Assembly: GCF_040536835.1 (NCBI RefSeq) | Contig: NZ_CP159578.1 | Coordinates: 2,790,001-2,854,000, forward strand | Length of the DNA stretch: 64,000 nt | Reading direction: 5' to 3' | Source of the DNA: Salinicola endophyticus | GTDB lineage: Bacteria; Pseudomonadota; Gammaproteobacteria; Pseudomonadales; Halomonadaceae | Shown: one piece after another, positions 1 through 64,000 of the stretch | How the letters are laid out: each line of letters opens with the position of its first letter | Position numbering within the stretch: position 1 is the stretch's first letter | Translations under genes and position numbers: made by a program | The notes under the pieces: model-generated | The model's input: the letters and a program-made list of their open reading frames with translations, nothing else | Told to the model about the DNA's origin: nothing | The model's database searches: none

Positions 1-132
1 CTTGGCGACGTCGTCGAAGCCGAAAGCCAGCACGTTCTGGGCGATGCCGCTGAGCAGCAGCCCAGCCAGGGCCGCCGCGGGTATCAGACCCTTGCGTCGT
101 TGAAGGTTACCTTGCCGGATCGATGCACTCAC
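1..132 (-). CDS. Glucan biosynthesis protein G/D (OpgG/OpgD/MdoG family), N-terminal fragment
   Basis: Only the first 44 codons lie in the window; the gene continues past position 1. The visible protein has a basic N-terminus, then a hydrophobic stretch (LIPAAALAGLLLSGIAQ) like an export signal, then AFGFDDVAK. That motif is typical of the mature start of the periplasmic OpgG/OpgD proteins that build osmoregulated periplasmic glucans. The start is a GTG at 132: an AAGGAG ribosome site at 140-145 sits 7 nt upstream, while the in-frame GTG at 138 is too close. G and D paralogues cannot be separated from this fragment. The family call rests on one short motif plus the signal peptide. Confidence 0.7.
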   Translation of the reverse strand, partial: MSASIRQGNLQRRKGLIPAAALAGLLLSGIAQNVLAFGFDDVAK

Positions 133-764
133 ACTCACACTCCTTTCAAAACTATCTTGTCCGGTAACAACACGCTCATCCGGTGGCACCACGGACACCG
201 GGCCGAGCCTGCCGCGGCAGGCGGCAACGAAGCGCGCCGACAACACCTCGCCTTGCCATGGCAAGGGCAATGCGATGATAACTTGCGACGAAAAACGACG
301 GGATAGCGAAGCATCCGTGCCTCTGTGACAGCCGCAGTCTAGCATAGGCGCCGCCGCCAAGCCGCGCCGACCTATAGAGAGCGCCGCGTCTGCTTCTCGG
401 CGCAGTACCTGCTGCCAGCCCCCGACAAGATACACATGGAGGCCGGCGTCTGAAGCCATGCTGCCATCCCGGCGATGCCGCTGGCTGGGCATAATGGCGT
501 ATCTGGCCCTTTTCAGCTACCCCCGGGACCATCCCGCCGGGCACTCGAGCCGCTTGCCACCGCCCTTCTCGGCACGCTCTCCCCCCTGATCGCGCCATTC
601 GGCTCTTCGATCTCGGTAAGCCCCAGCTCATGCCTAGACATTGCACAGGCTATGTCAGACAAATGGCGAATAGCGCTTTGCGCCCACTTACCCGACACTC
701 CGCAGCGTAATGCGGCAAGCCCGAGACGGCGCCGCCGGGATGCATTCAACCAGGAACTGCCCCA
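133..764. other. Intergenic region between divergent opg-type gene and symporter
   Basis: No convincing coding sequence. A perfect 16-bp GC-rich palindrome (GCCTGCCGCGGCAGGC) lies at 207-222, in the leader of the minus-strand gene. I could not assign promoters to either flanking gene with confidence. Confidence 0.5.
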
Positions 765-2360
765 ATGCATGCATGGACTCTGATCTCGTTTCTCTTTTTC
801 ACGGGGCTGGTCGCCTTGATCACATGGCGCATCACCCACCGTGACGATCTCAGCAACACCCGCGGCTACTTTCTCGCCGGACGCAGCCTGACCTTCCCGC
901 TGATCGCGGGTTCGCTGCTGATGACCAACCTCTCCACCGAGCAGATGGTGGGGCTCAACGGCGCCGCCTTCGCCGACGGCCTGAGCGTCATGGCGTGGGA
1001 AGTGGTCGCCGTGGTCGCACTGGTGCTGCTGGCGCTGTTCTTCCTGCCGCGCTTCCTGCGCAGCGGCATCACCACCGTGCCGCAGCTGCTGCTGGAGCGC
1101 TTCGGCCCGACCACCCAACTGATCTGTAACGTGATCTTCCTGATCGCCTACGCGGTGATCCTGCTGCCGATCATTCTCTACTCCGGTGCCGTGGGCCTGC
1201 AGGGGATGCTCGATCTGCCGGTGCTGACCGGCATCGACTCGAGCACCACCCTGCTGTGGCTGACGGTCTGGGGGGTGGGCCTGATCGGCGCGATCTACGC
1301 GCTGTTCGGCGGCCTGCGCACGGTCGCGGTGTCCGATACCATCAACGCCATCGGCCTGCTGGTGGGCGGTCTGCTGATCGTCTACCTGGGGCTCGACGCG
1401 GTGGGTGACGGCAACGGCATCGCCGCCGGCTGGCACGCGATCCAGCAAGTCCAGCCGGAGCGCCTGAACTCCCTCGGCGGGCCGGACCAGCAGGTCCCGT
1501 GGCCGACGCTGTTCACCGGCGTCTTCCTGATCAACCTCTTCTACTGGTCCACCAACCAGCAGATCATCCAGCGCACCTTTGCCGCGCGCAGCCTCGCCGA
1601 AGGCCAGAAGGGGGTACTGCTGACGGGCTTCCTCAAGCTGCTCGGCCCGCTCTATCTGGTGCTGCCGGGGATCATCGCCTTCCAGCTCTACGCCGGCGAC
1701 GGTATCGCCCCGGACCAGGCCTATGGCCATCTGGTGTTTCATCTGCTGCCGCCGTGGCTGACCGGCTTCTTCGCCGCGGTGATGGTCGGCGCCATCCTCT
1801 CCTCGTTCAACTCGGCACTCAACAGCACCACCACGCTGTTCAGCCTGGGCCTCTACAAGGGTGTGTTCCGCAAGGACGCCAGCGAGGCCGAGGTGGTCAA
1901 GTCGGGCAAGGTGTTCGGCTGGATCATGGCAGTGGCATCGATGGCGATCGCCCCGCTGCTGGCCGGACAGGAGAGCCTGTTCGACTATCTGCAGACGATG
2001 AACGCGATCTACTTCATCCCCATCCTGGCGGTGGTGATCGTCGGCCTGCTGACCAAGCGCGTCCCCGAAAGTGCCGCCATCTTCGGCCTGATCGGCGGTA
2101 TCGTACTGATCGCGCTGGGCTACTTCGTGCCGCCGTTCAACGCCATCCTCGACCTGACCAACCAGTACCACTTCGTCGCCGGGGTGTTCGTGCTGCTGAT
2201 CCTCGGCATGCTGCTGATCGGCAAGATTGCGCCGCGGCGTGAAGCCTGGATCCAGGAGGACGTCAAGGCGGTCGATCTGACTCCGTGGAAAGGCGCGGTG
2301 CCGGTGGGCATCCTGCTGCTGGTGCTGGTGTTCGCGATCTACCTCACCTTCGCCAACTGA
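765..2360 (+). CDS. Sodium:solute symporter (SSS family), YidK/SGLT-like
   Basis: This is a 531-residue polytopic membrane protein, close in length to SGLT-type SSS transporters. The N-terminal region has GYFLAGRSLTFPLIAGSLLMTNLSTEQMVGLNG, the signature seen in E. coli YidK and bacterial sugar symporters. It is followed by a succession of about 13-14 hydrophobic helices and a conserved mid-protein NSALNSTTTLFSLGLYK segment. It probably couples sodium entry to uptake of a sugar or related solute across the inner membrane; the substrate cannot be read from sequence. The ATG at 765 follows a CAGGAA-like ribosome site. It stands alone, with the opg gene divergent upstream and ycjX downstream after a GC-rich hairpin. 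The family is certain, the substrate is not. Confidence 0.88.
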   Translation: MHAWTLISFLFFTGLVALITWRITHRDDLSNTRGYFLAGRSLTFPLIAGSLLMTNLSTEQMVGLNGAAFADGLSVMAWEVVAVVALVLLALFFLPRFLRSGITTVPQLLLERFGPTTQLICNVIFLIAYAVILLPIILYSGAVGLQGMLDLPVLTGIDSSTTLLWLTVWGVGLIGAIYALFGGLRTVAVSDTINAIGLLVGGLLIVYLGLDAVGDGNGIAAGWHAIQQVQPERLNSLGGPDQQVPWPTLFTGVFLINLFYWSTNQQIIQRTFAARSLAEGQKGVLLTGFLKLLGPLYLVLPGIIAFQLYAGDGIAPDQAYGHLVFHLLPPWLTGFFAAVMVGAILSSFNSALNSTTTLFSLGLYKGVFRKDASEAEVVKSGKVFGWIMAVASMAIAPLLAGQESLFDYLQTMNAIYFIPILAVVIVGLLTKRVPESAAIFGLIGGIVLIALGYFVPPFNAILDLTNQYHFVAGVFVLLILGMLLIGKIAPRREAWIQEDVKAVDLTPWKGAVPVGILLLVLVFAIYLTFAN

Positions 2361-2416
2361 GTGCGTCGAGGTCGGCCGCATTCAGCATCCGACGACGACA
2401 CGGAACCCTCCAGTAG

Positions 2417-2437
2417 CGCCCCGCCCAGTGCGGGGCG
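2417..2437 (+). terminator. Candidate terminator after the symporter
   Basis: A perfect 8-bp GC stem (CGCCCCGC / GCGGGGCG) with a 5-nt loop lies 57 bp after the stop codon. It is followed by a mixed sequence with a T-run only about 20 bp later, so it is a weak or factor-assisted terminator at best. Confidence 0.45.
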
Positions 2438-2520
2438 TTCACGTATCCGGGCGCCCTTTTTGTGTCGGACCCTTGCCTGAACAGCGGTTTACCCACACAT
2501 TTCAGCTACCCTGACGGCGA

Positions 2521-3933
2521 ATGCGTGCGGAAAACGAGGCGATGCCCCGAGACCTGACCCAAGAGATTCACAACCTGATCGAGCGCGGCCGCGATCGCCA
2601 GCTGCGCCTGGCGGTGACCGGGCTCTCCCGCGCCGGCAAGACCGCGTTCCTGACCTCGCTGGTCAACCAGCTGCGTCATGCCGGTATCGATGCCCGGCTG
2701 GACCTGCTCAAGCCGGCCCGCGAAGGCCGCCTGCTCGGTGCCCAGCGGATGTCGCAGCCCGACCTGGGCATTCCGCGCTTCCCCTATGACGAGGCGCTCG
2801 CCAGCCTGTCCGGCGAGCCGCCGCGCTGGCCCGAGCCGACCCGCGGAATCAGCGAGCTGCGCCTCAAGCTGCGCTTCAAGACCCGGCGCGCCCGCGGCCT
2901 GCTGGGCGATACCGCCAATCTGACCCTGGATCTGATCGACTATCCCGGCGAGTGGCTGCTCGACCTGCCGCTGCTCGGCCACGACTTCCTCGGCTGGAGC
3001 GAGACCCAGCTCGCGGCCATGGGCCCCGAGCGCCAGCGCTTCGCCGAGCCGTGGCGCCGCGCGGTCACCGCCCATCGCCCCGACGAGACGCTCGACGAGA
3101 CCCGCCTGGCCGAGCTCGCGGGGCTTTACGCCGACACTCTCCGGCAGGCCCGCGAGGCCGGCTTCTCGCATCTGCAGCCGGGGCGCTTCCTGCTTCCCGG
3201 CGAACTCGAGGGCGCGCCGGTGCTGCAGTTCTTTCCGCTGCCCGGCATCGCCGAGGCGGACCGTCGCCAGCTCGAAGCGCTGCCCGCCGAGAGCCTCTAC
3301 AAGACCCTGACGCGGCGCTTTCGCCACTACCAGCAGCACGTGGTCAAGCCGTTCTACCGTGAGCATTTTCGCCGCTTCGATCGTCAGATCGTGCTGGTCG
3401 ACGTGCTCGGCGCGCTCAACGCCGGCCCCGAACGCTTCGAGGATCTCGCCGCCGCCCTGACCACGCTGATGCAGAGCTTCGACTATGGCAAGCGCGGCCT
3501 GATCAACCGGCTGTTCGCGCCGCGTATCGACCGGCTGGCGATCGCCGCCACCAAGGCCGATCACGTCACCCCGGATCAGCACCCTCATCTGGTTGCGCTG
3601 CTCGAATCCCTGCTGGCCGAACCGCTCAAGGATCTGCGCTACGCCGACGTCCCGGTACGCGCTTTCTCACTCGCAGCGATCCGCGCCACCGAGAATCGCG
3701 AGGTGGAGAGCGACGGCCAGCGCCAGCCGGCGCTGCGTGGACACGGCCTCGACGACGCCCCGCTGCTGCTCTATCCCGGCGACGTCCCCGCGCGGCCGCC
3801 CGATGCCGGTTTCTGGCAGCGTCAGGGCTTCACCTTCACCGCCTTTCGCCCGCCGCGAGCCGATGGCGGCGCGCTGCCGCACATCCGCATGGACGCAGCG
3901 CTCGACTGGCTGCTGGGAGACAAACTGCGATGA
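2521..3933 (+). CDS. ycjX: YcjX family P-loop ATPase (DUF463)
   Basis: The 470-residue protein matches E. coli YcjX along its whole length. It has a Walker A box (GLSRAGKT, about residue 34), a YDEALASL block, LIDYPGEWLLDLP, QPGRFLLPG, RFDRQIVLVDVLGALNAG, ATKADHVT (a guanine-type NKxD-like site) and a C-terminal LPHIRMDAALDWLLGDKLR. YcjX is a stress-associated nucleotide-binding protein, part of the phage-shock (Psp) regulon in enterobacteria, with unknown biochemical role. A second start, ATG at 2542, is preceded by GAGG and would give a slightly shorter protein closer to YcjX; I cannot decide between them. Its stop overlaps the ycjF start (ATGA), so the two are translationally coupled. No pspABC genes are nearby. 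Confidence 0.93.
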   Translation: MRAENEAMPRDLTQEIHNLIERGRDRQLRLAVTGLSRAGKTAFLTSLVNQLRHAGIDARLDLLKPAREGRLLGAQRMSQPDLGIPRFPYDEALASLSGEPPRWPEPTRGISELRLKLRFKTRRARGLLGDTANLTLDLIDYPGEWLLDLPLLGHDFLGWSETQLAAMGPERQRFAEPWRRAVTAHRPDETLDETRLAELAGLYADTLRQAREAGFSHLQPGRFLLPGELEGAPVLQFFPLPGIAEADRRQLEALPAESLYKTLTRRFRHYQQHVVKPFYREHFRRFDRQIVLVDVLGALNAGPERFEDLAAALTTLMQSFDYGKRGLINRLFAPRIDRLAIAATKADHVTPDQHPHLVALLESLLAEPLKDLRYADVPVRAFSLAAIRATENREVESDGQRQPALRGHGLDDAPLLLYPGDVPARPPDAGFWQRQGFTFTAFRPPRADGGALPHIRMDAALDWLLGDKLR

Positions 3934-4991
3934 GCGATCCACGCCCCGGCCGCCGCTTCGACCAGCCCGCCGCCAGCGACGAGCGCACCGACGACGCCGC
4001 GACGCTGCGCGGCGCGCACGCCTACCTGCCCGAGCAGGCCTCGACCCCGGCGCCCGAGGAGGAGATGCCCTCGCCGGCGCTGGATGCCGCCCTGGCGCCG
4101 CCGCGCAAGCGTCGCTGGGGGCTGCTGGTGCTGTTCACCGCCAGCCTTGGGTTGGGCACCCTGGAGGCGGGCCAGACCCTCTACCAGGCCACCCTGGGCG
4201 GCGACTGGCTGGCCGGCGCCTGGAGCGCGCTGGGGCTGCTGGCACTCGGCCTCGGCGGCAAGGCGCTGCTGGGTGAGCTGTGGCGACTACGCAAGCTGCG
4301 CCGCCACGCCCGCCTGCGCGAGCGCCTCGACGACACCTGGCCGGCGAGCGGCGAAGGCGCCCAGGAGAACGCCGAACCGCTGGCGCTGGCCGAGTCGCTG
4401 CGCACCCAGATGGGGCTCGCGCAGGGGCATCCGCACTGGCAATCCTTCATCGCCGCGCACGAGGCGCATCACAGCGCCGCCGAAACCCGTGAACTGCTCG
4501 CCTGGCACCTGCTGCGCCCGCGGGACCAGGCGGCGCGCCGGCTGATCACACGAATGTCGGGAGAGACCGCGGTGATGGTCGCGGTGAGTCCGCTGACCCT
4601 GGTGGACATGGCACTGATGGCGTGGCGCAACATCTCCATGCTCGATCGTATCGCCGCGCTCTACGGCTTGCAGCTCGGCTACGCCAGCCGTCTGCGCCTG
4701 TTCCGCGAGGTACTGCGCAACATGGCCTTCGCCGGCGCCAGTGAGATGGTCACCGATGCCGGCATGGACCTGCTGTCGATGAACCTCGCCGCCAAGCTCT
4801 CCACTCGCGCCGGTCAGGGACTGGGCGCCGGCCTGCTGACCGCGAGGCTCGGTCTGCGCGCCATCGCCACCACCCGCCCGATCGCCTTCACCGCCGACGA
4901 GCGCCCGCGCCTGGCCGATCTCCGCCGCGAGGTGTGGCAGCAGCTGCGCCGGCTGGACGACTCGGCCCAGAGCGGCCGCGAGCCGAGCTGA
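3930..4991 (+). CDS. ycjF: YcjF family membrane protein (TIGR01620/DUF697)
   Basis: At 353 residues it has the same length as E. coli YcjF. It begins with an acidic, low-complexity cytoplasmic segment (residues 1-50), followed by a basic PPRKRRWGLLVLF and two transmembrane helices at about residues 62-120. The C-terminal DUF697 domain has DQAARRLITRMSGETAVMVAVSPLTLVDMALMAWRN and a GQGLGAGLLTARLGLRAI helix. The function is unknown; it is always paired with YcjX, which suggests a membrane anchor or partner. It overlaps ycjX by 4 nt and converges on the phosphatase gene at 5030, with 38 bp between stops. Confidence 0.93.
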   Translation: MSDPRPGRRFDQPAASDERTDDAATLRGAHAYLPEQASTPAPEEEMPSPALDAALAPPRKRRWGLLVLFTASLGLGTLEAGQTLYQATLGGDWLAGAWSALGLLALGLGGKALLGELWRLRKLRRHARLRERLDDTWPASGEGAQENAEPLALAESLRTQMGLAQGHPHWQSFIAAHEAHHSAAETRELLAWHLLRPRDQAARRLITRMSGETAVMVAVSPLTLVDMALMAWRNISMLDRIAALYGLQLGYASRLRLFREVLRNMAFAGASEMVTDAGMDLLSMNLAAKLSTRAGQGLGAGLLTARLGLRAIATTRPIAFTADERPRLADLRREVWQQLRRLDDSAQSGREPS

Positions 4992-5029
4992 CCGCCGACG
5001 TAGAACGCAGGTATGTTGTAAGCGCCCTC

Positions 5030-5830
5030 TCAGTCGAGCGCGAAGAAACGCCGCAGGGTATGCGCCACCGCCGCCTCGTGATGGGCGCCAATGCGCTCCG
5101 CCCGGGGCAGTCGGGCGATCACCTCGGGGTGGGCATTGGCGACCACGAAGGCGTTGCCGGCCAGCGTCAGCATCTCGATGTCATTGAAGTTGTCGCCGAA
5201 GGCCAGCGCCTGCGCGGCGGGCATCGCCAGCGCCGCCAGGGTCTGCGCCAGCGCGCTGCCCTTGTCGACCCCGCGCTGCATCACCTCCAGCGAATTGGCC
5301 GCCGAATAGGTAATGTGCAGCGCCTCACCGTAGCGCTCGCGCAGCGTGCGCTCGAGCGGTGCGAGCAGCGCCGGCTCACCGATATAGAGCACCTTGCTCA
5401 CCGCCTCCTGACTCAGGTCGCGCAGCGCATCGACCTGGTAGGTGAAACCGGTCATGGCGTGCAGTGGCAACAACTCCGGCGCCTCGGCGTCGATCAGCCA
5501 GCGCTCGCGGGTATACAGATTGAGCCGCACCGACGCCGGCCGCGGCAGCGCCACCAGCGCCTCCACCAGCGCCGGCGGTACCAGACGTTCACTGACCACG
5601 CGGTCGTCGGCATCGAATACGCAGGCGCCGTTGCTGCTGATGATCCAGGCGGGGAGTTCGAGCTGGCGCCGGATCGCGGCGATATCGAGGTGGTGACGCC
5701 CGGAGGCCAGCGCCAGGGTGTGGCCGCGCGCGACCAGTTGCGCCAGCGTCTCGCGGGTCAACGCTGCGACACGGTGCTCGGCGTCGAGCAGGGTACTGTC
5801 GAGATCGCTGGCAATCAGGTAGAGAGGCAT
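5030..5830 (-). CDS. yigL: Cof-type HAD-IIB phosphatase, YigL-like (pyridoxal phosphate phosphatase)
   Basis: This 266-residue HAD phosphatase has motif I ASDLDSTLL (D9, D11), ASGRHHLDIAAIR (motif II region), SSNGA, a variable cap domain, KGSALAQTL (motif III Lys) and FGDNFNDIEML (motif IV Asp pair). The SGRHH...I..IR block and the SNGA spacing fit E. coli YigL, which dephosphorylates pyridoxal phosphate and sugar phosphates in the cytoplasm. The usual Gly of DxDGT is Ser here. AGGAG precedes the ATG by 5 nt. It follows nagE on the same strand at 185 bp distance; readthrough from the nag operon is possible, but a link to amino-sugar metabolism is only inference. Confidence 0.85.
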   Translation of the reverse strand: MPLYLIASDLDSTLLDAEHRVAALTRETLAQLVARGHTLALASGRHHLDIAAIRRQLELPAWIISSNGACVFDADDRVVSERLVPPALVEALVALPRPASVRLNLYTRERWLIDAEAPELLPLHAMTGFTYQVDALRDLSQEAVSKVLYIGEPALLAPLERTLRERYGEALHITYSAANSLEVMQRGVDKGSALAQTLAALAMPAAQALAFGDNFNDIEMLTLAGNAFVVANAHPEVIARLPRAERIGAHHEAAVAHTLRRFFALD

Positions 5831-5845
5831 GAGCGCTCCTGTGGC

Positions 5846-5890
5846 TCTGGCGAATGGAACTCTGGCGAATGGAACTAGGGCGAATGGGAC
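5846..5890. repeat. Three tandem 15-bp repeats
   Basis: Two exact copies of TCTGGCGAATGGAAC (5846-5860, 5861-5875) are followed by a third with changes (TAGGGCGAATGGGAC, 5876-5890). They lie in the nagE-yigL gap, immediately upstream of the yigL ribosome site on its coding strand. No coding role is visible. Confidence 0.85.
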
Positions 5891-6015
5891 TGGGTGCGAG
5901 CGCAGCCTGCGCTCGCTGAGCTCTTACGACGCGCGGGCACAGCGCCGCACCGAGGCGCAGACGACACAGGCGTCGTCCGCGCCTCAAGATACCACTGTCG
6001 CACCGCGCGTGAGGC

Positions 6016-7704
6016 TCAGTCAGCCAGACTCCTGGCCACGGCCGCCGCCTGCGGCCCCATCACCACATGCAGGGTACCGTCGGCGAAGCGCTGCACCCCG
6101 GCGGCGCCCAGCCCGCGCAGCGTGGACTCGTCCAGCTGCCGACGGTCGGTCAGTTCGAGGCGCAGCCGGGTCGTGGCGACGACACTCACCTGGCGCAGGT
6201 TGTCGTGTCCGCCCACGACCGCCAGCCACGCCGCCCGGGAGTCGGCATCGAGCTCGGCGGTGGCCAGCGCGGCGTGCTCCGCGTCCCCCGCCGCGGGCGC
6301 CGGCACGGCAGCGACCGCCGCGCCCTGCTGACGCAGCGCGCTGCGGATATCGTCGGCCACGGCGTCGGCGATCGGCCCCAGGATCACCTGCAGCCCGCCG
6401 CCGCGCAGCCGCAGAATGCCGCGCGCGCCCAGCGCCTTGAGCGCCGCCTCGTCGATGGTATCCGCCTCTTTCGTCACCAGGCGCAGGCGCGTGGTGCAGG
6501 CGCCCACGCTGAGCAGATTGGCCGCCCCGCCCAGGGCCTCGACGAACGCGGGTCCGCGCGGACCGGCCTGGGTCGCCGCGGTCGCGGTCGCCGTCTCTGG
6601 CTCCCGCCCCGGCGTGGGCAGATCGAAGCGCGCGATGGCCCAGCGGAACACCAGGTAGTAGAGCGCGAAGTAGGCCAGCCCCACCGGGATCATCATCCAG
6701 CCGTGGGTCGAGAGACCGTAGGAGAGCGCGTAGTCGAAGGCGCCAGCGGAGAAGGTGAAGCCGAGCTTGACCCCGAGCAGATCCATCAGCGCCATCGAAA
6801 GGCCGGTCATCAGCGCATGGAAGGCGTAGAGCAGCGGCGCCAGGAACATGAACGAGAACTCGATCGGCTCGGTCACCCCGGTGAGGAAGGCGGTCAGCGC
6901 CAGCGACAACAGCAGCCCGCCGACCTGGGCGCGGCGGCCGCGCGGCGCGGCGTGGTACATCGCCAGCGCCGCTGCCGGCAGCCCGAACATCATCACCGGG
7001 AAGAAACCCGCCATGAAGCCGCCGGCACTGGGGTCGCCGGCGAAGAAGCGGTTGAGGTCGCCGGTCGCACCGTCGTAGCTGCCGAACACGAACCACACGA
7101 AGCTGTTGAGCACATGGTGGAGACCGGTGACGATCAGGATCCGATTGAACACGCCATAGACGAAAAGCCCCAGATCGCCGGCGTCGATCAGCCACTGGCC
7201 GAGCTGGTCGATGGCGTGCTGGATCGGCGGCCAGATCACCCCGAAGAGCCCGCCGAGTACCACGGCGGAGAGCCCGGTGACGATGGGGATGAAGCGTCGC
7301 CCGCCGAAGAACGCCAGATAGTCCGGCAGCTTGATCGCCTTGTAGCGGTTGTAGAGCAGCCCGGCCACGCTGCCGATGATGATCCCGCCGAGCACGCCCA
7401 TGTTGATCTCCGGGTTGAGCGTCTCGAGCACCGCCTCCAGCACCAGGTAACCGACCACCCCGGCCAGCCCGGCGGCACCGTTGTCGTCATCGGCGAACCC
7501 CACCGCCACGCCGATGGCGAAGATCAGCGCCAGATGGGAAAAGACCGCGTTGCCGGCATTGGCGATGAACCCGATGTCGAGCAGGTCGGGTTGGCCCAGG
7601 CGCAGCAGCAGCCCCGCCACCGGCAGCACGGCAATGGGCAGCATCAGCGAGCGCCCGAGTTTCTGCAGTCCGGCCATCAGCCGGGTACCCATCGTCTGGA
7701 GCAT
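6016..7704 (-). CDS. nagE: N-acetylglucosamine PTS permease, EIIC-EIIB plus degenerate second EIIB
   Basis: The 562-residue inner-membrane permease takes up N-acetylglucosamine and phosphorylates it. Residues 1-370 are the EIIC channel, with LMLPIAVLPVAGLLLR, GLHHVLNSFVWF, a GVTEPIEFSFMF substrate block and GLSTHGWMM. Residues about 390-465 form an EIIB domain with the phospho-accepting Cys in GACTTRLRL. Residues about 490-562 form a second EIIB-like domain in which the aligned position is Ala (VVATTRLRLE, A510), so it cannot be phosphorylated there. There is no EIIA domain; that is supplied by NagF, encoded 65 bp upstream. The gene order matches the P. aeruginosa nag cluster. An AGGAG-type site precedes the ATG. 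Confidence 0.94.
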   Translation of the reverse strand: MLQTMGTRLMAGLQKLGRSLMLPIAVLPVAGLLLRLGQPDLLDIGFIANAGNAVFSHLALIFAIGVAVGFADDDNGAAGLAGVVGYLVLEAVLETLNPEINMGVLGGIIIGSVAGLLYNRYKAIKLPDYLAFFGGRRFIPIVTGLSAVVLGGLFGVIWPPIQHAIDQLGQWLIDAGDLGLFVYGVFNRILIVTGLHHVLNSFVWFVFGSYDGATGDLNRFFAGDPSAGGFMAGFFPVMMFGLPAAALAMYHAAPRGRRAQVGGLLLSLALTAFLTGVTEPIEFSFMFLAPLLYAFHALMTGLSMALMDLLGVKLGFTFSAGAFDYALSYGLSTHGWMMIPVGLAYFALYYLVFRWAIARFDLPTPGREPETATATAATQAGPRGPAFVEALGGAANLLSVGACTTRLRLVTKEADTIDEAALKALGARGILRLRGGGLQVILGPIADAVADDIRSALRQQGAAVAAVPAPAAGDAEHAALATAELDADSRAAWLAVVGGHDNLRQVSVVATTRLRLELTDRRQLDESTLRGLGAAGVQRFADGTLHVVMGPQAAAVARSLAD

Positions 7705-7769
7705 GACCCTCTCCTGGCTATTGTGCTTGTACTATTGCTAGTGCGTGTGAATATGGCATCGGCGCTGGG

Positions 7770-10460
7770 TCACGCCGGTGCGGCAGGCGCCGAGGCATCG
7801 AGCCACGCCGCCAGCGCCGCGCGCACCGCGGCGCCATCGTCCAGCGCCAGCAGTTCCGGCACCCGGGCGGCCAGGGCCGCGGCGTCGAGCTCGCGTAGCC
7901 ACGCCTTGAGACCGGCGATGCCGGCGGGTTCCAGCGACAGCTCGTCGACCCCCATCGCCACCAGCAGCGCCGCCGCCAGCGGATCGCCGGCAGCAGCCCC
8001 GCACACCCCGACCGGGCAGCGGCCTCGGGCCCCCTCGAGGGTGGCCTGGATCAGCCGCAGCACGCCGGGGTGGAGCACGTCGCAGTGCGCCGCCAAATCC
8101 GCCACTTCGCGATCCATGGCCAGGGCGTACTGGGTCAGGTCGTTGGTGCCGATGGAGAAGAAGTCGGCCTCTTGGGCCAGACTCGCGGCGCACAGGGCCG
8201 CCGACGGCACCTCGATCATCACCCCGAGGGCCGGCAGCCGGCCGACCCCGAGTGCGGCGGCGCGCGCCGCCAGGCGCTGGCGCACCCAGCGCAGCTCGCC
8301 GACATCGCTCACCATCGGCAGCATCAGGTGCAGCGGCATCGCCGCGTCCGCCGCCGGCGCCTCGTTGCCCGCCAGCAGCAGCGCATCGAGCTGGGTCTCG
8401 AACAGCTCGGGCAAGGCCTGCCACAGGCGGATACCGCGCTCGCCCAGGGCCGGATTGGGGGCCGCCGGCAGGGACAGATAGTCGAGCTGCTTGTCGGCGC
8501 CGATATCGAGCAGGCGCACGATCACCGGCTTGCCATCGAGTGCGGCCAGCGCGGCGGCATACTCGTGACGCTGGGACTCGCGGGTCGGCGCTGCGCTGCG
8601 TCCCAGGAACAGAAACTCGCTGCGCAACAGGCCCACGCCGTCGGCGCCGGCTCGCGCGGCGACCTGCGCCTCCGCCGCCGAACCGACATTGGCCGCGACC
8701 TGCACCCGGCGACCGTCGCGGGTGATCACCGCCGCACCGGCCTGCTCGGCCGCGCTGCGTGCCTGCGCCTGTCGACGTTCACGTTCGGCCTCCAGCGCCG
8801 CCAGGCGCTCGGCGTCGGGCGCACTCTCGAGCACGCCGCGGGTGGCATCGAGTACCGCGTGTTCGGCGTCGAGCTGGAGCAGCGCCTCGCCCAGCCCCAT
8901 CACACAGGGGATGCCCCGCGCCCGGGCGAGGATGGCCAGATGCGAGGTAGCCCCCCCGGCGGCCAGACACAGCCCTTGGATACGCTCGGCCACGGCTACG
9001 AACTGCGACGGCGTCATCTCGCGGGCGGTCAGAATCGCCCCATCGAGATCATCATCCGCGGCTTCCGCAGCGCCGTCGTCCGTCGCCAGCACCACCATCA
9101 CCCGCCGCTGCAGGTCACGCAGATCGTCGACGCGCGCCGCCAGCAGCGCGCTGTCGCTCTGGCGCAGGCGCTCGATCTCCGCCTGCAGCGCCGCGTACCA
9201 GCCCTGCCCGGCGCCCTGACCAGCGGCGATATGGCGCTCGGCTACCGCACGCAGCGCCGGGTCCTCCAGCCACGCCAGGTGCGCCTCGAAGATCTCTGCT
9301 TCCTCCCGCTGCCCCTGGGCTTCGGCCGAACGCCGGGCAGCTTCCAGCGTCGCGGCGGCCGTCTCCAGCGCCGCCGCCAGCGCCTGACGCTCCGTCGCCG
9401 GGTCGGCGACCGTCTCGGCGACCCGCGGCAGCGGCGGGTCGTAGCGCCGCAGCGGACCGATCGCGATCCCGGCGCTGGCACTGATGCCCCGCAGCAAGCC
9501 CTCCTCCTGTTGGCGCACGCCGCTCGCCGGCGGCGCGGTCTCGGGCGCCGTGGAAACGCCCCCGGCCGACGCGGCGTCGGGCGCCTTCGAGACGTCAGAC
9601 GCCACCTCCTCGGTGCCCAGCAGTGCGCTGGCGGCGGCGAGTGCCGCCTGGCGCTGCGCGCCCCGGGCCACCAGGGTCACCCGGCTACCCTGAACCAGCC
9701 CCAGGTTGAGCAGCGCGCTGACACTCGCGGCGTCGGCCTCGCGACCATCCGCCGCCATCAGCCGCAGGGCGACGTCGTGCGCCCGGGCGATGGCGCGCAG
9801 ACGCGCCGCCGGGCGTGCATGGATACCGCTGGCAGCGGCGACAATCGCCTCGCCGCGGGCCTCGGCACCTTCGTCAGCACATTCGCCTGCGCTACTCGCT
9901 GCATCACGCCCCGCGCCGCTCACCGCCTCGGTGCCACTCGCACTGTCTGTGCCCTCGCCGCCGCTAGCCTCGCCACCTTCTCGCTCACCACCCGCACCAT
10001 GACAGAGCAACAGCGGTTCGCCGCGCTCGACCACCTGCCCCGGGGTCACCAGCAGCTCGAGGCGCTGATCCACGGCGTTGGTCAGCACGATCGGCGTCAG
10101 CAGCGCCTTGGCCTGGCGCGCCACCCGGTCGGCGTCGAAGCGCAGCAGGGGCGTGCCGGCGCTGACCCGCTCACCCTCGGCAACCAGCAGGCTGAAGCCG
10201 TCGCCGGCCAGATCGACGGTATCGAGCCCCAGGTGCAACAGCCACTCGCCACCGGCATCGTCGCGCAGAGTGACCGCATGGCGCGTGCGCGCGCACTGGA
10301 TCACCTCGCCAGCGCAGGGAGCGTGAAGGGCGTCATCGAGCGGATCGAGCGCAATCCCAGGCCCCAGGGCCTCGGCGGCGAAGACCGGATCGGGTAGCTC
10401 ACCGAGCGCCACCACCAGGCCTCGCAGGGGCGCACTGAGAATGTGGGGAGAAGCAGCCAT
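7770..10460 (-). CDS. nagF: Fused PTS phosphotransferase EIIA-HPr-EI (NagF)
   Basis: The 896-residue cytoplasmic protein carries the general and sugar-specific phosphoryl-transfer steps in one chain. Residues 1-150 are a glucose-type EIIA with the active His in LLHLGLDTVDL. A low-complexity Glu/Ala/Ser linker follows, then HPr at about residues 205-290 (active His in SGIHARPAARL). From about residue 325 comes Enzyme I, starting LRGISASAGIAIGP, with its active His in GGATSHLAILAR and the PEP-binding region DFFSIGTNDLTQYALAMDRE. It moves phosphate from PEP to the EIIB of NagE. A GGAGGT site lies 3 nt before the ATG. It sits between the SIS deaminase and nagE, all minus strand, so it is part of the nag operon. 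Confidence 0.95.
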   Translation of the reverse strand: MAASPHILSAPLRGLVVALGELPDPVFAAEALGPGIALDPLDDALHAPCAGEVIQCARTRHAVTLRDDAGGEWLLHLGLDTVDLAGDGFSLLVAEGERVSAGTPLLRFDADRVARQAKALLTPIVLTNAVDQRLELLVTPGQVVERGEPLLLCHGAGGEREGGEASGGEGTDSASGTEAVSGAGRDAASSAGECADEGAEARGEAIVAAASGIHARPAARLRAIARAHDVALRLMAADGREADAASVSALLNLGLVQGSRVTLVARGAQRQAALAAASALLGTEEVASDVSKAPDAASAGGVSTAPETAPPASGVRQQEEGLLRGISASAGIAIGPLRRYDPPLPRVAETVADPATERQALAAALETAAATLEAARRSAEAQGQREEAEIFEAHLAWLEDPALRAVAERHIAAGQGAGQGWYAALQAEIERLRQSDSALLAARVDDLRDLQRRVMVVLATDDGAAEAADDDLDGAILTAREMTPSQFVAVAERIQGLCLAAGGATSHLAILARARGIPCVMGLGEALLQLDAEHAVLDATRGVLESAPDAERLAALEAERERRQAQARSAAEQAGAAVITRDGRRVQVAANVGSAAEAQVAARAGADGVGLLRSEFLFLGRSAAPTRESQRHEYAAALAALDGKPVIVRLLDIGADKQLDYLSLPAAPNPALGERGIRLWQALPELFETQLDALLLAGNEAPAADAAMPLHLMLPMVSDVGELRWVRQRLAARAAALGVGRLPALGVMIEVPSAALCAASLAQEADFFSIGTNDLTQYALAMDREVADLAAHCDVLHPGVLRLIQATLEGARGRCPVGVCGAAAGDPLAAALLVAMGVDELSLEPAGIAGLKAWLRELDAAALAARVPELLALDDGAAVRAALAAWLDASAPAAPA

Positions 10461-10573
10461 GAGACCTCCGGCGGCGTGTCAAAGCGTGAATGGGTAGCGC
10501 CTGCCCGCGCCCCCACCCGAGATAGTAAATGGGGGCGACGGGGAGGCGGCCGAGCGTGATGCTGGAGCGCGGT

Positions 10574-11593
10574 CTAGAGCGTGCGGGTCACCTTCTGCAG
10601 ATGCCGCGGACGATCGGGATCGCCGCCGCGGGCCACCGCCAGGCGTGCCGCCATGACATAGAAGCTCTGGATTACCGCCAGCGGCTGGAGATCGTCGTGG
10701 CCGGCGTCAATCACGTCCAGCTCGCGCCCGGCGACACTGGCGTCCGCCGCCAGCAGTACTCTTGCGCCGACCCCGCGCAGCCACGCCGCCAGGTCGAGCA
10801 GGCCGGCCTGATCCGGCCCCGGTGGCGCCAGCACCAGCACCGGGTAGCCGGGTTCGATCAGCGCCATCGGGCCGTGCTTGACCTCGGCGGCACTGAACGC
10901 CTCGGCCTGAATGCCGCAGGTCTCCTTGAACTTGAGCGCCGCTTCCTGGGCGACGGCGAGCCCCACCCCGCGTCCGATCACCAGCAGCCGGTCGACATCG
11001 ACCAGCGCTTCCACCGCGGCTTGCCAATCGCAGGCGGCGGCGCTTTCCAGCCGCTCGGGTAGCCGTTCGAGAGCGCTCAGCAGCTCGGGGTCGCCCTGCC
11101 ACGCCGCGATCAGATGCGCCGCCGCGGCCAGGGTCGCGAGATAGCTCTTGGTCGCGGCCACGCTCTGCTCGCCCCCGGCATGCAGGCCCAGGTTGTGCTG
11201 CGAGGCTGCCGCCAGCTCGGAGTCGAGGGCGTTGACCAGCGCCAGGGTACGCGCCCCGCCCGCCGCCAGCGCGCGCTGGGTGGCGATCAGATCGGGGCTC
11301 GCCCCGGACTGCGAGATCGCCAGCGCCAGTTGCCCGGAGACCCGCCATGGCGTCCCGGCAAGGGTGGTCAGCGACGGCGGGATAGAGGTGATCGGCAACC
11401 CGAGGCGCTTCATGCCGAGGTAGGCAAAATAGGCCGCCGCATGATCGGAGCTGCCGCGGGCCACGGTCACGGCCCCGTGCAGATCGGTGGCGCGCAGCTC
11501 GCGCCCCAACGTGGCCACCGTGGCGGCATTGGCCTGCCACTGCTCGCGCAGGCGTTGCGGGGCGCTCAGCGCCTCTTCCAGCATCAGCGACAT
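10574..11593 (-). CDS. SIS-domain glucosamine-6-phosphate deaminase (NagB-II type)
   Basis: The 339-residue protein has two SIS (sugar isomerase) domains. The first has ARGSSDHAAAYFAYLGMK and LAISQSGASPDLI; the second has GRGVGLAVAQEAALKFKETCGIQAEAFSAAEVKHGPMALIEPG, as in the isomerase half of GlmS. There is no N-terminal glutaminase Cys. In GlcNAc operons this family replaces classical NagB, converting glucosamine-6-P to fructose-6-P and ammonia in the cytoplasm. I chose the ATG at 11593 because a GGAGA site lies upstream and the extra 15 codons before it lie in nagA. It overlaps the nagA stop by 10 nt (translational coupling). Confidence 0.9.
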   Translation of the reverse strand: MSLMLEEALSAPQRLREQWQANAATVATLGRELRATDLHGAVTVARGSSDHAAAYFAYLGMKRLGLPITSIPPSLTTLAGTPWRVSGQLALAISQSGASPDLIATQRALAAGGARTLALVNALDSELAAASQHNLGLHAGGEQSVAATKSYLATLAAAAHLIAAWQGDPELLSALERLPERLESAAACDWQAAVEALVDVDRLLVIGRGVGLAVAQEAALKFKETCGIQAEAFSAAEVKHGPMALIEPGYPVLVLAPPGPDQAGLLDLAAWLRGVGARVLLAADASVAGRELDVIDAGHDDLQPLAVIQSFYVMAARLAVARGGDPDRPRHLQKVTRTL

Positions 11594-12720
11594 GGGTCTG
11601 TCTCCACGGTGGGCGCCGCGTCGCGGCGGTGGACACACTCGCCGCCGACATAGACGGCGTCGAGATCGAGATCGGCGCTCATCACCGCCACGTCGGCGTG
11701 GGCGCCGACCGCCAGCCGACCGATCTCGTGCTCGCCGAGGAAGTCAGCGGGGAAGCGCGACAGCCGCTGGGCGGCATCGGCCAGATCGAGACCGATGGCA
11801 ACCAGATTGCGCAGCGCCTGATCCATGGTCAGGGTGCTGCCGGCGAGCGTGCCATCGGCCAGGCGCACCCCGCCCAGGCACTTGGTGACCTGCTGCGCGC
11901 CGAGCCGGTACTCGCCGTCGGGCATACCCGCCGCCGCGGTGGAGTCGGTCACGGCGTAGAGCCGCGGAATGCAGCGCAGCGCGGCGCGGATCGCCCCCGG
12001 GTGCACGTGCAACAGGTCGGGGATGATCTCGGCGTACTCGGCGTGGGCCAGGGCGGCGCCGACCATGCCCGGCTTGCGGTGGTGCAGGCCACTCATGGCA
12101 TTGAACAGGTGCGTGAAACCGCGGGCACCGTGGGCGAGCCCGGCCACGCCCTCTTCATAGCTGCCCAGCGAGTGGCCCATCTGCACTCGCACGCCGCGCC
12201 CGTCCAGATGACGGATCAGCTCGGCGTGCCCGGAGAGCTCCGGAGCCAGGGTCAACAGCCGGATCGGTGCCAGCGCCAGCAGCGCCTCGACCTCCGCGAT
12301 CACGCCGGGGCGCGCGCAGGGCGGCTGAGCGCCGAGCTTGCCGGGATTGATATAGGGCCCTTCCAGGTGCACGCCGAGCAGCCGCGCGGCGCACTCGGGG
12401 GGCGCGGCAATCCACGCCGCGGCATCGCGCAGGGCGCGCTCGATCTCCACCGGCGGCGCGGTCATGGTCGTGACCAGCAGGCTGGTGGTGCCGAAGCGCA
12501 CATGGGTGCGTGCCAGGGTCGCCGCGGCCTCGCCGCCCTCCATGGCGTCGGCACCGCCGCCACCATGCACGTGCAGGTCGACGAACCCGGGCAGCAGCCG
12601 CGGATGCGCGTTGTCGTTGGGGTCGACCGCCTGGCCGTCGATCGCCGTCACCCGCCCCGCCTGCCAGCGCAGCCAGCCCAGGCGCCAGCCGTCCGGGGTC
12701 AGGATGTTGCCGTACAGCAT
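11584..12720 (-). CDS. nagA: N-acetylglucosamine-6-phosphate deacetylase
   Basis: The 378-residue amidohydrolase-fold enzyme removes acetate from GlcNAc-6-P to give GlcN-6-P. Visible signatures are LPGFVDLHVHGGGG (metal-site HxH), HLEGPYINPGKLGAQ (metal Glu and substrate loop), HLFNAMSGLHHR and AVTDSTAAAGMPDG (catalytic Asp). The length is normal. GAGGAG lies 5 nt before the ATG. It is the second gene of the operon, 31 bp after nagR, and its 3' end overlaps the deaminase start. Confidence 0.96.
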   Translation of the reverse strand: MLYGNILTPDGWRLGWLRWQAGRVTAIDGQAVDPNDNAHPRLLPGFVDLHVHGGGGADAMEGGEAAATLARTHVRFGTTSLLVTTMTAPPVEIERALRDAAAWIAAPPECAARLLGVHLEGPYINPGKLGAQPPCARPGVIAEVEALLALAPIRLLTLAPELSGHAELIRHLDGRGVRVQMGHSLGSYEEGVAGLAHGARGFTHLFNAMSGLHHRKPGMVGAALAHAEYAEIIPDLLHVHPGAIRAALRCIPRLYAVTDSTAAAGMPDGEYRLGAQQVTKCLGGVRLADGTLAGSTLTMDQALRNLVAIGLDLADAAQRLSRFPADFLGEHEIGRLAVGAHADVAVMSADLDLDAVYVGGECVHRRDAAPTVETDPCR

Positions 12721-12751
12721 GTACTCTCCTCGGGTGATGCCGCCGTCGGCA

Positions 12752-13486
12752 TCACTGCGTCAGTTCCACCATGAAGTCGTAGTAGTCGGTACGGCAGTAG
12801 GTGACGGTCAATTCCGCCGCCCTTCCGTCCGCCAGATAGCCCAGACGCGTCATCACCAGCAGCGCCTGGGACTCGGCGACCTCGGCCAGCGCTGCCAGCT
12901 CGGCGTCGGCGTTGCACGCCGAGACGTGCTGCAGCGCCCGTACCACCGGGGTGCCCTGACTCTCGAGATAGCGGTAGAGCGAGTGCTCGACCGCCTGCGG
13001 GTCGGCCACCACGCTCACCGGCAGGCAGCTCTCCTCCACCGCCACCACCACGTCGTCGGCCAGGCGCAGACGCTTCAACCGCGCTACCCGGCTGTCCGCG
13101 GTCAGCCCCAGGCGCAGTCCCTCTTCCGCCGTGGGCACGCCCAGACGTCGCTCGAGCCAGCGCGAGCTCGGACGATGCCCGCGCTGCACCAGCAGCTCGG
13201 TGAAACTGGTGAGCCGGGTCAGCGACTGGTTGAGCCGGGGGGCAATGAAGGTGCCCGAGCCGCGGCTGCGCTGGATCAGCCCCAGCGCCACCAGTCGGTC
13301 GAGCGCCTTGCGCGCGGTGATGCGTGAAATGTCCAGCGTCTCCGCCAGCACCCGTTCGGAGGGCAGCGCCTCGCCCGCCTCCCAGTCCCCCGACTCGATC
13401 GCCTCGATCAGCTGCTGCGCCAGTTGCCGATAGAGCGGCGTGGCGCGCGAGGCATCGAGTTGCAGGCGGGAGAGTGACGACGGCAT
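12752..13486 (-). CDS. nagR: GntR-family (HutC/UTRA) regulator of the nag operon
   Basis: The 244-residue repressor-type protein has an N-terminal winged helix at about residues 10-75 (ATPLYRQLAQQLIEAIESG, GEALPSERVLAETLDISRITARKALDRL). A C-terminal UTRA ligand domain follows (SFTELLVQRG, EESCLPVSVV, YLADGRAAELTVTYCRTDYYDF). NagR/NagQ/DasR members sense GlcNAc-6-P or GlcN-6-P. I chose ATG 13486, which has a GGAAAG site; an in-frame TTG at 13501 gives five more residues but lacks a site. It is the first gene of the nag operon, so it probably autoregulates through the repeats at 13519-13561. Confidence 0.9.
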   Translation of the reverse strand: MPSSLSRLQLDASRATPLYRQLAQQLIEAIESGDWEAGEALPSERVLAETLDISRITARKALDRLVALGLIQRSRGSGTFIAPRLNQSLTRLTSFTELLVQRGHRPSSRWLERRLGVPTAEEGLRLGLTADSRVARLKRLRLADDVVVAVEESCLPVSVVADPQAVEHSLYRYLESQGTPVVRALQHVSACNADAELAALAEVAESQALLVMTRLGYLADGRAAELTVTYCRTDYYDFMVELTQ

Positions 13487-13518
13487 GGCGCGGCTTTCCA
13501 AGGTTAGGCGTCAGGATA

Positions 13519-13561
13519 GATACCAGTTCAATACCACTAACATAACCACTGTAATACCACT
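13519..13561 (-). promoter_or_regulatory. Four phased direct repeats, candidate NagR operator array
   Basis: Four 9-bp boxes lie just upstream of nagR: GATACCAGT (13519), AATACCACT (13530), ATAACCACT (13542) and AATACCACT (13553). They start 11, 12 and 11 bp apart, about one helical turn, so all face the same side of the DNA. On the minus strand each reads close to AGTGGTATT, resembling the TGGTATT half-site I recall for proteobacterial NagQ/NagR regulators. The region also lies upstream of the divergent gene at 13652. Confidence 0.7.
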
Positions 13562-13651
13562 TCACCAGCCCCCACTTTGGTCGTATCACGCATCCTCTGC
13601 CATGCTCAGAGGTAGACCCGAGACGTCGTCACAACAGCGAGGAGAGACGAG

Positions 13652-14284
13652 ATGAGCAAGACACTGGTCATCGGTGCCAACGGTCAGATCGGCCGCCGCT
13701 TCTGCCAGCAGGCCGCCGCCCAGGGAACGTCGGTGCGCGCCATGCTCCGCGACACTTCTCAGCAGGCCTTCTTCGACGAGCTGGGCGTCGAGAGCGTGAT
13801 CGGCGATCTCGCCGGCGACATGCGTGCCGCCTTCGCCGGCTGCGACGCGGTGCTGTTCACCGCCGGCTCCGGCGCGTCCACCGGCCTCGACCGCACCCTG
13901 ATGATCGATCTCAACGGCGCCATGCGCGCGGTGGACGAGGCGCGCGAAGCCGGCATCCGGCGTTTCGTGATGGTCTCCACCCTGCACGTCGACCCGCTGG
14001 CGGGGCCCGAGAAGCTGCAGCCCTATCTGGTCGCCAAGCGCGCCGCCGACGCCTACCTGATGGCCAGCGAGCTCGACTGGACGGTACTGCGGCCGGGGCG
14101 TCTCACCGATGAACCGGGCAGCGGCCGCGTCGCGCTGTCGCAGGCGGCCGCAGCCAGTGGCGAGATATCACGCGACGACGTCGCCAGCGTGGCCCTGGCG
14201 GTGCTCGGGCACCCCGCCCCGGCGCGCGAGTACGTGCTGCTGGCGGGCGACACGCCGATCGCCGAGGCGGTTGACGCGGGCTGA
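13652..14284 (+). CDS. NAD(P)-binding atypical short-chain dehydrogenase
   Basis: The 210-residue Rossmann protein begins with the dinucleotide-binding motif VIGANGQIGRRF and carries VESVIGDLAGD, DAVLFTAGSG, RFVMVSTLHVDP and LDWTVLRPGRLTDEP. This is the pattern of the atypical SDR_a5 (NmrA/YwnB-like) group. There is no classical YxxxK catalytic pair; AKRAADAYL occupies that place. The substrate is unknown; relatives act as NAD(P)H-dependent reductases or redox sensors in the cytoplasm. GAGGAG precedes the ATG. It diverges from nagR and shares its 165-bp upstream region, but a role in amino-sugar use is not implied. Confidence 0.82.
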   Translation: MSKTLVIGANGQIGRRFCQQAAAQGTSVRAMLRDTSQQAFFDELGVESVIGDLAGDMRAAFAGCDAVLFTAGSGASTGLDRTLMIDLNGAMRAVDEAREAGIRRFVMVSTLHVDPLAGPEKLQPYLVAKRAADAYLMASELDWTVLRPGRLTDEPGSGRVALSQAAAASGEISRDDVASVALAVLGHPAPAREYVLLAGDTPIAEAVDAG

Positions 14285-14321
14285 AGCACCGGCCGTGCCG
14301 GCCGCGAGCCGGCGCGGCGGG

Positions 14322-14351
14322 TTGGCGTGAAAACGCCGGAATCCGTATAGT
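14322..14351 (+). promoter_or_regulatory. Candidate sigma-70 promoter of rnb
   Basis: TTGGCG (14322-14327) and TATAGT (14346-14351) are 18 bp apart. Transcription would begin near 14358, which excludes the GTG at 14350 as the RNase II start and supports the ATG at 14383. Confidence 0.55.
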
Positions 14352-14382
14352 GTCGCTCTCGCCCAACGACCGATTCGATACG

Positions 14383-16323
14383 ATGCTGCAGAACAACGCT
14401 CTTCTGGCCCAGCTGAAGCAAGACATCCGCGCCCAGACCCCGCGTGCCCAGGGCACGATCAAAGCCACTGACAAGGGCTTCGGTTTCCTCGAGACCGAGG
14501 ACGGAACCTCTTACTTCATTCCCCCGCCCGCCATGAAGCAGGTTCTGCACGGCGACCGTATCGAAGCCGCGATCAAGGAGGATGGCGACAAGAAGCAGGC
14601 CGAGCCGGAGAAGCTGATCGAAGCCTCCCTCGATCGCTTCATCGCCCGTGTCCAGCTGCGAGAGGGCCGGCTTGCGGTGATCCCCGATCACCCCTCGATC
14701 AACCAGCCGCTCAAGGCGCGCATCAAGCGCTCCCTCGACGAGGCCAGCATCGCCGACGGCGACTGGGTCGTGGCACGTCTGGTACGCCATCCGCTGCGTC
14801 CCGACGACCGCGGTTTCTTCACCCAGATCGATGAGTTGGTGGTCAAGCGCGACGACCCCGCCGTGCCGTGGCGGGTGACGCTGGCGCGCCATGCGCTGGA
14901 GCAGGAGTGCCCGCCGGCCGCCGAGAGCTGGCCGCTGCAGGAAGAGGGTCTCAAGCGCGAAGACCTCACCGCCGAGCCGTTCTTCACCATCGACGGCGAG
15001 AAGACCCGCGACATGGACGACGCCCTGCGCGTCGAGACCAGCGACGACGGCTGGACCCTGACGGTGGCGATCGCCGATCCCACTGCCTATGTCGACGAGT
15101 CCCACCCGGCCGACCAGGAAGCGCGTACCCGCGCCTTCACCGTCTACCTGCCGGGTCAGAACGTGACCATGCTGCCGGAAGCGCTGGCCGACGATCTGTG
15201 CTCGCTCAAGCCCGACGTCGAACGCCCGGTGCTCGCCTGCCGTCTGCAGGTGGGCCGCGATGGCACGCTCGGCGAGTACCGTTTCTTCGCCGCGACCATC
15301 CGCTCCCAGGCGCGGCTGGTCTACGACGACGTCTCCGACTGGCTCGAAGGGGTGAACAACGCCGCGACACCGGCGGCGGCGATCGCGCCCCAGCTCGAGG
15401 CCTTGCGCGATCTGGCCCAGGCCCGCGCGGCCTGGCGCGAGCAGCACACCCTGGTGTTCAAGGATCGCCCCGACTACGTCTTCGATCTCGACGACGCCGG
15501 CAACGTGCTCGCTATCCGGACCGAAACCCGCCGCACCGGCCAGCGCATGATCGAAGAGGCGATGATCGTCGCCAACGCCTGCTGCGCCGACCTGCTGTCG
15601 CGGGAAGTGGGGCACGGTATCTTCAACGTCCACCACGCCTTCGAGCCCGAAAAACTCGACCCGGCACTGGAGTTCCTCGCCGCTCAGGGGATCGAGGTGG
15701 AGCGCGAACAGCTCAGCGAGCTGCCGCGCTACCGTGAACTGCGCCGGGCGCTGGATAGCCGCGAGGACGCCTGGCTCGATGCCCGCCTGCGTCGTTTCCA
15801 GGGCTACACCAACATGTCCGCCCGCCCTGGCCCCCACTTCGGCCTGGGTCTGCCCGCCTACGCCACCTGGACCTCACCGATCCGCAAGTACGGCGATATG
15901 GTCAATCATCGCCTGATCAAGCGCGTGCTCAAGGGCGAAGCAGCGCCGGCGGAAGCCAGCCAGCGCCTGACCGAGCAGTTGACCGAGCGTCGCCGACTGA
16001 ACCGAATGGCCGAACGCGACGTCAAAGACTGGCTCTATGTGCGCTATCTGGGGCAGTTCCTGGATCAAGGCACGGTGTACGACGCCGATATCATCGATAT
16101 CCGTCGTGGCGGCATGCGCGTGCGGCTGAGCGCCAACGGCGCCACCGCCTTCATCCCCGCGCCGATGCTGCACAGCGACCGCGATCAGGTGGCGATCGAC
16201 GACAAGGAAGGCCGCATCCAGATCGCCGGCGAACCTTGTTATCAACTGGGCGGCACGCTGCGCGTCAAGCTCGTCGAGGCGCGCGAAGCGACCCGCTCGC
16301 TGGTGGCGACGCCCGCCGAGTGA
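14383..16323 (+). CDS. rnb: Exoribonuclease II
   Basis: The 646-residue 3'-5' exoribonuclease aligns with E. coli RNase II from its first residues (MLQNNALLAQLKQ, TPRAQGTIKATDKGFGFLE, YFIPPPAMKQVLHGDRI). It has cold-shock domains (residues 15-170), then the RNB catalytic domain with TIDGEKTRDMDDAL (metal-binding Asp cluster), YLPGQNVTMLPEALADDLCSL, RPGPHFGLGLPAYATWTSPIRKYGDMVNHRLIK, and a C-terminal S1 domain. It degrades unstructured mRNA in the cytoplasm. I chose ATG 14383 from homology and from the promoter just upstream. The gene stands alone. Confidence 0.96.
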   Translation: MLQNNALLAQLKQDIRAQTPRAQGTIKATDKGFGFLETEDGTSYFIPPPAMKQVLHGDRIEAAIKEDGDKKQAEPEKLIEASLDRFIARVQLREGRLAVIPDHPSINQPLKARIKRSLDEASIADGDWVVARLVRHPLRPDDRGFFTQIDELVVKRDDPAVPWRVTLARHALEQECPPAAESWPLQEEGLKREDLTAEPFFTIDGEKTRDMDDALRVETSDDGWTLTVAIADPTAYVDESHPADQEARTRAFTVYLPGQNVTMLPEALADDLCSLKPDVERPVLACRLQVGRDGTLGEYRFFAATIRSQARLVYDDVSDWLEGVNNAATPAAAIAPQLEALRDLAQARAAWREQHTLVFKDRPDYVFDLDDAGNVLAIRTETRRTGQRMIEEAMIVANACCADLLSREVGHGIFNVHHAFEPEKLDPALEFLAAQGIEVEREQLSELPRYRELRRALDSREDAWLDARLRRFQGYTNMSARPGPHFGLGLPAYATWTSPIRKYGDMVNHRLIKRVLKGEAAPAEASQRLTEQLTERRRLNRMAERDVKDWLYVRYLGQFLDQGTVYDADIIDIRRGGMRVRLSANGATAFIPAPMLHSDRDQVAIDDKEGRIQIAGEPCYQLGGTLRVKLVEAREATRSLVATPAE

Positions 16324-16541
16324 CATGAACCGAGCCGCAGGCGCCAGGGACGGCGCTGGCAGGCTACCACCATGGTGTGAACACCCTGTGACAGCGACGC
16401 GATATACTGCTGTCTAGGAAAGACCTTCAACGTCCGGTGGGAGCGATCCGCCGGCACTCCGTCATCCGGTCTTTTCTGGCGTCATCGCCATTCTCGGAAT
16501 GCGCCGTATCGACAGGGATCGTTTTTTAGAGGAGCGGCTCG

Positions 16542-17675
16542 TTGCATATTGCCGACGTCACGATGTTCTATGCCCCCGCCAGTGGCGGGGTTCGTACCTA
16601 CCTCGACGCCAAGCACCGGCGCCTGGCCAAGCTCCCCGGGGTCACCTGCAGTCTACTGATCCCCGGCCCCCAACTGGTCTCCCATGGCGGTGTTCACGAG
16701 GTCCCCTCACCGCCGCTGCCGTTCAGTCAGGGCTACCGCTTTCCGCTGCGCCGCCGCGGCTGGGAGCGCGAGCTGTTGCGGGTCAAACCGGACATCATCG
16801 AGGCAGGCGACCCCTACGTCACCGGCTGGGCCGCGCTCGACGCCGGGCGCAAGCTCGACGTACCGGTGGTCGGCTTCTATCATTCGGACCTGCCCCGCCT
16901 GATCAGCAACCGCCTCGGCAGCGGCACCGACCGCCTGGTCGAACGCTACGTCCACCGGCTCTATCGCCGTTTCGATCAGGTGCTGGCGCCCAGCCGGGTG
17001 ATGGCGGAGCGCCTGACCCGGCTGGGGATCGAGCATGTCGCGGTACAGCCGCTGGGGGTCGATCTCGAAAGTTTCCACCCGCGCTTCCGCGATCCGGCAC
17101 TACGCACCAAGCTCGGTCTCGACGACAACACCAAGCTTCTGATCTTCGTCGGCCGCGGCTCGCGCGAGAAGAACCTGCACCACCTGCTGGAGATGGCACG
17201 CCAGTTGGGCAAGGGCTATCACCTGCTGCTGGTCGGACCCAGCATGCCCAGCCAGACCCCGGACAACGTCAGTGTGATCGACCGCTACACGCCGACCGAG
17301 GAGGTCGCCGGCTGGCTCGCCTCGAGTGATGTCCTGGTCCACGCCGGCACCCAGGAGACCTTCGGCCTGGTCGCCCTCGAGGCGATGGCCAGCGGGATTC
17401 CGGTGATCGCCGCGCGCGCCGGTGCGCTGGCCGAGAACGTACCGCTGGGCTGCGGTCTGCTCAGCGAGCCGCACTCCCCCGCCGACATGGCGCGCGCGGT
17501 GCGTGAGCTGTTCACCCAGCACGACGCCGAACAGGCTGGACGCCGGGCGCGCCGTTACGTCGAGCGCCACCACGACTGGGACATCGTCATCGACGGGCTC
17601 CTCGCGCACTACCGTCGCCTGACCAGCGCCACCGCCAGTACTGCGGCGACACAGCACGGATCGCAGCATGGCTGA
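16542..17675 (+). CDS. Family 4 glycosyltransferase
   Basis: The 377-residue GT-B glycosyltransferase starts HIADVTMFYAPASGGVRTYLDAKHRRL, with the GG loop of GT4 acceptor domains. The second domain has LLIFVGRGSREKNLHHLLEMAR and a GTQETFGLVALEAMASGIPVIAA donor-binding block (E-x7-E motif). The likely role is transfer of a hexose from a nucleotide sugar to a lipid or glycan at the inner face of the membrane; the substrate is unknown. The start is TTG at 16542 with AGAGGAG at good spacing, and the next in-frame ATG would remove the conserved N-terminus. It overlaps the DUF2334 gene by 8 nt and heads a three-gene coupled cassette. Confidence 0.88.
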   Translation: MHIADVTMFYAPASGGVRTYLDAKHRRLAKLPGVTCSLLIPGPQLVSHGGVHEVPSPPLPFSQGYRFPLRRRGWERELLRVKPDIIEAGDPYVTGWAALDAGRKLDVPVVGFYHSDLPRLISNRLGSGTDRLVERYVHRLYRRFDQVLAPSRVMAERLTRLGIEHVAVQPLGVDLESFHPRFRDPALRTKLGLDDNTKLLIFVGRGSREKNLHHLLEMARQLGKGYHLLLVGPSMPSQTPDNVSVIDRYTPTEEVAGWLASSDVLVHAGTQETFGLVALEAMASGIPVIAARAGALAENVPLGCGLLSEPHSPADMARAVRELFTQHDAEQAGRRARRYVERHHDWDIVIDGLLAHYRRLTSATASTAATQHGSQHG

Positions 17676-18459
17676 TCAGCACTTCTCACTGGTCCTGCAC
17701 GACATCGCGCCGGAAACCTGGCCCGACTACCAAGGTTTCGTCGAGGAGATCGACCGCCTGAGCGAGCGGCTCGGCCCGATTCCCATCACCTGGCTGGTGG
17801 TGCCCGACTTCCACGGCCGCGGCGAGTGTCGCCATAGCGACGAGCTGCGCCGGGTCCTGGATAGCCGCCTCGCCCGTGGCGACGAGCTGGTGCTGCACGG
17901 CTACTTCCATCGTGACGATGCCCCTCGGCCGCGCACCCTGCACGACTTCTACATGCGCCGCATCTACACCTGGGAGGGGGAGTTCTACACCCTCGACCAG
18001 GCCACCGCCGGCGCCCTGCTCGACGATGGCATGGCCCAGTTCGATGCCTGCGGCTGGCCCCACGGCGGCTTCGTCGCGCCGGCCTGGCTGATGAGCCAGG
18101 GCACCCGCGCCGCACTGCGTCAGCGCCCTTTCACCTACACCAGTGATCCGCAGCAGCTCTACCGCCTGCCCGGTTTCGATCCGATCAAGGCGCCGAGCAT
18201 CGTCTGGAGCGCGCGCAGCGCCTGGCGACGCGGCATGTCGCGGGTAGTCAGTGCGATCCAGCAGCGCCGCTTCCAGCAGGCTGCGCTGCTGCGCCTGGCC
18301 CTGCATCCGGTCGACATGCGCTACCGCACCTCCTACGACTACTGGTATCGGCTGGTGGAGCAGCTCATGGGTGAAGGACGCCAGGCGGTGACCAAGCAGC
18401 ACTGGCTGGATCATCACGCCCCCGACCTCGCCATGCGCAAGGATCGTTCGGCGGCATGA
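17668..18459 (+). CDS. DUF2334 polysaccharide deacetylase-like protein
   Basis: The 263-residue protein has the carbohydrate-esterase 4-like fold features of DUF2334: VLHDIAPETW (Asp after His), TWLVVPDFHG, GDELVLHGYFHR (the HxxxH metal motif) and GFVAPAWLMS. It has no signal peptide, so it probably acts in the cytoplasm, unlike secreted deacetylases. With a glycosyltransferase before it and a flippase-like protein after it, the simplest guess is that it deacetylates an amino-sugar-containing lipid intermediate; that is inference. It overlaps its neighbours by 8 and 4 nt. Confidence 0.82.
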   Translation: MADQHFSLVLHDIAPETWPDYQGFVEEIDRLSERLGPIPITWLVVPDFHGRGECRHSDELRRVLDSRLARGDELVLHGYFHRDDAPRPRTLHDFYMRRIYTWEGEFYTLDQATAGALLDDGMAQFDACGWPHGGFVAPAWLMSQGTRAALRQRPFTYTSDPQQLYRLPGFDPIKAPSIVWSARSAWRRGMSRVVSAIQQRRFQQAALLRLALHPVDMRYRTSYDYWYRLVEQLMGEGRQAVTKQHWLDHHAPDLAMRKDRSAA

Positions 18460-19454
18460 AACGGATCATCTGGTGTCTGGTGCTGGGCCTGGTGGCAGCA
18501 CTGGCGATTCCCCTGCTGATCGGCGGGCGCGGTATCGTCACCGAGCTGCGCGGCTTCCCCACCTCCACGCTGCTGCTGATGCTGGGCATGATCTTCGTGT
18601 GCTGGAATCTCAACGCCCTGCGCCTGCGCCTGCTGCTGGCCGGGCGCGCCGGCAAGCTGTCACAGGCGCGCGCCTTCTCGATCGTGATGGCCACCGAATT
18701 CGCCATCTGTGCCACCCCGGGCGGCACCGGCGGCCCGCTGACCCTGCTCGGTCTGCTCGCCCGGCGCGGGGTGCGCCCGGCGCAATCCTCGGCGATCTTT
18801 GCCGTCGATCAGCTCACCGACCTGCTGTTCTTCCTCTCCGGCCTGGTCGGCGTCGCCGCCTATGTGCTGATCGAAGCGGTCGATCTGCAGCTGGGCTGGC
18901 TGGTGGGCCTGCCCACTACGCTGCTGGTCAGTGCGCTGGCGATCCTGTGGCTGACCCTGAGCCACTACAACCGGGTGATGCAGGTGACCGGGCGCTGGCT
19001 CGAGAAGCTCAATGTCAAGCGCCGCTCGCGCTTCGGTCTGGCGCGGCGCCTGCTGCACTTTCGCAACTCGCTGGTCGAGACCCTGCGCCTGCCACGCAGG
19101 CTACTGTTCGCGATCTTCCTGCTCTGCTGCGCCCACTGGCTGGTGCGCTACAGCGTGCTGTTCCTGGTGGTTCAGGGGCTGGGGCAGCATATCGACTGGG
19201 CCTGGACCTTCCTGGTGCAGATGGTGTCGATGGCCGCCGGCCAGCTGAGCTTTTTGCCCGGCGGCGCCGGCGGCGCCGAACTCACCTCCTCGGCACTGCT
19301 CACCCCACTGATCGGCGCCCAGGCAGCCGCCGCCTCGGTGCTGATCTGGCGCTTCGTCACCTACTACTTCTATCTGCTGGCCGGCTTCCCGATCTTTCTC
19401 GCCACCGCCGGCCGCGCCTTCCTGCGCATGATGGCTCGTCGTCAGCAGCGCTGA
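18456..19454 (+). CDS. LPG synthase/flippase-like membrane protein (UPF0104, AglD/MprF N-terminal family)
   Basis: The 332-residue integral membrane protein has about eight helices. It has NLNALRLRLLLAGR, ATEFAICATPGGTGGPLTLLGLLARRG, VDQLTDLLFFLSGL and SFLPGGAGGAELTSSALLTPLIGA. These glycine-rich PGG motifs are typical of the MprF flippase-domain and UPF0104 families that move charged lipids or handle lipid-linked sugars. There is no aminoacyl-transferase domain. It overlaps the deacetylase gene by ATGA. The island boundary (IS481-type remnant) starts 8 bp after its stop codon, so downstream operon members, if any existed, have been separated. Confidence 0.85.
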   Translation: MKRIIWCLVLGLVAALAIPLLIGGRGIVTELRGFPTSTLLLMLGMIFVCWNLNALRLRLLLAGRAGKLSQARAFSIVMATEFAICATPGGTGGPLTLLGLLARRGVRPAQSSAIFAVDQLTDLLFFLSGLVGVAAYVLIEAVDLQLGWLVGLPTTLLVSALAILWLTLSHYNRVMQVTGRWLEKLNVKRRSRFGLARRLLHFRNSLVETLRLPRRLLFAIFLLCCAHWLVRYSVLFLVVQGLGQHIDWAWTFLVQMVSMAAGQLSFLPGGAGGAELTSSALLTPLIGAQAAAASVLIWRFVTYYFYLLAGFPIFLATAGRAFLRMMARRQQR

Positions 19455-19461
19455 TCGCCAA

Positions 19462-19665
19462 CTAGATGTGTAAACCCATCAGGTTGTTCACGGATAGCCC
19501 CGGCCGGCTAACCGTACAAACTGGCATGCGGGCGATGCTAGTTGAGCTGATGAAGTCAGATGGTAGATGCCTGCCCCGCTCGTCCGAACTTGCTTAGATC
19601 CGTGCATGGGCCCACTCGTTCAGAAAGGTCTGAATGAACCGTTCTACCTTGCCGTTAGTGCGTTG
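19462..19665 (-). pseudogene. IS481-family transposase C-terminus (type A), degraded
   Basis: Read on the minus strand, 68 codons run from QRTNGKVERFIQTFLNEWAHAR through an in-frame stop (TAA) and a scrambled middle to PGLSVNNLMGLHI and a terminal TAG. The same C-terminus, in better condition, occurs at 23320-23475. The outer end (TGTGTAAACCCATCAGG, from 19468) is abutted by ACTAGA, fitting the NCTAGN target known for IS481. The rest of the element is gone. Confidence 0.8.
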
Positions 19666-19909
19666 GCACGGTCAGGTGGAACGCATGAACCGCACCATCA
19701 AGGAGGCCACGGTTCGGGCGTTCCATTACACCTCGCTGGAGCAGCTGCAGTCCCATCTGAAGGATTATCTATGGGCCTATAACAGTGCCCGACCTCTCAG
19801 AGCGCTCAAGGGCAAGACACCGATTGGGTTTATCCTTGAGCAATGGCAGAAAGAGCCCGAACGGTTCCATGGCAACCCGAACCACTACTTCTCGGGACCT
19901 AAAACCTAG
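19666..19909 (+). pseudogene. IS481-family transposase C-terminal fragment (type B)
   Basis: About 80 codons encode HGQVERMNRTIKEATVRAFHY, DYLWAYNSARPLRALKGKTPIGF and ERFHGNPNHYFSGPKT, then TAG. This is the last third of an integrase-core (DDE) transposase including the catalytic-Glu helix. It begins abruptly at the junction with the inverted type A fragment. Its end (TTCTCGGGACC...) is followed by CCTAGC, again NCTAGN. A shorter piece of a related copy is at 23266-23319. Confidence 0.82.
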
Positions 19910-20168
19910 CCTCTAGCCCCTACCGCCGACACAGACGTTGCAAGCCGCGAGAACGGTGACAGGTACGTAACGTTTCAGAGCGGGGAGACACGGCTATCCA
20001 GCTGCTGCCAGTGCATGTTCGTGACACGCCCAAGTGTGTACCGGCAGCGTTATCGCTCAAGGGCCAGGAAGAATTTGATCGCGTGTCTCCGGCATGGTGT
20101 CGCATGCACGGTGGCTCGCTTCGCGGTTGTATCGCTCGCGGGTCCTCGTGCGCAAACCACTTGAAAGT
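19910..20168. other. Non-coding stretch after IS fragments
   Basis: No supported gene. The sequence lies between the type B remnant and the vanB terminator; short open frames here lack ribosome sites and recognisable similarity. Confidence 0.5.
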
Positions 20169-20199
20169 GGCGGTGTCCCGTAAGCATCGGGACACCGCC
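20169..20199 (-). terminator. Hairpin downstream of vanB
   Basis: A perfect 12-bp stem (GGCGGTGTCCCG / CGGGACACCGCC) with loop TAAGCAT lies 23 bp after the vanB stop. On the minus strand it is followed by ACTTTC, a short T-run, so it probably terminates the vanAB transcript. Confidence 0.6.
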
Positions 20200-20221
20200 A
20201 GAAGGTATGGATAGGTGAGGC

Positions 20222-21190
20222 TTACAAGTCTAGCACCAGCGTCTTGCTCTTGGCGCGAGAGCAACACGGCGTGAACTGATCGTTAGCGGCATGTTCGTCG
20301 TCGTCGAGGTAGAGATCACGATGGTCCGGCTCACCCTCGAGGACTCGCGTTAGGCAGGTGCCGCAGACCCCCTGTTCACACGACACCATGATGTCGATGC
20401 CGTTTTCGCTCAGTACCTCGTAGACGCTCTTGTCCTTGGGCACCGAGAAGGTCGCGCCGCTGCTGGCGATCTTCACCTCGAAGCTCTCGTCTTCCTCTGA
20501 CATCGTCTCCACACCGCTGAAGTACTCGGTATGCAGTTGGGACGGTGGCCAGCCCTGGGCCTTGCAGGTCGACATGACGTGGTCAATGTAGCCGCCCGGG
20601 CCGCAGACGTAGATATGCGTCTCGTCGTTCGGTTCACCGGCGACGGCCGCGACATCCAGCTTGCCGGCTTCCGGTGCATCGTCGTAATAGAAATGCACCT
20701 GGTCGGCATAGGCCGACTGCGAAAGGCGGTCGGCGAAGGCCATGCGCTCCCGCGAGCGGGCGCAATAATGCATCTCGAATTGAGCCTGGGTGTGCGACAG
20801 ACGCTCGACCATGCACAGAATCGGCGTGACACCGATGCCGCCGGCGAACAGGATCGAACGCCTGGCGGGCTCGAGGGGAAAGTGGTTCTTGGGGGCGCTG
20901 ATCTGCAGAAGATCGCCCTCCTCGATCTCGTCGTGCATGGCGACGGAGCCGCCGCGAGAACGGGGCTCGCGCAGGACGGCGATGAAGTAACGATCACGTT
21001 CTTGCGGATGACCGCACAACGAGTATTGGCGAATCACGCCTTCCTTGACGCGTACATCGATGTGCGCGCCGGCACTGAAGGCGGGCAGGGGGCGCCCGTG
21101 AGGATCGGACAGCTCGTAGCTGAAGATGCCCTCGGCTTCCTGGCATTTCTGGGTGACTCTGACGAACAGAGACAGCGTACTATCGTTCAT
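20222..21190 (-). CDS. vanB: Vanillate O-demethylase reductase subunit
   Basis: The 322-residue class IA oxygenase reductase passes electrons from NAD(P)H to VanA. The FMN-binding region has RQYSLCGHP, the nucleotide-binding region GGIGVTPILCMVERL and YVCGPGGYIDHV, and the C-terminal plant-type [2Fe-2S] ferredoxin domain SCEQGVCGTCLTRV. I chose ATG 21190 (MNDSTLSLFVRV) by family length; the longer open frame upstream is non-coding spacer. It is downstream of vanA with a 76-bp gap on the same strand and should be controlled by the VanR operators before vanA. Confidence 0.95.
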   Translation of the reverse strand: MNDSTLSLFVRVTQKCQEAEGIFSYELSDPHGRPLPAFSAGAHIDVRVKEGVIRQYSLCGHPQERDRYFIAVLREPRSRGGSVAMHDEIEEGDLLQISAPKNHFPLEPARRSILFAGGIGVTPILCMVERLSHTQAQFEMHYCARSRERMAFADRLSQSAYADQVHFYYDDAPEAGKLDVAAVAGEPNDETHIYVCGPGGYIDHVMSTCKAQGWPPSQLHTEYFSGVETMSEEDESFEVKIASSGATFSVPKDKSVYEVLSENGIDIMVSCEQGVCGTCLTRVLEGEPDHRDLYLDDDEHAANDQFTPCCSRAKSKTLVLDL

Positions 21191-21266
21191 GGGATGACCT
21201 ACTGCCGGGGGAACGGCGAACCGGGAAAGGATCGGCACGCGCCGATCCTTCGTTGTGCAAGATCCA

Positions 21267-22328
21267 TCAACTGGCGGTGGCGGCCTGCTGGGGCTGCGCG
21301 TTTTCGGCTTCCGCCTTGAGGATACGGTCGATGACCCGTCGAGCCTGGACACCCCCGCTATCGATGTTGAGCATCAGCAGGCGGCGGTCGGGATAAAGGA
21401 GCAGGTTACGCTGCTGGGACTCGAGCATTTCCAGGTCTTCCCCAAAGATCTTGCCCTGGCCCTCGCGGATCTGCTCGGTAAGGGTTTCGTCGTTCGGATT
21501 GAAGTTGCGGGCCATGCCCCAGAAATACCAGATGGAGTTCTCGGTTTCCGGCGTGATGAAATCCACTACGATGCTCGATGCCTTGGCATCGGCCGGCGCA
21601 TCGTATCCCCCCTTGCCGGCATGCGCGACACCCACTTCGATCAGGATGTGGCTGGGGGGGGTGAAGCGACAGATCTGCCAGCGATCCACGGGGACGTCGT
21701 CGGCGAGGTTGTTGGCGCGCAACGCGGATTGCCAGAACGGCGGCGCGGGAATGTTCTCCATGTGCCGGATGGTCAGCACTTCGTCGCCATTGACCTTGGT
21801 TTCCGGTGCGGATTCCTCGATCTCGGGCTGGCCGATGCTGGATGCGTGAACGTAGGTCTCATGGGTCAAGTCCATGAGATTGTCGATCATCAGGCGGTAA
21901 TCACAATTGATGTGATAGAGCCCGCCGCCATAGGCCCACTCGGGATCGTTGGCCCAGTGCAGTTCGGGGATCTGGTTCGGGTCGGCCTGCTCGGCATCCC
22001 CGGGCCAGACCCAGATGAAGCCGTGACGCTCGACGACGGGATACGCATGAATGCGGGGGAAGCCGCGCACGCGCTGGCCCGGCATGCTGGAGCACTTACC
22101 GTCACCGCCCATTTCGAGTCCGTGATAGCCGCAGACCAGTTGCCCGTCACACACGAAACCCAGCGACAGGGGCGCACCTCGGTGGGGACAGAAGTCTTCC
22201 ACGGCAGCAACCTGGCCACCCTCGCCACGGAAAAAGACGATTCGTTCGTTGCATACCGTGCGGCCGAGCGGCTTCTCTTCGATCTCGTCCGGCGTGCAGG
22301 CCACGTACCAAGTATTCTTGGGGAACAT
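21267..22328 (-). CDS. vanA: Vanillate O-demethylase oxygenase subunit
   Basis: The 353-residue Rieske non-haem iron oxygenase starts MFPKNTWYVACTPDEI. The Rieske centre is C47-H49 (FCPHRGA) and C66-H69 (CGYHG). The mononuclear iron site is in DNLMDLTHETYVH (H156, H161). It is very close to Pseudomonas VanA throughout (YGGGLYHI, DDVPVDRWQICRF, DFITPE). It converts vanillate to protocatechuate plus formaldehyde and, in many bacteria, also demethylates syringate. ATG 22328 has GAGGAG 6 nt upstream. The divergent vanR gene and two TTGGATCCAA operators lie upstream. Confidence 0.97.
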   Translation of the reverse strand: MFPKNTWYVACTPDEIEEKPLGRTVCNERIVFFRGEGGQVAAVEDFCPHRGAPLSLGFVCDGQLVCGYHGLEMGGDGKCSSMPGQRVRGFPRIHAYPVVERHGFIWVWPGDAEQADPNQIPELHWANDPEWAYGGGLYHINCDYRLMIDNLMDLTHETYVHASSIGQPEIEESAPETKVNGDEVLTIRHMENIPAPPFWQSALRANNLADDVPVDRWQICRFTPPSHILIEVGVAHAGKGGYDAPADAKASSIVVDFITPETENSIWYFWGMARNFNPNDETLTEQIREGQGKIFGEDLEMLESQQRNLLLYPDRRLLMLNIDSGGVQARRVIDRILKAEAENAQPQQAATAS

Positions 22329-22361
22329 GGTAATCTCCTCAGAGTGAGTGAACTTTTTGTT

Positions 22362-22375
22362 CTTTGGATCCAAAG
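22362..22375. promoter_or_regulatory. VanR operator 1
   Basis: Perfect 14-bp palindrome CTTTGGATCCAAAG in the vanA-vanR gap, 34 bp upstream of the vanA start. Its core matches the ATTGGATCCAAT site known for Caulobacter VanR. Confidence 0.88.
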
Positions 22376-22415
22376 TAAAGATTTTAAGGCCTCCCTGGGT
22401 CAAGATAGCCTTTAG

Positions 22416-22425
22416 TTGGATCCAA
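22416..22425. promoter_or_regulatory. VanR operator 2
   Basis: Palindromic core TTGGATCCAA with asymmetric flanks, 54 bp from the first copy (about five helical turns) and 28 bp before the vanR start. The spacing suggests cooperative repression of both divergent promoters. Confidence 0.85.
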
Positions 22426-22453
22426 AGATGAAGGCGCCGATAGGAGCGAGTAG

Positions 22454-23170
22454 ATGCCGGAAAAATCGGAAAAAAATGGTCGCCTCAATGTCATCGCCAG
22501 TTTGCGCAAGCTCATCAGCGAAGGCGTCTACGCGCCAGGCGAGCGCCTCAAGGAGTTGCATGTCGCCGAACGGCTCCAGGTGTCGCGCATGCCGGTTCGG
22601 CTGGCCTTCCGTACGCTCGAGCAAGAGGGCCTGCTGCAGAAGACCGGAACTCGCGGCTATGTCGTGCGTCAGTTCTCCGAAGAGGATGTGCTCTGTGCGG
22701 TGGAGGTACGCGGTGCCCTGGAAGGGCTGGCGGCGCGCCGCCTGGCGGAAAAAGGCATGCCGCAGGAGGTCGAGGCCGTTTTGAGTGACTGCCTGTCGCG
22801 TGAAGGGGCGCTGCTGGAAAAGGGGTATCTCGACCAGGCAGATATCGAACTCTGGGCCACCCTCAATCAGGAGTTTCATCGTGCCATCGTCGGCGCCACC
22901 GGCAGCCGTGTAATCCACGATGCGATCGCGCGCAACGATCATCTGCCCTTCGCTTCAGCCGATTCGATCATCATCGATGACACGGCGCTGGATCGCGAAT
23001 ACGGCAAGTTGCGCATAGCACATACCCAGCACCAACTCGTGTTTCAGGCGCTATCACGCGGTGAGGGGGCCCGGGCGGAGATGCTGATGCGCGAGCATGC
23101 CTACATCGGGCTACGGTACGGCACGCTGTTCGGGCTGGGCGGCGTAGGGCACGCCTCGAACGCGACGTGA
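22454..23170 (+). CDS. vanR: GntR/FadR-family regulator, VanR-type
   Basis: The 238-residue regulator has an N-terminal winged helix (IASLRKLISEGVYAPGERLKELHVAERLQVSRMPVRLAFRTLEQEGLL, residues 13-65) and an all-helical FCD ligand domain (EVRGALEGLAARRLAEKG, LNQEFHRAIVGATGS, HTQHQLVFQALSRGEG). VanR members repress vanAB until vanillate binds. It diverges from vanA with the operators between them, and a further operator follows its stop by 4 bp. The ATG lies 12 nt after a TAGGAG site. Confidence 0.92.
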   Translation: MPEKSEKNGRLNVIASLRKLISEGVYAPGERLKELHVAERLQVSRMPVRLAFRTLEQEGLLQKTGTRGYVVRQFSEEDVLCAVEVRGALEGLAARRLAEKGMPQEVEAVLSDCLSREGALLEKGYLDQADIELWATLNQEFHRAIVGATGSRVIHDAIARNDHLPFASADSIIIDDTALDREYGKLRIAHTQHQLVFQALSRGEGARAEMLMREHAYIGLRYGTLFGLGGVGHASNAT

Positions 23171-23174
23171 CGTC

Positions 23175-23186
23175 TTTGGATCCAAA
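23175..23186. promoter_or_regulatory. Orphan VanR operator 3
   Basis: Perfect 12-bp palindrome TTTGGATCCAAA directly after vanR. A possible -10 (TATAGT, about 23220) follows, but the sequence then runs into IS481-type remnants, so the gene it once controlled seems to have been lost. Confidence 0.75.
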
Positions 23187-23265
23187 AAGGCCACGCGAAC
23201 GCTGTCAGCGGTTGGGGCTATAGTATCGTCGAACCAAGCCTTACGGCCCTCCCGCCAACGGTTAG

Positions 23266-23319
23266 GCAGAACGGTTCCATGACAACCCGAACCGCTACTT
23301 CTCGGGACCCAACACCTAG
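23266..23319 (+). pseudogene. IS481-family type B transposase end fragment
   Basis: Eighteen codons including the stop, AERFHDNPNRYFSGPNT, are nearly identical to the end of the fragment at 19666-19909. The element end (TGTTGGGTCCCGAGAAG on the minus strand) abuts CCTAGG, and the TAG stop codon lies in that target hexamer. Confidence 0.75.
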
Positions 23320-23475
23320 GCACAGGCTTATGCAAGCTCGGACGAGCGAGGCAGGCATCTAACGGCCTGGCTTCATCCGTACCACTGGCATCGCCTACAT
23401 CTCAGTTTGGCTTACCAACCTCTGGTTAGTCGGCTGGGGCTATCCGTGAACACCCTGATGGGTTTACACGCCTAG
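23320..23475 (+). pseudogene. IS481-family type A transposase C-terminal fragment
   Basis: Fifty-two open codons encode AYASSDERGRHLTAWLHPYHWHRL and VSRLGLSVNTLMGLHA, then TAG. This is the intact C-terminus of the transposase whose degraded copy is at 19462-19665 in opposite orientation. The end of the element (TGTAAACCCATCAGG on the minus strand) meets CCTAGC. The palindromic CTAG also supplies the dctM stop codon on the other strand. Confidence 0.8.
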
Positions 23476-24776
23476 CCCATCATCGTATCGGGAAGAAACA
23501 GCACAATATCGGGAAAGACGATCAACAGCCCGATGGCCGCGATCATCACTAGCCAGAACGGCATGACCCCTTCGAAGATGTCGCGCAGCGGCACATTGGG
23601 CGCCACGGACTTGACGATGAAGACGTTCACGCCCACTGGCGGGCTGATAAGTCCCATTTCCAGTGTCAGCACCACCAGCACGCCGAACCAGATGGGATCG
23701 AACCCCAACTGGGTGATGACAGGGAAGAAGATCGGCATGGTCAGCACCAGCATCGCGAACCCTTCCAGGAAGCAGCCCAGTACCAGGTAACAGGCCAGTA
23801 TCAAGAGCAGGACGCCATACGGCCCGATATCCAGGGCCATCAGGAAATCACCCAGGGCCTGCGGAATATGGCTCAAGGCCAGAAAGGGGTTGAGCATGTG
23901 CGCGGCGATCAGGATCAGCATCACGGTCGCCGTGGTGGTGATGGAGCTTTGTGCCGCCCGCCAGAAGGAAGCCAGGGGCAGCTTGCGCATGGCGGCGCCG
24001 AACAGGATCGTCAGGGCGGCGCCCACGGCGGCGGCTTCCACGGGAGAGAAGATGCCCGAGTAAATGCCGCCGATCGTCAGCAGGATGATAAGCAGGATCG
24101 GCGTCGCGCCCAGCAGCCCCTGCTGCTTTTCTCGCCATGACGTCTTGGGACCGGAGGGCGCGAGAACCGGCTTGATGGTGGCCAGCAGCATGATCAGGAG
24201 AACAAACAGCAGACACAGCATGATGCCGGGCAACACGCCCGCCAGGAACAGGCGGCCGATTGACTGCTGCGTGAGGATGGCGTAGATCACGAAGCCGGTA
24301 GAAGGCGGAATGAGAATCCCCAGGGTCCCCCCGGCCGCCACCGACCCCGTGGACAGCTTGGCACTGTAGTTGAAACGCTCCATCTCGCTGAGCGAGACGC
24401 GTCCCATGGTGAGTGCCGATGCCACGGAGGAGCCGCAGAGCGCGGCGAAGCCGGCACACCCCACCACCGTGGCCGACGCCAGACCGCCCCGCACCGAGCC
24501 GATGAGTGCATAGGCGGCATCATAAAGCTTGCGGCTCATGCCCGCCTCGGTGGCGATGTTGCCCATCAAGATGAATAAGGGGATGACGATCAGCTCGGCG
24601 TTCGAGGCGATGGTAAAGGTTTCGCTAGCCAACAGGCTCAAGGCGGAGTTGAGGCTGTCGAGCACGGTAATCCCTCCAAAGCCCACGACGAAGATCGCGA
24701 AGGCCACAGGAATTCGCAGTACCAGAAGCGCCAACAGCGCAAGGATGCCCAGGGCACCCACCAGCTCGGTACTCAT
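23472..24776 (-). CDS. dctM: TRAP transporter large permease (DctM)
   Basis: The 434-residue inner-membrane protein has about 12 helices and DctM signatures: VGFGGITVLDSL, LIVIPLFILMGNIATEAGMSRKLYDAAY, GCAGFAALCGSSVASALTMG, GGTLGILIPPSTGFVIYAI and GLISPPVGVNVFIVKS. It forms the sodium-driven channel with DctQ. Its start overlaps the dctQ stop (ATGA). The last codons run into the type A IS end, and the TAG stop lies in its CTAG target, so the native C-terminus may have been altered by a residue or two. Confidence 0.93.
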   Translation of the reverse strand: MSTELVGALGILALLALLVLRIPVAFAIFVVGFGGITVLDSLNSALSLLASETFTIASNAELIVIPLFILMGNIATEAGMSRKLYDAAYALIGSVRGGLASATVVGCAGFAALCGSSVASALTMGRVSLSEMERFNYSAKLSTGSVAAGGTLGILIPPSTGFVIYAILTQQSIGRLFLAGVLPGIMLCLLFVLLIMLLATIKPVLAPSGPKTSWREKQQGLLGATPILLIILLTIGGIYSGIFSPVEAAAVGAALTILFGAAMRKLPLASFWRAAQSSITTTATVMLILIAAHMLNPFLALSHIPQALGDFLMALDIGPYGVLLLILACYLVLGCFLEGFAMLVLTMPIFFPVITQLGFDPIWFGVLVVLTLEMGLISPPVGVNVFIVKSVAPNVPLRDIFEGVMPFWLVMIAAIGLLIVFPDIVLFLPDTMMG

Positions 24777-25300
24777 AAGTCATCTTCCTTTTGCAAAGAC
24801 GCATGCCGGTGGGATGAAGCCAATAACGTCGAAACGATGCGTGCCAGCATGGAAAGCGCCGTCAAAAAGGCAAAAAACGCCACGATGTATTGGAACGGCG
24901 CCTTGGGAATCGCGATGATATTGGTGCTCAAGTTGAGCAACTTCGAGATTTCCGCCGCGCCGAGCATTGTATAGCCAATAGCCATGAAGATGGCACATCC
25001 CAGTACCCAGCCCACCACATCCAGCCAACGATTCATCTGCGCTGAAAACTTGTCTTCAAAGATATCCACGGCGATATTTCCGCCCTGCCGGTCACAGAGC
25101 GCCATACCACCGAACACGATGATGATCATAGTCATTTGTGACAGGTCCTGACCGCCCGGCAAGGGGTATCCGAGCAGACGCCCCGCGACATCGGCCAAGG
25201 TCACCGATACCGCGAAGATCAGGGCCAAGGTGCCGATCACGCTGGAAAGTCTTACGAATCCATCCAGCGTGCGGGCCACCCGCGTGAGAAAGTGACTCAT
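24773..25300 (-). CDS. dctQ: TRAP transporter small permease (DctQ)
   Basis: The 175-residue protein has four hydrophobic helices: LIFAVSVTLADVAGRLLGYPLPGGQDLSQM (helix 1 and loop), MIIIVFGGMALCDRQGGNIAVDIF, VVGWVLGCAIFMAIGYTMLG and YIVAFFAFLTALSMLARIV. This is the DctQ pattern. I chose ATG 25300 (MSHFLTRVAR) because the longer open frame runs back into dctP. It starts 7 bp after dctP and overlaps dctM by 4 nt, so the three genes are one unit. Confidence 0.88.
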   Translation of the reverse strand: MSHFLTRVARTLDGFVRLSSVIGTLALIFAVSVTLADVAGRLLGYPLPGGQDLSQMTMIIIVFGGMALCDRQGGNIAVDIFEDKFSAQMNRWLDVVGWVLGCAIFMAIGYTMLGAAEISKLLNLSTNIIAIPKAPFQYIVAFFAFLTALSMLARIVSTLLASSHRHASLQKEDDL

Positions 25301-25307
25301 CAAGAAC

Positions 25308-26303
25308 TCACTCCCCACGCATGGCATCAAGCACGTCATGAGTTCCACTTTCCGCCAGACGCCGCTCGCGGAAATTATCGGCAATGCGCTTGAACTCTGC
25401 GATCTCCTCCAGACTGAGCTCAATCACCTTATTATCGGAATCCTCACGAATGCTTTTCAAGGTTTCGTTGGCACGGGCATTCCATCCTTGCTCAGCGCTG
25501 CGAGAGAGTTTTTCACCACTATTATCATCGATGGCTTGCTGGAACTTGGCGGGAAGGCTGCCATATTTTTTCTGATTCATAACCAGATAAAACATGATGT
25601 GGCCTAGGGGCGCCCCCACCGAATAGACGTTGGCCACTTCATCGAGCTTGAAGTCGTTGATAGCACTGGCGCCGGTCACCAAGCCATCGATAAGGCCGGT
25701 TTGCAGCGCATTGTAAATCTCACCGGCGGGCATCTGTACGGGCGTGCCACCGTAGGCATCGATCAGCGCAGCCGTCATTTCTCCCGAGACACGAATCTTC
25801 AGTCCTTTGAGATCTTCTGGCGTGCGGATTTCTTCATCTTTCATGATGAAAATGTTCGGCTCGCTGACCCAGAGCGCCAGTGGCTTGGTGCCGGGAAACT
25901 CACTCTTCAACTGGTCTTCATAGGCATTCCAGAGCATGTCGTAGCCATGCATGTCGTCGGGAATGGCACCGGGCATTTCCACGACCATCGATTTCTTGAA
26001 TTGCGACGAAGTGTACCCCGGCAATCCCCAGACGATGTCCGCCACCCCTTGCAGCACGCGCGGATATTGTTCCATGGGGCCGGACCCCAGTTCGCCCCCC
26101 GGGTAGACCTTGATTTCCAGCTCTCCGCTCGTCTGCTGCTCGACACCCTTCTTGAATGGATAAACGACGGCACTGTTGACGACATGCGCCGGCGATACGA
26201 AGTGTGCGAGCTTCAAGATTTCAGCAGCGCTCACGCCGGTATTGGCAGCCAGCGCTATACCAGCGGCCAGGGTTAATAGGGCACGGCTTTTCAACGTCTT
26301 CAT
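25308..26303 (-). CDS. dctP: TRAP transporter substrate-binding protein (DctP)
   Basis: The 331-residue periplasmic receptor begins with a signal peptide (MKTLKSRALLTLAAGIALAA...VSAAE). The mature part has HFVSPAHVVN, LEIKVYPGGELG, LKGLKIRVSGEMTAALIDAYGGTPVQMPAGEIYNALQTGLIDG (carboxylate-binding Arg region) and DEVANVYSVGAPLG, all typical of DctP family members. The ligand is unknown. Its place between vanAB-vanR and the gal operon and next to a LysR gene suggests an aromatic carboxylate, which is inference only. Confidence 0.92.
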   Translation of the reverse strand: MKTLKSRALLTLAAGIALAANTGVSAAEILKLAHFVSPAHVVNSAVVYPFKKGVEQQTSGELEIKVYPGGELGSGPMEQYPRVLQGVADIVWGLPGYTSSQFKKSMVVEMPGAIPDDMHGYDMLWNAYEDQLKSEFPGTKPLALWVSEPNIFIMKDEEIRTPEDLKGLKIRVSGEMTAALIDAYGGTPVQMPAGEIYNALQTGLIDGLVTGASAINDFKLDEVANVYSVGAPLGHIMFYLVMNQKKYGSLPAKFQQAIDDNSGEKLSRSAEQGWNARANETLKSIREDSDNKVIELSLEEIAEFKRIADNFRERRLAESGTHDVLDAMRGE

Positions 26304-26461
26304 TCCGGCGTCTCCCGACTTTTTTTCAACTTTTGTCTTATTTTATTCTCCGTTTTCCCACCAGGACGCAAAGAAACGGAGCCTGAAAGCACCGTACCCG
26401 GCCCTCATTCACGACAACAAATTCAAATCACATGCTTGGGTATACGTTTTTGCTATCCCGG

Positions 26462-27715
26462 TCACGCCCGAGTAGACGAGGAAGGATCGGCCATGCGCTC
26501 CCCAAGCGTCAGCAAGATATCCTTGAGGACTTTCAAGGCCTGGGTCGGAGAGTCGTCGGCACGTGTGGTGATGCCGATCGGGCGGAGCGTGCCCGTCAGC
26601 TTGATGGGAAGCAGCGCCAGCTGGCCGCTCTGGACTTCGAAGAACACCTGATGGGGCGAGACCAGCGTCACGCGGTCGCTGTCGAGCAGCAGGGTGCGAA
26701 TCGTACTGAGATTGCCGGACTCCACCACGACCGAAGGCGGCTGCAGGCCGGCACTGCGAAACTCCTGCTCGAAACTCACGCGCGCCGGCGTGCCCTGCCG
26801 GGGGGCGATCCATTGCGCATCGAGCAGATCGCTCAATTGCAGCGCGGCGTGCTTCATCAGGGGATGACCGTGGCGTGCCGCGACGGCGAGGCGGTCATGG
26901 AAGAGACGTTGCTGATGCGTGTCCTCGCTGGTACCCGCCTGACGCAGCGCACCGATGAGGATATCGATCTCGCCATGACGCAGCGACTCGAACAGGGCGT
27001 CGTAGGTGCCCTCGATGATGGTCACGTTCAGGCCCGGCAATTCACGCAACAAGGCATCCACGGCATGCGGCACCAGTAGCGAGCTGGAAAGCGGCAAGGT
27101 ACCGATCACCACGCGCCCCCGCACCTCGCCCTGCCAGGCGGAGAGGTCATCGCTGACCAGGTACAGCTCGCGCAGGGCCATCTTGGCATGACGAATCAGC
27201 ACCGCACCGCCATCGGTGGCCAGCATGCCGCGTTGCGTGCGCAGGAACAACGCGATGCCCAGCAGGCGTTCCAGATCACGCAGATTGCCGCTGACCGCCG
27301 GCTGGGTCAGGCCCAGCCGCCTGGCCGCCAGGGGTTCGTTATGCAGATCGGCGACGGCTACCAGCACCGTCAATTGACGATGCGACAAGCGTTGCGGGAG
27401 GCGCTCGAAATTGCCCTCGGGGTGCAGACGTGCCAGCACGGTCTCGGCCTCGGTCAATTGCTGCAAGGCACGCCGGAAGCGATGCAGGACTATCTTCCCC
27501 GCCGTGGTGCATAACATGCCGCTGCGATGGCGCTCGAACAGTGCCAGGCCGAGCTCCTTTTCCAGGTCACGCACCGCCCGTGTCACAGCGGGTTGCGACA
27601 GGTGCAATGCCTCGGCCGCCCGCATCACGCTGCCCGCCTCGGCCACGGCGATGACCGCACGCAAGCGCCGCATGTTGGGTGCGTAATCGAATGCCTCGCG
27701 ATGCAGCTCGGTCAT
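26462..27715 (-). CDS. LysR-type regulator with two tandem HTH domains
   Basis: The 417-residue protein is about 110 residues longer than a normal LysR regulator because the N-terminal winged helix occurs twice. The first is at about 15-75 (MRRLRAVIAVAEAGSVMRAAEALHLSQPAVTRAVRDLE) and the second at about 110-170 (HRQLTVLVAVADLHNEPLAARRLGLTQPAVSGNLRDLE). A single LysR effector domain follows (about 200-410, GRVVIGTLPLSSSLLVPHAV, DRVTLVSPHQVFFE). ATG 27715 has GAAAGGG upstream. It diverges from galB across 204 bp and probably controls the gal operon and perhaps the TRAP genes, as GalR/LigR-type regulators do. Confidence 0.9.
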   Translation of the reverse strand: MTELHREAFDYAPNMRRLRAVIAVAEAGSVMRAAEALHLSQPAVTRAVRDLEKELGLALFERHRSGMLCTTAGKIVLHRFRRALQQLTEAETVLARLHPEGNFERLPQRLSHRQLTVLVAVADLHNEPLAARRLGLTQPAVSGNLRDLERLLGIALFLRTQRGMLATDGGAVLIRHAKMALRELYLVSDDLSAWQGEVRGRVVIGTLPLSSSLLVPHAVDALLRELPGLNVTIIEGTYDALFESLRHGEIDILIGALRQAGTSEDTHQQRLFHDRLAVAARHGHPLMKHAALQLSDLLDAQWIAPRQGTPARVSFEQEFRSAGLQPPSVVVESGNLSTIRTLLLDSDRVTLVSPHQVFFEVQSGQLALLPIKLTGTLRPIGITTRADDSPTQALKVLKDILLTLGERMADPSSSTRA

Positions 27716-27919
27716 GGCTGACCCTTTCGACATGAATCTGCGTCCAGCATGCCGCATGGGGGCGCCGCACGATATGCCATAAAGGGAGCATGGCCATCCG
27801 CATCGTGGCGGGGATCGGCGCATAAGCAAAACGCATATTGACGCCAACGAAAAACATTATTCGCGTTTCAGGCAAGCTGACAGGATGAAACCATCGTCTT
27901 CAACGGTAGGTTATCGCTC

Positions 27920-28660
27920 ATGACTGTCGCGTCTTCTTCTCCCGCTGGCCTGGTGGTCAGCGCACACTCGGCGGATTTCGTATGGCGGGCCGGTGGTGCC
28001 ATCGCCCTGCACGCCCGGCAGGGCTATGCCATGCATATCGTCTGCCTGTCGTTCGGCGAACGGGGCGAATCCGCCAAGCTGTGGCGCCAGGGAAACATGA
28101 GCGAGGAAAAGGTCAAGGCGGCCCGCCGCGAGGAAGCCGAAGCGGCCGCCGCGGCCGTGGGGGCCAGCGTCGAGTTCTTCGATATCGGCGACTACCCCAT
28201 GCGCGCCGACAAGGAAACGCTGTTCCGGCTCGTCGAGGTCTATCGCCGCGTGCAGCCCGAGTTCGTGCTCACGCATTCGCTCAAGGATCCCTACAACTAC
28301 GATCACCCGCTCGCCACCGACCTCGCCCAGGAAGCCCGCATCATCGCCCAGGCGGAAGGCCACAATCCCGGCGAGACCATCGTCGGCGCCCCGCCCGTCT
28401 ACTGCTTCGAGCCGCACCAGCCGGAGCAATGCCAGTGGCGCCCCGACGTGCTGCTCGACATCACCGAGGTGTGGGACGACAAGTACCGCGCGATTCAGTG
28501 CATGGCCGGCCAGGAACACCTTTGGGAATACTATACCCGCGTCGCCCTGCAGCGTGGCGTGCAGGCCAAGCGCAACATCGGCATCACCGCGAACAAGAAC
28601 ATCCAGTATGCCGAGGGCTATCAAAGCATCTTTCCTCGCGTCACGGAGAATCTGGCATGA
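27920..28660 (+). CDS. galB: 4-oxalomesaconate hydratase (GalB, PIG-L fold)
   Basis: The 246-residue zinc-type PIG-L/LmbE-fold protein carries [80 protein letters not shown] and [20 protein letters not shown]. These match Pseudomonas putida GalB, which hydrates 4-oxalomesaconate to 4-carboxy-4-hydroxy-2-oxoadipate in gallate breakdown. It is the first gene of a six-to-seven gene plus-strand operon, and its stop overlaps the galC start (ATGA). Confidence 0.94.
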
Positions 28661-29391
28661 CGACCTCACTGGAAACGCCCGGTATCGTCGTACGCGACAT
28701 TCCCCGGGCCAAGCACGAACACATCGATGCCCTCGGCGAAGAGGGCGTCGCCACCGTGCATGAAGCCCAGGGCCGCAAGGGACTGCTCGACCCCGCGATC
28801 CGCCCCATTCAGCAGGATCGCGGCATCAGCGGCTCGGCGGTGACCGTGCTGGTCTCGCCCGGCGACAACTGGATGTTCCATGTCGCCGTGGAGCAGTGCC
28901 AGCCCGGCGACATCCTCGTGGTAGCCACGCGCTCGCCCTGTGTCGACGGCTATTTCGGCGACCTGCTGGCCACCTCGCTGCAGGCCCGCGGCGTGCGCGG
29001 CCTGGTCCTCGACGGCGGCGTGCGCGACACTCGCATCCTGCGTGAAATGGGCTTCGCCGTCTGGTCGCGCGCCGTGCATGCCCAGGGCACCGTCAAGGAG
29101 ACCCTGGGCTCGGTGAACATTCCCGTCGTCTGCGCCGGCCAGTGGGTCAACCCCGGCGATATCGTCGTCGCCGACGACGACGGCGTGGTCGTGGTGCGTC
29201 GCGACGAGGCCGACGGCGTGGTCGCCGCCAGCCGCAAGCGCGCCGCCGCCGAGGAAGACAAGCGCGTGCGCCTGGCCAATGGCGAACTGGGCCTCGACAT
29301 CTACGACATGCGCCAGCGACTGGCCGACAAGGGCCTGACCTATTACGACGACCCGCAGGCGCTGGCACGTGCCATGGAGTCCTCGTCATGA
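28657..29391 (+). CDS. galC: 4-carboxy-4-hydroxy-2-oxoadipate aldolase (GalC/LigK/ProA)
   Basis: The 244-residue RraA/HMG-CHA aldolase-fold enzyme has [85 protein letters not shown] and the ADDDGVVVV strand. The GGVRD motif binds the pyruvyl group and metal. It cleaves CHA to pyruvate and oxaloacetate, the last step of both the gallate and protocatechuate 4,5-cleavage routes. GGAGA precedes the ATG, and both ends overlap neighbours by 4 nt. Confidence 0.95.
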
Positions 29392-30500
29392 GCCAGACGC
29401 GCATCCCGTGTCTGCAGATGCGCGGCGGCACCTCGAAGGGGCTGTACTTCCTCGCCGAGGACCTCCCCCGCGACACCGACCGGCGCGATGCGGTATTGCT
29501 CGCCGCAATGGGCTCGCCCGATGCGCGTCAGATCGACGGCCTGGGCGGGGCGACCTCGCTGACCAGCAAGGTCGCAATCGTCGATCGTCCGACCCGGGAC
29601 GACGTGGATGTGGATTATCTTTTCGCCCAGGTCGTCGTCGACGCCCCGCGCGTCGACTATGGCCAGAACTGCGGCAACATTCTCGCCGGTGTCGGCCCCT
29701 TCACCATCGAGCGCGGCTGGGTGACGGCATACGACGGCACGACGCCGGTACGCGTGCACATGGTCAACACCGGCCAAGTGGCGATCATCCATGTCCCGAC
29801 GCCCGGCGGTAACGTCGCCTACGCCGGCAATGCCCAGATTTCCGGCGTGCCGGGCAGCGCAGCCCCCTTGATCGTCGAATTCCAGGATACCGCCGGCTCG
29901 AGCTGTGGCGCCCTGCTGCCCACCGGCCACTCGCGCGACACTGTCGAGGGCATCGACGTGACCTGTCTCGATAACGGCATGCCGGTGGTCCTGTTACGCG
30001 CCCAAGATCTTGGCGTCAGCGGCCACGAAAGCTGTGCCGACCTGGAAGCTAACACCGCACTGCGAGAACGCCTCGAACGCATCCGCCTGGAGGCGGGATC
30101 GCGCATGAACTTGGGCGACGTCAGCGAGCGCACCGTGCCCAAGATGACCCTCATCGCCGCGCCTCGACATGGAGGCAACCTCGCCACGCGATCGTTCATT
30201 CCGCATCGCTGCCACGAGGCCATCGGCGTGCTCGGTGCGGTCAGCGTGGCCAGTGGCTGCCTGGTCCCGGGCACCGTGGCCGAGGGGCTGGCGGTGCTGA
30301 ACGAGGGAGCGACACAGCGCCTGTCGATCGAGCACCCGACCGGCGAGTTCACCGTCGAGCTGACCCGTGACGCGGACGGCGAGATCGTCCGCGCGGGACT
30401 GCTGCGCACCGCCCGACTGCTCTTCGAAGGCCACTTGCATGTGCCGCGTGCCGTCTGGAATGGCGACACCGCGGCCCACTCCCACGGAGCCGCTTCATGA
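29388..30500 (+). CDS. galD: 4-oxalomesaconate tautomerase (GalD, PrpF family)
   Basis: The 370-residue PrpF-type isomerase begins [24 protein letters not shown] and has [40 protein letters not shown] and a second half [26 protein letters not shown]. The Cys in YGQNCGN is the expected catalytic base. GalD interconverts the oxalomesaconate tautomers so that GalB can act. Start ATG 29388 overlaps the galC stop (ATGA), and its own stop overlaps the hydrolase start in the same way. Confidence 0.95.
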
Positions 30501-31210
30501 CATCCGTCCCGCTATTGCCGTTGCCGGGCCTGCTGTGCGACGCCGCCGTCTGGGCCCATGTGCGCGAACATCTCGTCGCCCCCACGCTGCCCACGCCCGA
30601 CTACGGCATGGCCGATTCCATCGGTGCCATGGCCGACATTGCCTTGCAAGACGCGCCCGAGCGATTCATCGCGGTGGGCCATTCCATGGGCGGCCGCGTC
30701 GCCCTCGAGATCCAGCGTCGCGCACCGCAGCGTCTCGCGGGCCTGGCGCTGCTGGATACCGGCTTCCGCGGTCGGGCGGCGGGAGAAGCGGGCCAGCGCG
30801 AACGCGAAAACCGTCACGCGCTGCTGGCCAAGGCCCGCCAGGACGGGATGCGCGCGATGGGCGGCACCTGGCTGCAAGGCATGGTGCACCCCGAACGCCT
30901 CGACGACGAAACACTCGTCGAGGCGATTCTGGCGATGATCGAGCGCAAGGATCCCGACACCTTCGCCGCCCAGATCGACGCTCTGCTGGCCCGTCCGGAC
31001 GCCACCGAGCAACTGTCCGGCATCGCCTGCCCGACCCTGCTGCTGTGCGGACGCCAAGATGCCTGGAGTCCGCTGGAACGCCACGAGGAAATGGCAGGGC
31101 TCATTCCCGGCAGCCGTCTCGAGGTCATCGAGGAGGCCGGCCACATGAGTCCCATGGAGCGCCCCGCCGCTGTCGCCCGGGCGCTCGACCACTGGAGAAA
31201 CCACGCATGA
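30497..31210 (+). CDS. Alpha/beta hydrolase in the gal operon
   Basis: The 237-residue alpha/beta-hydrolase has the nucleophile elbow FIAVGHSMGGRVALEI (Ser about residue 61), a late Asp in LLLCGRQDAWSPLERHEEM and the catalytic His in VIEEAGHMSPMERP. The oxyanion-loop HGxP is PLPGLLCDAAVW. It may hydrolyse an aromatic ester or lactone upstream of ring cleavage. No ligI (pyrone dicarboxylate hydrolase) is present in the window, so a lactonase role is conceivable but unproved. It is coupled at both ends by ATGA overlaps. Confidence 0.85.
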   Translation: MTSVPLLPLPGLLCDAAVWAHVREHLVAPTLPTPDYGMADSIGAMADIALQDAPERFIAVGHSMGGRVALEIQRRAPQRLAGLALLDTGFRGRAAGEAGQRERENRHALLAKARQDGMRAMGGTWLQGMVHPERLDDETLVEAILAMIERKDPDTFAAQIDALLARPDATEQLSGIACPTLLLCGRQDAWSPLERHEEMAGLIPGSRLEVIEEAGHMSPMERPAAVARALDHWRNHA

Positions 31211-31662
31211 TCGCCTTGTCCCACGCATCCCGAGCGGCCATCGAGCAGGCCTGCACCCGTCTGGTCCTCAATGCCGCTGCCGCCACCGACCGTCAGGACT
31301 ATGCCGGGCTCGTGGCGCTTTTCACGCCGGACGGCCAGCTGTTTCGGCCCACCGCTCCCGAGGAACCGCTCGCCGGGCGCGACGCGATCCTGGCAAGCTA
31401 TCGGGCACGCCCTGCACAGCGCATCACGCGACATTTCTGCAGCAATATCCGTGTTCAGGTGGAAAGCCCCGAGCGCGCGCGGGTCACCACCTACGTGCAA
31501 GTCTTCGCCGCCGATACCCAGCACGCGCCGGACGGTCACTTCGGCTGGCCGTTGGCGGGGCGCACCATGATCGGTGAATTCGACGATCTGTGCGTCCTCG
31601 ATCAGGGCGCCTGGCGCTTTGCCGAGCGCCACGCACGTTTCGTCATGCATCGCGATGGCTGA
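31207..31662 (+). CDS. SnoaL/NTF2-like small protein
   Basis: The 151-residue protein is of the nuclear-transport-factor-2 cone fold: CTRLVLNAAAATDRQDYAGLVALFTPDGQLF, a central PLAGRDAILASYRARP and a C-terminal strand set ending GAWRFAERHARFVMH. Such proteins act as small hydratases, isomerases or accessory subunits; the same fold is the beta subunit of ring-hydroxylating dioxygenases. No catalytic residues can be fixed. It overlaps the hydrolase gene by ATGA and is followed 45 bp later by the ligA homologue with its own ribosome site (AAAAGGAAAA). Confidence 0.8.
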   Translation: MIALSHASRAAIEQACTRLVLNAAAATDRQDYAGLVALFTPDGQLFRPTAPEEPLAGRDAILASYRARPAQRITRHFCSNIRVQVESPERARVTTYVQVFAADTQHAPDGHFGWPLAGRTMIGEFDDLCVLDQGAWRFAERHARFVMHRDG

Positions 31663-31707
31663 CGCCATGCGTCACGTCACCACACAATAGAAAAGGAAAA
31701 ACACGCC

Positions 31708-32064
31708 ATGTCGGATGCACAAGAGCGCTGGGGCATTCCCGGCACCTATGTCTTCGACCTTGCGCTCTCGCGACAAGGCTATGCCATCAACAAGATGTGC
31801 AATTCGCTCAAATTCGACGAGAACCGCGAGGCCTTCAAGGCCGACGAAGAAGCCTATATGGAACGCTACGGCTTGTCGGAAGAACAGAAACAGGCCATTC
31901 GCCAGCGTGACTGGCTGCGTCTGACCCAGCTCGGCGGCAACCTGTTCTTCTTCCTCAAGCTTGGCGCCACTCTGGGCTACGGGCTTTACACCATCGGCGC
32001 ACAGATGCGTGGCGAGAGCTACGAGCAGTTCATGTCCACCCGCAACGTGCCAGGAGCAACCTAA
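31708..32064 (+). CDS. ligA: Class III extradiol dioxygenase small subunit (LigA/PmdA-like)
   Basis: The 118-residue all-helical subunit matches protocatechuate 4,5-dioxygenase alpha: GTYVFDLALSRQGYAINKMCNSLKFDENREAFKADEEAYMERYGLSEEQKQAIRQRDW, LTQLGGNLFFFLKLGATLGYGLYTIGAQMRG and the C-terminal STRNVPGA. LigA caps the active site of LigB. The stop and the ligB start share a base (TAATG), as expected for equal subunit synthesis. The partner could be a protocatechuate or a gallate enzyme. Confidence 0.92.
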   Translation: MSDAQERWGIPGTYVFDLALSRQGYAINKMCNSLKFDENREAFKADEEAYMERYGLSEEQKQAIRQRDWLRLTQLGGNLFFFLKLGATLGYGLYTIGAQMRGESYEQFMSTRNVPGAT

Positions 32065-32909
32065 TGGGCAAGATCGTCGCCGGCATCGGCTCCTCTCATG
32101 TGCCCTCGATTGGGCGCGCCTATGACCAGAAAAAACAGGCCGACCCCGCCTGGCAGCCCCTCTTCGACGGTTACGAGCCGGTCAAGCGCTGGCTGGCCGA
32201 TGAGGTCAAGGCCGATGTCGTCATCCTCGTCTACAACGATCATGGCACCGAGTTCTTTCTCGACCGCTATCCCACCTTCGCGCTGGGTGTGGCCGACAGC
32301 TACGAAGTGGCCGACGAAGGCTACGGCAAGCGCCCCTTGCCGGACTTCCCCGGGGATGCGGCCTTTTCCGAGCATCTCGCCAACCACCTGGTCGCCGACG
32401 AGTTCGATCTGACCCTGTGCCAGGAAATGGCACTGGATCATGGCTTCCTCACCGCCATGCCGCTGCTCTGGGATCACGATGACACGGCCTGGCCGGTCAA
32501 GGTCGTGCCGCTTCTGGTCAACGTCATCCAGCATCCGCTGCCCACGGGCCTGCGCTGCTATAAGCTGGGCGAGGCCATTCGGCGCGCCGTCGAGGCCTAT
32601 CCCGAGGACACCCGCGTTGCAGTCGTCGGCACTGGTGGCCTCTCGCACCAACTAAATGGCGAGCGTTTTGGGCATATTAATGAAGAATGGGACAAGCAGT
32701 GGCTACAGCGCATCCAGGACCAACCCCGCGAGCTTGCCGCACTGTCGCACAAGGAAGTCATGACGGAGGCCGGCGCCGAGGGCGGTGAAGTCATCATGTG
32801 GTTCGTGATGCGCGGCGCCATGACCGAGCGCGTCGAGGAAGTTCACCGCTTCTACTACGCCCCGATGACGACGGGTATGGCGCTGCTAGCGCTCAATAAC
32901 AGCGACTGA
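32064..32909 (+). CDS. ligB: Class III extradiol dioxygenase catalytic subunit (LigB/PmdB-like)
   Basis: The 281-residue catalytic subunit has the iron ligands H12 (GSSHVP), H60 (VYNDHG) and E242 (GGEVIMW), plus the catalytic H195 (GTGGLSHQ). The numbering is almost the same as in Sphingobium LigB. It opens protocatechuate at the 4,5-bond or possibly gallate. Some blocks (RCYKLGEAIRRAVEAYPED) look closer to gallate dioxygenases than to LigB. No ligC or ligI is in the window, yet GalB, C and D are adjacent, which would fit direct formation of oxalomesaconate from gallate. This substrate choice is unresolved. Confidence 0.9.
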   Translation: MGKIVAGIGSSHVPSIGRAYDQKKQADPAWQPLFDGYEPVKRWLADEVKADVVILVYNDHGTEFFLDRYPTFALGVADSYEVADEGYGKRPLPDFPGDAAFSEHLANHLVADEFDLTLCQEMALDHGFLTAMPLLWDHDDTAWPVKVVPLLVNVIQHPLPTGLRCYKLGEAIRRAVEAYPEDTRVAVVGTGGLSHQLNGERFGHINEEWDKQWLQRIQDQPRELAALSHKEVMTEAGAEGGEVIMWFVMRGAMTERVEEVHRFYYAPMTTGMALLALNNSD

Positions 32910-32982
32910 CTTCCCCTTGGAAAAGACTGAACACATCGACAGGCAGGTGAATTTCAATACGCACGGAACACCGCAACCGAAG

Positions 32983-32988
32983 CCTATA
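32983..32988. repeat. Target-site duplication CCTATA, left copy
   Basis: CCTATA immediately precedes the left inverted repeat of the IS481-family element; the identical hexamer is at 34063-34068 after the right end. Confidence 0.85.
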
Positions 32989-34062
32989 TGAGGGATCCCG
33001 GATGATCAAATCGCCTGCAGAAGCTATCCTCTGCTAGCTGCCAGAGAGCTTCTTCAGCAATTCATCCGGGAGCAGGTTCATGAACATCAAGCTGCATAAA
33101 CAAGCGACCACGACACCGAAGATCCGTGCCGAGATCCAGGCAGCGCCCTCCAGCATCACGGATAGCGATCTGGCCCGCCAGTATGGCGTCGCCACCGCAA
33201 CCATTCGGCGCTGGCGGTACCGTGACGATGTGCACGACCGATCACACACGCGTCACAACCTGCTGGCCACGCTCACGTCCGAGCAGGAGGAGGTGCTGAT
33301 CGCAGCGCGCGAATTCCTTCGCCTTGGCTTGGATGATCTCCTTGTCGTGGCGCGTGAGTTCCCGCCCCCCGGTTATCTCGCTCAGGCCTGCATCGTATGC
33401 TCCAGCGGCGCGAAGTTCCAACACTGGCAGAACTGGCTCGGCAAGATGCCGGCGATGATGAGAAGCCTCGGCACAAGCCTTTCAAGGACTACGATCCGGG
33501 CTTCTGCACATCGACATCAAACACTTACCTCAGATGCCTGACGAGCAGCAGAAACGCTACCTTTACGTCGCCATCGACCGTGCCACCCGCTGGGTCTATC
33601 TAGAAGTCAGGTGCAGTCAGGCCACGAAGGAGGCGCAGGCGTTCATGAGGCAGGTGGAACAGAAGGCAACGTTCAAAATTCGGACAGTGCTCATGGACAA
33701 TGCCAAATGCTTCACCGATCGCTTCACACGGGTCGGTGAGCGCAAGCCCAGTGGTGACCATGCGTTCGACCAAGAGTGCCAAGCCCATGGTATCGAGCAT
33801 CGTCTGATCAAGCCGGATAGGCTTCAGACGAACGGCATGGTGGAGCACTTTGACGGCCATATCAGCGACGTGCTGGCGACTCGAAGATACGCCTCAGGCG
33901 AAGACCTGGAGCAGACGCTGAAACGCTATACGTGGCTGTACAATCACCACATTCCACAAAAGGCGCTACACCATCATTCGCCGATTGAGGTGATGAAGGA
34001 ATGGCAGGCCAAGCACCCTGAGTTATTTACCAAGCGGGTGGTCAATCACGCGGGATCCGACA
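32989..34062 (+). mobile_element. IS481-family insertion sequence, 1074 bp, transposase inactive
   Basis: The left end TGAGGGATCCCGGATGATC (from 32989) and the right end read on the minus strand TGTCGGATCCCGCGTGATT (from 34062) form an imperfect inverted repeat sharing GGATCCCG. Both ends are flanked by CCTATA, a 6-bp duplication as expected for IS481. The element lies between ligB and the galA remnant and carries one transposase frame broken twice. Element length and gene position fit the family. Confidence 0.85.
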
Positions 34063-34076
34063 CCTATAGGGTATAG
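33080..34076 (+). pseudogene. IS481-family transposase with two frameshifts
   Basis: Three frames must be joined. The first, from 33080 to about 33365, encodes the HTH part (TDSDLARQYGVATATIRRWRYRDDVHDRSHTRH). The second, about 33370-33505, encodes RLSRSGLHRMLQRREVPTLAELARQDAG and PFKDYDPGF. The third, about 33506 onward, encodes HIDIKHLPQMPDEQQKRYLYVAIDRATRW, LMDNAKCFTD and NGMVEHFDGHISDVL with the DDE residues. Each break equals one missing base, the first in a C-rich run near 33361-33371 and the second near 33500. The frame runs 14 bp past the element end to a chance TAG. Confidence 0.9.
34063..34068. repeat. Target-site duplication CCTATA, right copy
   Basis: Identical to 32983-32988, directly following the right end of the IS481-family element. 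Because this target lacks CTAG, the transposase frame is not stopped here as it is in the other IS481 copies. Confidence 0.85.
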
Positions 34077-34161
34077 GTGGGGATTGCAGGCGCCGCGTAA
34101 CTCAGCGATTCACCTACGCAGATATTTATGCAGTGTTTACCTTGGGAACGAGGTATCGAAA

Positions 34162-34524
34162 ATGGCACACATCATCGGCGGGCTCGTCGTTTCCCCACAC
34201 CCCAATGGCCGGCTTCGCCGTCGATCATGAGAAGCAGGAAGAAGATATAGACCACTACTCCGCCTTCCCAATGGGCTTCGACGACCTCTATGCGGTTGCC
34301 AACGAAAACAGTGGGGCGCGCGATCTGCCCGGCATTCGTGGGCATGGGGCGCTGTCTCGTCTATCCCGAAACGCTCTTCGAGAAGGCTGCATCTGATCCG
34401 CGAGCACGACTGGCGAAGCATGGTCCATTATGGCGTCGTCTTCTTCTCGCTGGAAAAGCTCGGCGCCGTCATCAGCAATTCCAATCTCCATATCTATGCC
34501 GCCATATGCAGCGAAAGTCTGTAA
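34162..34524 (+). pseudogene. galA: Gallate dioxygenase (galA) remnant
   Basis: The start MAHIIGGLVVS (ATG 34162) is followed by a one-base insertion in a C-run. The next frame reads HTPMAGFAVDHEKQEE, then jumps to DHYSAFPMGFDDLYAVANE and ARDLPGIRGHGALSR. The last frame reads REHDWRSMVHYGVVFFSLEKLGAV and SNLHIYAAICSESL, then TAA. The first parts match the LigB-like half and the last the LigA-like C-terminal domain of one-piece gallate dioxygenases (GalA/DesB). About 45 residues are missing after EKQEE and some 250 before REHDW, so the gene is dead. It lies about 100 bp after the IS element. Confidence 0.82.
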
Positions 34525-34955
34525 GAATGTCAAAAGCCCCTTAATCGGCAGGTCACCTACCTCGTGGCGTGCCGTCGAAATACCGATGACGCATCTCAGC
34601 AGAGACTTAATAAGCTGGCGCTTTATTTTGGTTCTTCGCGGAAACCCGAGAGCTACCCGGACTTTTGCGAAGAACTTTTTCAGCCTCCATAATTCATAAG
34701 AAAAAGCGAAACTTTCATTTCGAACAAAACATAACGAGAAAACAATTAGCAGGGCAGCAAAGTTTGCAACAAAACAAGCATCGGCGACCTCTCACACTCA
34801 CTCCCTTTCACGACTTAATTCAGTGGAATTTCATTAAGACGCCATCAGGAAAATGCATAGGGAGACGATGAAAAATTAATTTTCTCCACGCCTCAGGACC
34901 GCATACTCGTTCAAGCGAAAACCGCTCATAACTTCCTACAAAGGGCAGCTCACAA
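34525..34955. other. AT-rich intergenic region upstream of the porin
   Basis: Clearly lower in GC than the rest of the window, with several A- and T-runs (34690-34860). No supported gene. It should hold the porin promoter, but several equally weak -10 candidates exist. Confidence 0.5.
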
Positions 34956-36182
34956 ATGCGATCCGCGATAACAAAATTCAAGATGACCAAGCTCGCGCTC
35001 TGGGTATCACTCGCTTCAGGCATGGCCATCGTGACGACCGTTCCCGCTCACGCTTTTGACGTCGTCGAAGCGGGGCAACCCGTTGTCACCGGTGAACCTA
35101 GTCGTGTAGGTCCGCCGTGGAACCATCGGTCGACCATCAATATTCCCGGCACCAAGACCGACGTCGCCTTTGGTGGCTACATCAAGCTCGATATGCTCTA
35201 CGACTTCGACTATGACCTCGGCAAGTCCACCAACCCCTATGCGATCATGGATTCATCGAAGCGTACCGATGGACGTAGCGATTTTACCGCCTATGAGTCA
35301 CGGCTCAACTTCCGCACACACACGATGACCGATTACGGCCGCCTGACGACGTATCTCGAAGGCCACTTCATTCCCGACGGTTCCTTCAACCTGCGTCAGG
35401 CCTACGGTGAGCTCAACGGCTTCCTCGCTGGGCGCACCTGGACGAACTTCATGAGCTTCGTGGGCGGGACACGTACCCTAGCGCTTGGCGATCCCAAGGG
35501 TTATGCCTTCGAGCGTCAGGCGCAGTTGCGCTATACCCTGCCGGTAGGTGCGGGGCATCTATCGTTCTCCGTGGAAGATCCGGATACGGTGATCGCACGT
35601 GACGACGCCGGCGTCGCCGATGGTGAAAGCCAACTTCCCGACTTGACGGTACGTTACGAATACAAGCGCCTGCTCGCGCTTTCCGGGGTGGCACGCCAAC
35701 TCTCTACCAACAACATCACCAACACCGTGGATGACGAGACCACAGGTTACGGGATTCAGGCGCAATTCAACCTGCCCTTCACACCCATGACAAGCCTGCA
35801 TGGTAGTGCCACCTACGGCGAAGGTATCGGCAACTACATGGGCAACCCCGGCAATACTGGGCACCGTAACGCCCCCGATGTATACGTCAACGATGACAAC
35901 AAGCTCAAGGCCATCGAGACGCGGGCCTTCGGTATTTCCCTGAACCATAACTGGACCGATGACTGGTTCAGTTCTGTCGGATTTTCCCGTCTCGATCAGG
36001 ACATGCCCAAAAAATACGGCAGCCAGTTCGAGACCATCGACTATGCCTTTGTCAACGTTATATGGGATATCACGCAGCGCCTTACAGTGGGTCTTGAGTA
36101 CCAAAATGCTGAGGTCGAACAGATCAACGGCAACTCTGATGACGCAAGCCGCCTGCAGGCAAGCGCTATCTTCCAGTTCTAG
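34956..36182 (+). CDS. DcaP-like outer-membrane porin
   Basis: The 408-residue protein has a signal peptide (KLALWVSLASGMAIVTTVPAHAF), then alternating amphipathic strands: KTDVAFGGYIKLDMLYDFDYDLG, FTAYESRLNFRTHTMTDYGRLTTYLEGHFI, FNLRQAYGEL and LAGRTWTNFM. It ends in aromatic Phe (SAIFQF), as outer-membrane barrels do. The GGYIKLD...DYD and LRQAYGEL...GQ/GRTW pattern fits the DcaP family of trimeric porins that admit dicarboxylates and aromatic acids. With the gal and van genes upstream it is a likely entry pore for the substrate of the island. A second start at 34983 is possible. A good terminator follows. Confidence 0.82.
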   Translation: MRSAITKFKMTKLALWVSLASGMAIVTTVPAHAFDVVEAGQPVVTGEPSRVGPPWNHRSTINIPGTKTDVAFGGYIKLDMLYDFDYDLGKSTNPYAIMDSSKRTDGRSDFTAYESRLNFRTHTMTDYGRLTTYLEGHFIPDGSFNLRQAYGELNGFLAGRTWTNFMSFVGGTRTLALGDPKGYAFERQAQLRYTLPVGAGHLSFSVEDPDTVIARDDAGVADGESQLPDLTVRYEYKRLLALSGVARQLSTNNITNTVDDETTGYGIQAQFNLPFTPMTSLHGSATYGEGIGNYMGNPGNTGHRNAPDVYVNDDNKLKAIETRAFGISLNHNWTDDWFSSVGFSRLDQDMPKKYGSQFETIDYAFVNVIWDITQRLTVGLEYQNAEVEQINGNSDDASRLQASAIFQF

Positions 36183-36210
36183 TGATACGACAATGATCGA
36201 TCGTGATTTA

Positions 36211-36236
36211 GGCTGGCATTTCGCCAGCCTTTTCAT
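36211..36236 (+). terminator. Intrinsic terminator of the porin gene
   Basis: Perfect 7-bp stem GGCTGGC / GCCAGCC with loop ATTTC (36211-36229), followed by TTTTCATTT, 28 bp after the porin stop. Confidence 0.85.
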
Positions 36237-36560
36237 TTGCCTGAAAAGCTCTTTTCATTACCGGCCCATTGAACCCATGCTAAACCCGGATAATCCAACA
36301 GCTATCTTGCACCACCCCATAGGATTATCTTGAGAGGGAACGTCTAGCGCGATCGGCGTCGCACATGCCTGATCTTGCATCCGAGAGATCGCCGACTCAA
36401 GCTATCTGCTGGCTCTCGGTACCGCGCTGATTTCTCGTGCCGCTCTGTTTCCCGGCCACGCCCTGTTTCTCAGGCGACAGCGCCGTCGGCTCAACTCCTG
36501 GCATAGCTAGCCCACAAAGCCAGCCTACAACCTTAGTCCAGAACGTTAGCCCACAACGTA
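36237..36560. other. Intergenic region between the porin and the suc operon terminator
   Basis: No gene supported. It marks the right edge of the accessory island, between convergent transcripts. No att-like repeat or IS end was recognised. Confidence 0.5.
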
Positions 36561-36593
36561 AACGGCCCGCCAGGCAGTGCCTGGCGGGCCGTT
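36561..36593 (-). terminator. Terminator of the sdh-suc operon
   Basis: Perfect 15-bp stem (AACGGCCCGCCAGGC / GCCTGGCGGGCCGTT) with a 3-nt loop, 32 bp after the sucD stop. The minus-strand tail is short (TTTACG), but the stem is very stable. Confidence 0.85.
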
Positions 36594-36624
36594 GTCGCGG
36601 CGCAAGCTGCGCGCCGTGAAGCGC

Positions 36625-37497
36625 TTACCAGCCGGTAACGGCTTTCAGCGCATCACCGATCTCGGCGAGCGAACGCACGGTCTTGACACCGGCGTCTTCC
36701 AACGCGGCGAATTTCTCGTCCGCGGTGCCCTTGCCACCGGAGATGATCGCACCGGCGTGGCCCATGCGCTTGCCCGGAGGTGCGGTAACACCAGCGATGT
36801 AGGAGACCACCGGCTTGGAGACGTTGGCCTTGATGTAGGCCGCGGCTTCCTCTTCGGCGGTGCCGCCGATCTCGCCGATCATCACGATCGCTTCGGTCTG
36901 CGGGTCCTTCTCGAACATCTCGAGGATGTCGATGAAGGTGGAACCCGGGATCGGGTCGCCGCCGATGCCCACACAGGTGGACTGGCCGAAGCCGTGATCG
37001 GTGGTCTGCTTGACCGCTTCGTAGGTCAGGGTGCCGGAGCGCGACACGATACCGACCTTGCCCGGCTTGTGGATGTGACCCGGCATGATGCCGATCTTGG
37101 TCTCACCCGGGGTGATTACGCCGGGGCAGTTGGGGCCGATCAGGCGCACGCCCAGCTCGTCACACTTGACCTTGACGTCGAGCATGTCCAGCGTCGGGAT
37201 ACCTTCGGTGATGCACACGATCAGCTTGATGCCGGCGTTGGCGGCTTCGAGGATCGAATCCTTGCAGAAGGCGGCCGGCACGTAGATCACGCTGGCCTCG
37301 GCGCCGGTCTGCTCGACCGCTTCCTTGACGGTGTTGAACACCGGCAGGCCCAGATGCTCCTGGCCGCCCTTGCCCGGGGTGACGCCGCCAACCATGTTGG
37401 TGCCGTAGGCGATCGCCTGCTCGGAGTGGAAGGTCCCCTGGCCACCGGTGAAGCCCTGGCAGATGACCTTGGTGCTCTTGTCGATCAGGATACTCAT
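36625..37497 (-). CDS. sucD: Succinyl-CoA synthetase alpha subunit
   Basis: The 290-residue subunit has the CoA-binding Rossmann part ([33 protein letters not shown]), [23 protein letters not shown], and the active-site phospho-His region [29 protein letters not shown]. It makes ATP or GTP from succinyl-CoA in the TCA cycle. The start overlaps the sucC stop by one base (TAATG). It is the last gene of the operon. Confidence 0.97.
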
Positions 37498-38663
37498 TAC
37501 TTGCCCTCCGCCGCTTTGACGACCTGCTGAGCCGCGTCAGTCAGGCTGGTAGCAGCGATGATGTTCAGACCGCTGGAGGCCAGCTTCTCGGCACCCAGCT
37601 CGGCGTTGTTACCTTCCAGACGCACCACCACCGGCACGTTGACGCCGACCTGTTCGACGGCACCGATGATACCTTCGGCGATCATGTCGCAACGCACGAT
37701 GCCGCCGAAGATGTTGACCAGCACGGCCTTGACGTTGGTGTCGGAGAGGATGATCTTGAACGCTTCCGCCACCCGCTCCTTGGTCGCGCCGCCACCGACG
37801 TCGAGGAAGTTGGCCGGGCTACCGCCGTTCAGGTTGACGATGTCCATGGTACCCATGGCCAGACCGGCACCGTTGACCATGCAGCCGATGTTGCCGTCGA
37901 GTGCGACGTAGTTGAGTTCCCACTCCTGGGCGTGGGCTTCGCGCTCGTCTTCCTGCGACGGATCGCGCATCGCCTGCAGGTCTGGGTGACGGTAGAGGGC
38001 GTTGGCGTCCAGGTTGATCTTGGCGTCGAGGCAGTGGAGGTTGCCTTCGTCGGTGATCACCAGCGGGTTGATCTCCAGCAGGGCCAGATCCTTGTCGTGG
38101 AACAGCTTGGAGAGACCCAGGAAGATCTTGGTGAACTGCTTGATCTGGTCCTTGTTCAGGCCCAGCTGGAAAGCCAGCTCACGCGCCTGGTACGGCTGAG
38201 CGCCGACCAGCGGATCGATCTCGGCCTTGAGGATCTTCTCGGGCGTCTCCTCGGCGACCTTCTCGATCTCGACACCGCCCTCGGTGGAGGCCATGAAGAC
38301 CACGCGACGAGTGGCGCGATCGACCACCGCACCCAGGTAGAGTTCGCTGGCGATGTCGGTGCAGTTCTCGACCAGAATCTTGGCGACCGGCTGACCCTTT
38401 TCGTCGGTCTGGTAGGTCACCAGGTTCTTGCCCAGCCACTGCTCGGCGAACGCCTTGGCGGCTTCCGGGCTCTCGACCAGCTTGACACCGCCGGCCTTGC
38501 CGCGACCGCCGGCATGGACCTGGGCCTTGACGACCCACTTGTCGCCGCCGATTTTCTTGCAGGCCTGTGCCGCTTCTTCGGGGGTGTCGACGGCAAAGCC
38601 CTTGGACACCGGAAGACCGTAATCGGCAAACAGTTGCTTGCCCTGATACTCGTGAAGGTTCAT
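37497..38663 (-). CDS. sucC: Succinyl-CoA synthetase beta subunit
   Basis: The 388-residue ATP-grasp subunit starts [22 protein letters not shown] and has [42 protein letters not shown] (metal site), [29 protein letters not shown] and [10 protein letters not shown]. The length is exactly typical. It follows lpd after 118 bp that include a GGGGCC-type hairpin, and is coupled to sucD. Confidence 0.97.
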
Positions 38664-38701
38664 CGATTCATGCCATTAGGTTGCATGTGACTCGAATGGC
38701 A

Positions 38702-38720
38702 GGGGCCGCTGAAAGGCCCC
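38702..38720 (-). other. Hairpin between lpd and sucC
   Basis: GGGGCC and GGCCCC separated by seven bases form a GC-rich stem in the lpd-sucC gap. There is no T-run on the minus strand, so it is more likely an RNA-stability or processing element than a terminator. Confidence 0.45.
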
Positions 38721-38781
38721 CGCCCCCGTGCCGCTCCGAAACCAGAACGGCACCTCTGGCAAGATGCGCGAAGAGTAGGAC

Positions 38782-40302
<1,521 letters not shown>

Positions 40303-41910
40303 TCAGATGTCCAGCAGCAGACGCGCCGGATCCTCGAGCAGCGACTTGATCGCCACCAGGAACTGGACCGCGTCCTTGCCGTCGATCATGCGGTGGTCGT
40401 AGGAGACCGCCAGATACATCATCGGGCGAATCTCGACCTTGCCGTTGACCGCCATCGGGCGCTCCTGGATCTTGTGCATGCCCAGGATCGCGGTCTGCGG
40501 CGGATTGAGGATCGGCGTCGACATCAGCGAGCCGAAGATACCGCCGTTGGTGATGGTGAAGGTGCCGCCCTGCATGTCCTCGATGCCGAGCTTGCCGTCG
40601 CGGCCGCGGCTACCGAAGTCGCCGATCGCCTTCTCGATATCGGCCAGCTTCATGCTGTCGGTATCACGCAGCACCGGCACCACCAGACCACGCGGGGTGG
40701 AGACGGCGACACCGATGTCCTGGTAGCCGTGATAGACGATATCGGTGCCGTCGATCGAGGCGTTGACGTCGGGGAAGCGCTTGAGCGCCTCGGTCGCCGC
40801 CTTGACGAAGAAGCCCATGAAACCGAGCTTGACGTCGTGGGCCTTCTGGAAGGTGTCCTTGTACTGGCTGCGCAGCGCCATCACCGCGCTCATGTCCACC
40901 TCGTTGTAGGTGGTGAGCATGGCCGCGGTCTGCTGAGCCTGGACCAGACGCTTGGCGATGGTCTGACGCAGACGGCTCATCGGCACGCGCTGCTCGGGAC
41001 GCTCGCCCTCGACCGCCGGTGCGGCCTTGGCGGCGCCGGCCGGCTTGTCGGCCTTGGGCGCAGCAGACTTCTTGGCCGAACCGCTGTCGATGGCCTTCTG
41101 CACGTCTTCCTTCAGGACGCGACCGCCCTTGCCGGTACCTTCGATCTTGGCCACGTCGAGGTCGTTCTCGGCCGCCAGCTTGCGCGCCGCCGGGGCCAGG
41201 ATCTTGCCGTCGACCTTGGCATCCGCCTCGCCGTCGTCGTCGCTGGAGGCCTGCTCGGCGGGCGCGTCATCGCTGGCACCACCCTCGGCACCTTCGCTGA
41301 ACACCGCCAGCAGCGCCTCGGACTCGACCTGCTCGCCCTCCTGGACCTTGATCTCGGCCAGGGCGCCATCGGCCGGCGCGACCACTTCCAGCACGACCTT
41401 GTCGGTCTCGATCTCGGCCAGCACCTCGTCGCGCTTGACCGCTTCGCCGACCTTCTTGGTCCAGCTGGCGACGGTGCCTTCCTGCACCGACTCCGGGAAG
41501 CTCGGCGCCTTGACCTCGTGCTGCTTGCCACCGCCGGCCGGCTTCTTGGCAGACGATTTCTTGTCGTCCTTGGCATCGTTGGACTTGGCATCGTTGGACT
41601 TGGCATCGTCGGACTTGGCGTCGCTGCTCTTGGCGTCGTCGGCCTTGGCCTCGGCACCCTTGCCACCTTCGCCAGCGGCACCGAGCACGCCCAGCACCTG
41701 CTCGGACTCGCAGGTATCACCCTCTTCGATCTTGATCTCGGAGAGCGTGCCGGCTTCCGGCGCCACCACCTCGAGCACCACCTTGTCGGTCTCGATCTCG
41801 ACGATCAGTTCATCGCGCTCGACGCTGTCGCCCACCTTCTTGTGCCAGGTGGCAACGGTTCCCTCGGCAACGGATTCGGGGAAAGTCGGCGCTTTGATAT
41901 CAGTAGCCAT
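40303..41910 (-). CDS. sucB: Dihydrolipoyllysine succinyltransferase (E2) with two lipoyl domains
   Basis: The 535-residue E2 is longer than the about 405 residues of E. coli SucB because it has two lipoyl domains. Both have [12 protein letters not shown], with the lipoyl lysines at K43 and K171. They are joined by a charged Ala/Lys/Asp/Ser linker (about 85-130) that includes near-perfect pentapeptide repeats (DAKSx). The E1/E3-binding domain is at about 232-270 ([36 protein letters not shown]), and the catalytic domain ends [13 protein letters not shown] with the acyltransferase His. It forms the core of 2-oxoglutarate dehydrogenase. It follows sucA by 51 bp. Confidence 0.96.
41560..41637 (-). 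repeat. 15-bp tandem repeats encoding the SucB linker
   Basis: About five near-identical 15-bp units on the minus strand (GCCAAGTCCAACGAT type) encode [25 protein letters not shown]. The reading frame is kept. Such repeats are prone to copy-number change between strains. Confidence 0.85.
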
Positions 41911-41961
41911 GTCGTATCCTTAATCTCTTCTCTGTCGCGTCTGTTCCGGCAGCATGGCGCC

Positions 41962-44799
41962 TCAGGCGTTGAAGGCGTCGTCGACCAGCTGGCTCTGTTG
42001 TGCCACATGGACCGACATGTAGCCCGCGGCAGGCGCGGCGGATGCCGGACGACCCGCGAACTTGAGGCTGTGGTCCAACCCTTCGCGCACCATGCTCGCC
42101 ACCAGGCGAAGATGATGCTGGCTCTGATACCAGGCGCCCTGGTTGAGCGGCTCTTCCTGACACCAGACGACCTGTTCCAGGTTCGGAAAGGCCTTGAGCG
42201 CATCGAACAGCTCTTCCTTGGGGAAGGGATAGAGCTGCTCGACACGAATGATCGCGGTATCGTCGCGCTGGTTCTCGGTGCGGTAGCTGGCGAGGTCGTA
42301 GTAGACTTTGCCCGAGCAGATGACTGCCCGCTTCACCGCCTTCGGATCGCGCTCGCCGACATCCGGGATGACCATCTGGAAGCGGCCGTCGGACAGCTCT
42401 TCCATGGTCGAGGTGGCATCTTTGTGCCGCAGCAGACTCTTGGGCGACATCACGATCAGCGGCTTACGCAGGGGACGGATCACCTGGCGTCGCAGCAGAT
42501 GGAAGATCTGCGCCGGGGTGGTCGGCACGCACACCTGCATGTTGTGCTCGGCGCACAGCTGCAGGAAGCGCTCGAGGCGCGCGGAGGAGTGCTCCGGCCC
42601 CTGGCCTTCGTAACCGTGCGGCAGCAGCAGCGTCAGCCCGCACAGGCGCGCCCACTTCGACTCGCCCGAGGAGATGAACTGGTCGACCACGACCTGGGCA
42701 CCGTTGAAGAAGTCCCCGAACTGGGCCTCCCAGATGATCAGCGCATTGGGCGTGGTGGTAGCGTAGCCGTACTCGAACGCCAGTACCGCCTCCTCCGAGA
42801 GGAAGGAGTCGTGGATGGTGAAGTTCGGCTGCCCTTCCTTGATGTGCTGCAGCGGAATGTAGGTCGAACCGTCTTCCTGGTTGTGGACCACGGCATGGCG
42901 GTGGGAGAAGGTCCCGCGGCCGGCGTCCTGGCCGGTCAGCCGTACCGGGTGGTCGGCGTCGACCAGGGTGGCGTAGGCCAGGGTCTCGGCAAAGCCCCAG
43001 TTGAGCGGCTGGTTACCGGCGAGCATCTTGCGACGCTCTTCGTAGACCCGTGATACCTGACGCTGAACCTCGACCCCATTGGGGATCTCGCTCATCTTCT
43101 GCGCCAGTTGGCGCAGGTGCTCGAGGTCGCAGCTGGTATCGGTGTCACCGCTCCACTCGTGGCCCAGATACGGCGTCCAGTCGACGAACAGGCCAGTGTT
43201 GGGCTGTTTCACCAGGGCGTTGGCCACGTGATTGCCGGCCAGCAGATCGTCGCGATACTGCTCGCCCATCTGCTTGGCCTGCTCTTCGGTGAGCACGCCC
43301 TCCTTGATCAGCTGCTCGACGTAGAGCGTGCGCGTCGACTTGTGCGACTTGATCTTGGCGTACATCAGCGGCTGGGTGCCGGAGGGCTCGTCGGCCTCGT
43401 TGTGACCGCGACGGCGGTAGCAGACCAGGTCGATGACCACGTCGCGCTTGAACGCCTTGCGATAATCCACCGCCACCTGGGTCGCGTGCAGCACCGCTTC
43501 CGGATCGTCACCGTTGACGTGGAAGATCGGCGCCTGAACCATCTTGGCGATGTCGGTGCAGTACTCGGTGGAGCGCGCGTCATCGGCACGCGAGGTGGTG
43601 AACCCGACCTGGTTGTTGATCACGATGTGCAGCGTGCCGCCGGTCTTGTAGCCGCGGGTCTGCGACATCTGGAAGGTCTCCATGACCACGCCCTGACCGG
43701 CAAAGGCGGCGTCGCCGTGGATCACCACCGGCAGCACCTGCTCGCCGTCGACGTCGTCGCGACGATCCTGGCGCGCCCGCACCGACCCCTCGACCACCGG
43801 GGAGACGATCTCCAGATGGGAGGGGTTGAAAGCCAGCGCCAGGTGCACCTCGCCGCCAGGGGTCATGACGTTGGAGCTGAAACCCTGGTGATACTTGACG
43901 TCACCGGAACCGCGCTCGAGCCGCTTCTTGCCGTCGAACTCGTCGATCAGCTCCGACGGGCTCTTGCCGAGAATATTGACCAGCAGGTTGAGGCGGCCGC
44001 GGTGGGCCATGCCGATGACCACTTCCTTGACGCCGTAGGTGCCGCTGCGCTGGATCACCTCGTCCATCATCGGAATGAAGGACTCGCCACCTTCCAGCCC
44101 GAAGCGCTTGGTGCCCGGATACTTGGAAGCCAGGTAGCTCTCCAACCCTTCGGCGGCGGTGAGCCGCTCGAGCAGATGCTCGCGATCGCTCTGGCTGTAC
44201 TTGGGCTTGGAGCGCACCGACTCGAAACGCTGCTGCAGCCAGCGTTTCTCCTCGGTGTTGACGATGTGCATGAACTCACAGCCGATCGACCGGCAGTAGG
44301 TCTGATCCAACGCCTCGACGATCTCCTTGAGCGGCGCCTCGTCCTTGCCCAGGAAGAACGAACCGGTCTGGAACACGGTCTTCATGTCGGCCTGGGTGAG
44401 GTCGTGGAAGGAGAGATCGAGGTCGGGCACGGTCTCGGCCTGGCGCAGACCGAGAGGGTCGATGTCGGCGCGCTGGTGGCCGCGGAAGCGGTAGGCGTTG
44501 ATCAGCTGCAGTACCTTGACCTGCTTGCGATTCTCGCTGCTGCCGGCGGTGCTGGGGGCGGCCTGCCCGGGACGACGCTCACGCGCCAGCTGGTAGAACT
44601 GCTCCCGGATGGGGCTCAGGGGGACATCATGAGCGGGGGTACCTTCCAACCGGGGCAACTGATCGAAGGCCTGGCGCCACTCGTCGGGGACAGTCGAGGG
44701 ATCGTTCAGATACTGCTCGTAGAGCGCTTCCACGTAGTGAGCGTTACCGCCGCTCATGTGGGAAGTGCGCCACATCAACTCCATTATGCCTTCTTGCAT
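41962..44799 (-). CDS. sucA: 2-oxoglutarate dehydrogenase E1 component
   Basis: The 945-residue ThDP enzyme begins MQEGIMELMWRTSHMSGGNAHYVEALYEQYL, as in Pseudomonas SucA. It has TYCRSIGCEFMHIVN, GMAHRGRLNLLVNILGKSP, the ThDP motif GDAAFAGQGVVMETFQMSQTRGYKTGGTLHIVINNQVGFTT, GQDAGRGTFSHRHAV and LLPHGYEGQGPEHSSARLERFLQL. It decarboxylates 2-oxoglutarate and loads SucB. An in-frame GTG at 44856 with a GGAG site would add 19 non-conserved residues; I prefer 44799 on homology. Two hairpins separate it from sdhB. Confidence 0.95.
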   Translation of the reverse strand: MQEGIMELMWRTSHMSGGNAHYVEALYEQYLNDPSTVPDEWRQAFDQLPRLEGTPAHDVPLSPIREQFYQLARERRPGQAAPSTAGSSENRKQVKVLQLINAYRFRGHQRADIDPLGLRQAETVPDLDLSFHDLTQADMKTVFQTGSFFLGKDEAPLKEIVEALDQTYCRSIGCEFMHIVNTEEKRWLQQRFESVRSKPKYSQSDREHLLERLTAAEGLESYLASKYPGTKRFGLEGGESFIPMMDEVIQRSGTYGVKEVVIGMAHRGRLNLLVNILGKSPSELIDEFDGKKRLERGSGDVKYHQGFSSNVMTPGGEVHLALAFNPSHLEIVSPVVEGSVRARQDRRDDVDGEQVLPVVIHGDAAFAGQGVVMETFQMSQTRGYKTGGTLHIVINNQVGFTTSRADDARSTEYCTDIAKMVQAPIFHVNGDDPEAVLHATQVAVDYRKAFKRDVVIDLVCYRRRGHNEADEPSGTQPLMYAKIKSHKSTRTLYVEQLIKEGVLTEEQAKQMGEQYRDDLLAGNHVANALVKQPNTGLFVDWTPYLGHEWSGDTDTSCDLEHLRQLAQKMSEIPNGVEVQRQVSRVYEERRKMLAGNQPLNWGFAETLAYATLVDADHPVRLTGQDAGRGTFSHRHAVVHNQEDGSTYIPLQHIKEGQPNFTIHDSFLSEEAVLAFEYGYATTTPNALIIWEAQFGDFFNGAQVVVDQFISSGESKWARLCGLTLLLPHGYEGQGPEHSSARLERFLQLCAEHNMQVCVPTTPAQIFHLLRRQVIRPLRKPLIVMSPKSLLRHKDATSTMEELSDGRFQMVIPDVGERDPKAVKRAVICSGKVYYDLASYRTENQRDDTAIIRVEQLYPFPKEELFDALKAFPNLEQVVWCQEEPLNQGAWYQSQHHLRLVASMVREGLDHSLKFAGRPASAAPAAGYMSVHVAQQSQLVDDAFNA

Positions 44800-44927
44800 A
44801 TCTCGTTCACCCTGCACTGATGGGGTGTTGTCGGCGCCGGTCGCGATCTGCGTCACGGCGTCACTCCGTCACCGTCGCGAGACGGCGTTACGACCATGTA
44901 GGCGAAGCGGCGTCATGATCGTTAAAA

Positions 44928-44948
44928 GCCGGTGCACGAGGCACCGGC
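44928..44948 (-). terminator. Intrinsic terminator/attenuator between sdhB and sucA
   Basis: Perfect 8-bp stem GCCGGTGC / GCACCGGC with a 5-nt loop, followed on the minus strand by TTTTAACG. It could stop part of the sdhCDAB transcript before sucA. Confidence 0.75.
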
Positions 44949-44968
44949 CAGCATTCTGATAGTCGGCT

Positions 44969-44993
44969 CGACTGCGACACCGTGTCGCAGTCG
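44969..44993 (-). other. Second strong hairpin after sdhB
   Basis: Perfect 11-bp stem CGACTGCGACA / TGTCGCAGTCG with a 3-nt loop, 20 bp upstream (in transcript order) of the terminator-like hairpin. No T-run. It may block 3' exonucleases on sdh mRNA. Confidence 0.7.
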
Positions 44994-45058
44994 GCGAGCG
45001 CGGCACATGATAACAAGCCGCGCGCTACGATTTAAGTCGTAGATGCCCGCACCCACAC

Positions 45059-45769
45059 TCAGGTGGCGTTGGACAGCAGCATTTCCCGAATCTTGCCGAT
45101 GGCCCGGGTCGGGTTGAGACCCTTGGGACACACCGAGACGCAGTTCATGATGCCGCGGCAACGGAACAGGCTGAACGGGTCCTCGAGCTCGGCCAGACGC
45201 GCCTGGGTGGCGTTGTCACGCGAGTCGGCGAGGAAACGATAGGCCTGCAGCAGGCCGGCCGGGCCGACGAACTTGTCCGGGTTCCACCAGAACGACGGGC
45301 ACGAGGTCGAGCAGCAGGCGCACAGGATGCACTCGTAGAGGCCGTCGAGCTTGTCGCGCTCCTCCGGCGACTGCAGTCGCTCGATCGCCGGTGCTGCGGT
45401 GTCGTTCTGCAGATACGGCTGCATGCGCTCGTACTGCTTGTAGAACAGCCCCATGTCGACCACCAGATCGCGCATGACCGGCAGTCCGGGCAGCGGGCGC
45501 AGCACCAGCTTGTTGTCCTTGACCACCTCGGACAGTGCGGTGATGCAGGCCAGACCATTCTTGCCGTTCATGTTCATGCCGTCGGAGCCGCAGACCCCCT
45601 CGCGGCAGCTGCGACGAAAGGCCAGCGAGCTGTCCTGATCCTTGATCATGGTCAGCACGTTGAGAACCATCAGATCACGCCCCTGGGTGTCGATCTGGAA
45701 CTCCTGCATATAGGGCGCGGAGTCGGTCTCGGGGTTGTAGCGGTAAACGGAAACCTGAAGACTGGACAT
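45059..45769 (-). CDS. sdhB: Succinate dehydrogenase iron-sulfur subunit
   Basis: The 236-residue subunit has three Fe-S clusters. The [2Fe-2S] is in SCREGVCGSDGMNMNGKNGLAC, the [4Fe-4S] in CILCACCSTSCPSFWWNPDKF, and the [3Fe-4S] in CRGIMNCVSVCPKGLNP. It passes electrons from SdhA to ubiquinone at the inner membrane. ATG 45769 is chosen because GAGGGGG lies 9 nt upstream; the in-frame TTG at 45778 overlaps that site. It starts 14 bp after sdhA. Confidence 0.97.
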   Translation of the reverse strand: MSSLQVSVYRYNPETDSAPYMQEFQIDTQGRDLMVLNVLTMIKDQDSSLAFRRSCREGVCGSDGMNMNGKNGLACITALSEVVKDNKLVLRPLPGLPVMRDLVVDMGLFYKQYERMQPYLQNDTAAPAIERLQSPEERDKLDGLYECILCACCSTSCPSFWWNPDKFVGPAGLLQAYRFLADSRDNATQARLAELEDPFSLFRCRGIMNCVSVCPKGLNPTRAIGKIREMLLSNAT

Positions 45770-45783
45770 GAGTGACAACCCCC

Positions 45784-47556
45784 TCAGTAGGTACGGATTT
45801 TCGGCTCGAAGGTATCGACCGTCTTCGGCGTGAAGTTGACCTCACGCTTGGTCACGCGCTTGTCGCCCGGATGGAACAGCGAGTGCTTGAGCCAGTTGAC
45901 GTCGTCACGATCCGGATAGTCGTAGCGCGAGTGAGCACCGCGGCTCTCCTTGCGCTCCAGCGCCGCGATGGCGGTCGCTTCGGCCACCTCGAGCAGGTTG
46001 TCGAGCTCCAGCGCTTCGACTCGCGCGGTGTTGAAGGCGTTGGACTTGTCACTCAGGTGCGCTTCGGCGATACGCCCGCGCAGCTCGGCCAGCTTGCTCA
46101 CGCCCTCCTGCATGTTGTCCTCCTGACGGAAGACCCCGAAAGCGTTCTGCATGGTGCTCTGCAGCTCGGCCTTGAGCTCGGAGACCGACTCGCCGCCGCT
46201 GGACTCGTTCCAGCGCGACAGGCGCGCCATGGCGCTGTCGACGTCCGACTGCGAGGCGTCGAGGTAGTCGATGCCCTCGTTGAGCGCCTTCTCGATGTAG
46301 ATGCCCGCAGCGCGACCGAAGACCACCAGGTCGAGGAGCGAGTTGCCGCCCAGACGGTTGGCGCCGTGAACCGAGACACAGGCCGCCTCGCCACACGCGA
46401 ACAGACCATTGATGATGGCGTCGTTGCCGTCCTTGTCCTGGGTCAGCGCCTGACCGTGAACGTTGGTCGGGATACCGCCCATCATGTAGTGGCAAGTCGG
46501 GGTGACCGGGATCGGCTCCTTGACCGGATCGACGTGAGCGAAGGTCTTGGAGAGCTCGACGATGCCCGGCAGGCGCTTCATCAGCACCTCTTCGCCCAGG
46601 TGGTCGAGCTTGAGCATGACGTGGTCGGCATTCTCGCCGCAGCCGCGCCCTTCCAGCACTTCCATGACCATGGCACGGGCGACCACGTCACGGCCGGCGA
46701 GGTCCTTGGCGTTGGGCGCGTAGCGCTCCATGAAACGCTCGCCATCCTTGTTGATCAGGTAGCCGCCCTCGCCACGACAGCCCTCGGTCACCAGACAGCC
46801 GGCACCGTGGATGCCGGTCGGGTGGAACTGCCACATCTCGATGTCCTGCACCGGGAAGCCGGCGCGCAGCGCCATGCCGATACCGTCACCGGTGTTGATC
46901 AGGGCGTTGGTGGTGGAGGCGTAGATACGGCCTGCACCGCCGGTGGCCAGCACGGTGGCCTTGGACTTGACGTGCACCACTTCGCCGGTCTCGATGCACA
47001 GCGCGATGCAGCCGACCACGTCGCCGTTGGCATTCTTGACCAGGTCGATGGCGTACCACTCGTCGAGGAACACCGTGTTGTTCTTCAGGTTGTTCTGGTA
47101 CAGCGTGTGCAGCAGCGCGTGGCCGGTACGGTCGGCCGCGGCACAGGTACGTGCCGCCTGGCCGCCCTTGCCGAAATCCTTGGACTGACCGCCGAACGGA
47201 CGCTGGTAGATGCGGCCGTTGTCGAAGCGCGAGAATGGCAGCCCCATGTGCTCGAGTTCGAAGACCGCCTTGGGGCCTTCGGTGCACATGTACTCGGCGG
47301 CGTCCTGGTCGGTGATGTAGTCACCGCCCTTGACGGTGTCGTACATGTGCCAGCGCCAGTCGTCGTTGGGGTCGGCGGAGGCGATGGCGCAGGTGATGCC
47401 ACCCTGGGCCGAGACCGTGTGCGAGCGGGTCGGGAAGACCTTCGACAGCACCGCCGTCTTCTTGCCGGACTTGGCCAGCTCGAGCGCCGCGCGCAGGCCG
47501 GAACCGCCACCGCCGATGATGATGGCGTCGAATGTCAGGTTTCGCATGGTAGACAT
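45784..47556 (-). CDS. sdhA: Succinate dehydrogenase flavoprotein subunit
   Basis: The 590-residue flavoprotein has an FAD Rossmann motif ([24 protein letters not shown]) and the covalent FAD His in [18 protein letters not shown]. Other motifs are [69 protein letters not shown] and [20 protein letters not shown]. It oxidises succinate to fumarate. It sits between sdhD (3 bp) and sdhB, and GGGGAG precedes the ATG. Confidence 0.98.
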
Positions 47557-47559
47557 GGA

Positions 47560-47907
47560 TCAGGCTCCCCAGAGGACTTGTACGCCCCACACCAGAAAAA
47601 CGAAGATGGCGAGAATCACGACGGCCTGGAAACCGAAACGTGCGCCGGTGTGCTTGAGGTAGTCGGTGGAGATGGTCCACAGACCGACCCAGGCGTGTGC
47701 GGCCATCGAGATGAAGGCCAGCAGCGAGAAGATACGCATCCAGGTCTGCGCGAACAGCCCGCTCCAGGTGACGTAATCGAGGTGGGGGTGGAACAGCAGA
47801 TAGGCGACCAAAAACAGCGCATAGACCGCCAGGACGAGCGCCGAGACGCGCTGGATCAGCCAGTCGGAGAGGCCGCTGCGACCGAGATTCGTGATGTTGG
47901 TTACCAT
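47560..47907 (-). CDS. sdhD: Succinate dehydrogenase membrane anchor SdhD
   Basis: The 115-residue protein has three helices (SDWLIQRVSALVLAVYALFLVAYLLF, AFISMAAHAWVGLWTISTDYL, GFQAVVILAIFVFLVWGVQVLWG). QRVSALVLAVY and the haem-region HAWVGLW are typical of SdhD. It anchors SdhAB and binds haem b and quinone. It overlaps sdhC by 7 nt. Confidence 0.94.
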   Translation of the reverse strand: MVTNITNLGRSGLSDWLIQRVSALVLAVYALFLVAYLLFHPHLDYVTWSGLFAQTWMRIFSLLAFISMAAHAWVGLWTISTDYLKHTGARFGFQAVVILAIFVFLVWGVQVLWGA

Positions 47908-48278
47908 ACCCAGACTCCTGCCAGGACCACCAGAACGGCACTGATCACGACCGTGATCTGCGCCTTACGCGTACCGCCTTCGAGATCGACGCCGTAGCCA
48001 GCGTCCATCAGCAGGTGCTTGATACCGGCCACGAAGTGGAATCCGAGCGCCGAGAGCAGGCCCCAGGCGACCAGCTTGGCCAGTACGTTGTGCGCCAGCA
48101 CATCGCTCACTGTCTCGAACCCCTGCGGCGAGGAGAGCGACTTATCCAGGGCCCAGAAGCCGAAGATCAGCCCGACGAACAGAATGACGCCGGTGACGCG
48201 GTGAGTGATGGAGGTCAGTGCGGGGAGTGGAAAGTGGATGGTAGACAGGTCGAGGTTTACTGGACGTTTGCTATTCAC
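47901..48278 (-). CDS. sdhC: Succinate dehydrogenase cytochrome b556 subunit SdhC
   Basis: The 125-residue first subunit starts NSKRPVNLDLSTIHFPLPALTSITHRVTGVILFVGLIFGFWAL, the SdhC signature. The haem His motif is in HFVAGIKHLLMDAGYGVDLEGG, and three membrane helices are visible. It is the promoter-proximal gene of the nine-gene sdhCDAB-sucAB-lpd-sucCD operon. Confidence 0.95.
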   Translation of the reverse strand: MNSKRPVNLDLSTIHFPLPALTSITHRVTGVILFVGLIFGFWALDKSLSSPQGFETVSDVLAHNVLAKLVAWGLLSALGFHFVAGIKHLLMDAGYGVDLEGGTRKAQITVVISAVLVVLAGVWVW

Positions 48279-48413
48279 GGCTGTTCAACACTCTCTTGAC
48301 CCAGACGGGTCTGGCCCGTTTGGGCTGTGGTTTTTAGAAGCAGGATCTCGGTCGCGGAACGGGTTTCCCTGCGGCCCAGGCCGAGCTGACGATGCCATAT
48401 CGCGCGGGAGATG

Positions 48414-48442
48414 ATTATAGGGTTTGAGGGCCGGCATGACAA
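48414..48442 (-). promoter_or_regulatory. Sigma-70 promoter of the sdh-suc operon
   Basis: On the minus strand TTGTCA (48442-48437) and TATAAT (48419-48414) are exactly 17 bp apart. The leader of about 130 nt to sdhC contains the inverted repeat CCAGACGGGTCTGG (48301-48314), a possible control site. Confidence 0.8.
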
Positions 48443-48800
48443 ACGGCTACAACTTTGGTCATGCCCAGAACGACCCCTGACTGCCTGCCCGCGGCAGCCC
48501 CCAGAAACACCGCCACTGGCGCCATCCCCCCTTTCTCAGCGGAGGGTCGCGGACGCCACGGCGACACCCAGGGCGTCAGCGACTACACTCCAGATCCCGA
48601 CCGCAAAAAGATGCAGCGCGGACTCTTTCGCCGGCCGCCCCGGCAGAGTCGGACCCGACCGAGGCGGCTCTACCTGTATCAGTATAGCGACAATCCTGGC
48701 CGTGTCCGGCATCTCGCCGCGACACACGGCACGCCAGCCTCACTTCGAAGGCCGGCGCGCCCGGCAGAGGCAGATCACGAGACGCATCGACCGAGCAAAG

Positions 48801-48844
48801 TGTCGACAACGCGCGACTCCGCGTAAACTGTCGACAATGCGCGA
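48801..48844 (+). repeat. Duplicated 16-bp element with TGTCGACA palindromes upstream of gltA
   Basis: TGTCGACAACGCGCGA (48801) and TGTCGACAATGCGCGA (48829) differ by one base and start 28 bp apart. Each begins with the perfect palindrome TGTCGACA. They lie 40-85 bp upstream of the gltA -35 box, a normal place for activator or repressor sites. The rest of the 48443-48800 gap shows no gene. Confidence 0.7.
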
Positions 48845-48884
48845 ACCTGCATATAGAAGCTGTTGTCAAAGCCACTTGGGCGAA

Positions 48885-48912
48885 TTGACAAACCTTCGCG
48901 GAAACCTATAGT
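48885..48912 (+). promoter_or_regulatory. Sigma-70 promoter of gltA
   Basis: Consensus TTGACA (48885-48890) and TATAGT (48907-48912), 16 bp apart, about 65 bp before the gltA start. Confidence 0.82.
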
Positions 48913-48979
48913 GGGCGAACTATTTTTTGCCCGCATAGCAGGAAAGACAAAGGGTTATGTCACGATAGGGAGGCCTTAC

Positions 48980-50269
<1,290 letters not shown>

Positions 50270-50316
50270 CCCCGGCCGGCGCCGGGGCCGCCGGCCCTGG
50301 CGCCACCACTACCCAT

Positions 50317-50344
50317 ACCGCCGATACCATCGGCGGTTTTTTTT
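50317..50344 (+). terminator. Intrinsic terminator of gltA
   Basis: Perfect 9-bp stem ACCGCCGAT / ATCGGCGGT with a 3-nt loop, followed directly by a run of T, 48 bp after the gltA stop. Confidence 0.95.
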
Positions 50345-50655
50345 GGCCGCAGCAGATGTCCACACATTCTGTGGATAAGCCTGTTAAAAACCTACAAATA
50401 ATGTCACCCAGGCCCCCAGACAGGCGCCCTGAAGACAGATTGTTCAAATTTTGACCAATCTTAAGGTTTTGATTTAAAAGAAAAAAACAGGATATATACG
50501 CATTTCAGCCACTTGCCCGCAGGAGCCAGGGCGGCAGCGGAGCGCAGTGGACAATCAATCACGTTGTCAAGCGTTTTGGATCGATCGAAAAGAGTTATCA
50601 ACAGCCAGCCATGCAGGTTGACGGTCGAAAGAGAGCAGGAGAAGAGAAGTAGAAG
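50345..50655. other. AT-rich intergenic region with DnaA-box-like sequences
   Basis: Contains TGTGGATAA (50370-50378, an exact DnaA-box on the minus strand) and TTATCAACA (50595-50603, one mismatch), either side of an AT-rich stretch at about 50440-50510. No gene supported. It may simply be the downstream region of the tRNA transcript. Confidence 0.4.
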
Positions 50656-50731
50656 TGGCGTCCCATAGGGGGTTCGAACCCCTGTTACCGCCGTGAAAGG
50701 GCGGTGTCCTGGACCACTAGACGAATGGGAC
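50656..50731 (-). tRNA. tRNA-Glu (anticodon TTC)
   Basis: 76 nt on the minus strand. The acceptor stem GTCCCAT / ATGGGAC with discriminator G and encoded CCA closes the cloverleaf. The anticodon loop is CCTTTCACGG-like with TTC, and the T-loop is GGTTCGAACC. It fits bacterial tRNA-Glu closely and lies just upstream of gltX, which charges it. Confidence 0.97.
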
Positions 50732-50761
50732 GCAAAAATGCGACGTCGGTCGCGAGTTCCT

Positions 50762-50837
50762 TGGTGGAGCCTAGCGGGATCGAACCGCTGACCTCGACAC
50801 TGCCAGTGTCGCGCTCTCCCAGCTGAGCTAAGGCCCC
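50762..50837 (-). tRNA. tRNA-Ala (anticodon GGC)
   Basis: 76 nt on the minus strand. The acceptor stem GGGGCCT / AGGCTCC carries the G3-T70 identity pair of tRNA-Ala, with discriminator A and encoded CCA. The anticodon stem-loop CGACA-CTGGCAG-TGTCG gives GGC. It is 30 bp upstream of tRNA-Glu in transcript order, so both probably share one transcript. Confidence 0.97.
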
Positions 50838-50924
50838 GTCTCAGGAACGGGGCGAACTATACGGGTATCTAACTGATCCGTCAACACTTTATTTAAGCGT
50901 CGACGGATCCGTTCAAGCCTCTCC

Positions 50925-52403
<1,479 letters not shown>

Positions 52404-52804
52404 GAATCCAATCCGTTGATGAAAGAGCAGGCCTGGGCCTGTGAAGATGCCCCACGCGACTCGCGCGAGGGCCTCCCGACGCCCCCTAGTATACGCGCCC
52501 TCATTGGCTACCTGCAGGCCCAAGCGTTCACGGCGACGCGGGTAAACTTCGACACAAATTGTTCAAGTGGAACGAAAGGCACTAAGATTCATTATCGTGC
52601 AGAACGATTGCCCTGCCCCTAGCGTCTCGTCCAACGCACGGCCAAGGCGATCCGAGACTTTCCGGCAACCACTCGACAGCCTGAATTTCTCTTACATTCC
52701 GACACGTTACGATAAATGTCGAGAACGTCGTTCCAACCAACCCGAAACAAACTTCGGTGATGAGTGGATATGCTAACGCATCATTATGCAGGCGAGATGG
52801 ACGG
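52404..52804. other. Divergent intergenic region gltX / XRE regulator
   Basis: No gene supported. TGATG and CATCA form a small inverted repeat around 52757-52786, close to the XRE start, and could be an autoregulatory site. The region should contain promoters for both flanking genes. Confidence 0.4.
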
Positions 52805-53422
52805 ATGGACGGGCTAGGACCAAGAATCAAACAACTTCGACTCCAGGCCGGACTGAGCAAAGCCGCATTGGCGCGCCGGGTCGGCGTTTCTGACGTCACG
52901 ATCTCCTACTGGGAATCCGGTACCATCAAGCAGATCGGGCATGCACGCCTGGTCGCCCTCACCTCTGCGCTCGACTGCTCGATTCGTCAATTGCTCGACG
53001 ACGACTCCCTGAACGCCCTGGCGGTGGATGCCCCGGCCAAGCCACAAGGGATGCTGGCGCTGCGCTCGCGCGTTTGCGCCCCCTGGGAAGCCGCCGCCGG
53101 CAGCGACGAGCTCGGCGCCGAGCTGTCGACGGCTCAGTTGCTGACGCGCGACTGCTTCCTGGTCACTCCCGCCGAGGGTGAAACCTTCGACTTTCTCTAT
53201 GAGGGTGATCTGGCAGCGGTGCATCCGAGTGAGCGTTTTCAGCAGGATGGGCTCTATCTGATCGAGCGTGAGGGACGCCTGCAGATCCAGTATCTCGAGC
53301 GCCTCACCTCAGGACGCATCCGCGTCAGTGGCGAGCAGCTCCAGAGCGTCAGCGTAGAGAACATGCGCACCCCGCCATTCCGCGTCGTGGGCTACCTGCG
53401 CGCACGCTGGAGCCGTCAGTGA
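52805..53422 (+). CDS. XRE-family regulator with S24-like C-terminal domain
   Basis: The 205-residue protein has an N-terminal Cro/CI-type HTH (GLGPRIKQLRLQAGLSKAALARRVGVSDVTISYWESG, residues 4-60). The C-terminal half (residues about 110-200) has the layout of LexA/CI S24 domains: FDFLYEGDLAAVHPSERFQQDGLYLIEREGRLQIQYLERL. The serine of the autocleavage dyad is not seen before the YEGD strand, so it probably does not self-cleave. I chose ATG 52805 just before the HTH; an earlier ATG at 52757 is possible. No phage genes are nearby, so the target is unknown. Confidence 0.75.
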   Translation: MDGLGPRIKQLRLQAGLSKAALARRVGVSDVTISYWESGTIKQIGHARLVALTSALDCSIRQLLDDDSLNALAVDAPAKPQGMLALRSRVCAPWEAAAGSDELGAELSTAQLLTRDCFLVTPAEGETFDFLYEGDLAAVHPSERFQQDGLYLIEREGRLQIQYLERLTSGRIRVSGEQLQSVSVENMRTPPFRVVGYLRARWSRQ

Positions 53423-53770
53423 CGACTCGCGCCGACTACGAGCGCGACCCGCTACTCGTCGCGCTCTGTAGGGTTTAAAACGAAGACTCTGCTGGTTTGA
53501 ACCGAGTCTTGTTGTTCTAAACTGCGTGCTGTCGCCCCACGCCGAGTCCTGTCGAGACATCGTTCGGGCCATCCGGTGCCGCGCTCGCGGCCCGATGGCA
53601 TCCGCCCTACGCTTGCACCATGCGCTGCGCAATGCCATCTCGGCATGCCACAGCACAGTAACTTGCCGCCCCGCCGCCACTGCAACAATTAAGACTAAAG
53701 TCGCATTTCGCTGCGTTTTCCCGTTAGACTCCTAACGGCACTCTGGATAATCCCGATGAGGAGACGAACA
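53423..53770. other. Intergenic region after the XRE gene
   Basis: No gene supported. AAGACTC (53483-53489) and GAGTCTT (53504-53510) can pair across 14 nt and are followed by GTTGTTCT, a weak terminator candidate for the XRE gene. Confidence 0.4.
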
Positions 53771-53965
53771 ATGGACATGTTCACGCTGAAGCAGACGCAA
53801 GCTCACTGGATCGCTTGCTGCCGCGCCTGCGGCCACGAACAGGCGCTACCGGAAACCAGCGCGGCCCAGATGCCCGTCGAGGGCGTCGCCATCCAGTGCG
53901 AACGCTGCCCCAGCCAGGAACCCTGCGTCTATCCCGACCAGACCGCCGCCGCGCCGATCAACTGA
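53771..53965 (+). CDS. Small Cys-rich (zinc-ribbon-like) protein
   Basis: The 64-residue protein has two CxxC knuckles: ACCRACGHE (about residues 16-24) and QCERCPSQEPC (about residues 43-53). This is the arrangement of a treble-clef or zinc-ribbon fold, and the chain is otherwise polar. The ATG at 53771 follows a strong GAGGAG; the earlier in-frame ATG (53756) overlaps that site. I do not recognise a named family. It stands alone, and a shared hairpin separates it from the convergent MFS gene. Confidence 0.65.
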   Translation: MDMFTLKQTQAHWIACCRACGHEQALPETSAAQMPVEGVAIQCERCPSQEPCVYPDQTAAAPIN

Positions 53966-53987
53966 CGCGTCGCCGCAAGTTCATCCG

Positions 53988-54019
53988 AGACGCCCCCGTG
54001 CCAGCGCACGTGGGCGTCT
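53988..54019. terminator. Bidirectional hairpin between convergent genes
   Basis: Stem of 8 plus 5 bp (AGACGCCC...GGGCGTCT outside, CGTGC / GCACG inside, one mismatch) with a 4-nt loop, between the stops of the Cys-rich gene and the MFS gene. It lacks a clear T-run. Confidence 0.65.
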
Positions 54020-54024
54020 GCCGT

Positions 54025-55221
54025 TCAGGCTTCATTCGAGGCGCGGCGCGGCTCCTGCCAGCGCGCCAAGGCATAGATCAGCAGCCCCCCCAGCGCCATG
54101 ATCGCGCCGACGATACCGGTGGAGGTCCAGCCGTAGCCCGCGGTGATCGCCAGGCCGCCGAGCCAGGGACCGAGCGCATTGGCCACATTGAAGGCAGCAT
54201 GATTGGAGGCCGCGGCCAGGGTCTGTGCGTCCTTGGCCACGTCCATCAGCCGGATCTGCAGCGGCGGCGACAGCGCCACCATCCCGCCGACCGCCAACAC
54301 CGACAGCCACACCGTCCATACCGAATGGGCCGCCAACGGGAACAGCAGCAGGATGATCGCGCTGAACCCCAGTATCCAACCCACCGAGCGGAACTGCAGG
54401 CGGTCGAACAGCCAACCGCCGGCCATGTTGCCGAGGATCGCCCCCACACCGAACGCGGCCAGAATCACCGGCACCCAGTGATCTTCCAGGCCGGTGACCT
54501 GGATCAACGTCGGCGCCAGATAGCTGAACACGCAGAACATGCCGGCAAAGCCGATCGCGCCGATGCCCAGCGTCAACCAGACCTGGCGGCGACGCAGTGC
54601 GGTCAGCTCGCGCAGCGGGCTATTGCGCACCTCATCGCGATTGAACGGTAGATAGATGAAGACCAGCACCACGGTGACGAGCCCGATCGCCCCCACCAGG
54701 CCAAAGGCGTAGCGCCAGCTCAGCAACTGCCCCAGCCAGGTCGCCAGCGGGTTGCCGATCAGCATCGCGGTGGTGATACCGAGCATCACCCGGCTGACCG
54801 CCTTGGCACGCTTGTGCGGCGGCACCATCGACGCCGCCACCAGCGCGGCGACCCCGAAGTAAGCCCCGTGGGGCAACCCCGAGATGAAGCGGAACAGCAT
54901 CAGTGAGGCGTAGCCGGGTGCCAGCGCGCTGGCGAAGTTGCCGATGGCGAAGAACGCCATCAACAGCAGCAGCAGATGGCGTCGATAGAGATAAGCGCCG
55001 AAGACCGCGATCAATGGCGCGCCGACCACCACGCCCAGCGCATAGGCACTGATCAGATGGCCGACCTGGGTCTCGCCGACGCCGAGCGCCTGGGCGACAT
55101 TCGGCATCAGCCCCATGATGGCGAATTCACCGGTACCGATCGCGAAACCGCCGACAGCGAGCGCCAGCTCGATGAGTATCGCGACGCGGGCGTCGGGACG
55201 GACGTCCGTAGCTGCGTTCAT
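54025..55221 (-). CDS. MFS transporter, DHA1 family (AraJ/SotB-like)
   Basis: The 398-residue permease has 12 predicted helices. The start is FAIGTGEFAIMGLMPNVAQALGVGETQVGHLISAYALGVVVGAPLIAVFGAYLYRRHLLLLLMAFFAIGNFASALAP, followed by FRFISGLPHGAYFGVAALVAASMV. The motif A region is GAYLYRR rather than GxLaDrxGrr. These features place it with AraJ/YdhP/SotB sugar or drug exporters. Substrate unknown. A palindromic CTTTCGTC-like leader precedes it, but no regulator gene is adjacent. Confidence 0.88.
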   Translation of the reverse strand: MNAATDVRPDARVAILIELALAVGGFAIGTGEFAIMGLMPNVAQALGVGETQVGHLISAYALGVVVGAPLIAVFGAYLYRRHLLLLLMAFFAIGNFASALAPGYASLMLFRFISGLPHGAYFGVAALVAASMVPPHKRAKAVSRVMLGITTAMLIGNPLATWLGQLLSWRYAFGLVGAIGLVTVVLVFIYLPFNRDEVRNSPLRELTALRRRQVWLTLGIGAIGFAGMFCVFSYLAPTLIQVTGLEDHWVPVILAAFGVGAILGNMAGGWLFDRLQFRSVGWILGFSAIILLLFPLAAHSVWTVWLSVLAVGGMVALSPPLQIRLMDVAKDAQTLAAASNHAAFNVANALGPWLGGLAITAGYGWTSTGIVGAIMALGGLLIYALARWQEPRRASNEA

Positions 55222-55444
55222 AGCGCCCTCTTCATACTTTCGTCTAATAACGGAGATCGCGTCATTATTCCTGCTCGTCGCTGCCTTGGGAACCGCTGAT
55301 GCCCGTCAATTTCCTACCCCCGAGAGATTTGCGCCAGCTCGGGCAACACCGGACAGGCCGCGAGGAACTTTTTCCGCAACCCGGACTCATAAGAGACATG
55401 AGATTCCTGCGATGGGGTCTCTAGCTTACTGTTAGCGATCGTTG
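55222..55444 (+). other. Candidate small RNA region upstream of an orphan terminator
   Basis: No open frame is supported on the plus strand, yet a textbook terminator follows at 55445-55476. Directly before it AGAGAC (about 55391) and GTCTCT (about 55416) can form a stem. A short untranslated RNA is the simplest explanation. No promoter could be fixed. Confidence 0.4.
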
Positions 55445-55476
55445 GTCGCCGCGCTCACTGCGCGGCGACTTTTTTT
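55445..55476 (+). terminator. Strong intrinsic terminator without an upstream gene
   Basis: Perfect 10-bp stem GTCGCCGCGC / GCGCGGCGAC with loop TCACT, followed by seven T. A second small hairpin (GTGGTC / GACCAC around a T-run) follows at 55477-55498. Confidence 0.9.
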
Positions 55477-55717
55477 GTGGTCGCTTTTTTGTGACCACTT
55501 TCCCTGGCGCCCCTCCTTCGGGCCGTCGGCGGAACCGAGGTCAAAAGCCGCTCCCGGCGTTTTTTGTGTCTTCGACACGCGCTTCCGCACCTTCGACCTC
55601 TCTGCCGCCACCCGCCCTGGCGGGCCGGTGGCGTGGCGCTGGGGCAGGCCGCGGCGAACGTGATAGACTGCGGCTCTGGTCGCAGGTCTTGGTCATTCCG
55701 CCGCCGGGAGCGTCCTC

Positions 55718-56089
55718 GTGCAGCTTTTCTTTATCGTCTTCGCCGTCTGTCTACTCGTGAGCCTGGGCACCGTGGCCGCGCTGATGCTCTCGCGCACGCC
55801 GCGCTATCGTACCGGCGCCGAGGACCTGATCGCCCTGTTCGATGCCGTGCTCGACAACCGCGCCGATCAGGCCCGCTGGGACAGCGTCATCGGCTACCCC
55901 ATCCGCCACGACGCCTATCTGGAGAGCCTGCGCCGCCGCTGCCAGCATCTGATGGAAGCCCACGGCCGCCCCTGGCAGGTGGCTCAGGGTGGATCGCTGT
56001 TCTCGCGTCAGGGACGCGAAGAGCTGGTCTCGCTGCGCGCCCATCTCACCGCCCACCAGGCCCTGAACCAGGGCGAGTACTCGGCGTGA
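55718..56089 (+). CDS. Small membrane-anchored protein of unknown function
   Basis: The 123-residue protein has one N-terminal transmembrane helix (QLFFIVFAVCLLVSLGTVAALML). A soluble domain follows (EDLIALFDAVLDNRADQARWDSVIGYPIRHDAYLESLRRRCQHLMEAHGR) that should lie in the cytoplasm, since basic residues follow the helix. The start is GTG at 55718 with GGGAG seven bases upstream. It is 16 bp before the AraC gene and likely co-transcribed. I do not recognise its family. Confidence 0.7.
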   Translation: MQLFFIVFAVCLLVSLGTVAALMLSRTPRYRTGAEDLIALFDAVLDNRADQARWDSVIGYPIRHDAYLESLRRRCQHLMEAHGRPWQVAQGGSLFSRQGREELVSLRAHLTAHQALNQGEYSA

Positions 56090-56105
56090 GCCGGCGGAGC
56101 GCAAC

Positions 56106-56870
56106 ATGACCGATACCATCCGCCTGACACCGCTGGACAACGCCATCCAGCATCACCACCACGACTACCACCAGATCGTGATCGGGCTCTCCGGCTACGC
56201 CGAGTTCGAGGTCGGCGGCCACGGCGGCTTGGTCGCCCCGCTATCGGGCTGCCTGGTCCCAGCCAACGTCGAGCACTACTACGAGGGCATCGGCGACAAC
56301 CGTCAGTTGATCATCGACCTGCCGGACGACGCCGCCTCTCTCACCGGCAGTCAGCGTGAGCTGCGCCGACTGTTCGACCGACCCGGCTACTTCAGTCTCG
56401 ACGAGTCGCTGCAGCACTTCATCCAGTTTCTGCTGCACGAGATGGCTAGCCCCCAGCACGCCCCGGGCGAGCTGCTGATCACCACCCTGCTGAGCTCGCT
56501 CGATGCGCGTCGTGATCCGGCCGAGACAGTCTCTTCGCGCCTGGCACGCACCCTCGACGTGGCGCGTCTGGAGCGTTTCGTGCACGCCCACCTCGACCGC
56601 CGCATCAGTGTCGCCGACCTGGCCCGGGTGGCCTGCCTCAGCGAGGCCCACTTCAGCGAGCGCTTCCGCCAGCAGACCGGCCTCTCGCCCTACCAGTTCG
56701 TCATGCGCCAGCGCCTGGAAGCAGCGCGCCACCTGGTCACCACCTCGGACACGCCACTGTCGGAGATTGCCGAGCGTACCGGCTTTGCCAGCCAGAGTGG
56801 CTTGAGCCATGCCTTCCGCCGCCACTTCGGCTATCCGCCGATCACGCTGCGACGTCAGACTTTGGTCTAA
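56106..56870 (+). CDS. AraC-family regulator, candidate activator of putAP (PruR-like)
   Basis: The 254-residue regulator has an N-terminal cupin sensor (HHHHDYHQIVIGLSGYAEFEVGG, VPANVEHYYEG) and a C-terminal double HTH (DRRISVADLARVACLSEAHFSERFRQQTGLSPYQFVMRQRLEAARHLV, LSEIAERTGFASQSGLSHAFRRHFGYPP). In Pseudomonas an AraC protein of this type, PruR, activates proline catabolism genes. Because this PutA lacks its own DNA-binding domain and this gene lies 200 bp upstream of putA, it is the obvious candidate; that assignment is from context. Confidence 0.82.
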   Translation: MTDTIRLTPLDNAIQHHHHDYHQIVIGLSGYAEFEVGGHGGLVAPLSGCLVPANVEHYYEGIGDNRQLIIDLPDDAASLTGSQRELRRLFDRPGYFSLDESLQHFIQFLLHEMASPQHAPGELLITTLLSSLDARRDPAETVSSRLARTLDVARLERFVHAHLDRRISVADLARVACLSEAHFSERFRQQTGLSPYQFVMRQRLEAARHLVTTSDTPLSEIAERTGFASQSGLSHAFRRHFGYPPITLRRQTLV

Positions 56871-57070
56871 AGACGGCGACCACGGCGCAGCTGACGGTCT
56901 CCTCGAGAGTCCGCCACCCCGGATTTTTGACAAATCTCTCCGCGGAATTGGCAAGTCGCCGCGCTCTGTTTCACGCTAGAGTCACCCACCATCCTTCCCT
57001 CCGTGCCGGAGACGCTCGTCTGGTGACAGGCGATCACACGTCCCGCCGATGTCCATTCAGGGGTTGAACA

Positions 57071-60000
57071 ATGTTAAAAGCCGATCAGATGTTGAAGCCC
57101 GAAACGTGGCAGACCTCGCTCGATGAGCTGTTCGCGCGGATCAGCGAACACTATATCGTCGCCGAGGAGACCTACGTCGCGGAACTGGTCACCCTGCTGG
57201 GGGCCGACGAGGCCGAGTTCAAACGCATCGGCGACAAGACCGCCGCGCTGGTGCACGACGTGCGCGAGATGGATACAGCGGTCGACTCGATCGACGAGCT
57301 GCTGCAGCAGTACAGCCTCGACACCCAGGAGGGCGTGCTGCTGATGTGTCTGGCCGAGGCACTGCTGCGCGTGCCCGACAAGGCCACTGCGGATGCACTG
57401 ATCGAAGACAAGCTGGGGGTGGCGGACTGGAAGCGCTATGTCGGCCAGAGCGAGTCGTGGTTCGTCAACGCCTCCACCTGGGGCCTGCTGATGACCGGCA
57501 ACGTGATCCAGCTCGACAAGCCCCGCGACGGCAAGCCGGCCAACTTCATCAATCGCATGGTCAACCGCATGGGCGAGCCGGTGATCCGCAGCGCCATGTA
57601 CCAGGCGATGAAGATCATGGGCCAGCAGTTCGTCCTGGGGCGCACCATCGATGAAGCCTTGAAGCGCTCCAAGCCGCTGTTCAACAAGGGCTACACCTAC
57701 TCCTACGACATGCTCGGCGAAGCCGCGCGTACGCGTGACGACGCCCGGCGCTACTTCGACGACTACGCCGCAGCGATCCGTCAGGTGGGCGAAACCAGCC
57801 GCCGGCTGGATGCCAAGACGCCGGCGCCTTCGGTCTCGATCAAGCTCTCGGCGCTGCATCCGCGCTATGAGTTCGGCCGCCGCACCCAGGTGCTCGAGGA
57901 GCTGGTGGGCACGGTCAAGCAGCTGGTCGAAATGGCCCGCGAGCGACAGGTGGCACTGACCATCGACGCCGAGGAGGTCGACCGTCTGGAGCTCTCGCTG
58001 GAGGTCTTCCGCGCGGTCTTCGAAAGCGACGCCTGCCGTGGCTGGGGCCACTTCGGCCTGGTCGTGCAGGCCTACTCCAAGCGCTGCCTCACGGTGCTCC
58101 ACTACGTCAATCGGCTGGCCGATCAGCAGGGCGACGAGATCCCGCTACGGCTGGTCAAGGGCGCCTACTGGGACACCGAGATCAAGGAGTCGCAGAAGCT
58201 CGGCGTGGCCGGCTATCCGGTCTATACGCGCAAGGCCTGCACCGACGTGGCCTACCTTGCCTGCGCCAAGTTCCTGCTCTCCGAGAACACCCGTGGGCGG
58301 ATCTTCCCGCAGTTCGCGACGCATAACGCCCACACCATCACGCATATCCTGGAACTGGCCAACGACGCCGATCGCGCGTTCGAGTTCCAGCGTCTGCATG
58401 GCATGGGCGAGGCGCTCTACGAGGCGGCGCTCAAGCGCGCCCCGCAGGGTACCTACTGCCGCATCTACGCCCCGGTCGGCGCGCACAAGGATCTGCTGCC
58501 GTATCTGGTACGCCGGCTGCTGGAGAACGGTGCCAACTCCTCGTTCGTGCATCAGCTGGTCGACCCGCGCGTGCCGGTGGAGTCGCTCTGCGTCCACCCG
58601 GTCGCCACCCTGGCCTATTACGACACCTATGCCAATCCGCGCATCGCGCTGCCCCAAGACATCTATGGCCCGGCCCGCAAGAACTCCAAAGGCGTCAATT
58701 TGAACATCAATAGTGAATACCAGCCGCTGATCGCGCGCATGCAAGATTTCATGGAGCGCGACTACCACGCCAAACCGCTGCTCGGGGTCGAGGTCAGCGA
58801 TGACGAGTCCCAGCGCCAGCGCGTCACCAGCCCCTTCGACCGGCGCCAGGCGGTGGGCAGCGTGCAGTGGGCGACCCGTGCCCAGGCCGAGCAGGCAGTG
58901 GAGATCGCCTGGCAGGCCTTCCCGCGCTGGAGCGAGACCCCGGTCGAGGAGCGGGCAGCGATCCTCGAGCGTCACGCCGACCTGATGGAGACGCACCTGG
59001 CAGAGCTTATGACGCTGTGCTCGCGCGAAGGCGGCAAACTGCTCACCGACGGCGTCGACGAGATTCGCGAGGCGGTCGACTTCTGCCGCTACTATGCCGC
59101 CCGCGCCCGCGAGCTGTTTGCCGAACCCACCAGCCTGCCCGGGCCGACCGGCGAGTCCAACGAGCTGATGCTCGGCGGCAAGGGTGTATTCGCGGCGATC
59201 AGCCCGTGGAACTTCCCGGTGGCGATCTTCACCGGGCAGCTGGTGGCGGCCGCGGTCGCCGGCAACACCGTGGTGGCCAAGCCGGCGGAGCAGACTTCGC
59301 TGGTCGCCAACCGCGTGATCGAGCTGCTTTACGAGGCCGGCATGCCGCGTGACGTGGTTCAGCTGTTGCCGGGCGATGGCCCCACCGTGGGCAGCGTACT
59401 GAGCAGCGATGCGCGGATCACTGGCGTGGTCTTCACCGGCTCCACCGGCACCGCACAGATCATCAACCGCGCTCTGGCGGCGCGCGAGAACGCGCCTTTG
59501 CCCACGCTGATCGCCGAGACCGGCGGCATGAACGCGATGATCGTCGACTCCACCGCACTGCCCGAGCAGGTGGTAGCGGACGTCGTCCACTCCGCCTTCC
59601 AGAGCGCCGGCCAGCGCTGCTCGGCCCTGCGCGTCCTCTATCTGCAGGATGATATCGCCGATCGCGTGATCGAGATCCTGCGCGGGGCGATGGCGGAGCT
59701 GCGTATCGGCGACCCGCGCGATCTGGGCACCGACGTCGGCCCGGTGATCGACGAAGAGGCCCGCGAGGGGCTGCTCGCGCATGTCGAGAAGATGAAGGCC
59801 GAAGGTCGCCTGCTGGCCGAGGCCAAGCTCGATCCGACCCACACCGACCATGGCACCTTCGTCGCCCCGATGGCGTTCGCCATCGACGGCATCGCGTCGA
59901 TGGAGAGCGAGCAGTTCGGCCCGCTGCTGCATATCGCCCGCTACCCTGCCGACAAGCTCGACGCGGTCATCGACGCCATCAACGCCAAGGGCTTCGGTCT

Positions 60001-60262
60001 GACCTTCGGTGTCCACAGCCGTAACGAGAGCTTCACCGACTATGTCGCCAGTCGCATTCGCGTCGGCAACGTCTACGTCAACCGTGACATCATCGGTGCG
60101 GTGGTCGGGGTGCAGCCGTTCGGCGGTCAGGGCTTCTCCGGTACCGGCCCCAAGGCCGGCGGCCCGCACTACCTGCTGCGCTTCGCCACCGAGAAGACAC
60201 GCACCATCAATACCGCGGCGCTGGGCGGCAACGCCTCGCTGCTGGCCATGGGCGACGACTGA
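57071..60262 (+). CDS. putA: Bifunctional proline dehydrogenase / L-glutamate gamma-semialdehyde dehydrogenase
   Basis: The 1063-residue short PutA lacks the ribbon-helix-helix domain of the 1320-residue E. coli protein. The proline dehydrogenase barrel has VSIKLSALHPRYEF, VVQAYSKRCLTVLHYVNRLAD, LVKGAYWDTEIKESQKLG and FATHNAHT. The aldehyde dehydrogenase half has ISPWNFPVAIFTGQLVAAAVAGNTVVAKPAEQT, the Glu in LIAETGGMNAMIVDS and the nucleophile Cys in QSAGQRCSALR, ending in QPFGGQGFSGTGPKAGGPHYL. It oxidises proline to glutamate, feeding quinone and NADH, at the inner membrane. GGGG-type site before ATG 57071. Confidence 0.97.
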   Translation: MLKADQMLKPETWQTSLDELFARISEHYIVAEETYVAELVTLLGADEAEFKRIGDKTAALVHDVREMDTAVDSIDELLQQYSLDTQEGVLLMCLAEALLRVPDKATADALIEDKLGVADWKRYVGQSESWFVNASTWGLLMTGNVIQLDKPRDGKPANFINRMVNRMGEPVIRSAMYQAMKIMGQQFVLGRTIDEALKRSKPLFNKGYTYSYDMLGEAARTRDDARRYFDDYAAAIRQVGETSRRLDAKTPAPSVSIKLSALHPRYEFGRRTQVLEELVGTVKQLVEMARERQVALTIDAEEVDRLELSLEVFRAVFESDACRGWGHFGLVVQAYSKRCLTVLHYVNRLADQQGDEIPLRLVKGAYWDTEIKESQKLGVAGYPVYTRKACTDVAYLACAKFLLSENTRGRIFPQFATHNAHTITHILELANDADRAFEFQRLHGMGEALYEAALKRAPQGTYCRIYAPVGAHKDLLPYLVRRLLENGANSSFVHQLVDPRVPVESLCVHPVATLAYYDTYANPRIALPQDIYGPARKNSKGVNLNINSEYQPLIARMQDFMERDYHAKPLLGVEVSDDESQRQRVTSPFDRRQAVGSVQWATRAQAEQAVEIAWQAFPRWSETPVEERAAILERHADLMETHLAELMTLCSREGGKLLTDGVDEIREAVDFCRYYAARARELFAEPTSLPGPTGESNELMLGGKGVFAAISPWNFPVAIFTGQLVAAAVAGNTVVAKPAEQTSLVANRVIELLYEAGMPRDVVQLLPGDGPTVGSVLSSDARITGVVFTGSTGTAQIINRALAARENAPLPTLIAETGGMNAMIVDSTALPEQVVADVVHSAFQSAGQRCSALRVLYLQDDIADRVIEILRGAMAELRIGDPRDLGTDVGPVIDEEAREGLLAHVEKMKAEGRLLAEAKLDPTHTDHGTFVAPMAFAIDGIASMESEQFGPLLHIARYPADKLDAVIDAINAKGFGLTFGVHSRNESFTDYVASRIRVGNVYVNRDIIGAVVGVQPFGGQGFSGTGPKAGGPHYLLRFATEKTRTINTAALGGNASLLAMGDD

Positions 60263-60479
60263 ACCCGGCGCCCCGGGTGATCACCCGAGAAGGAAATCGC
60301 TCATGCTCGACCGCACTCGGCCATCCCCGACAACAACAGCAACCGATATACTCCCCCCGCGACGCGCGCGGGTGGGAGGCGTGCTCACCCGAGGACGTCG
60401 CTGCGCACCTGCTGACGCGACGGCGACCCGAGTGACGATCGCTGAGCTGCCGGAGCCGCGCTCCGGCCTAGCGCCCGTC

Positions 60480-60520
60480 GATCGAGGAGGCCGAAGCAAG
60501 TCGCGTCGGCGTCCTCGATC
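60480..60520 (+). promoter_or_regulatory. Long hairpin in the putA-putP gap
   Basis: GATCGAGGA, one G.G mismatch, GCCGA, an 11-nt loop, then TCGGC and TCCTCGATC: a 14-bp stem in the 306-bp gap. No T-run follows. The gap otherwise holds an unconvincing 84-codon frame (60303-60557). Confidence 0.65.
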
Positions 60521-60568
60521 GGCCTCTACCCCCTCCAGCCTAATAACTACGTAACAGGAGACGCTTCT

Positions 60569-62059
60569 ATGGCTATCGGTGTCTGGATCAGCCTGTGTGC
60601 CTACTTCGTGCTCATGATCGCCATTGGCCTCTACGCCATGCGCACGTCCACTGCCACTTCCGAAGACTACATGCTCGGGGGACGTACCCTGAGCCCGCAG
60701 GTCGCCGCGCTCTCGGCCGGCGCCTCGGACATGAGCGGCTGGCTGCTGCTGGGCCTGCCCGGAGCGATGTTCGTCTCCGGCCTCGCCTCCGCCTGGATCG
60801 GTATCGGCCTGTTCGTCGGCGCCTTCTTCAACTGGCTGCTGGTGGCGCCCAGGCTGCGCGAGCAGACCGTGCACTACGGCAACGCCATCACCATTCCGGC
60901 GTTTCTGGCCAACCGCTTCCCGACCCGCGCGCTGTCGCTGCGCACGGTCTCGGCCATCGTCATCGTGGTGTTCTTCTCGGTCTACACCGCCTCGGGCCTG
61001 GTGGCCGGCGGCAAGCTGTTCGAGAGCGCCTTCTCCGGCGTCATCGACATCGGCGGTCTGAGCGACTACGCCACCGGCGTGATCCTCACCCTCGGGGTAG
61101 TGCTGGTCTATACCGTGGTCGGGGGCTTCCTGGCGGTGAGCATGACCGACTTTGTCCAGGGCTGCATCATGATGCTGGCACTGGTGATCATGCCCGCGGT
61201 GGTGCTCTTCGGCGAGGGTGGCGGCGGCTTCAGCCAGGCTCAGCAGACGCTCAACCAGGTCGATCCCACCCTGCTCTCGTGGACCGACGGCCTGACCATC
61301 GTCGGCTGGCTCTCCGCGGTCACCTGGGGCCTGGGCTACTTCGGCCAGCCGCACATCATCGTGCGCTTCATGGCGATCCGCTCGGTCAAGGACGTGCCCG
61401 CGGCGCGTAACATCGGCATGAGCTGGATGTTTATCTCGCTGGTCGGCGCGATCTCGGTCGGTATCTTCGGCCGCGCCTACGCGATCCGCAACGGCCTCGA
61501 CGTGCAGGACCCGGAGACGATCTTCATCATCCTCTCCAACCTGCTGTTCCATCCGCTGATCACCGGCTTCCTCTACGCGGCGCTGCTGGCGGCGATCATG
61601 AGCACCATCTCCAGCCAGCTGCTGGTCGCCTCCTCGTCGCTCACCGAGGACTTCTACCGGCTGTTCCTGCGCAAGGAGGCGAGCGAGAAGGAGACCGTCA
61701 CCATCGGCCGCCTGAGCGTGGTCGCGGTGGGCGTAGTGGCAGCGATCATCGCCTCCAACCCCGACTCCCAGGTGCTGGGGCTGGTCAGCAACGCCTGGGC
61801 TGGCTTCGGCGCCGCCTTCGGCCCGCTGATCCTGTTGTCGCTGATGTGGTCGCGGACCAACGGCGCCGGCGCCATCGCCGGCATGGTGGTGGGCGCGGTG
61901 ACGGTGATCGTGTGGATCGCGCTGGGCTTCAGCAGCTCGTTCCTGGGCGGCCCCGGCGTCTACGAGATCATCCCCGGCTTCATCGCCTCCTTCCTCGCCA
62001 TCGTGCTGGTGAGCCGCATGACCAGCGACGCTGGCGAGTACCGTCAGATCACGCGCTGA
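60569..62059 (+). CDS. putP: Sodium/proline symporter PutP
   Basis: The 496-residue SSS-family protein has 13 helices and PutP signatures: YMLGGRTLSPQVAALSAGASDMSGWLLLGLPGAMFVSGLASAWIGIGL, NAITIPAFLANRFP, YTASGLVAGGKLFESAF, WLSAVTWGLGYFGQPHIIVRFMAIRS and AAIMSTISSQLLVASSSLTEDFYRLFLRKEAS (sodium site). It imports proline for use by PutA and, in halophiles, also for osmoprotection. AGGAG precedes the ATG. It shares direction with putA, with a hairpin between, and ends at a good terminator. Confidence 0.96.
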   Translation: MAIGVWISLCAYFVLMIAIGLYAMRTSTATSEDYMLGGRTLSPQVAALSAGASDMSGWLLLGLPGAMFVSGLASAWIGIGLFVGAFFNWLLVAPRLREQTVHYGNAITIPAFLANRFPTRALSLRTVSAIVIVVFFSVYTASGLVAGGKLFESAFSGVIDIGGLSDYATGVILTLGVVLVYTVVGGFLAVSMTDFVQGCIMMLALVIMPAVVLFGEGGGGFSQAQQTLNQVDPTLLSWTDGLTIVGWLSAVTWGLGYFGQPHIIVRFMAIRSVKDVPAARNIGMSWMFISLVGAISVGIFGRAYAIRNGLDVQDPETIFIILSNLLFHPLITGFLYAALLAAIMSTISSQLLVASSSLTEDFYRLFLRKEASEKETVTIGRLSVVAVGVVAAIIASNPDSQVLGLVSNAWAGFGAAFGPLILLSLMWSRTNGAGAIAGMVVGAVTVIVWIALGFSSSFLGGPGVYEIIPGFIASFLAIVLVSRMTSDAGEYRQITR

Positions 62060-62083
62060 GCGCTGCTCGACCACCAAGATCAA

Positions 62084-62105
62084 GGGCTCCTGCGGGAGCC
62101 CTTTT
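62084..62105 (+). terminator. Intrinsic terminator of putP
   Basis: GGGCTCC / GGAGCCC stem with loop TGCG, followed by TTTTG, 25 bp after the putP stop. Confidence 0.88.
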
Positions 62106-62378
62106 GCGTGGAGGCATCTGGCGGCTCGTCGCGCAACTGACACCCCGGGGTCCGGTGCACCACCGACGCTGGCGCACCGGACTCACAGCGACTACGTTGA
62201 AGGCGCGTCTGCGGGCACCGGATGCGTGCGGGCGGCACCGTACCGATCAGCTAGAAAACACTGTTTCAAAATTTTACTGGACTTATAGAACAGCGTTTCC
62301 TATCATTCCCATCGTTGTCTCATAGAATGTGAAGGCCGGTAATACGGCTGCATGATGTAAAGAAAGGAGTCCTTGATC

Positions 62379-62930
62379 ATGACCAAGACCAAACTGTTCT
62401 CTGCCATGGTTGTTGCCGGCGCTTGCGCATTCGGAACCCAGGCCGCATTCGCCTACGGCGCCGGTGACTTCTTCGCCCGTGCTGGCGTTGCCAAGACCGA
62501 CGTCGACACCGGCTACGCCGATAGCGACACCGGCGCCTATCTGGGTCTCGGCTACATGTTCCACGACAAGCTGGGCGTAGAGCTGAGCTCCATGACCGAA
62601 ACCAAGGTCCACGCCGAAGGCGGCACCTTCAAGCAGGTTCCGGTCAACCTGATGGCGCAGTACTACCCGCTGGGCGGCATGGACTCCCGCGTGCAGCCGT
62701 ACGCAGGCGTCGGTGTCAACTACACCACCTTCTCTGACGAGAGCGGTGTGGGCAGCGTCGATGACTCCTGGGGCGCCACGGGTGAACTGGGTGTCGACCT
62801 GAACGTCACCCAGAACTTCGGCTTCAACGCTTTCGCTCAGTACACCGACGTCAGCGCCGACATCAGCGGCGGCCGCGACATCGACCTCGACCCGGTCACC
62901 GTGGGTGCCGGCGCGATGCTGCGCTTCTAA
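62379..62930 (+). CDS. OmpW/OmpA-like small outer-membrane beta-barrel protein
   Basis: The 183-residue protein has a signal peptide (KLFSAMVVAGACAFGTQAAFA). The mature part is an eight-strand barrel: GDFFARAGVAKTDVD, GAYLGLGYMFHDKLGVELSSM, PVNLMAQYYPLGG, VQPYAGVGVNYTTFSDE and a C-terminal VTVGAGAMLRF ending in Phe. The layout (ARAG start, QYYP, QPYAGVGVNYT) is that of the OmpW family, small pores for hydrophobic solutes. ATG 62379 has AAGGAG nine bases upstream; a TTG six bases earlier is too close to it. It is a single gene with its own terminator. Confidence 0.85.
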   Translation: MTKTKLFSAMVVAGACAFGTQAAFAYGAGDFFARAGVAKTDVDTGYADSDTGAYLGLGYMFHDKLGVELSSMTETKVHAEGGTFKQVPVNLMAQYYPLGGMDSRVQPYAGVGVNYTTFSDESGVGSVDDSWGATGELGVDLNVTQNFGFNAFAQYTDVSADISGGRDIDLDPVTVGAGAMLRF

Positions 62931-62950
62931 GCGTCATCGCAACGACAAAA

Positions 62951-62975
62951 ACCGGGCCAATGGCCCGGTTTTTTT
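62951..62975 (+). terminator. Intrinsic terminator of the OmpW-like gene
   Basis: ACCGGGCC / GGCCCGGT stem with loop AAT, flanked by A- and T-runs (bidirectional form), 20 bp after the stop. Confidence 0.95.
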
Positions 62976-63041
62976 ATGCCCGCTCGTCTTGCAGGCTCAC
63001 GGGATGGGCGCCGTCCACAGGCAGCGCGACACCCGCCGGCG

Positions 63042-63368
63042 TCACCCTTCGGTGACGAGCCGGTCCACTCTCTGCAGCGCCTCAACCACCACCGTCTTGT
63101 GTGGTCCCGAGACATCCTTCAGCCAGACCTCCAGTGCCGGGGCCACTTCGCACTTGGCGGGTAGCGGCGCGCGCGCGTCCACTAGCGCCTGGAGTCGCGC
63201 CACGAACACGTAGCGCAGCCATTGGGGCAGCGTCATGCGATCGACACAGAACGGCTGCTGGCTGTCGAAGGCGTCCGCCGGCGGCGCTGACACCTCCCAC
63301 AGCTCGGCCTCATCCAGCGCACTTTCCAGCTGGCGCAACGCCTGCGCCAGCGCATCATGTGAAGTCAT
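63042..63368 (-). CDS. yqcC: YqcC family protein (DUF446)
   Basis: The 108-residue protein matches E. coli YqcC: ALAQALRQLESALDEAELWEVSAPPADAFDSQQPFCVDRMTLPQWLRYVFVARLQALVDARAPLPAKCEVAPALEVWL. It is a small all-helical cytoplasmic protein of unknown function that in enterobacteria lies next to the pseudouridine synthase truC. No truC is visible here; the gene on the other side is divergent. Confidence 0.92.
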   Translation of the reverse strand: MTSHDALAQALRQLESALDEAELWEVSAPPADAFDSQQPFCVDRMTLPQWLRYVFVARLQALVDARAPLPAKCEVAPALEVWLKDVSGPHKTVVVEALQRVDRLVTEG

Positions 63369-63668
63369 TCAGGCTCCTTGCTTGCCGAGGTCCGGGACCG
63401 TTCGCCGTCAGCGCCCGGCGCCGCTGCGATGGCGAAGTTGCCGCGCGCGCGCTGGCAGCACCGCCCCGGTGTCGTTGCGCGCCCATTGTGACCCATTCGG
63501 GTTGCTCACAGATACCCTGAAAGAGACTGTGGATAAACTCTGAACAGATCGCCCTTGGCGGCTCGCCATGAGATATCGCGAGGCATGCTCAATTTTTGGC
63601 CAGCCTCTGTTCACTCCCGGGCAGGCGCGTTACAGTGCGCGCCTCTCTTCACTGGCTAGCGACGATCG
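63369..63668. other. Intergenic region between yqcC and the DUF3549 gene
   Basis: No gene supported. An exact DnaA-box-like TGTGGATAA lies at 63528-63536. It should contain both divergent promoters. Confidence 0.4.
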
Positions 63669-64000
63669 ATGCAGACGCTGAGCGACTTTTTCGCCCAGAG
63701 CGGCGCCGAGGTGGCGCTTGCGAGCCTGGGCCGGCGCGTGGCGCCGTTGACCCGCGACACCTTCGAAGCCTTCGAGCGCGAGCGCCAGGCCTGGCCGCTG
63801 CCGTGGAACGCCCAGGCGCAGTTCGCCTGTGCCCTGCGCTGGCCGGCGGCGGGTGCCGATCCGGTAGTATGGTTCTTGGCTCTGCCGCTGGACGAGCAGG
63901 GCATGCTCAGCCCGGCGTCACGGGACGCTTTTCTCGAGCGCCTGCTGCTGACCCTGGGCGCCAGCGGCGAGGCCCCGAACAGCTCGGCGCCGGACAACCT
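63669..64000 (+). CDS. DUF3549 family protein, N-terminal part
   Basis: The gene runs off the window after 110 codons. It begins MQTLSDFFAQSGAEVALASLGRRVAPLTRDTFEAFE and has WPLPWNAQAQFACALRW, VVWFLALPLDEQGML and SRDAFLERLLLTLG. This is the start pattern of the DUF3549 proteins of Pseudomonas and Halomonas, which have no known function. The frame stays open to the last base and its codon usage matches that of the host genes. It is divergent from yqcC. Confidence 0.78.
   Translation, partial: MQTLSDFFAQSGAEVALASLGRRVAPLTRDTFEAFERERQAWPLPWNAQAQFACALRWPAAGADPVVWFLALPLDEQGMLSPASRDAFLERLLLTLGASGEAPNSSAPDN

Follow-up and report, generated by a model that had tools for sequence, protein, structure and literature searches.

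A decayed gallate dioxygenase gene behind a split LigAB-type dioxygenase in a predicted syringate/3-O-methylgallate island of Salinicola endophyticus

In Pseudomonas sp. NGC7, according to the portion of the published account used here (PMC12314914), the syringate pathway comprises VanA1B1, the split dioxygenase MgaAB, the MenH-type hydrolase MgaC, the pfam13577 protein MgaD, and GalD, GalB and GalC, with VanR2 (GntR) and GalR as regulators. The same portion reports that growth on syringate is abolished by deleting mgaAB, mgaC, galB, galC or galD, and slowed in the absence of mgaD. The gallate specificity of DesB, a dioxygenase of Sphingobium SYK-6, has been ascribed to Glu377 in the available part of another study (PMC3962378), and the LigAB and LigAB2 enzymes of N. 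aromaticivorans turn gallate into OMA in vitro, as stated in the sections at hand of a third (PMC8091115).

The locus described here was found in a window of 64,000 nt (the whole stretch of DNA that was analyzed) of the S. endophyticus genome, which is a single 4.32-Mb contig. On its left side lie vanB, an O-demethylase reductase (20222..21193, minus strand; PF00111, PF00175), vanA, a Rieske O-demethylase oxygenase (21267..22328, minus strand; PF19112 with 178 bits, PF00355), and a GntR/FCD regulator identified by domain match (22454..23170, plus strand). These are followed by minus-strand open reading frames (23472..26303), co-located in relatives, which we take to be the TRAP transporter genes dctM, dctQ and dctP, the transporter presumably carrying an aromatic acid, and by galR (26462..27847, minus strand), a LysR-type regulator so named for its position and because it is 39.5% identical to the LysR gene that accompanies galBCD in P. 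oryzihabitans. In this regulator a single substrate-binding domain is preceded by two HTH_1 stretches of LysR type, an arrangement that is unusual among LysR regulators and that recurs in the P. oryzihabitans relative (L005 10430-11668). The remaining genes are all on the plus strand, starting with galB, a PIG-L type hydratase (27920..28660; PF02585; 83% identical to galB of a P. oryzihabitans plasmid cluster), galC, a 4-carboxy-4-hydroxy-2-oxoadipate aldolase (28657..29391; NF006731 with 389.5 bits, cut-off 179), and galD, a 4-oxalomesaconate tautomerase (29388..30500; NF033377 with 536 bits, cut-off 440). An mgaC-like alpha/beta hydrolase comes next (30497..31210), predicted from its family match and from its linkage to LigAB-type genes in other genomes to be a CHMOD methyl-ester hydrolase, then an mgaD-like SnoaL_4 protein (31207..31662; PF13577), a predicted CHMA tautomerase with the domain that the cited portion of PMC12314914 gives for NGC7 MgaD. 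The run closes with an mgaA-like LigA-type subunit (31708..32064; PF07746 with 110 bits, alignments) and an mgaB-like LigB-type catalytic subunit, the predicted beta subunit of a 3-O-methylgallate dioxygenase (32064..32909; PF02900 with 225 bits, NF009902 with 508 bits, tree and residues).

Together with the remains of galA, this van-to-galA cluster occupies an island of about 17 kb (19451..36423). Five same-genus relatives were compared at its two edges: what lies left of about 19450 adjoins what lies right of about 36424 directly in one of them (L092), whose site is thus empty, and the two sides are separated by 130–138 nt in two others and by about 4.1 kb in the remaining two. None of 17 same-genus relatives had a LigA match over the cut-off. 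Given this arrangement and the lack of a LigA match in the sampled genus mates, the cluster is best read as an arrival in S. endophyticus. Positions 23471-32917 are collinear with a block of Chromohalobacter marismortui (89%), and galA remnants extend the match beyond an insertion sequence to 34628; the outer flanks differ on both sides between the two. The G+C content of most of the island is lower than that of the left flank, but that of 28000-31000 is not, and a tRNA scan of 15000-40000 revealed no attachment site. The vanB-vanA-gntR block is framed by repeats at 19462-19910 and 23264-23475 (direct, 56 nt, 89%; inverted, 52 nt, 90% and 47 nt, 81%), a layout suggestive of transfer as a composite element. 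A second vanA-type oxygenase, perhaps the vanillate enzyme, is present elsewhere in the genome (G000:C1:943159-943752, L063) with vanB- and gntR-like neighbours, this set being 40%/33%/37% identical to the vanA, vanB and gntR set of the window.

The galA pseudogene itself, once a fused gallate dioxygenase gene, lies at 34162..34524 on the plus strand with homology reaching 34628. The original prediction had assigned three short reading-frame pieces to both halves of such an enzyme, and this assignment was confirmed by PF07746, tblastn and blastn alike, with all of the named peptides in place: an ATG at the galA start opens 34162-34524, MAHIIGGLVVS shares one frame with HYGVVFFSLEKLGAV and SNLHIYAA, and HTPMAGFAVDHEKQ and DHYSAFPMG sit in another. 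In the family search of the whole genome the PF07746 (LigA) match falls at 34390-34536 (E 9.7e-9, above the curated cut-off). For the N-terminal half, a reading joined by hand across the frameshift was used as tblastn query and matched 25 plasmid records (best E 2e-13), with a gallate dioxygenase annotation on 11 of the best 20 of these 25. Judged as sequence matches, the similarities of the fossil peptides are far beyond chance. Compared by blastn with the intact galA of C. moromii, the fossil aligns in three blocks, 34146-34245 (88% over 100 nt), 34250-34365 (78% over 117 nt) and 34349-34628 (78% over 301 nt); across the intact genes of C. moromii and C. marismortui the block identity is 78–90%, and the LigB-like N-terminal and LigA-like C-terminal halves are colinear with intact galA on one strand. 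The blocks were taken from blastn; MAFFT misplaced the 5' half of the fossil across long gaps.

The reading frame of about 420 codons has not been kept. Of the lesions predicted beforehand, a one-base insertion and two deletions, the insertion stands (+1 in a run of C, 34193-34196), but the deletions number three and a premature TAA has to be added (34522-34524). In the first deletion 112 nt were replaced by 4 at 34246-34249; the second removed 710 nt, its junction (34349..34361, plus strand) lying at a 13-nt imperfect direct repeat found at nt 295 and 1005 of the intact C. moromii gene; and the third is a net loss of 20 nt at 34392. Window-specific substitutions at codon positions 1/2/3 number 24/17/26 in the fossil versus 4/2/29 in mgaB (Fisher p 2e-5), and 2/0/7 in mgaA; with this flat codon-position pattern, constraint on the fossil is relaxed. 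Sequencing error was rejected on the grounds of five separate lesions and the neutral codon pattern. The gal operon was also expected to lack any other galA, and this proved correct: galB, galC and galD are open, and PF02900 and PF07746 searches of the genome brought up no further galA, whether fused or intact. PF07746 matches are confined to two places, ligA and the fossil, and PF02900 matches to two genes, ligB and a LigB-family gene at 2699654 without a LigA match. The latter (L061 6547-7446) was considered as a second galA and rejected, as it has the LigB match alone and sits on a long branch in the tree.

An IS481-family element (32921..34139, plus strand, 1219 nt; 32920-34139 was used in searches) separates mgaB from the fossil and is flanked by a 6-bp target duplication, CCTTGG, at 32915-32920 and 34140-34145. 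A single copy of CCTTGG fits the length of the uninterrupted site in C. moromii and C. marismortui, and the inverted ends are weak (13–14 of 20, duplicated bases included). The element is 83% identical at the DNA level, over 88% of the stretch, to two copies annotated as IS481 family transposase in Halomonas sp. THAF12. Its transposase (DDE/rve) is spread over three frames versus a single gene of 329 codons in that strain, and the element is therefore broken as well; the genome has no second full-length copy, but four partial matches elsewhere. Placed where it is, the element would uncouple galA from transcription of the operon.

At the same locus in relatives, where the original prediction proposed to look for an intact galA, the gene is present in C. 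moromii (L015) and C. marismortui (L019), two of 16 loci compared (L015-L030), with its start 30 nt behind mgaB; by its position the fossil is orthologous to it. Only start and end remnants of galA occupy this place in C. canadensis (L016), C. nigrandesensis (L017) and C. sarecensis (L018), with a short middle piece also kept in C. canadensis. One of the C. canadensis junctions coincides with a 13-bp exact direct repeat, the longest in the intact gene (at nt 312 and 1185 of C. moromii galA). C. nigrandesensis and C. sarecensis have one junction in common, which C. canadensis does not share. After mgaB, galA was not found in the loci of Halomonas sp. EAR18 and McH1-25. A Chromohalobacter-type genome (G044) has the last ~64 codons of galA followed by the right flank that it has in common with C. 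moromii, and no LigB-type match to GalA was found in that genome; this 3' end (L056 9953-10141) is still open in frame and marks where the lost operon once was.

A tree built on the TRAP-galB block groups C. canadensis with C. moromii, in which galA is intact, and joins C. nigrandesensis to C. sarecensis; the losses must therefore have been separate. The shorter mgaC-mgaB tree again groups C. nigrandesensis with C. sarecensis and leaves the pair of C. canadensis and C. moromii unresolved; the window joins C. marismortui in this tree and not in that of the TRAP-galB block. Hence galA has decayed separately at least three times, in the window and in two or more other lineages (C. canadensis; C. 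nigrandesensis/C. sarecensis), to which the loss in G044 is to be added. A family-wide search gave a GalA match in 13 of 275 genomes, of which two encode the full-length fused protein; four genomes of this search are the same contigs as L016, L017, L018 and L020.

The other part of the operon is more widely kept. A LigB scan with the window protein led to 21 named loci, 16 of which have an MgaB with ≥74% identity (the loci L015-L030), and mgaC, mgaD, mgaA and mgaB occur together in 15 of these, L030 being without mgaC. In seven of the 16, vanA (68–86% identical) and vanB are found within the same ~20 kb. None of the five Chromohalobacter loci has a close vanAB within range; two of them (L017, L018) have a vanA-like gene of ~32% identity, and the vanA and vanB of Halomonas sp. 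EAR18 (L020) are ~32–33% identical. At the order level, an mgaC search matched 26 of 390 genomes, with 24 matches outside the family; 20 loci were fetched and four were not. These 20 loci, two of which (L114, L115) repeat contigs already represented by L024 and L028, contain mgaB in 12 cases, mgaD in 10, vanA with vanB in four and galC with galD in four, and in none of them is fused GalA the best match. Eight of the 20 have no mgaB-like gene within range, one of these having mgaA only, and the closest hydrolase of the set (63%, L113) has neither mgaAB nor vanAB nearby. Among 369 sampled genomes of the class, the SnoaL gene was matched at E 1e-15 in its own genome only.

Farther away, a plasmid of Novosphingobium pentaromativorans carries relatives of mgaC (45%) and mgaD (37%) near ligA and ligB, in a region with an annotated aminomethyltransferase-family protein, methylenetetrahydrofolate reductase and formyltetrahydrofolate deformylase, presumably a folate-type demethylation set. 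On a Roseomonas plasmid, a LigB-type gene adjoins an mgaC relative, with vanA, gntR and vanB relatives about 6 kb on. The association of mgaC, mgaD, mgaA and mgaB is thus not a chance of this genome. Two Halomonas loci vary the theme: in strain McH1-25 (L021 11061-13268) vanA-vanB follow directly after mgaB, in the place of galA in Chromohalobacter, and the 3' end of the operon looks like a swap-in place; in strain EAR18 galB-galC-galD are absent from the locus save for the first 22 galB codons (L020 8306-8371, L060), with mgaC, mgaD, mgaA and mgaB retained next to galR, which would mean that OMA processing takes place at another site or that the cluster is being lost.

Regarding the substrate of the split dioxygenase, the beta subunit of the window keeps all five metal-ligand/catalytic positions checked, including the Fe ligands and the catalytic His. 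In the LigB tree it groups with the other 15 mga-type rows in an MgaB-like clade (96/94), and the GalA clade (100/100) is distinct from this one; the tree carries a long-branch warning, and one Roseomonas row falls with the GalA rows in it. Because its neighbours are an mgaC-like hydrolase, a SnoaL_4 protein, vanAB and a GntR regulator, 3-O-methylgallate is most likely the main substrate of this MgaAB-like enzyme, as judged from gene content; by analogy, a side activity on gallate is plausible. The suggestion in the original prediction that the pathway had switched substrate comes close to this, insofar as the neighbours point to 3-O-methylgallate.

We therefore consider it probable that the locus is a horizontally acquired syringate/3-O-methylgallate island in which galA, a side entrance for gallate, was separated by the IS481 element and decayed as dispensable. 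The TRAP transporter would import the aromatic acid, VanAB would O-demethylate syringate to 3-O-methylgallate, and the split LigAB-type enzyme would open its ring to CHMOD, from which the MgaC-like hydrolase would remove the methyl ester; the MgaD-like SnoaL_4 protein would then isomerise CHMA to OMA, to be converted by GalD, GalB and GalC to pyruvate and oxaloacetate, all substrates being inferred from sequence. In the ancestral operon galA would have been the last gene, through which free gallate could enter directly as OMA. The IS481 element would have landed in the short mgaB-galA gap, perhaps before the other lesions, and galA, cut off and dispensable, would have decayed by frameshift, by a nonsense mutation and by deletions, one of which lies at short direct repeats. 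What the relatives display seems to be the repeated erosion of a redundant or unused side entrance rather than enzyme replacement.

A real possibility, albeit somewhat less than an even one, is that galA arrived already broken with the island, in which case it would tell nothing about selection in this host. The absence of the island from the genus mates sampled and the broken state of galA in three of the five Chromohalobacter loci favour such a course, but the lesions of the window match none of the broken Chromohalobacter copies (L016, L017, L018, L056). It would be compatible with the decay of a dispensable side entrance and would differ in place and time.

The original prediction had gone further and proposed that the fused dioxygenase died and the split one took over. 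In its simplest form, a later-arriving split enzyme that replaced galA, this was rejected, because C. moromii and C. marismortui hold intact galA directly behind the split dioxygenase, 30 nt apart, and both enzymes stood side by side; in addition, conservation of the split enzyme and its partners extends to lineages in which galA is missing from the ~20 kb of the locus, which also goes against replacement. A functional form, in which the split enzyme is itself a gallate dioxygenase, galA was redundant and the operon still degrades gallate, is rather unlikely. The scanned operon genes include no ligC or ligI and the run feeds the OMA-processing GalDBC; with NF009904, a model of the fused gallate dioxygenase that spans both subunits and has a cut-off of 412 bits, one subunit reaches 362.2 and the other 77.9 bits, a sum of 440; the LigAB and LigAB2 enzymes mentioned above make OMA from gallate; and recurrent loss beside a retained relative fits redundancy. 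However, the mgaC- and mgaD-like genes would be jobless if gallate were the sole substrate, since gallate cleavage yields OMA directly. The column of DesB Glu377 holds Leu in the LigA of the window and in the 15 mgaA relatives aligned (L023 left out), Thr13 is changed to Val in the beta subunit, and SYK-6 LigAB and DesZ are reported, in the part of the literature drawn upon, to be insufficient for gallate. The specificity Glu is retained in the fossil and in intact GalA.

For the dispensable side entrance, an adaptive cause of its repeated loss can also be imagined. DesB-type enzymes are thought, in the available part of PMC3962378, to hold 3-O-methylgallate in a flipped, non-productive pose via Glu377, so that a co-transcribed GalA would sequester this compound and syringate specialists would shed galA, an idea that we regard as doubtful. 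Least probable is a reading of the split enzyme as an ordinary protocatechuate 4,5-dioxygenase within a protocatechuate/vanillate route: the enzyme has family-level similarity to LigA and LigB and vanAB could make protocatechuate from vanillate, but the NCBIfam protocatechuate alpha-subunit cut-offs are missed (TIGR02792 and NF009918; 85.3 of 108.6 and 108.3 of 161 bits), ligC and ligI are missing among the operon genes scanned, a protocatechuate 3,4-dioxygenase is encoded elsewhere in the genome, mgaC and mgaD are left unexplained, and the US6-1 row, annotated as the LigB partner of LigA and standing in for SYK-6 LigB in the tree, falls in another clade than the mga-type rows.

One of two ring-opening enzymes has thus been lost several times in close relatives with its intact form still at hand, which makes the dispensability of a fused gallate-specific dioxygenase beside a split one testable in culture. 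If the favoured reading, an island for syringate and 3-O-methylgallate with an eroding gallate entrance, is true, the 3-O-methylgallate route extends to salt-loving bacteria and their kin, and labels such as 'protocatechuate 4,5-dioxygenase' on genes of this kind may be wrong. Among the matches listed in a search of the open-access literature (titles and abstract starts), there was no report of galA pseudogenes or of a syringate pathway in Chromohalobacter. The recurrent erosion of the gallate-specific last gene from a 3-O-methylgallate operon is apparently new, as a variation on known pathways brought about by ordinary gene loss.

Among the known systems, LigAB of SYK-6 (PDB 1b4u) resembles the split enzyme in its two-subunit architecture (beta 273 bits, alpha 67 bits), but has other operon partners, and the LigA of the window does not reach the alpha-subunit equivalog cut-offs. 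DesB (PDB 3wku; PMC3962378) is a full-length relative of the intact C. moromii galA product (576 bits), and FFxLEK, with the specificity Glu, survives in the fossil, from which no enzyme can be made. With the galTAP/galBCD system of P. putida KT2440, as described in the portion of PMC12314914 referred to above, the locus has in common galR, galBCD and a fused GalA orthologous to the fossil; in contrast to KT2440, galA is dead in the window and stands outside a separate galTAP operon, and a split dioxygenase and mgaC/mgaD-like genes are added. By domains and gene content the locus resembles the NGC7 pathway, with a Rieske O-demethylase pair, a GntR regulator, a split LigAB-type dioxygenase, a MenH/alpha-beta hydrolase, a pfam13577 protein, GalR and GalBCD in both: in the window the LigA-type and LigB-type subunits are adjacent genes, the alpha/beta hydrolase and the pfam13577 SnoaL protein lie within the same cluster, and the VanAB-type O-demethylase, the GntR regulator and galBCD/galR are all near the mga genes. 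NGC7 MgaA and MgaB are 47% and 41% identical to KT2440 GalA (from the same portion of PMC12314914), as against 40% and 49% of the window pair to P. oryzihabitans GalA, and by these sequence identities the two pairs need not be one subfamily. Whereas the NGC7 genes form two operons under VanR2 and GalR, the gal and mga genes of the window make up one run beside galR, with a TRAP transporter, and this run, unlike that of NGC7, ancestrally included galA.
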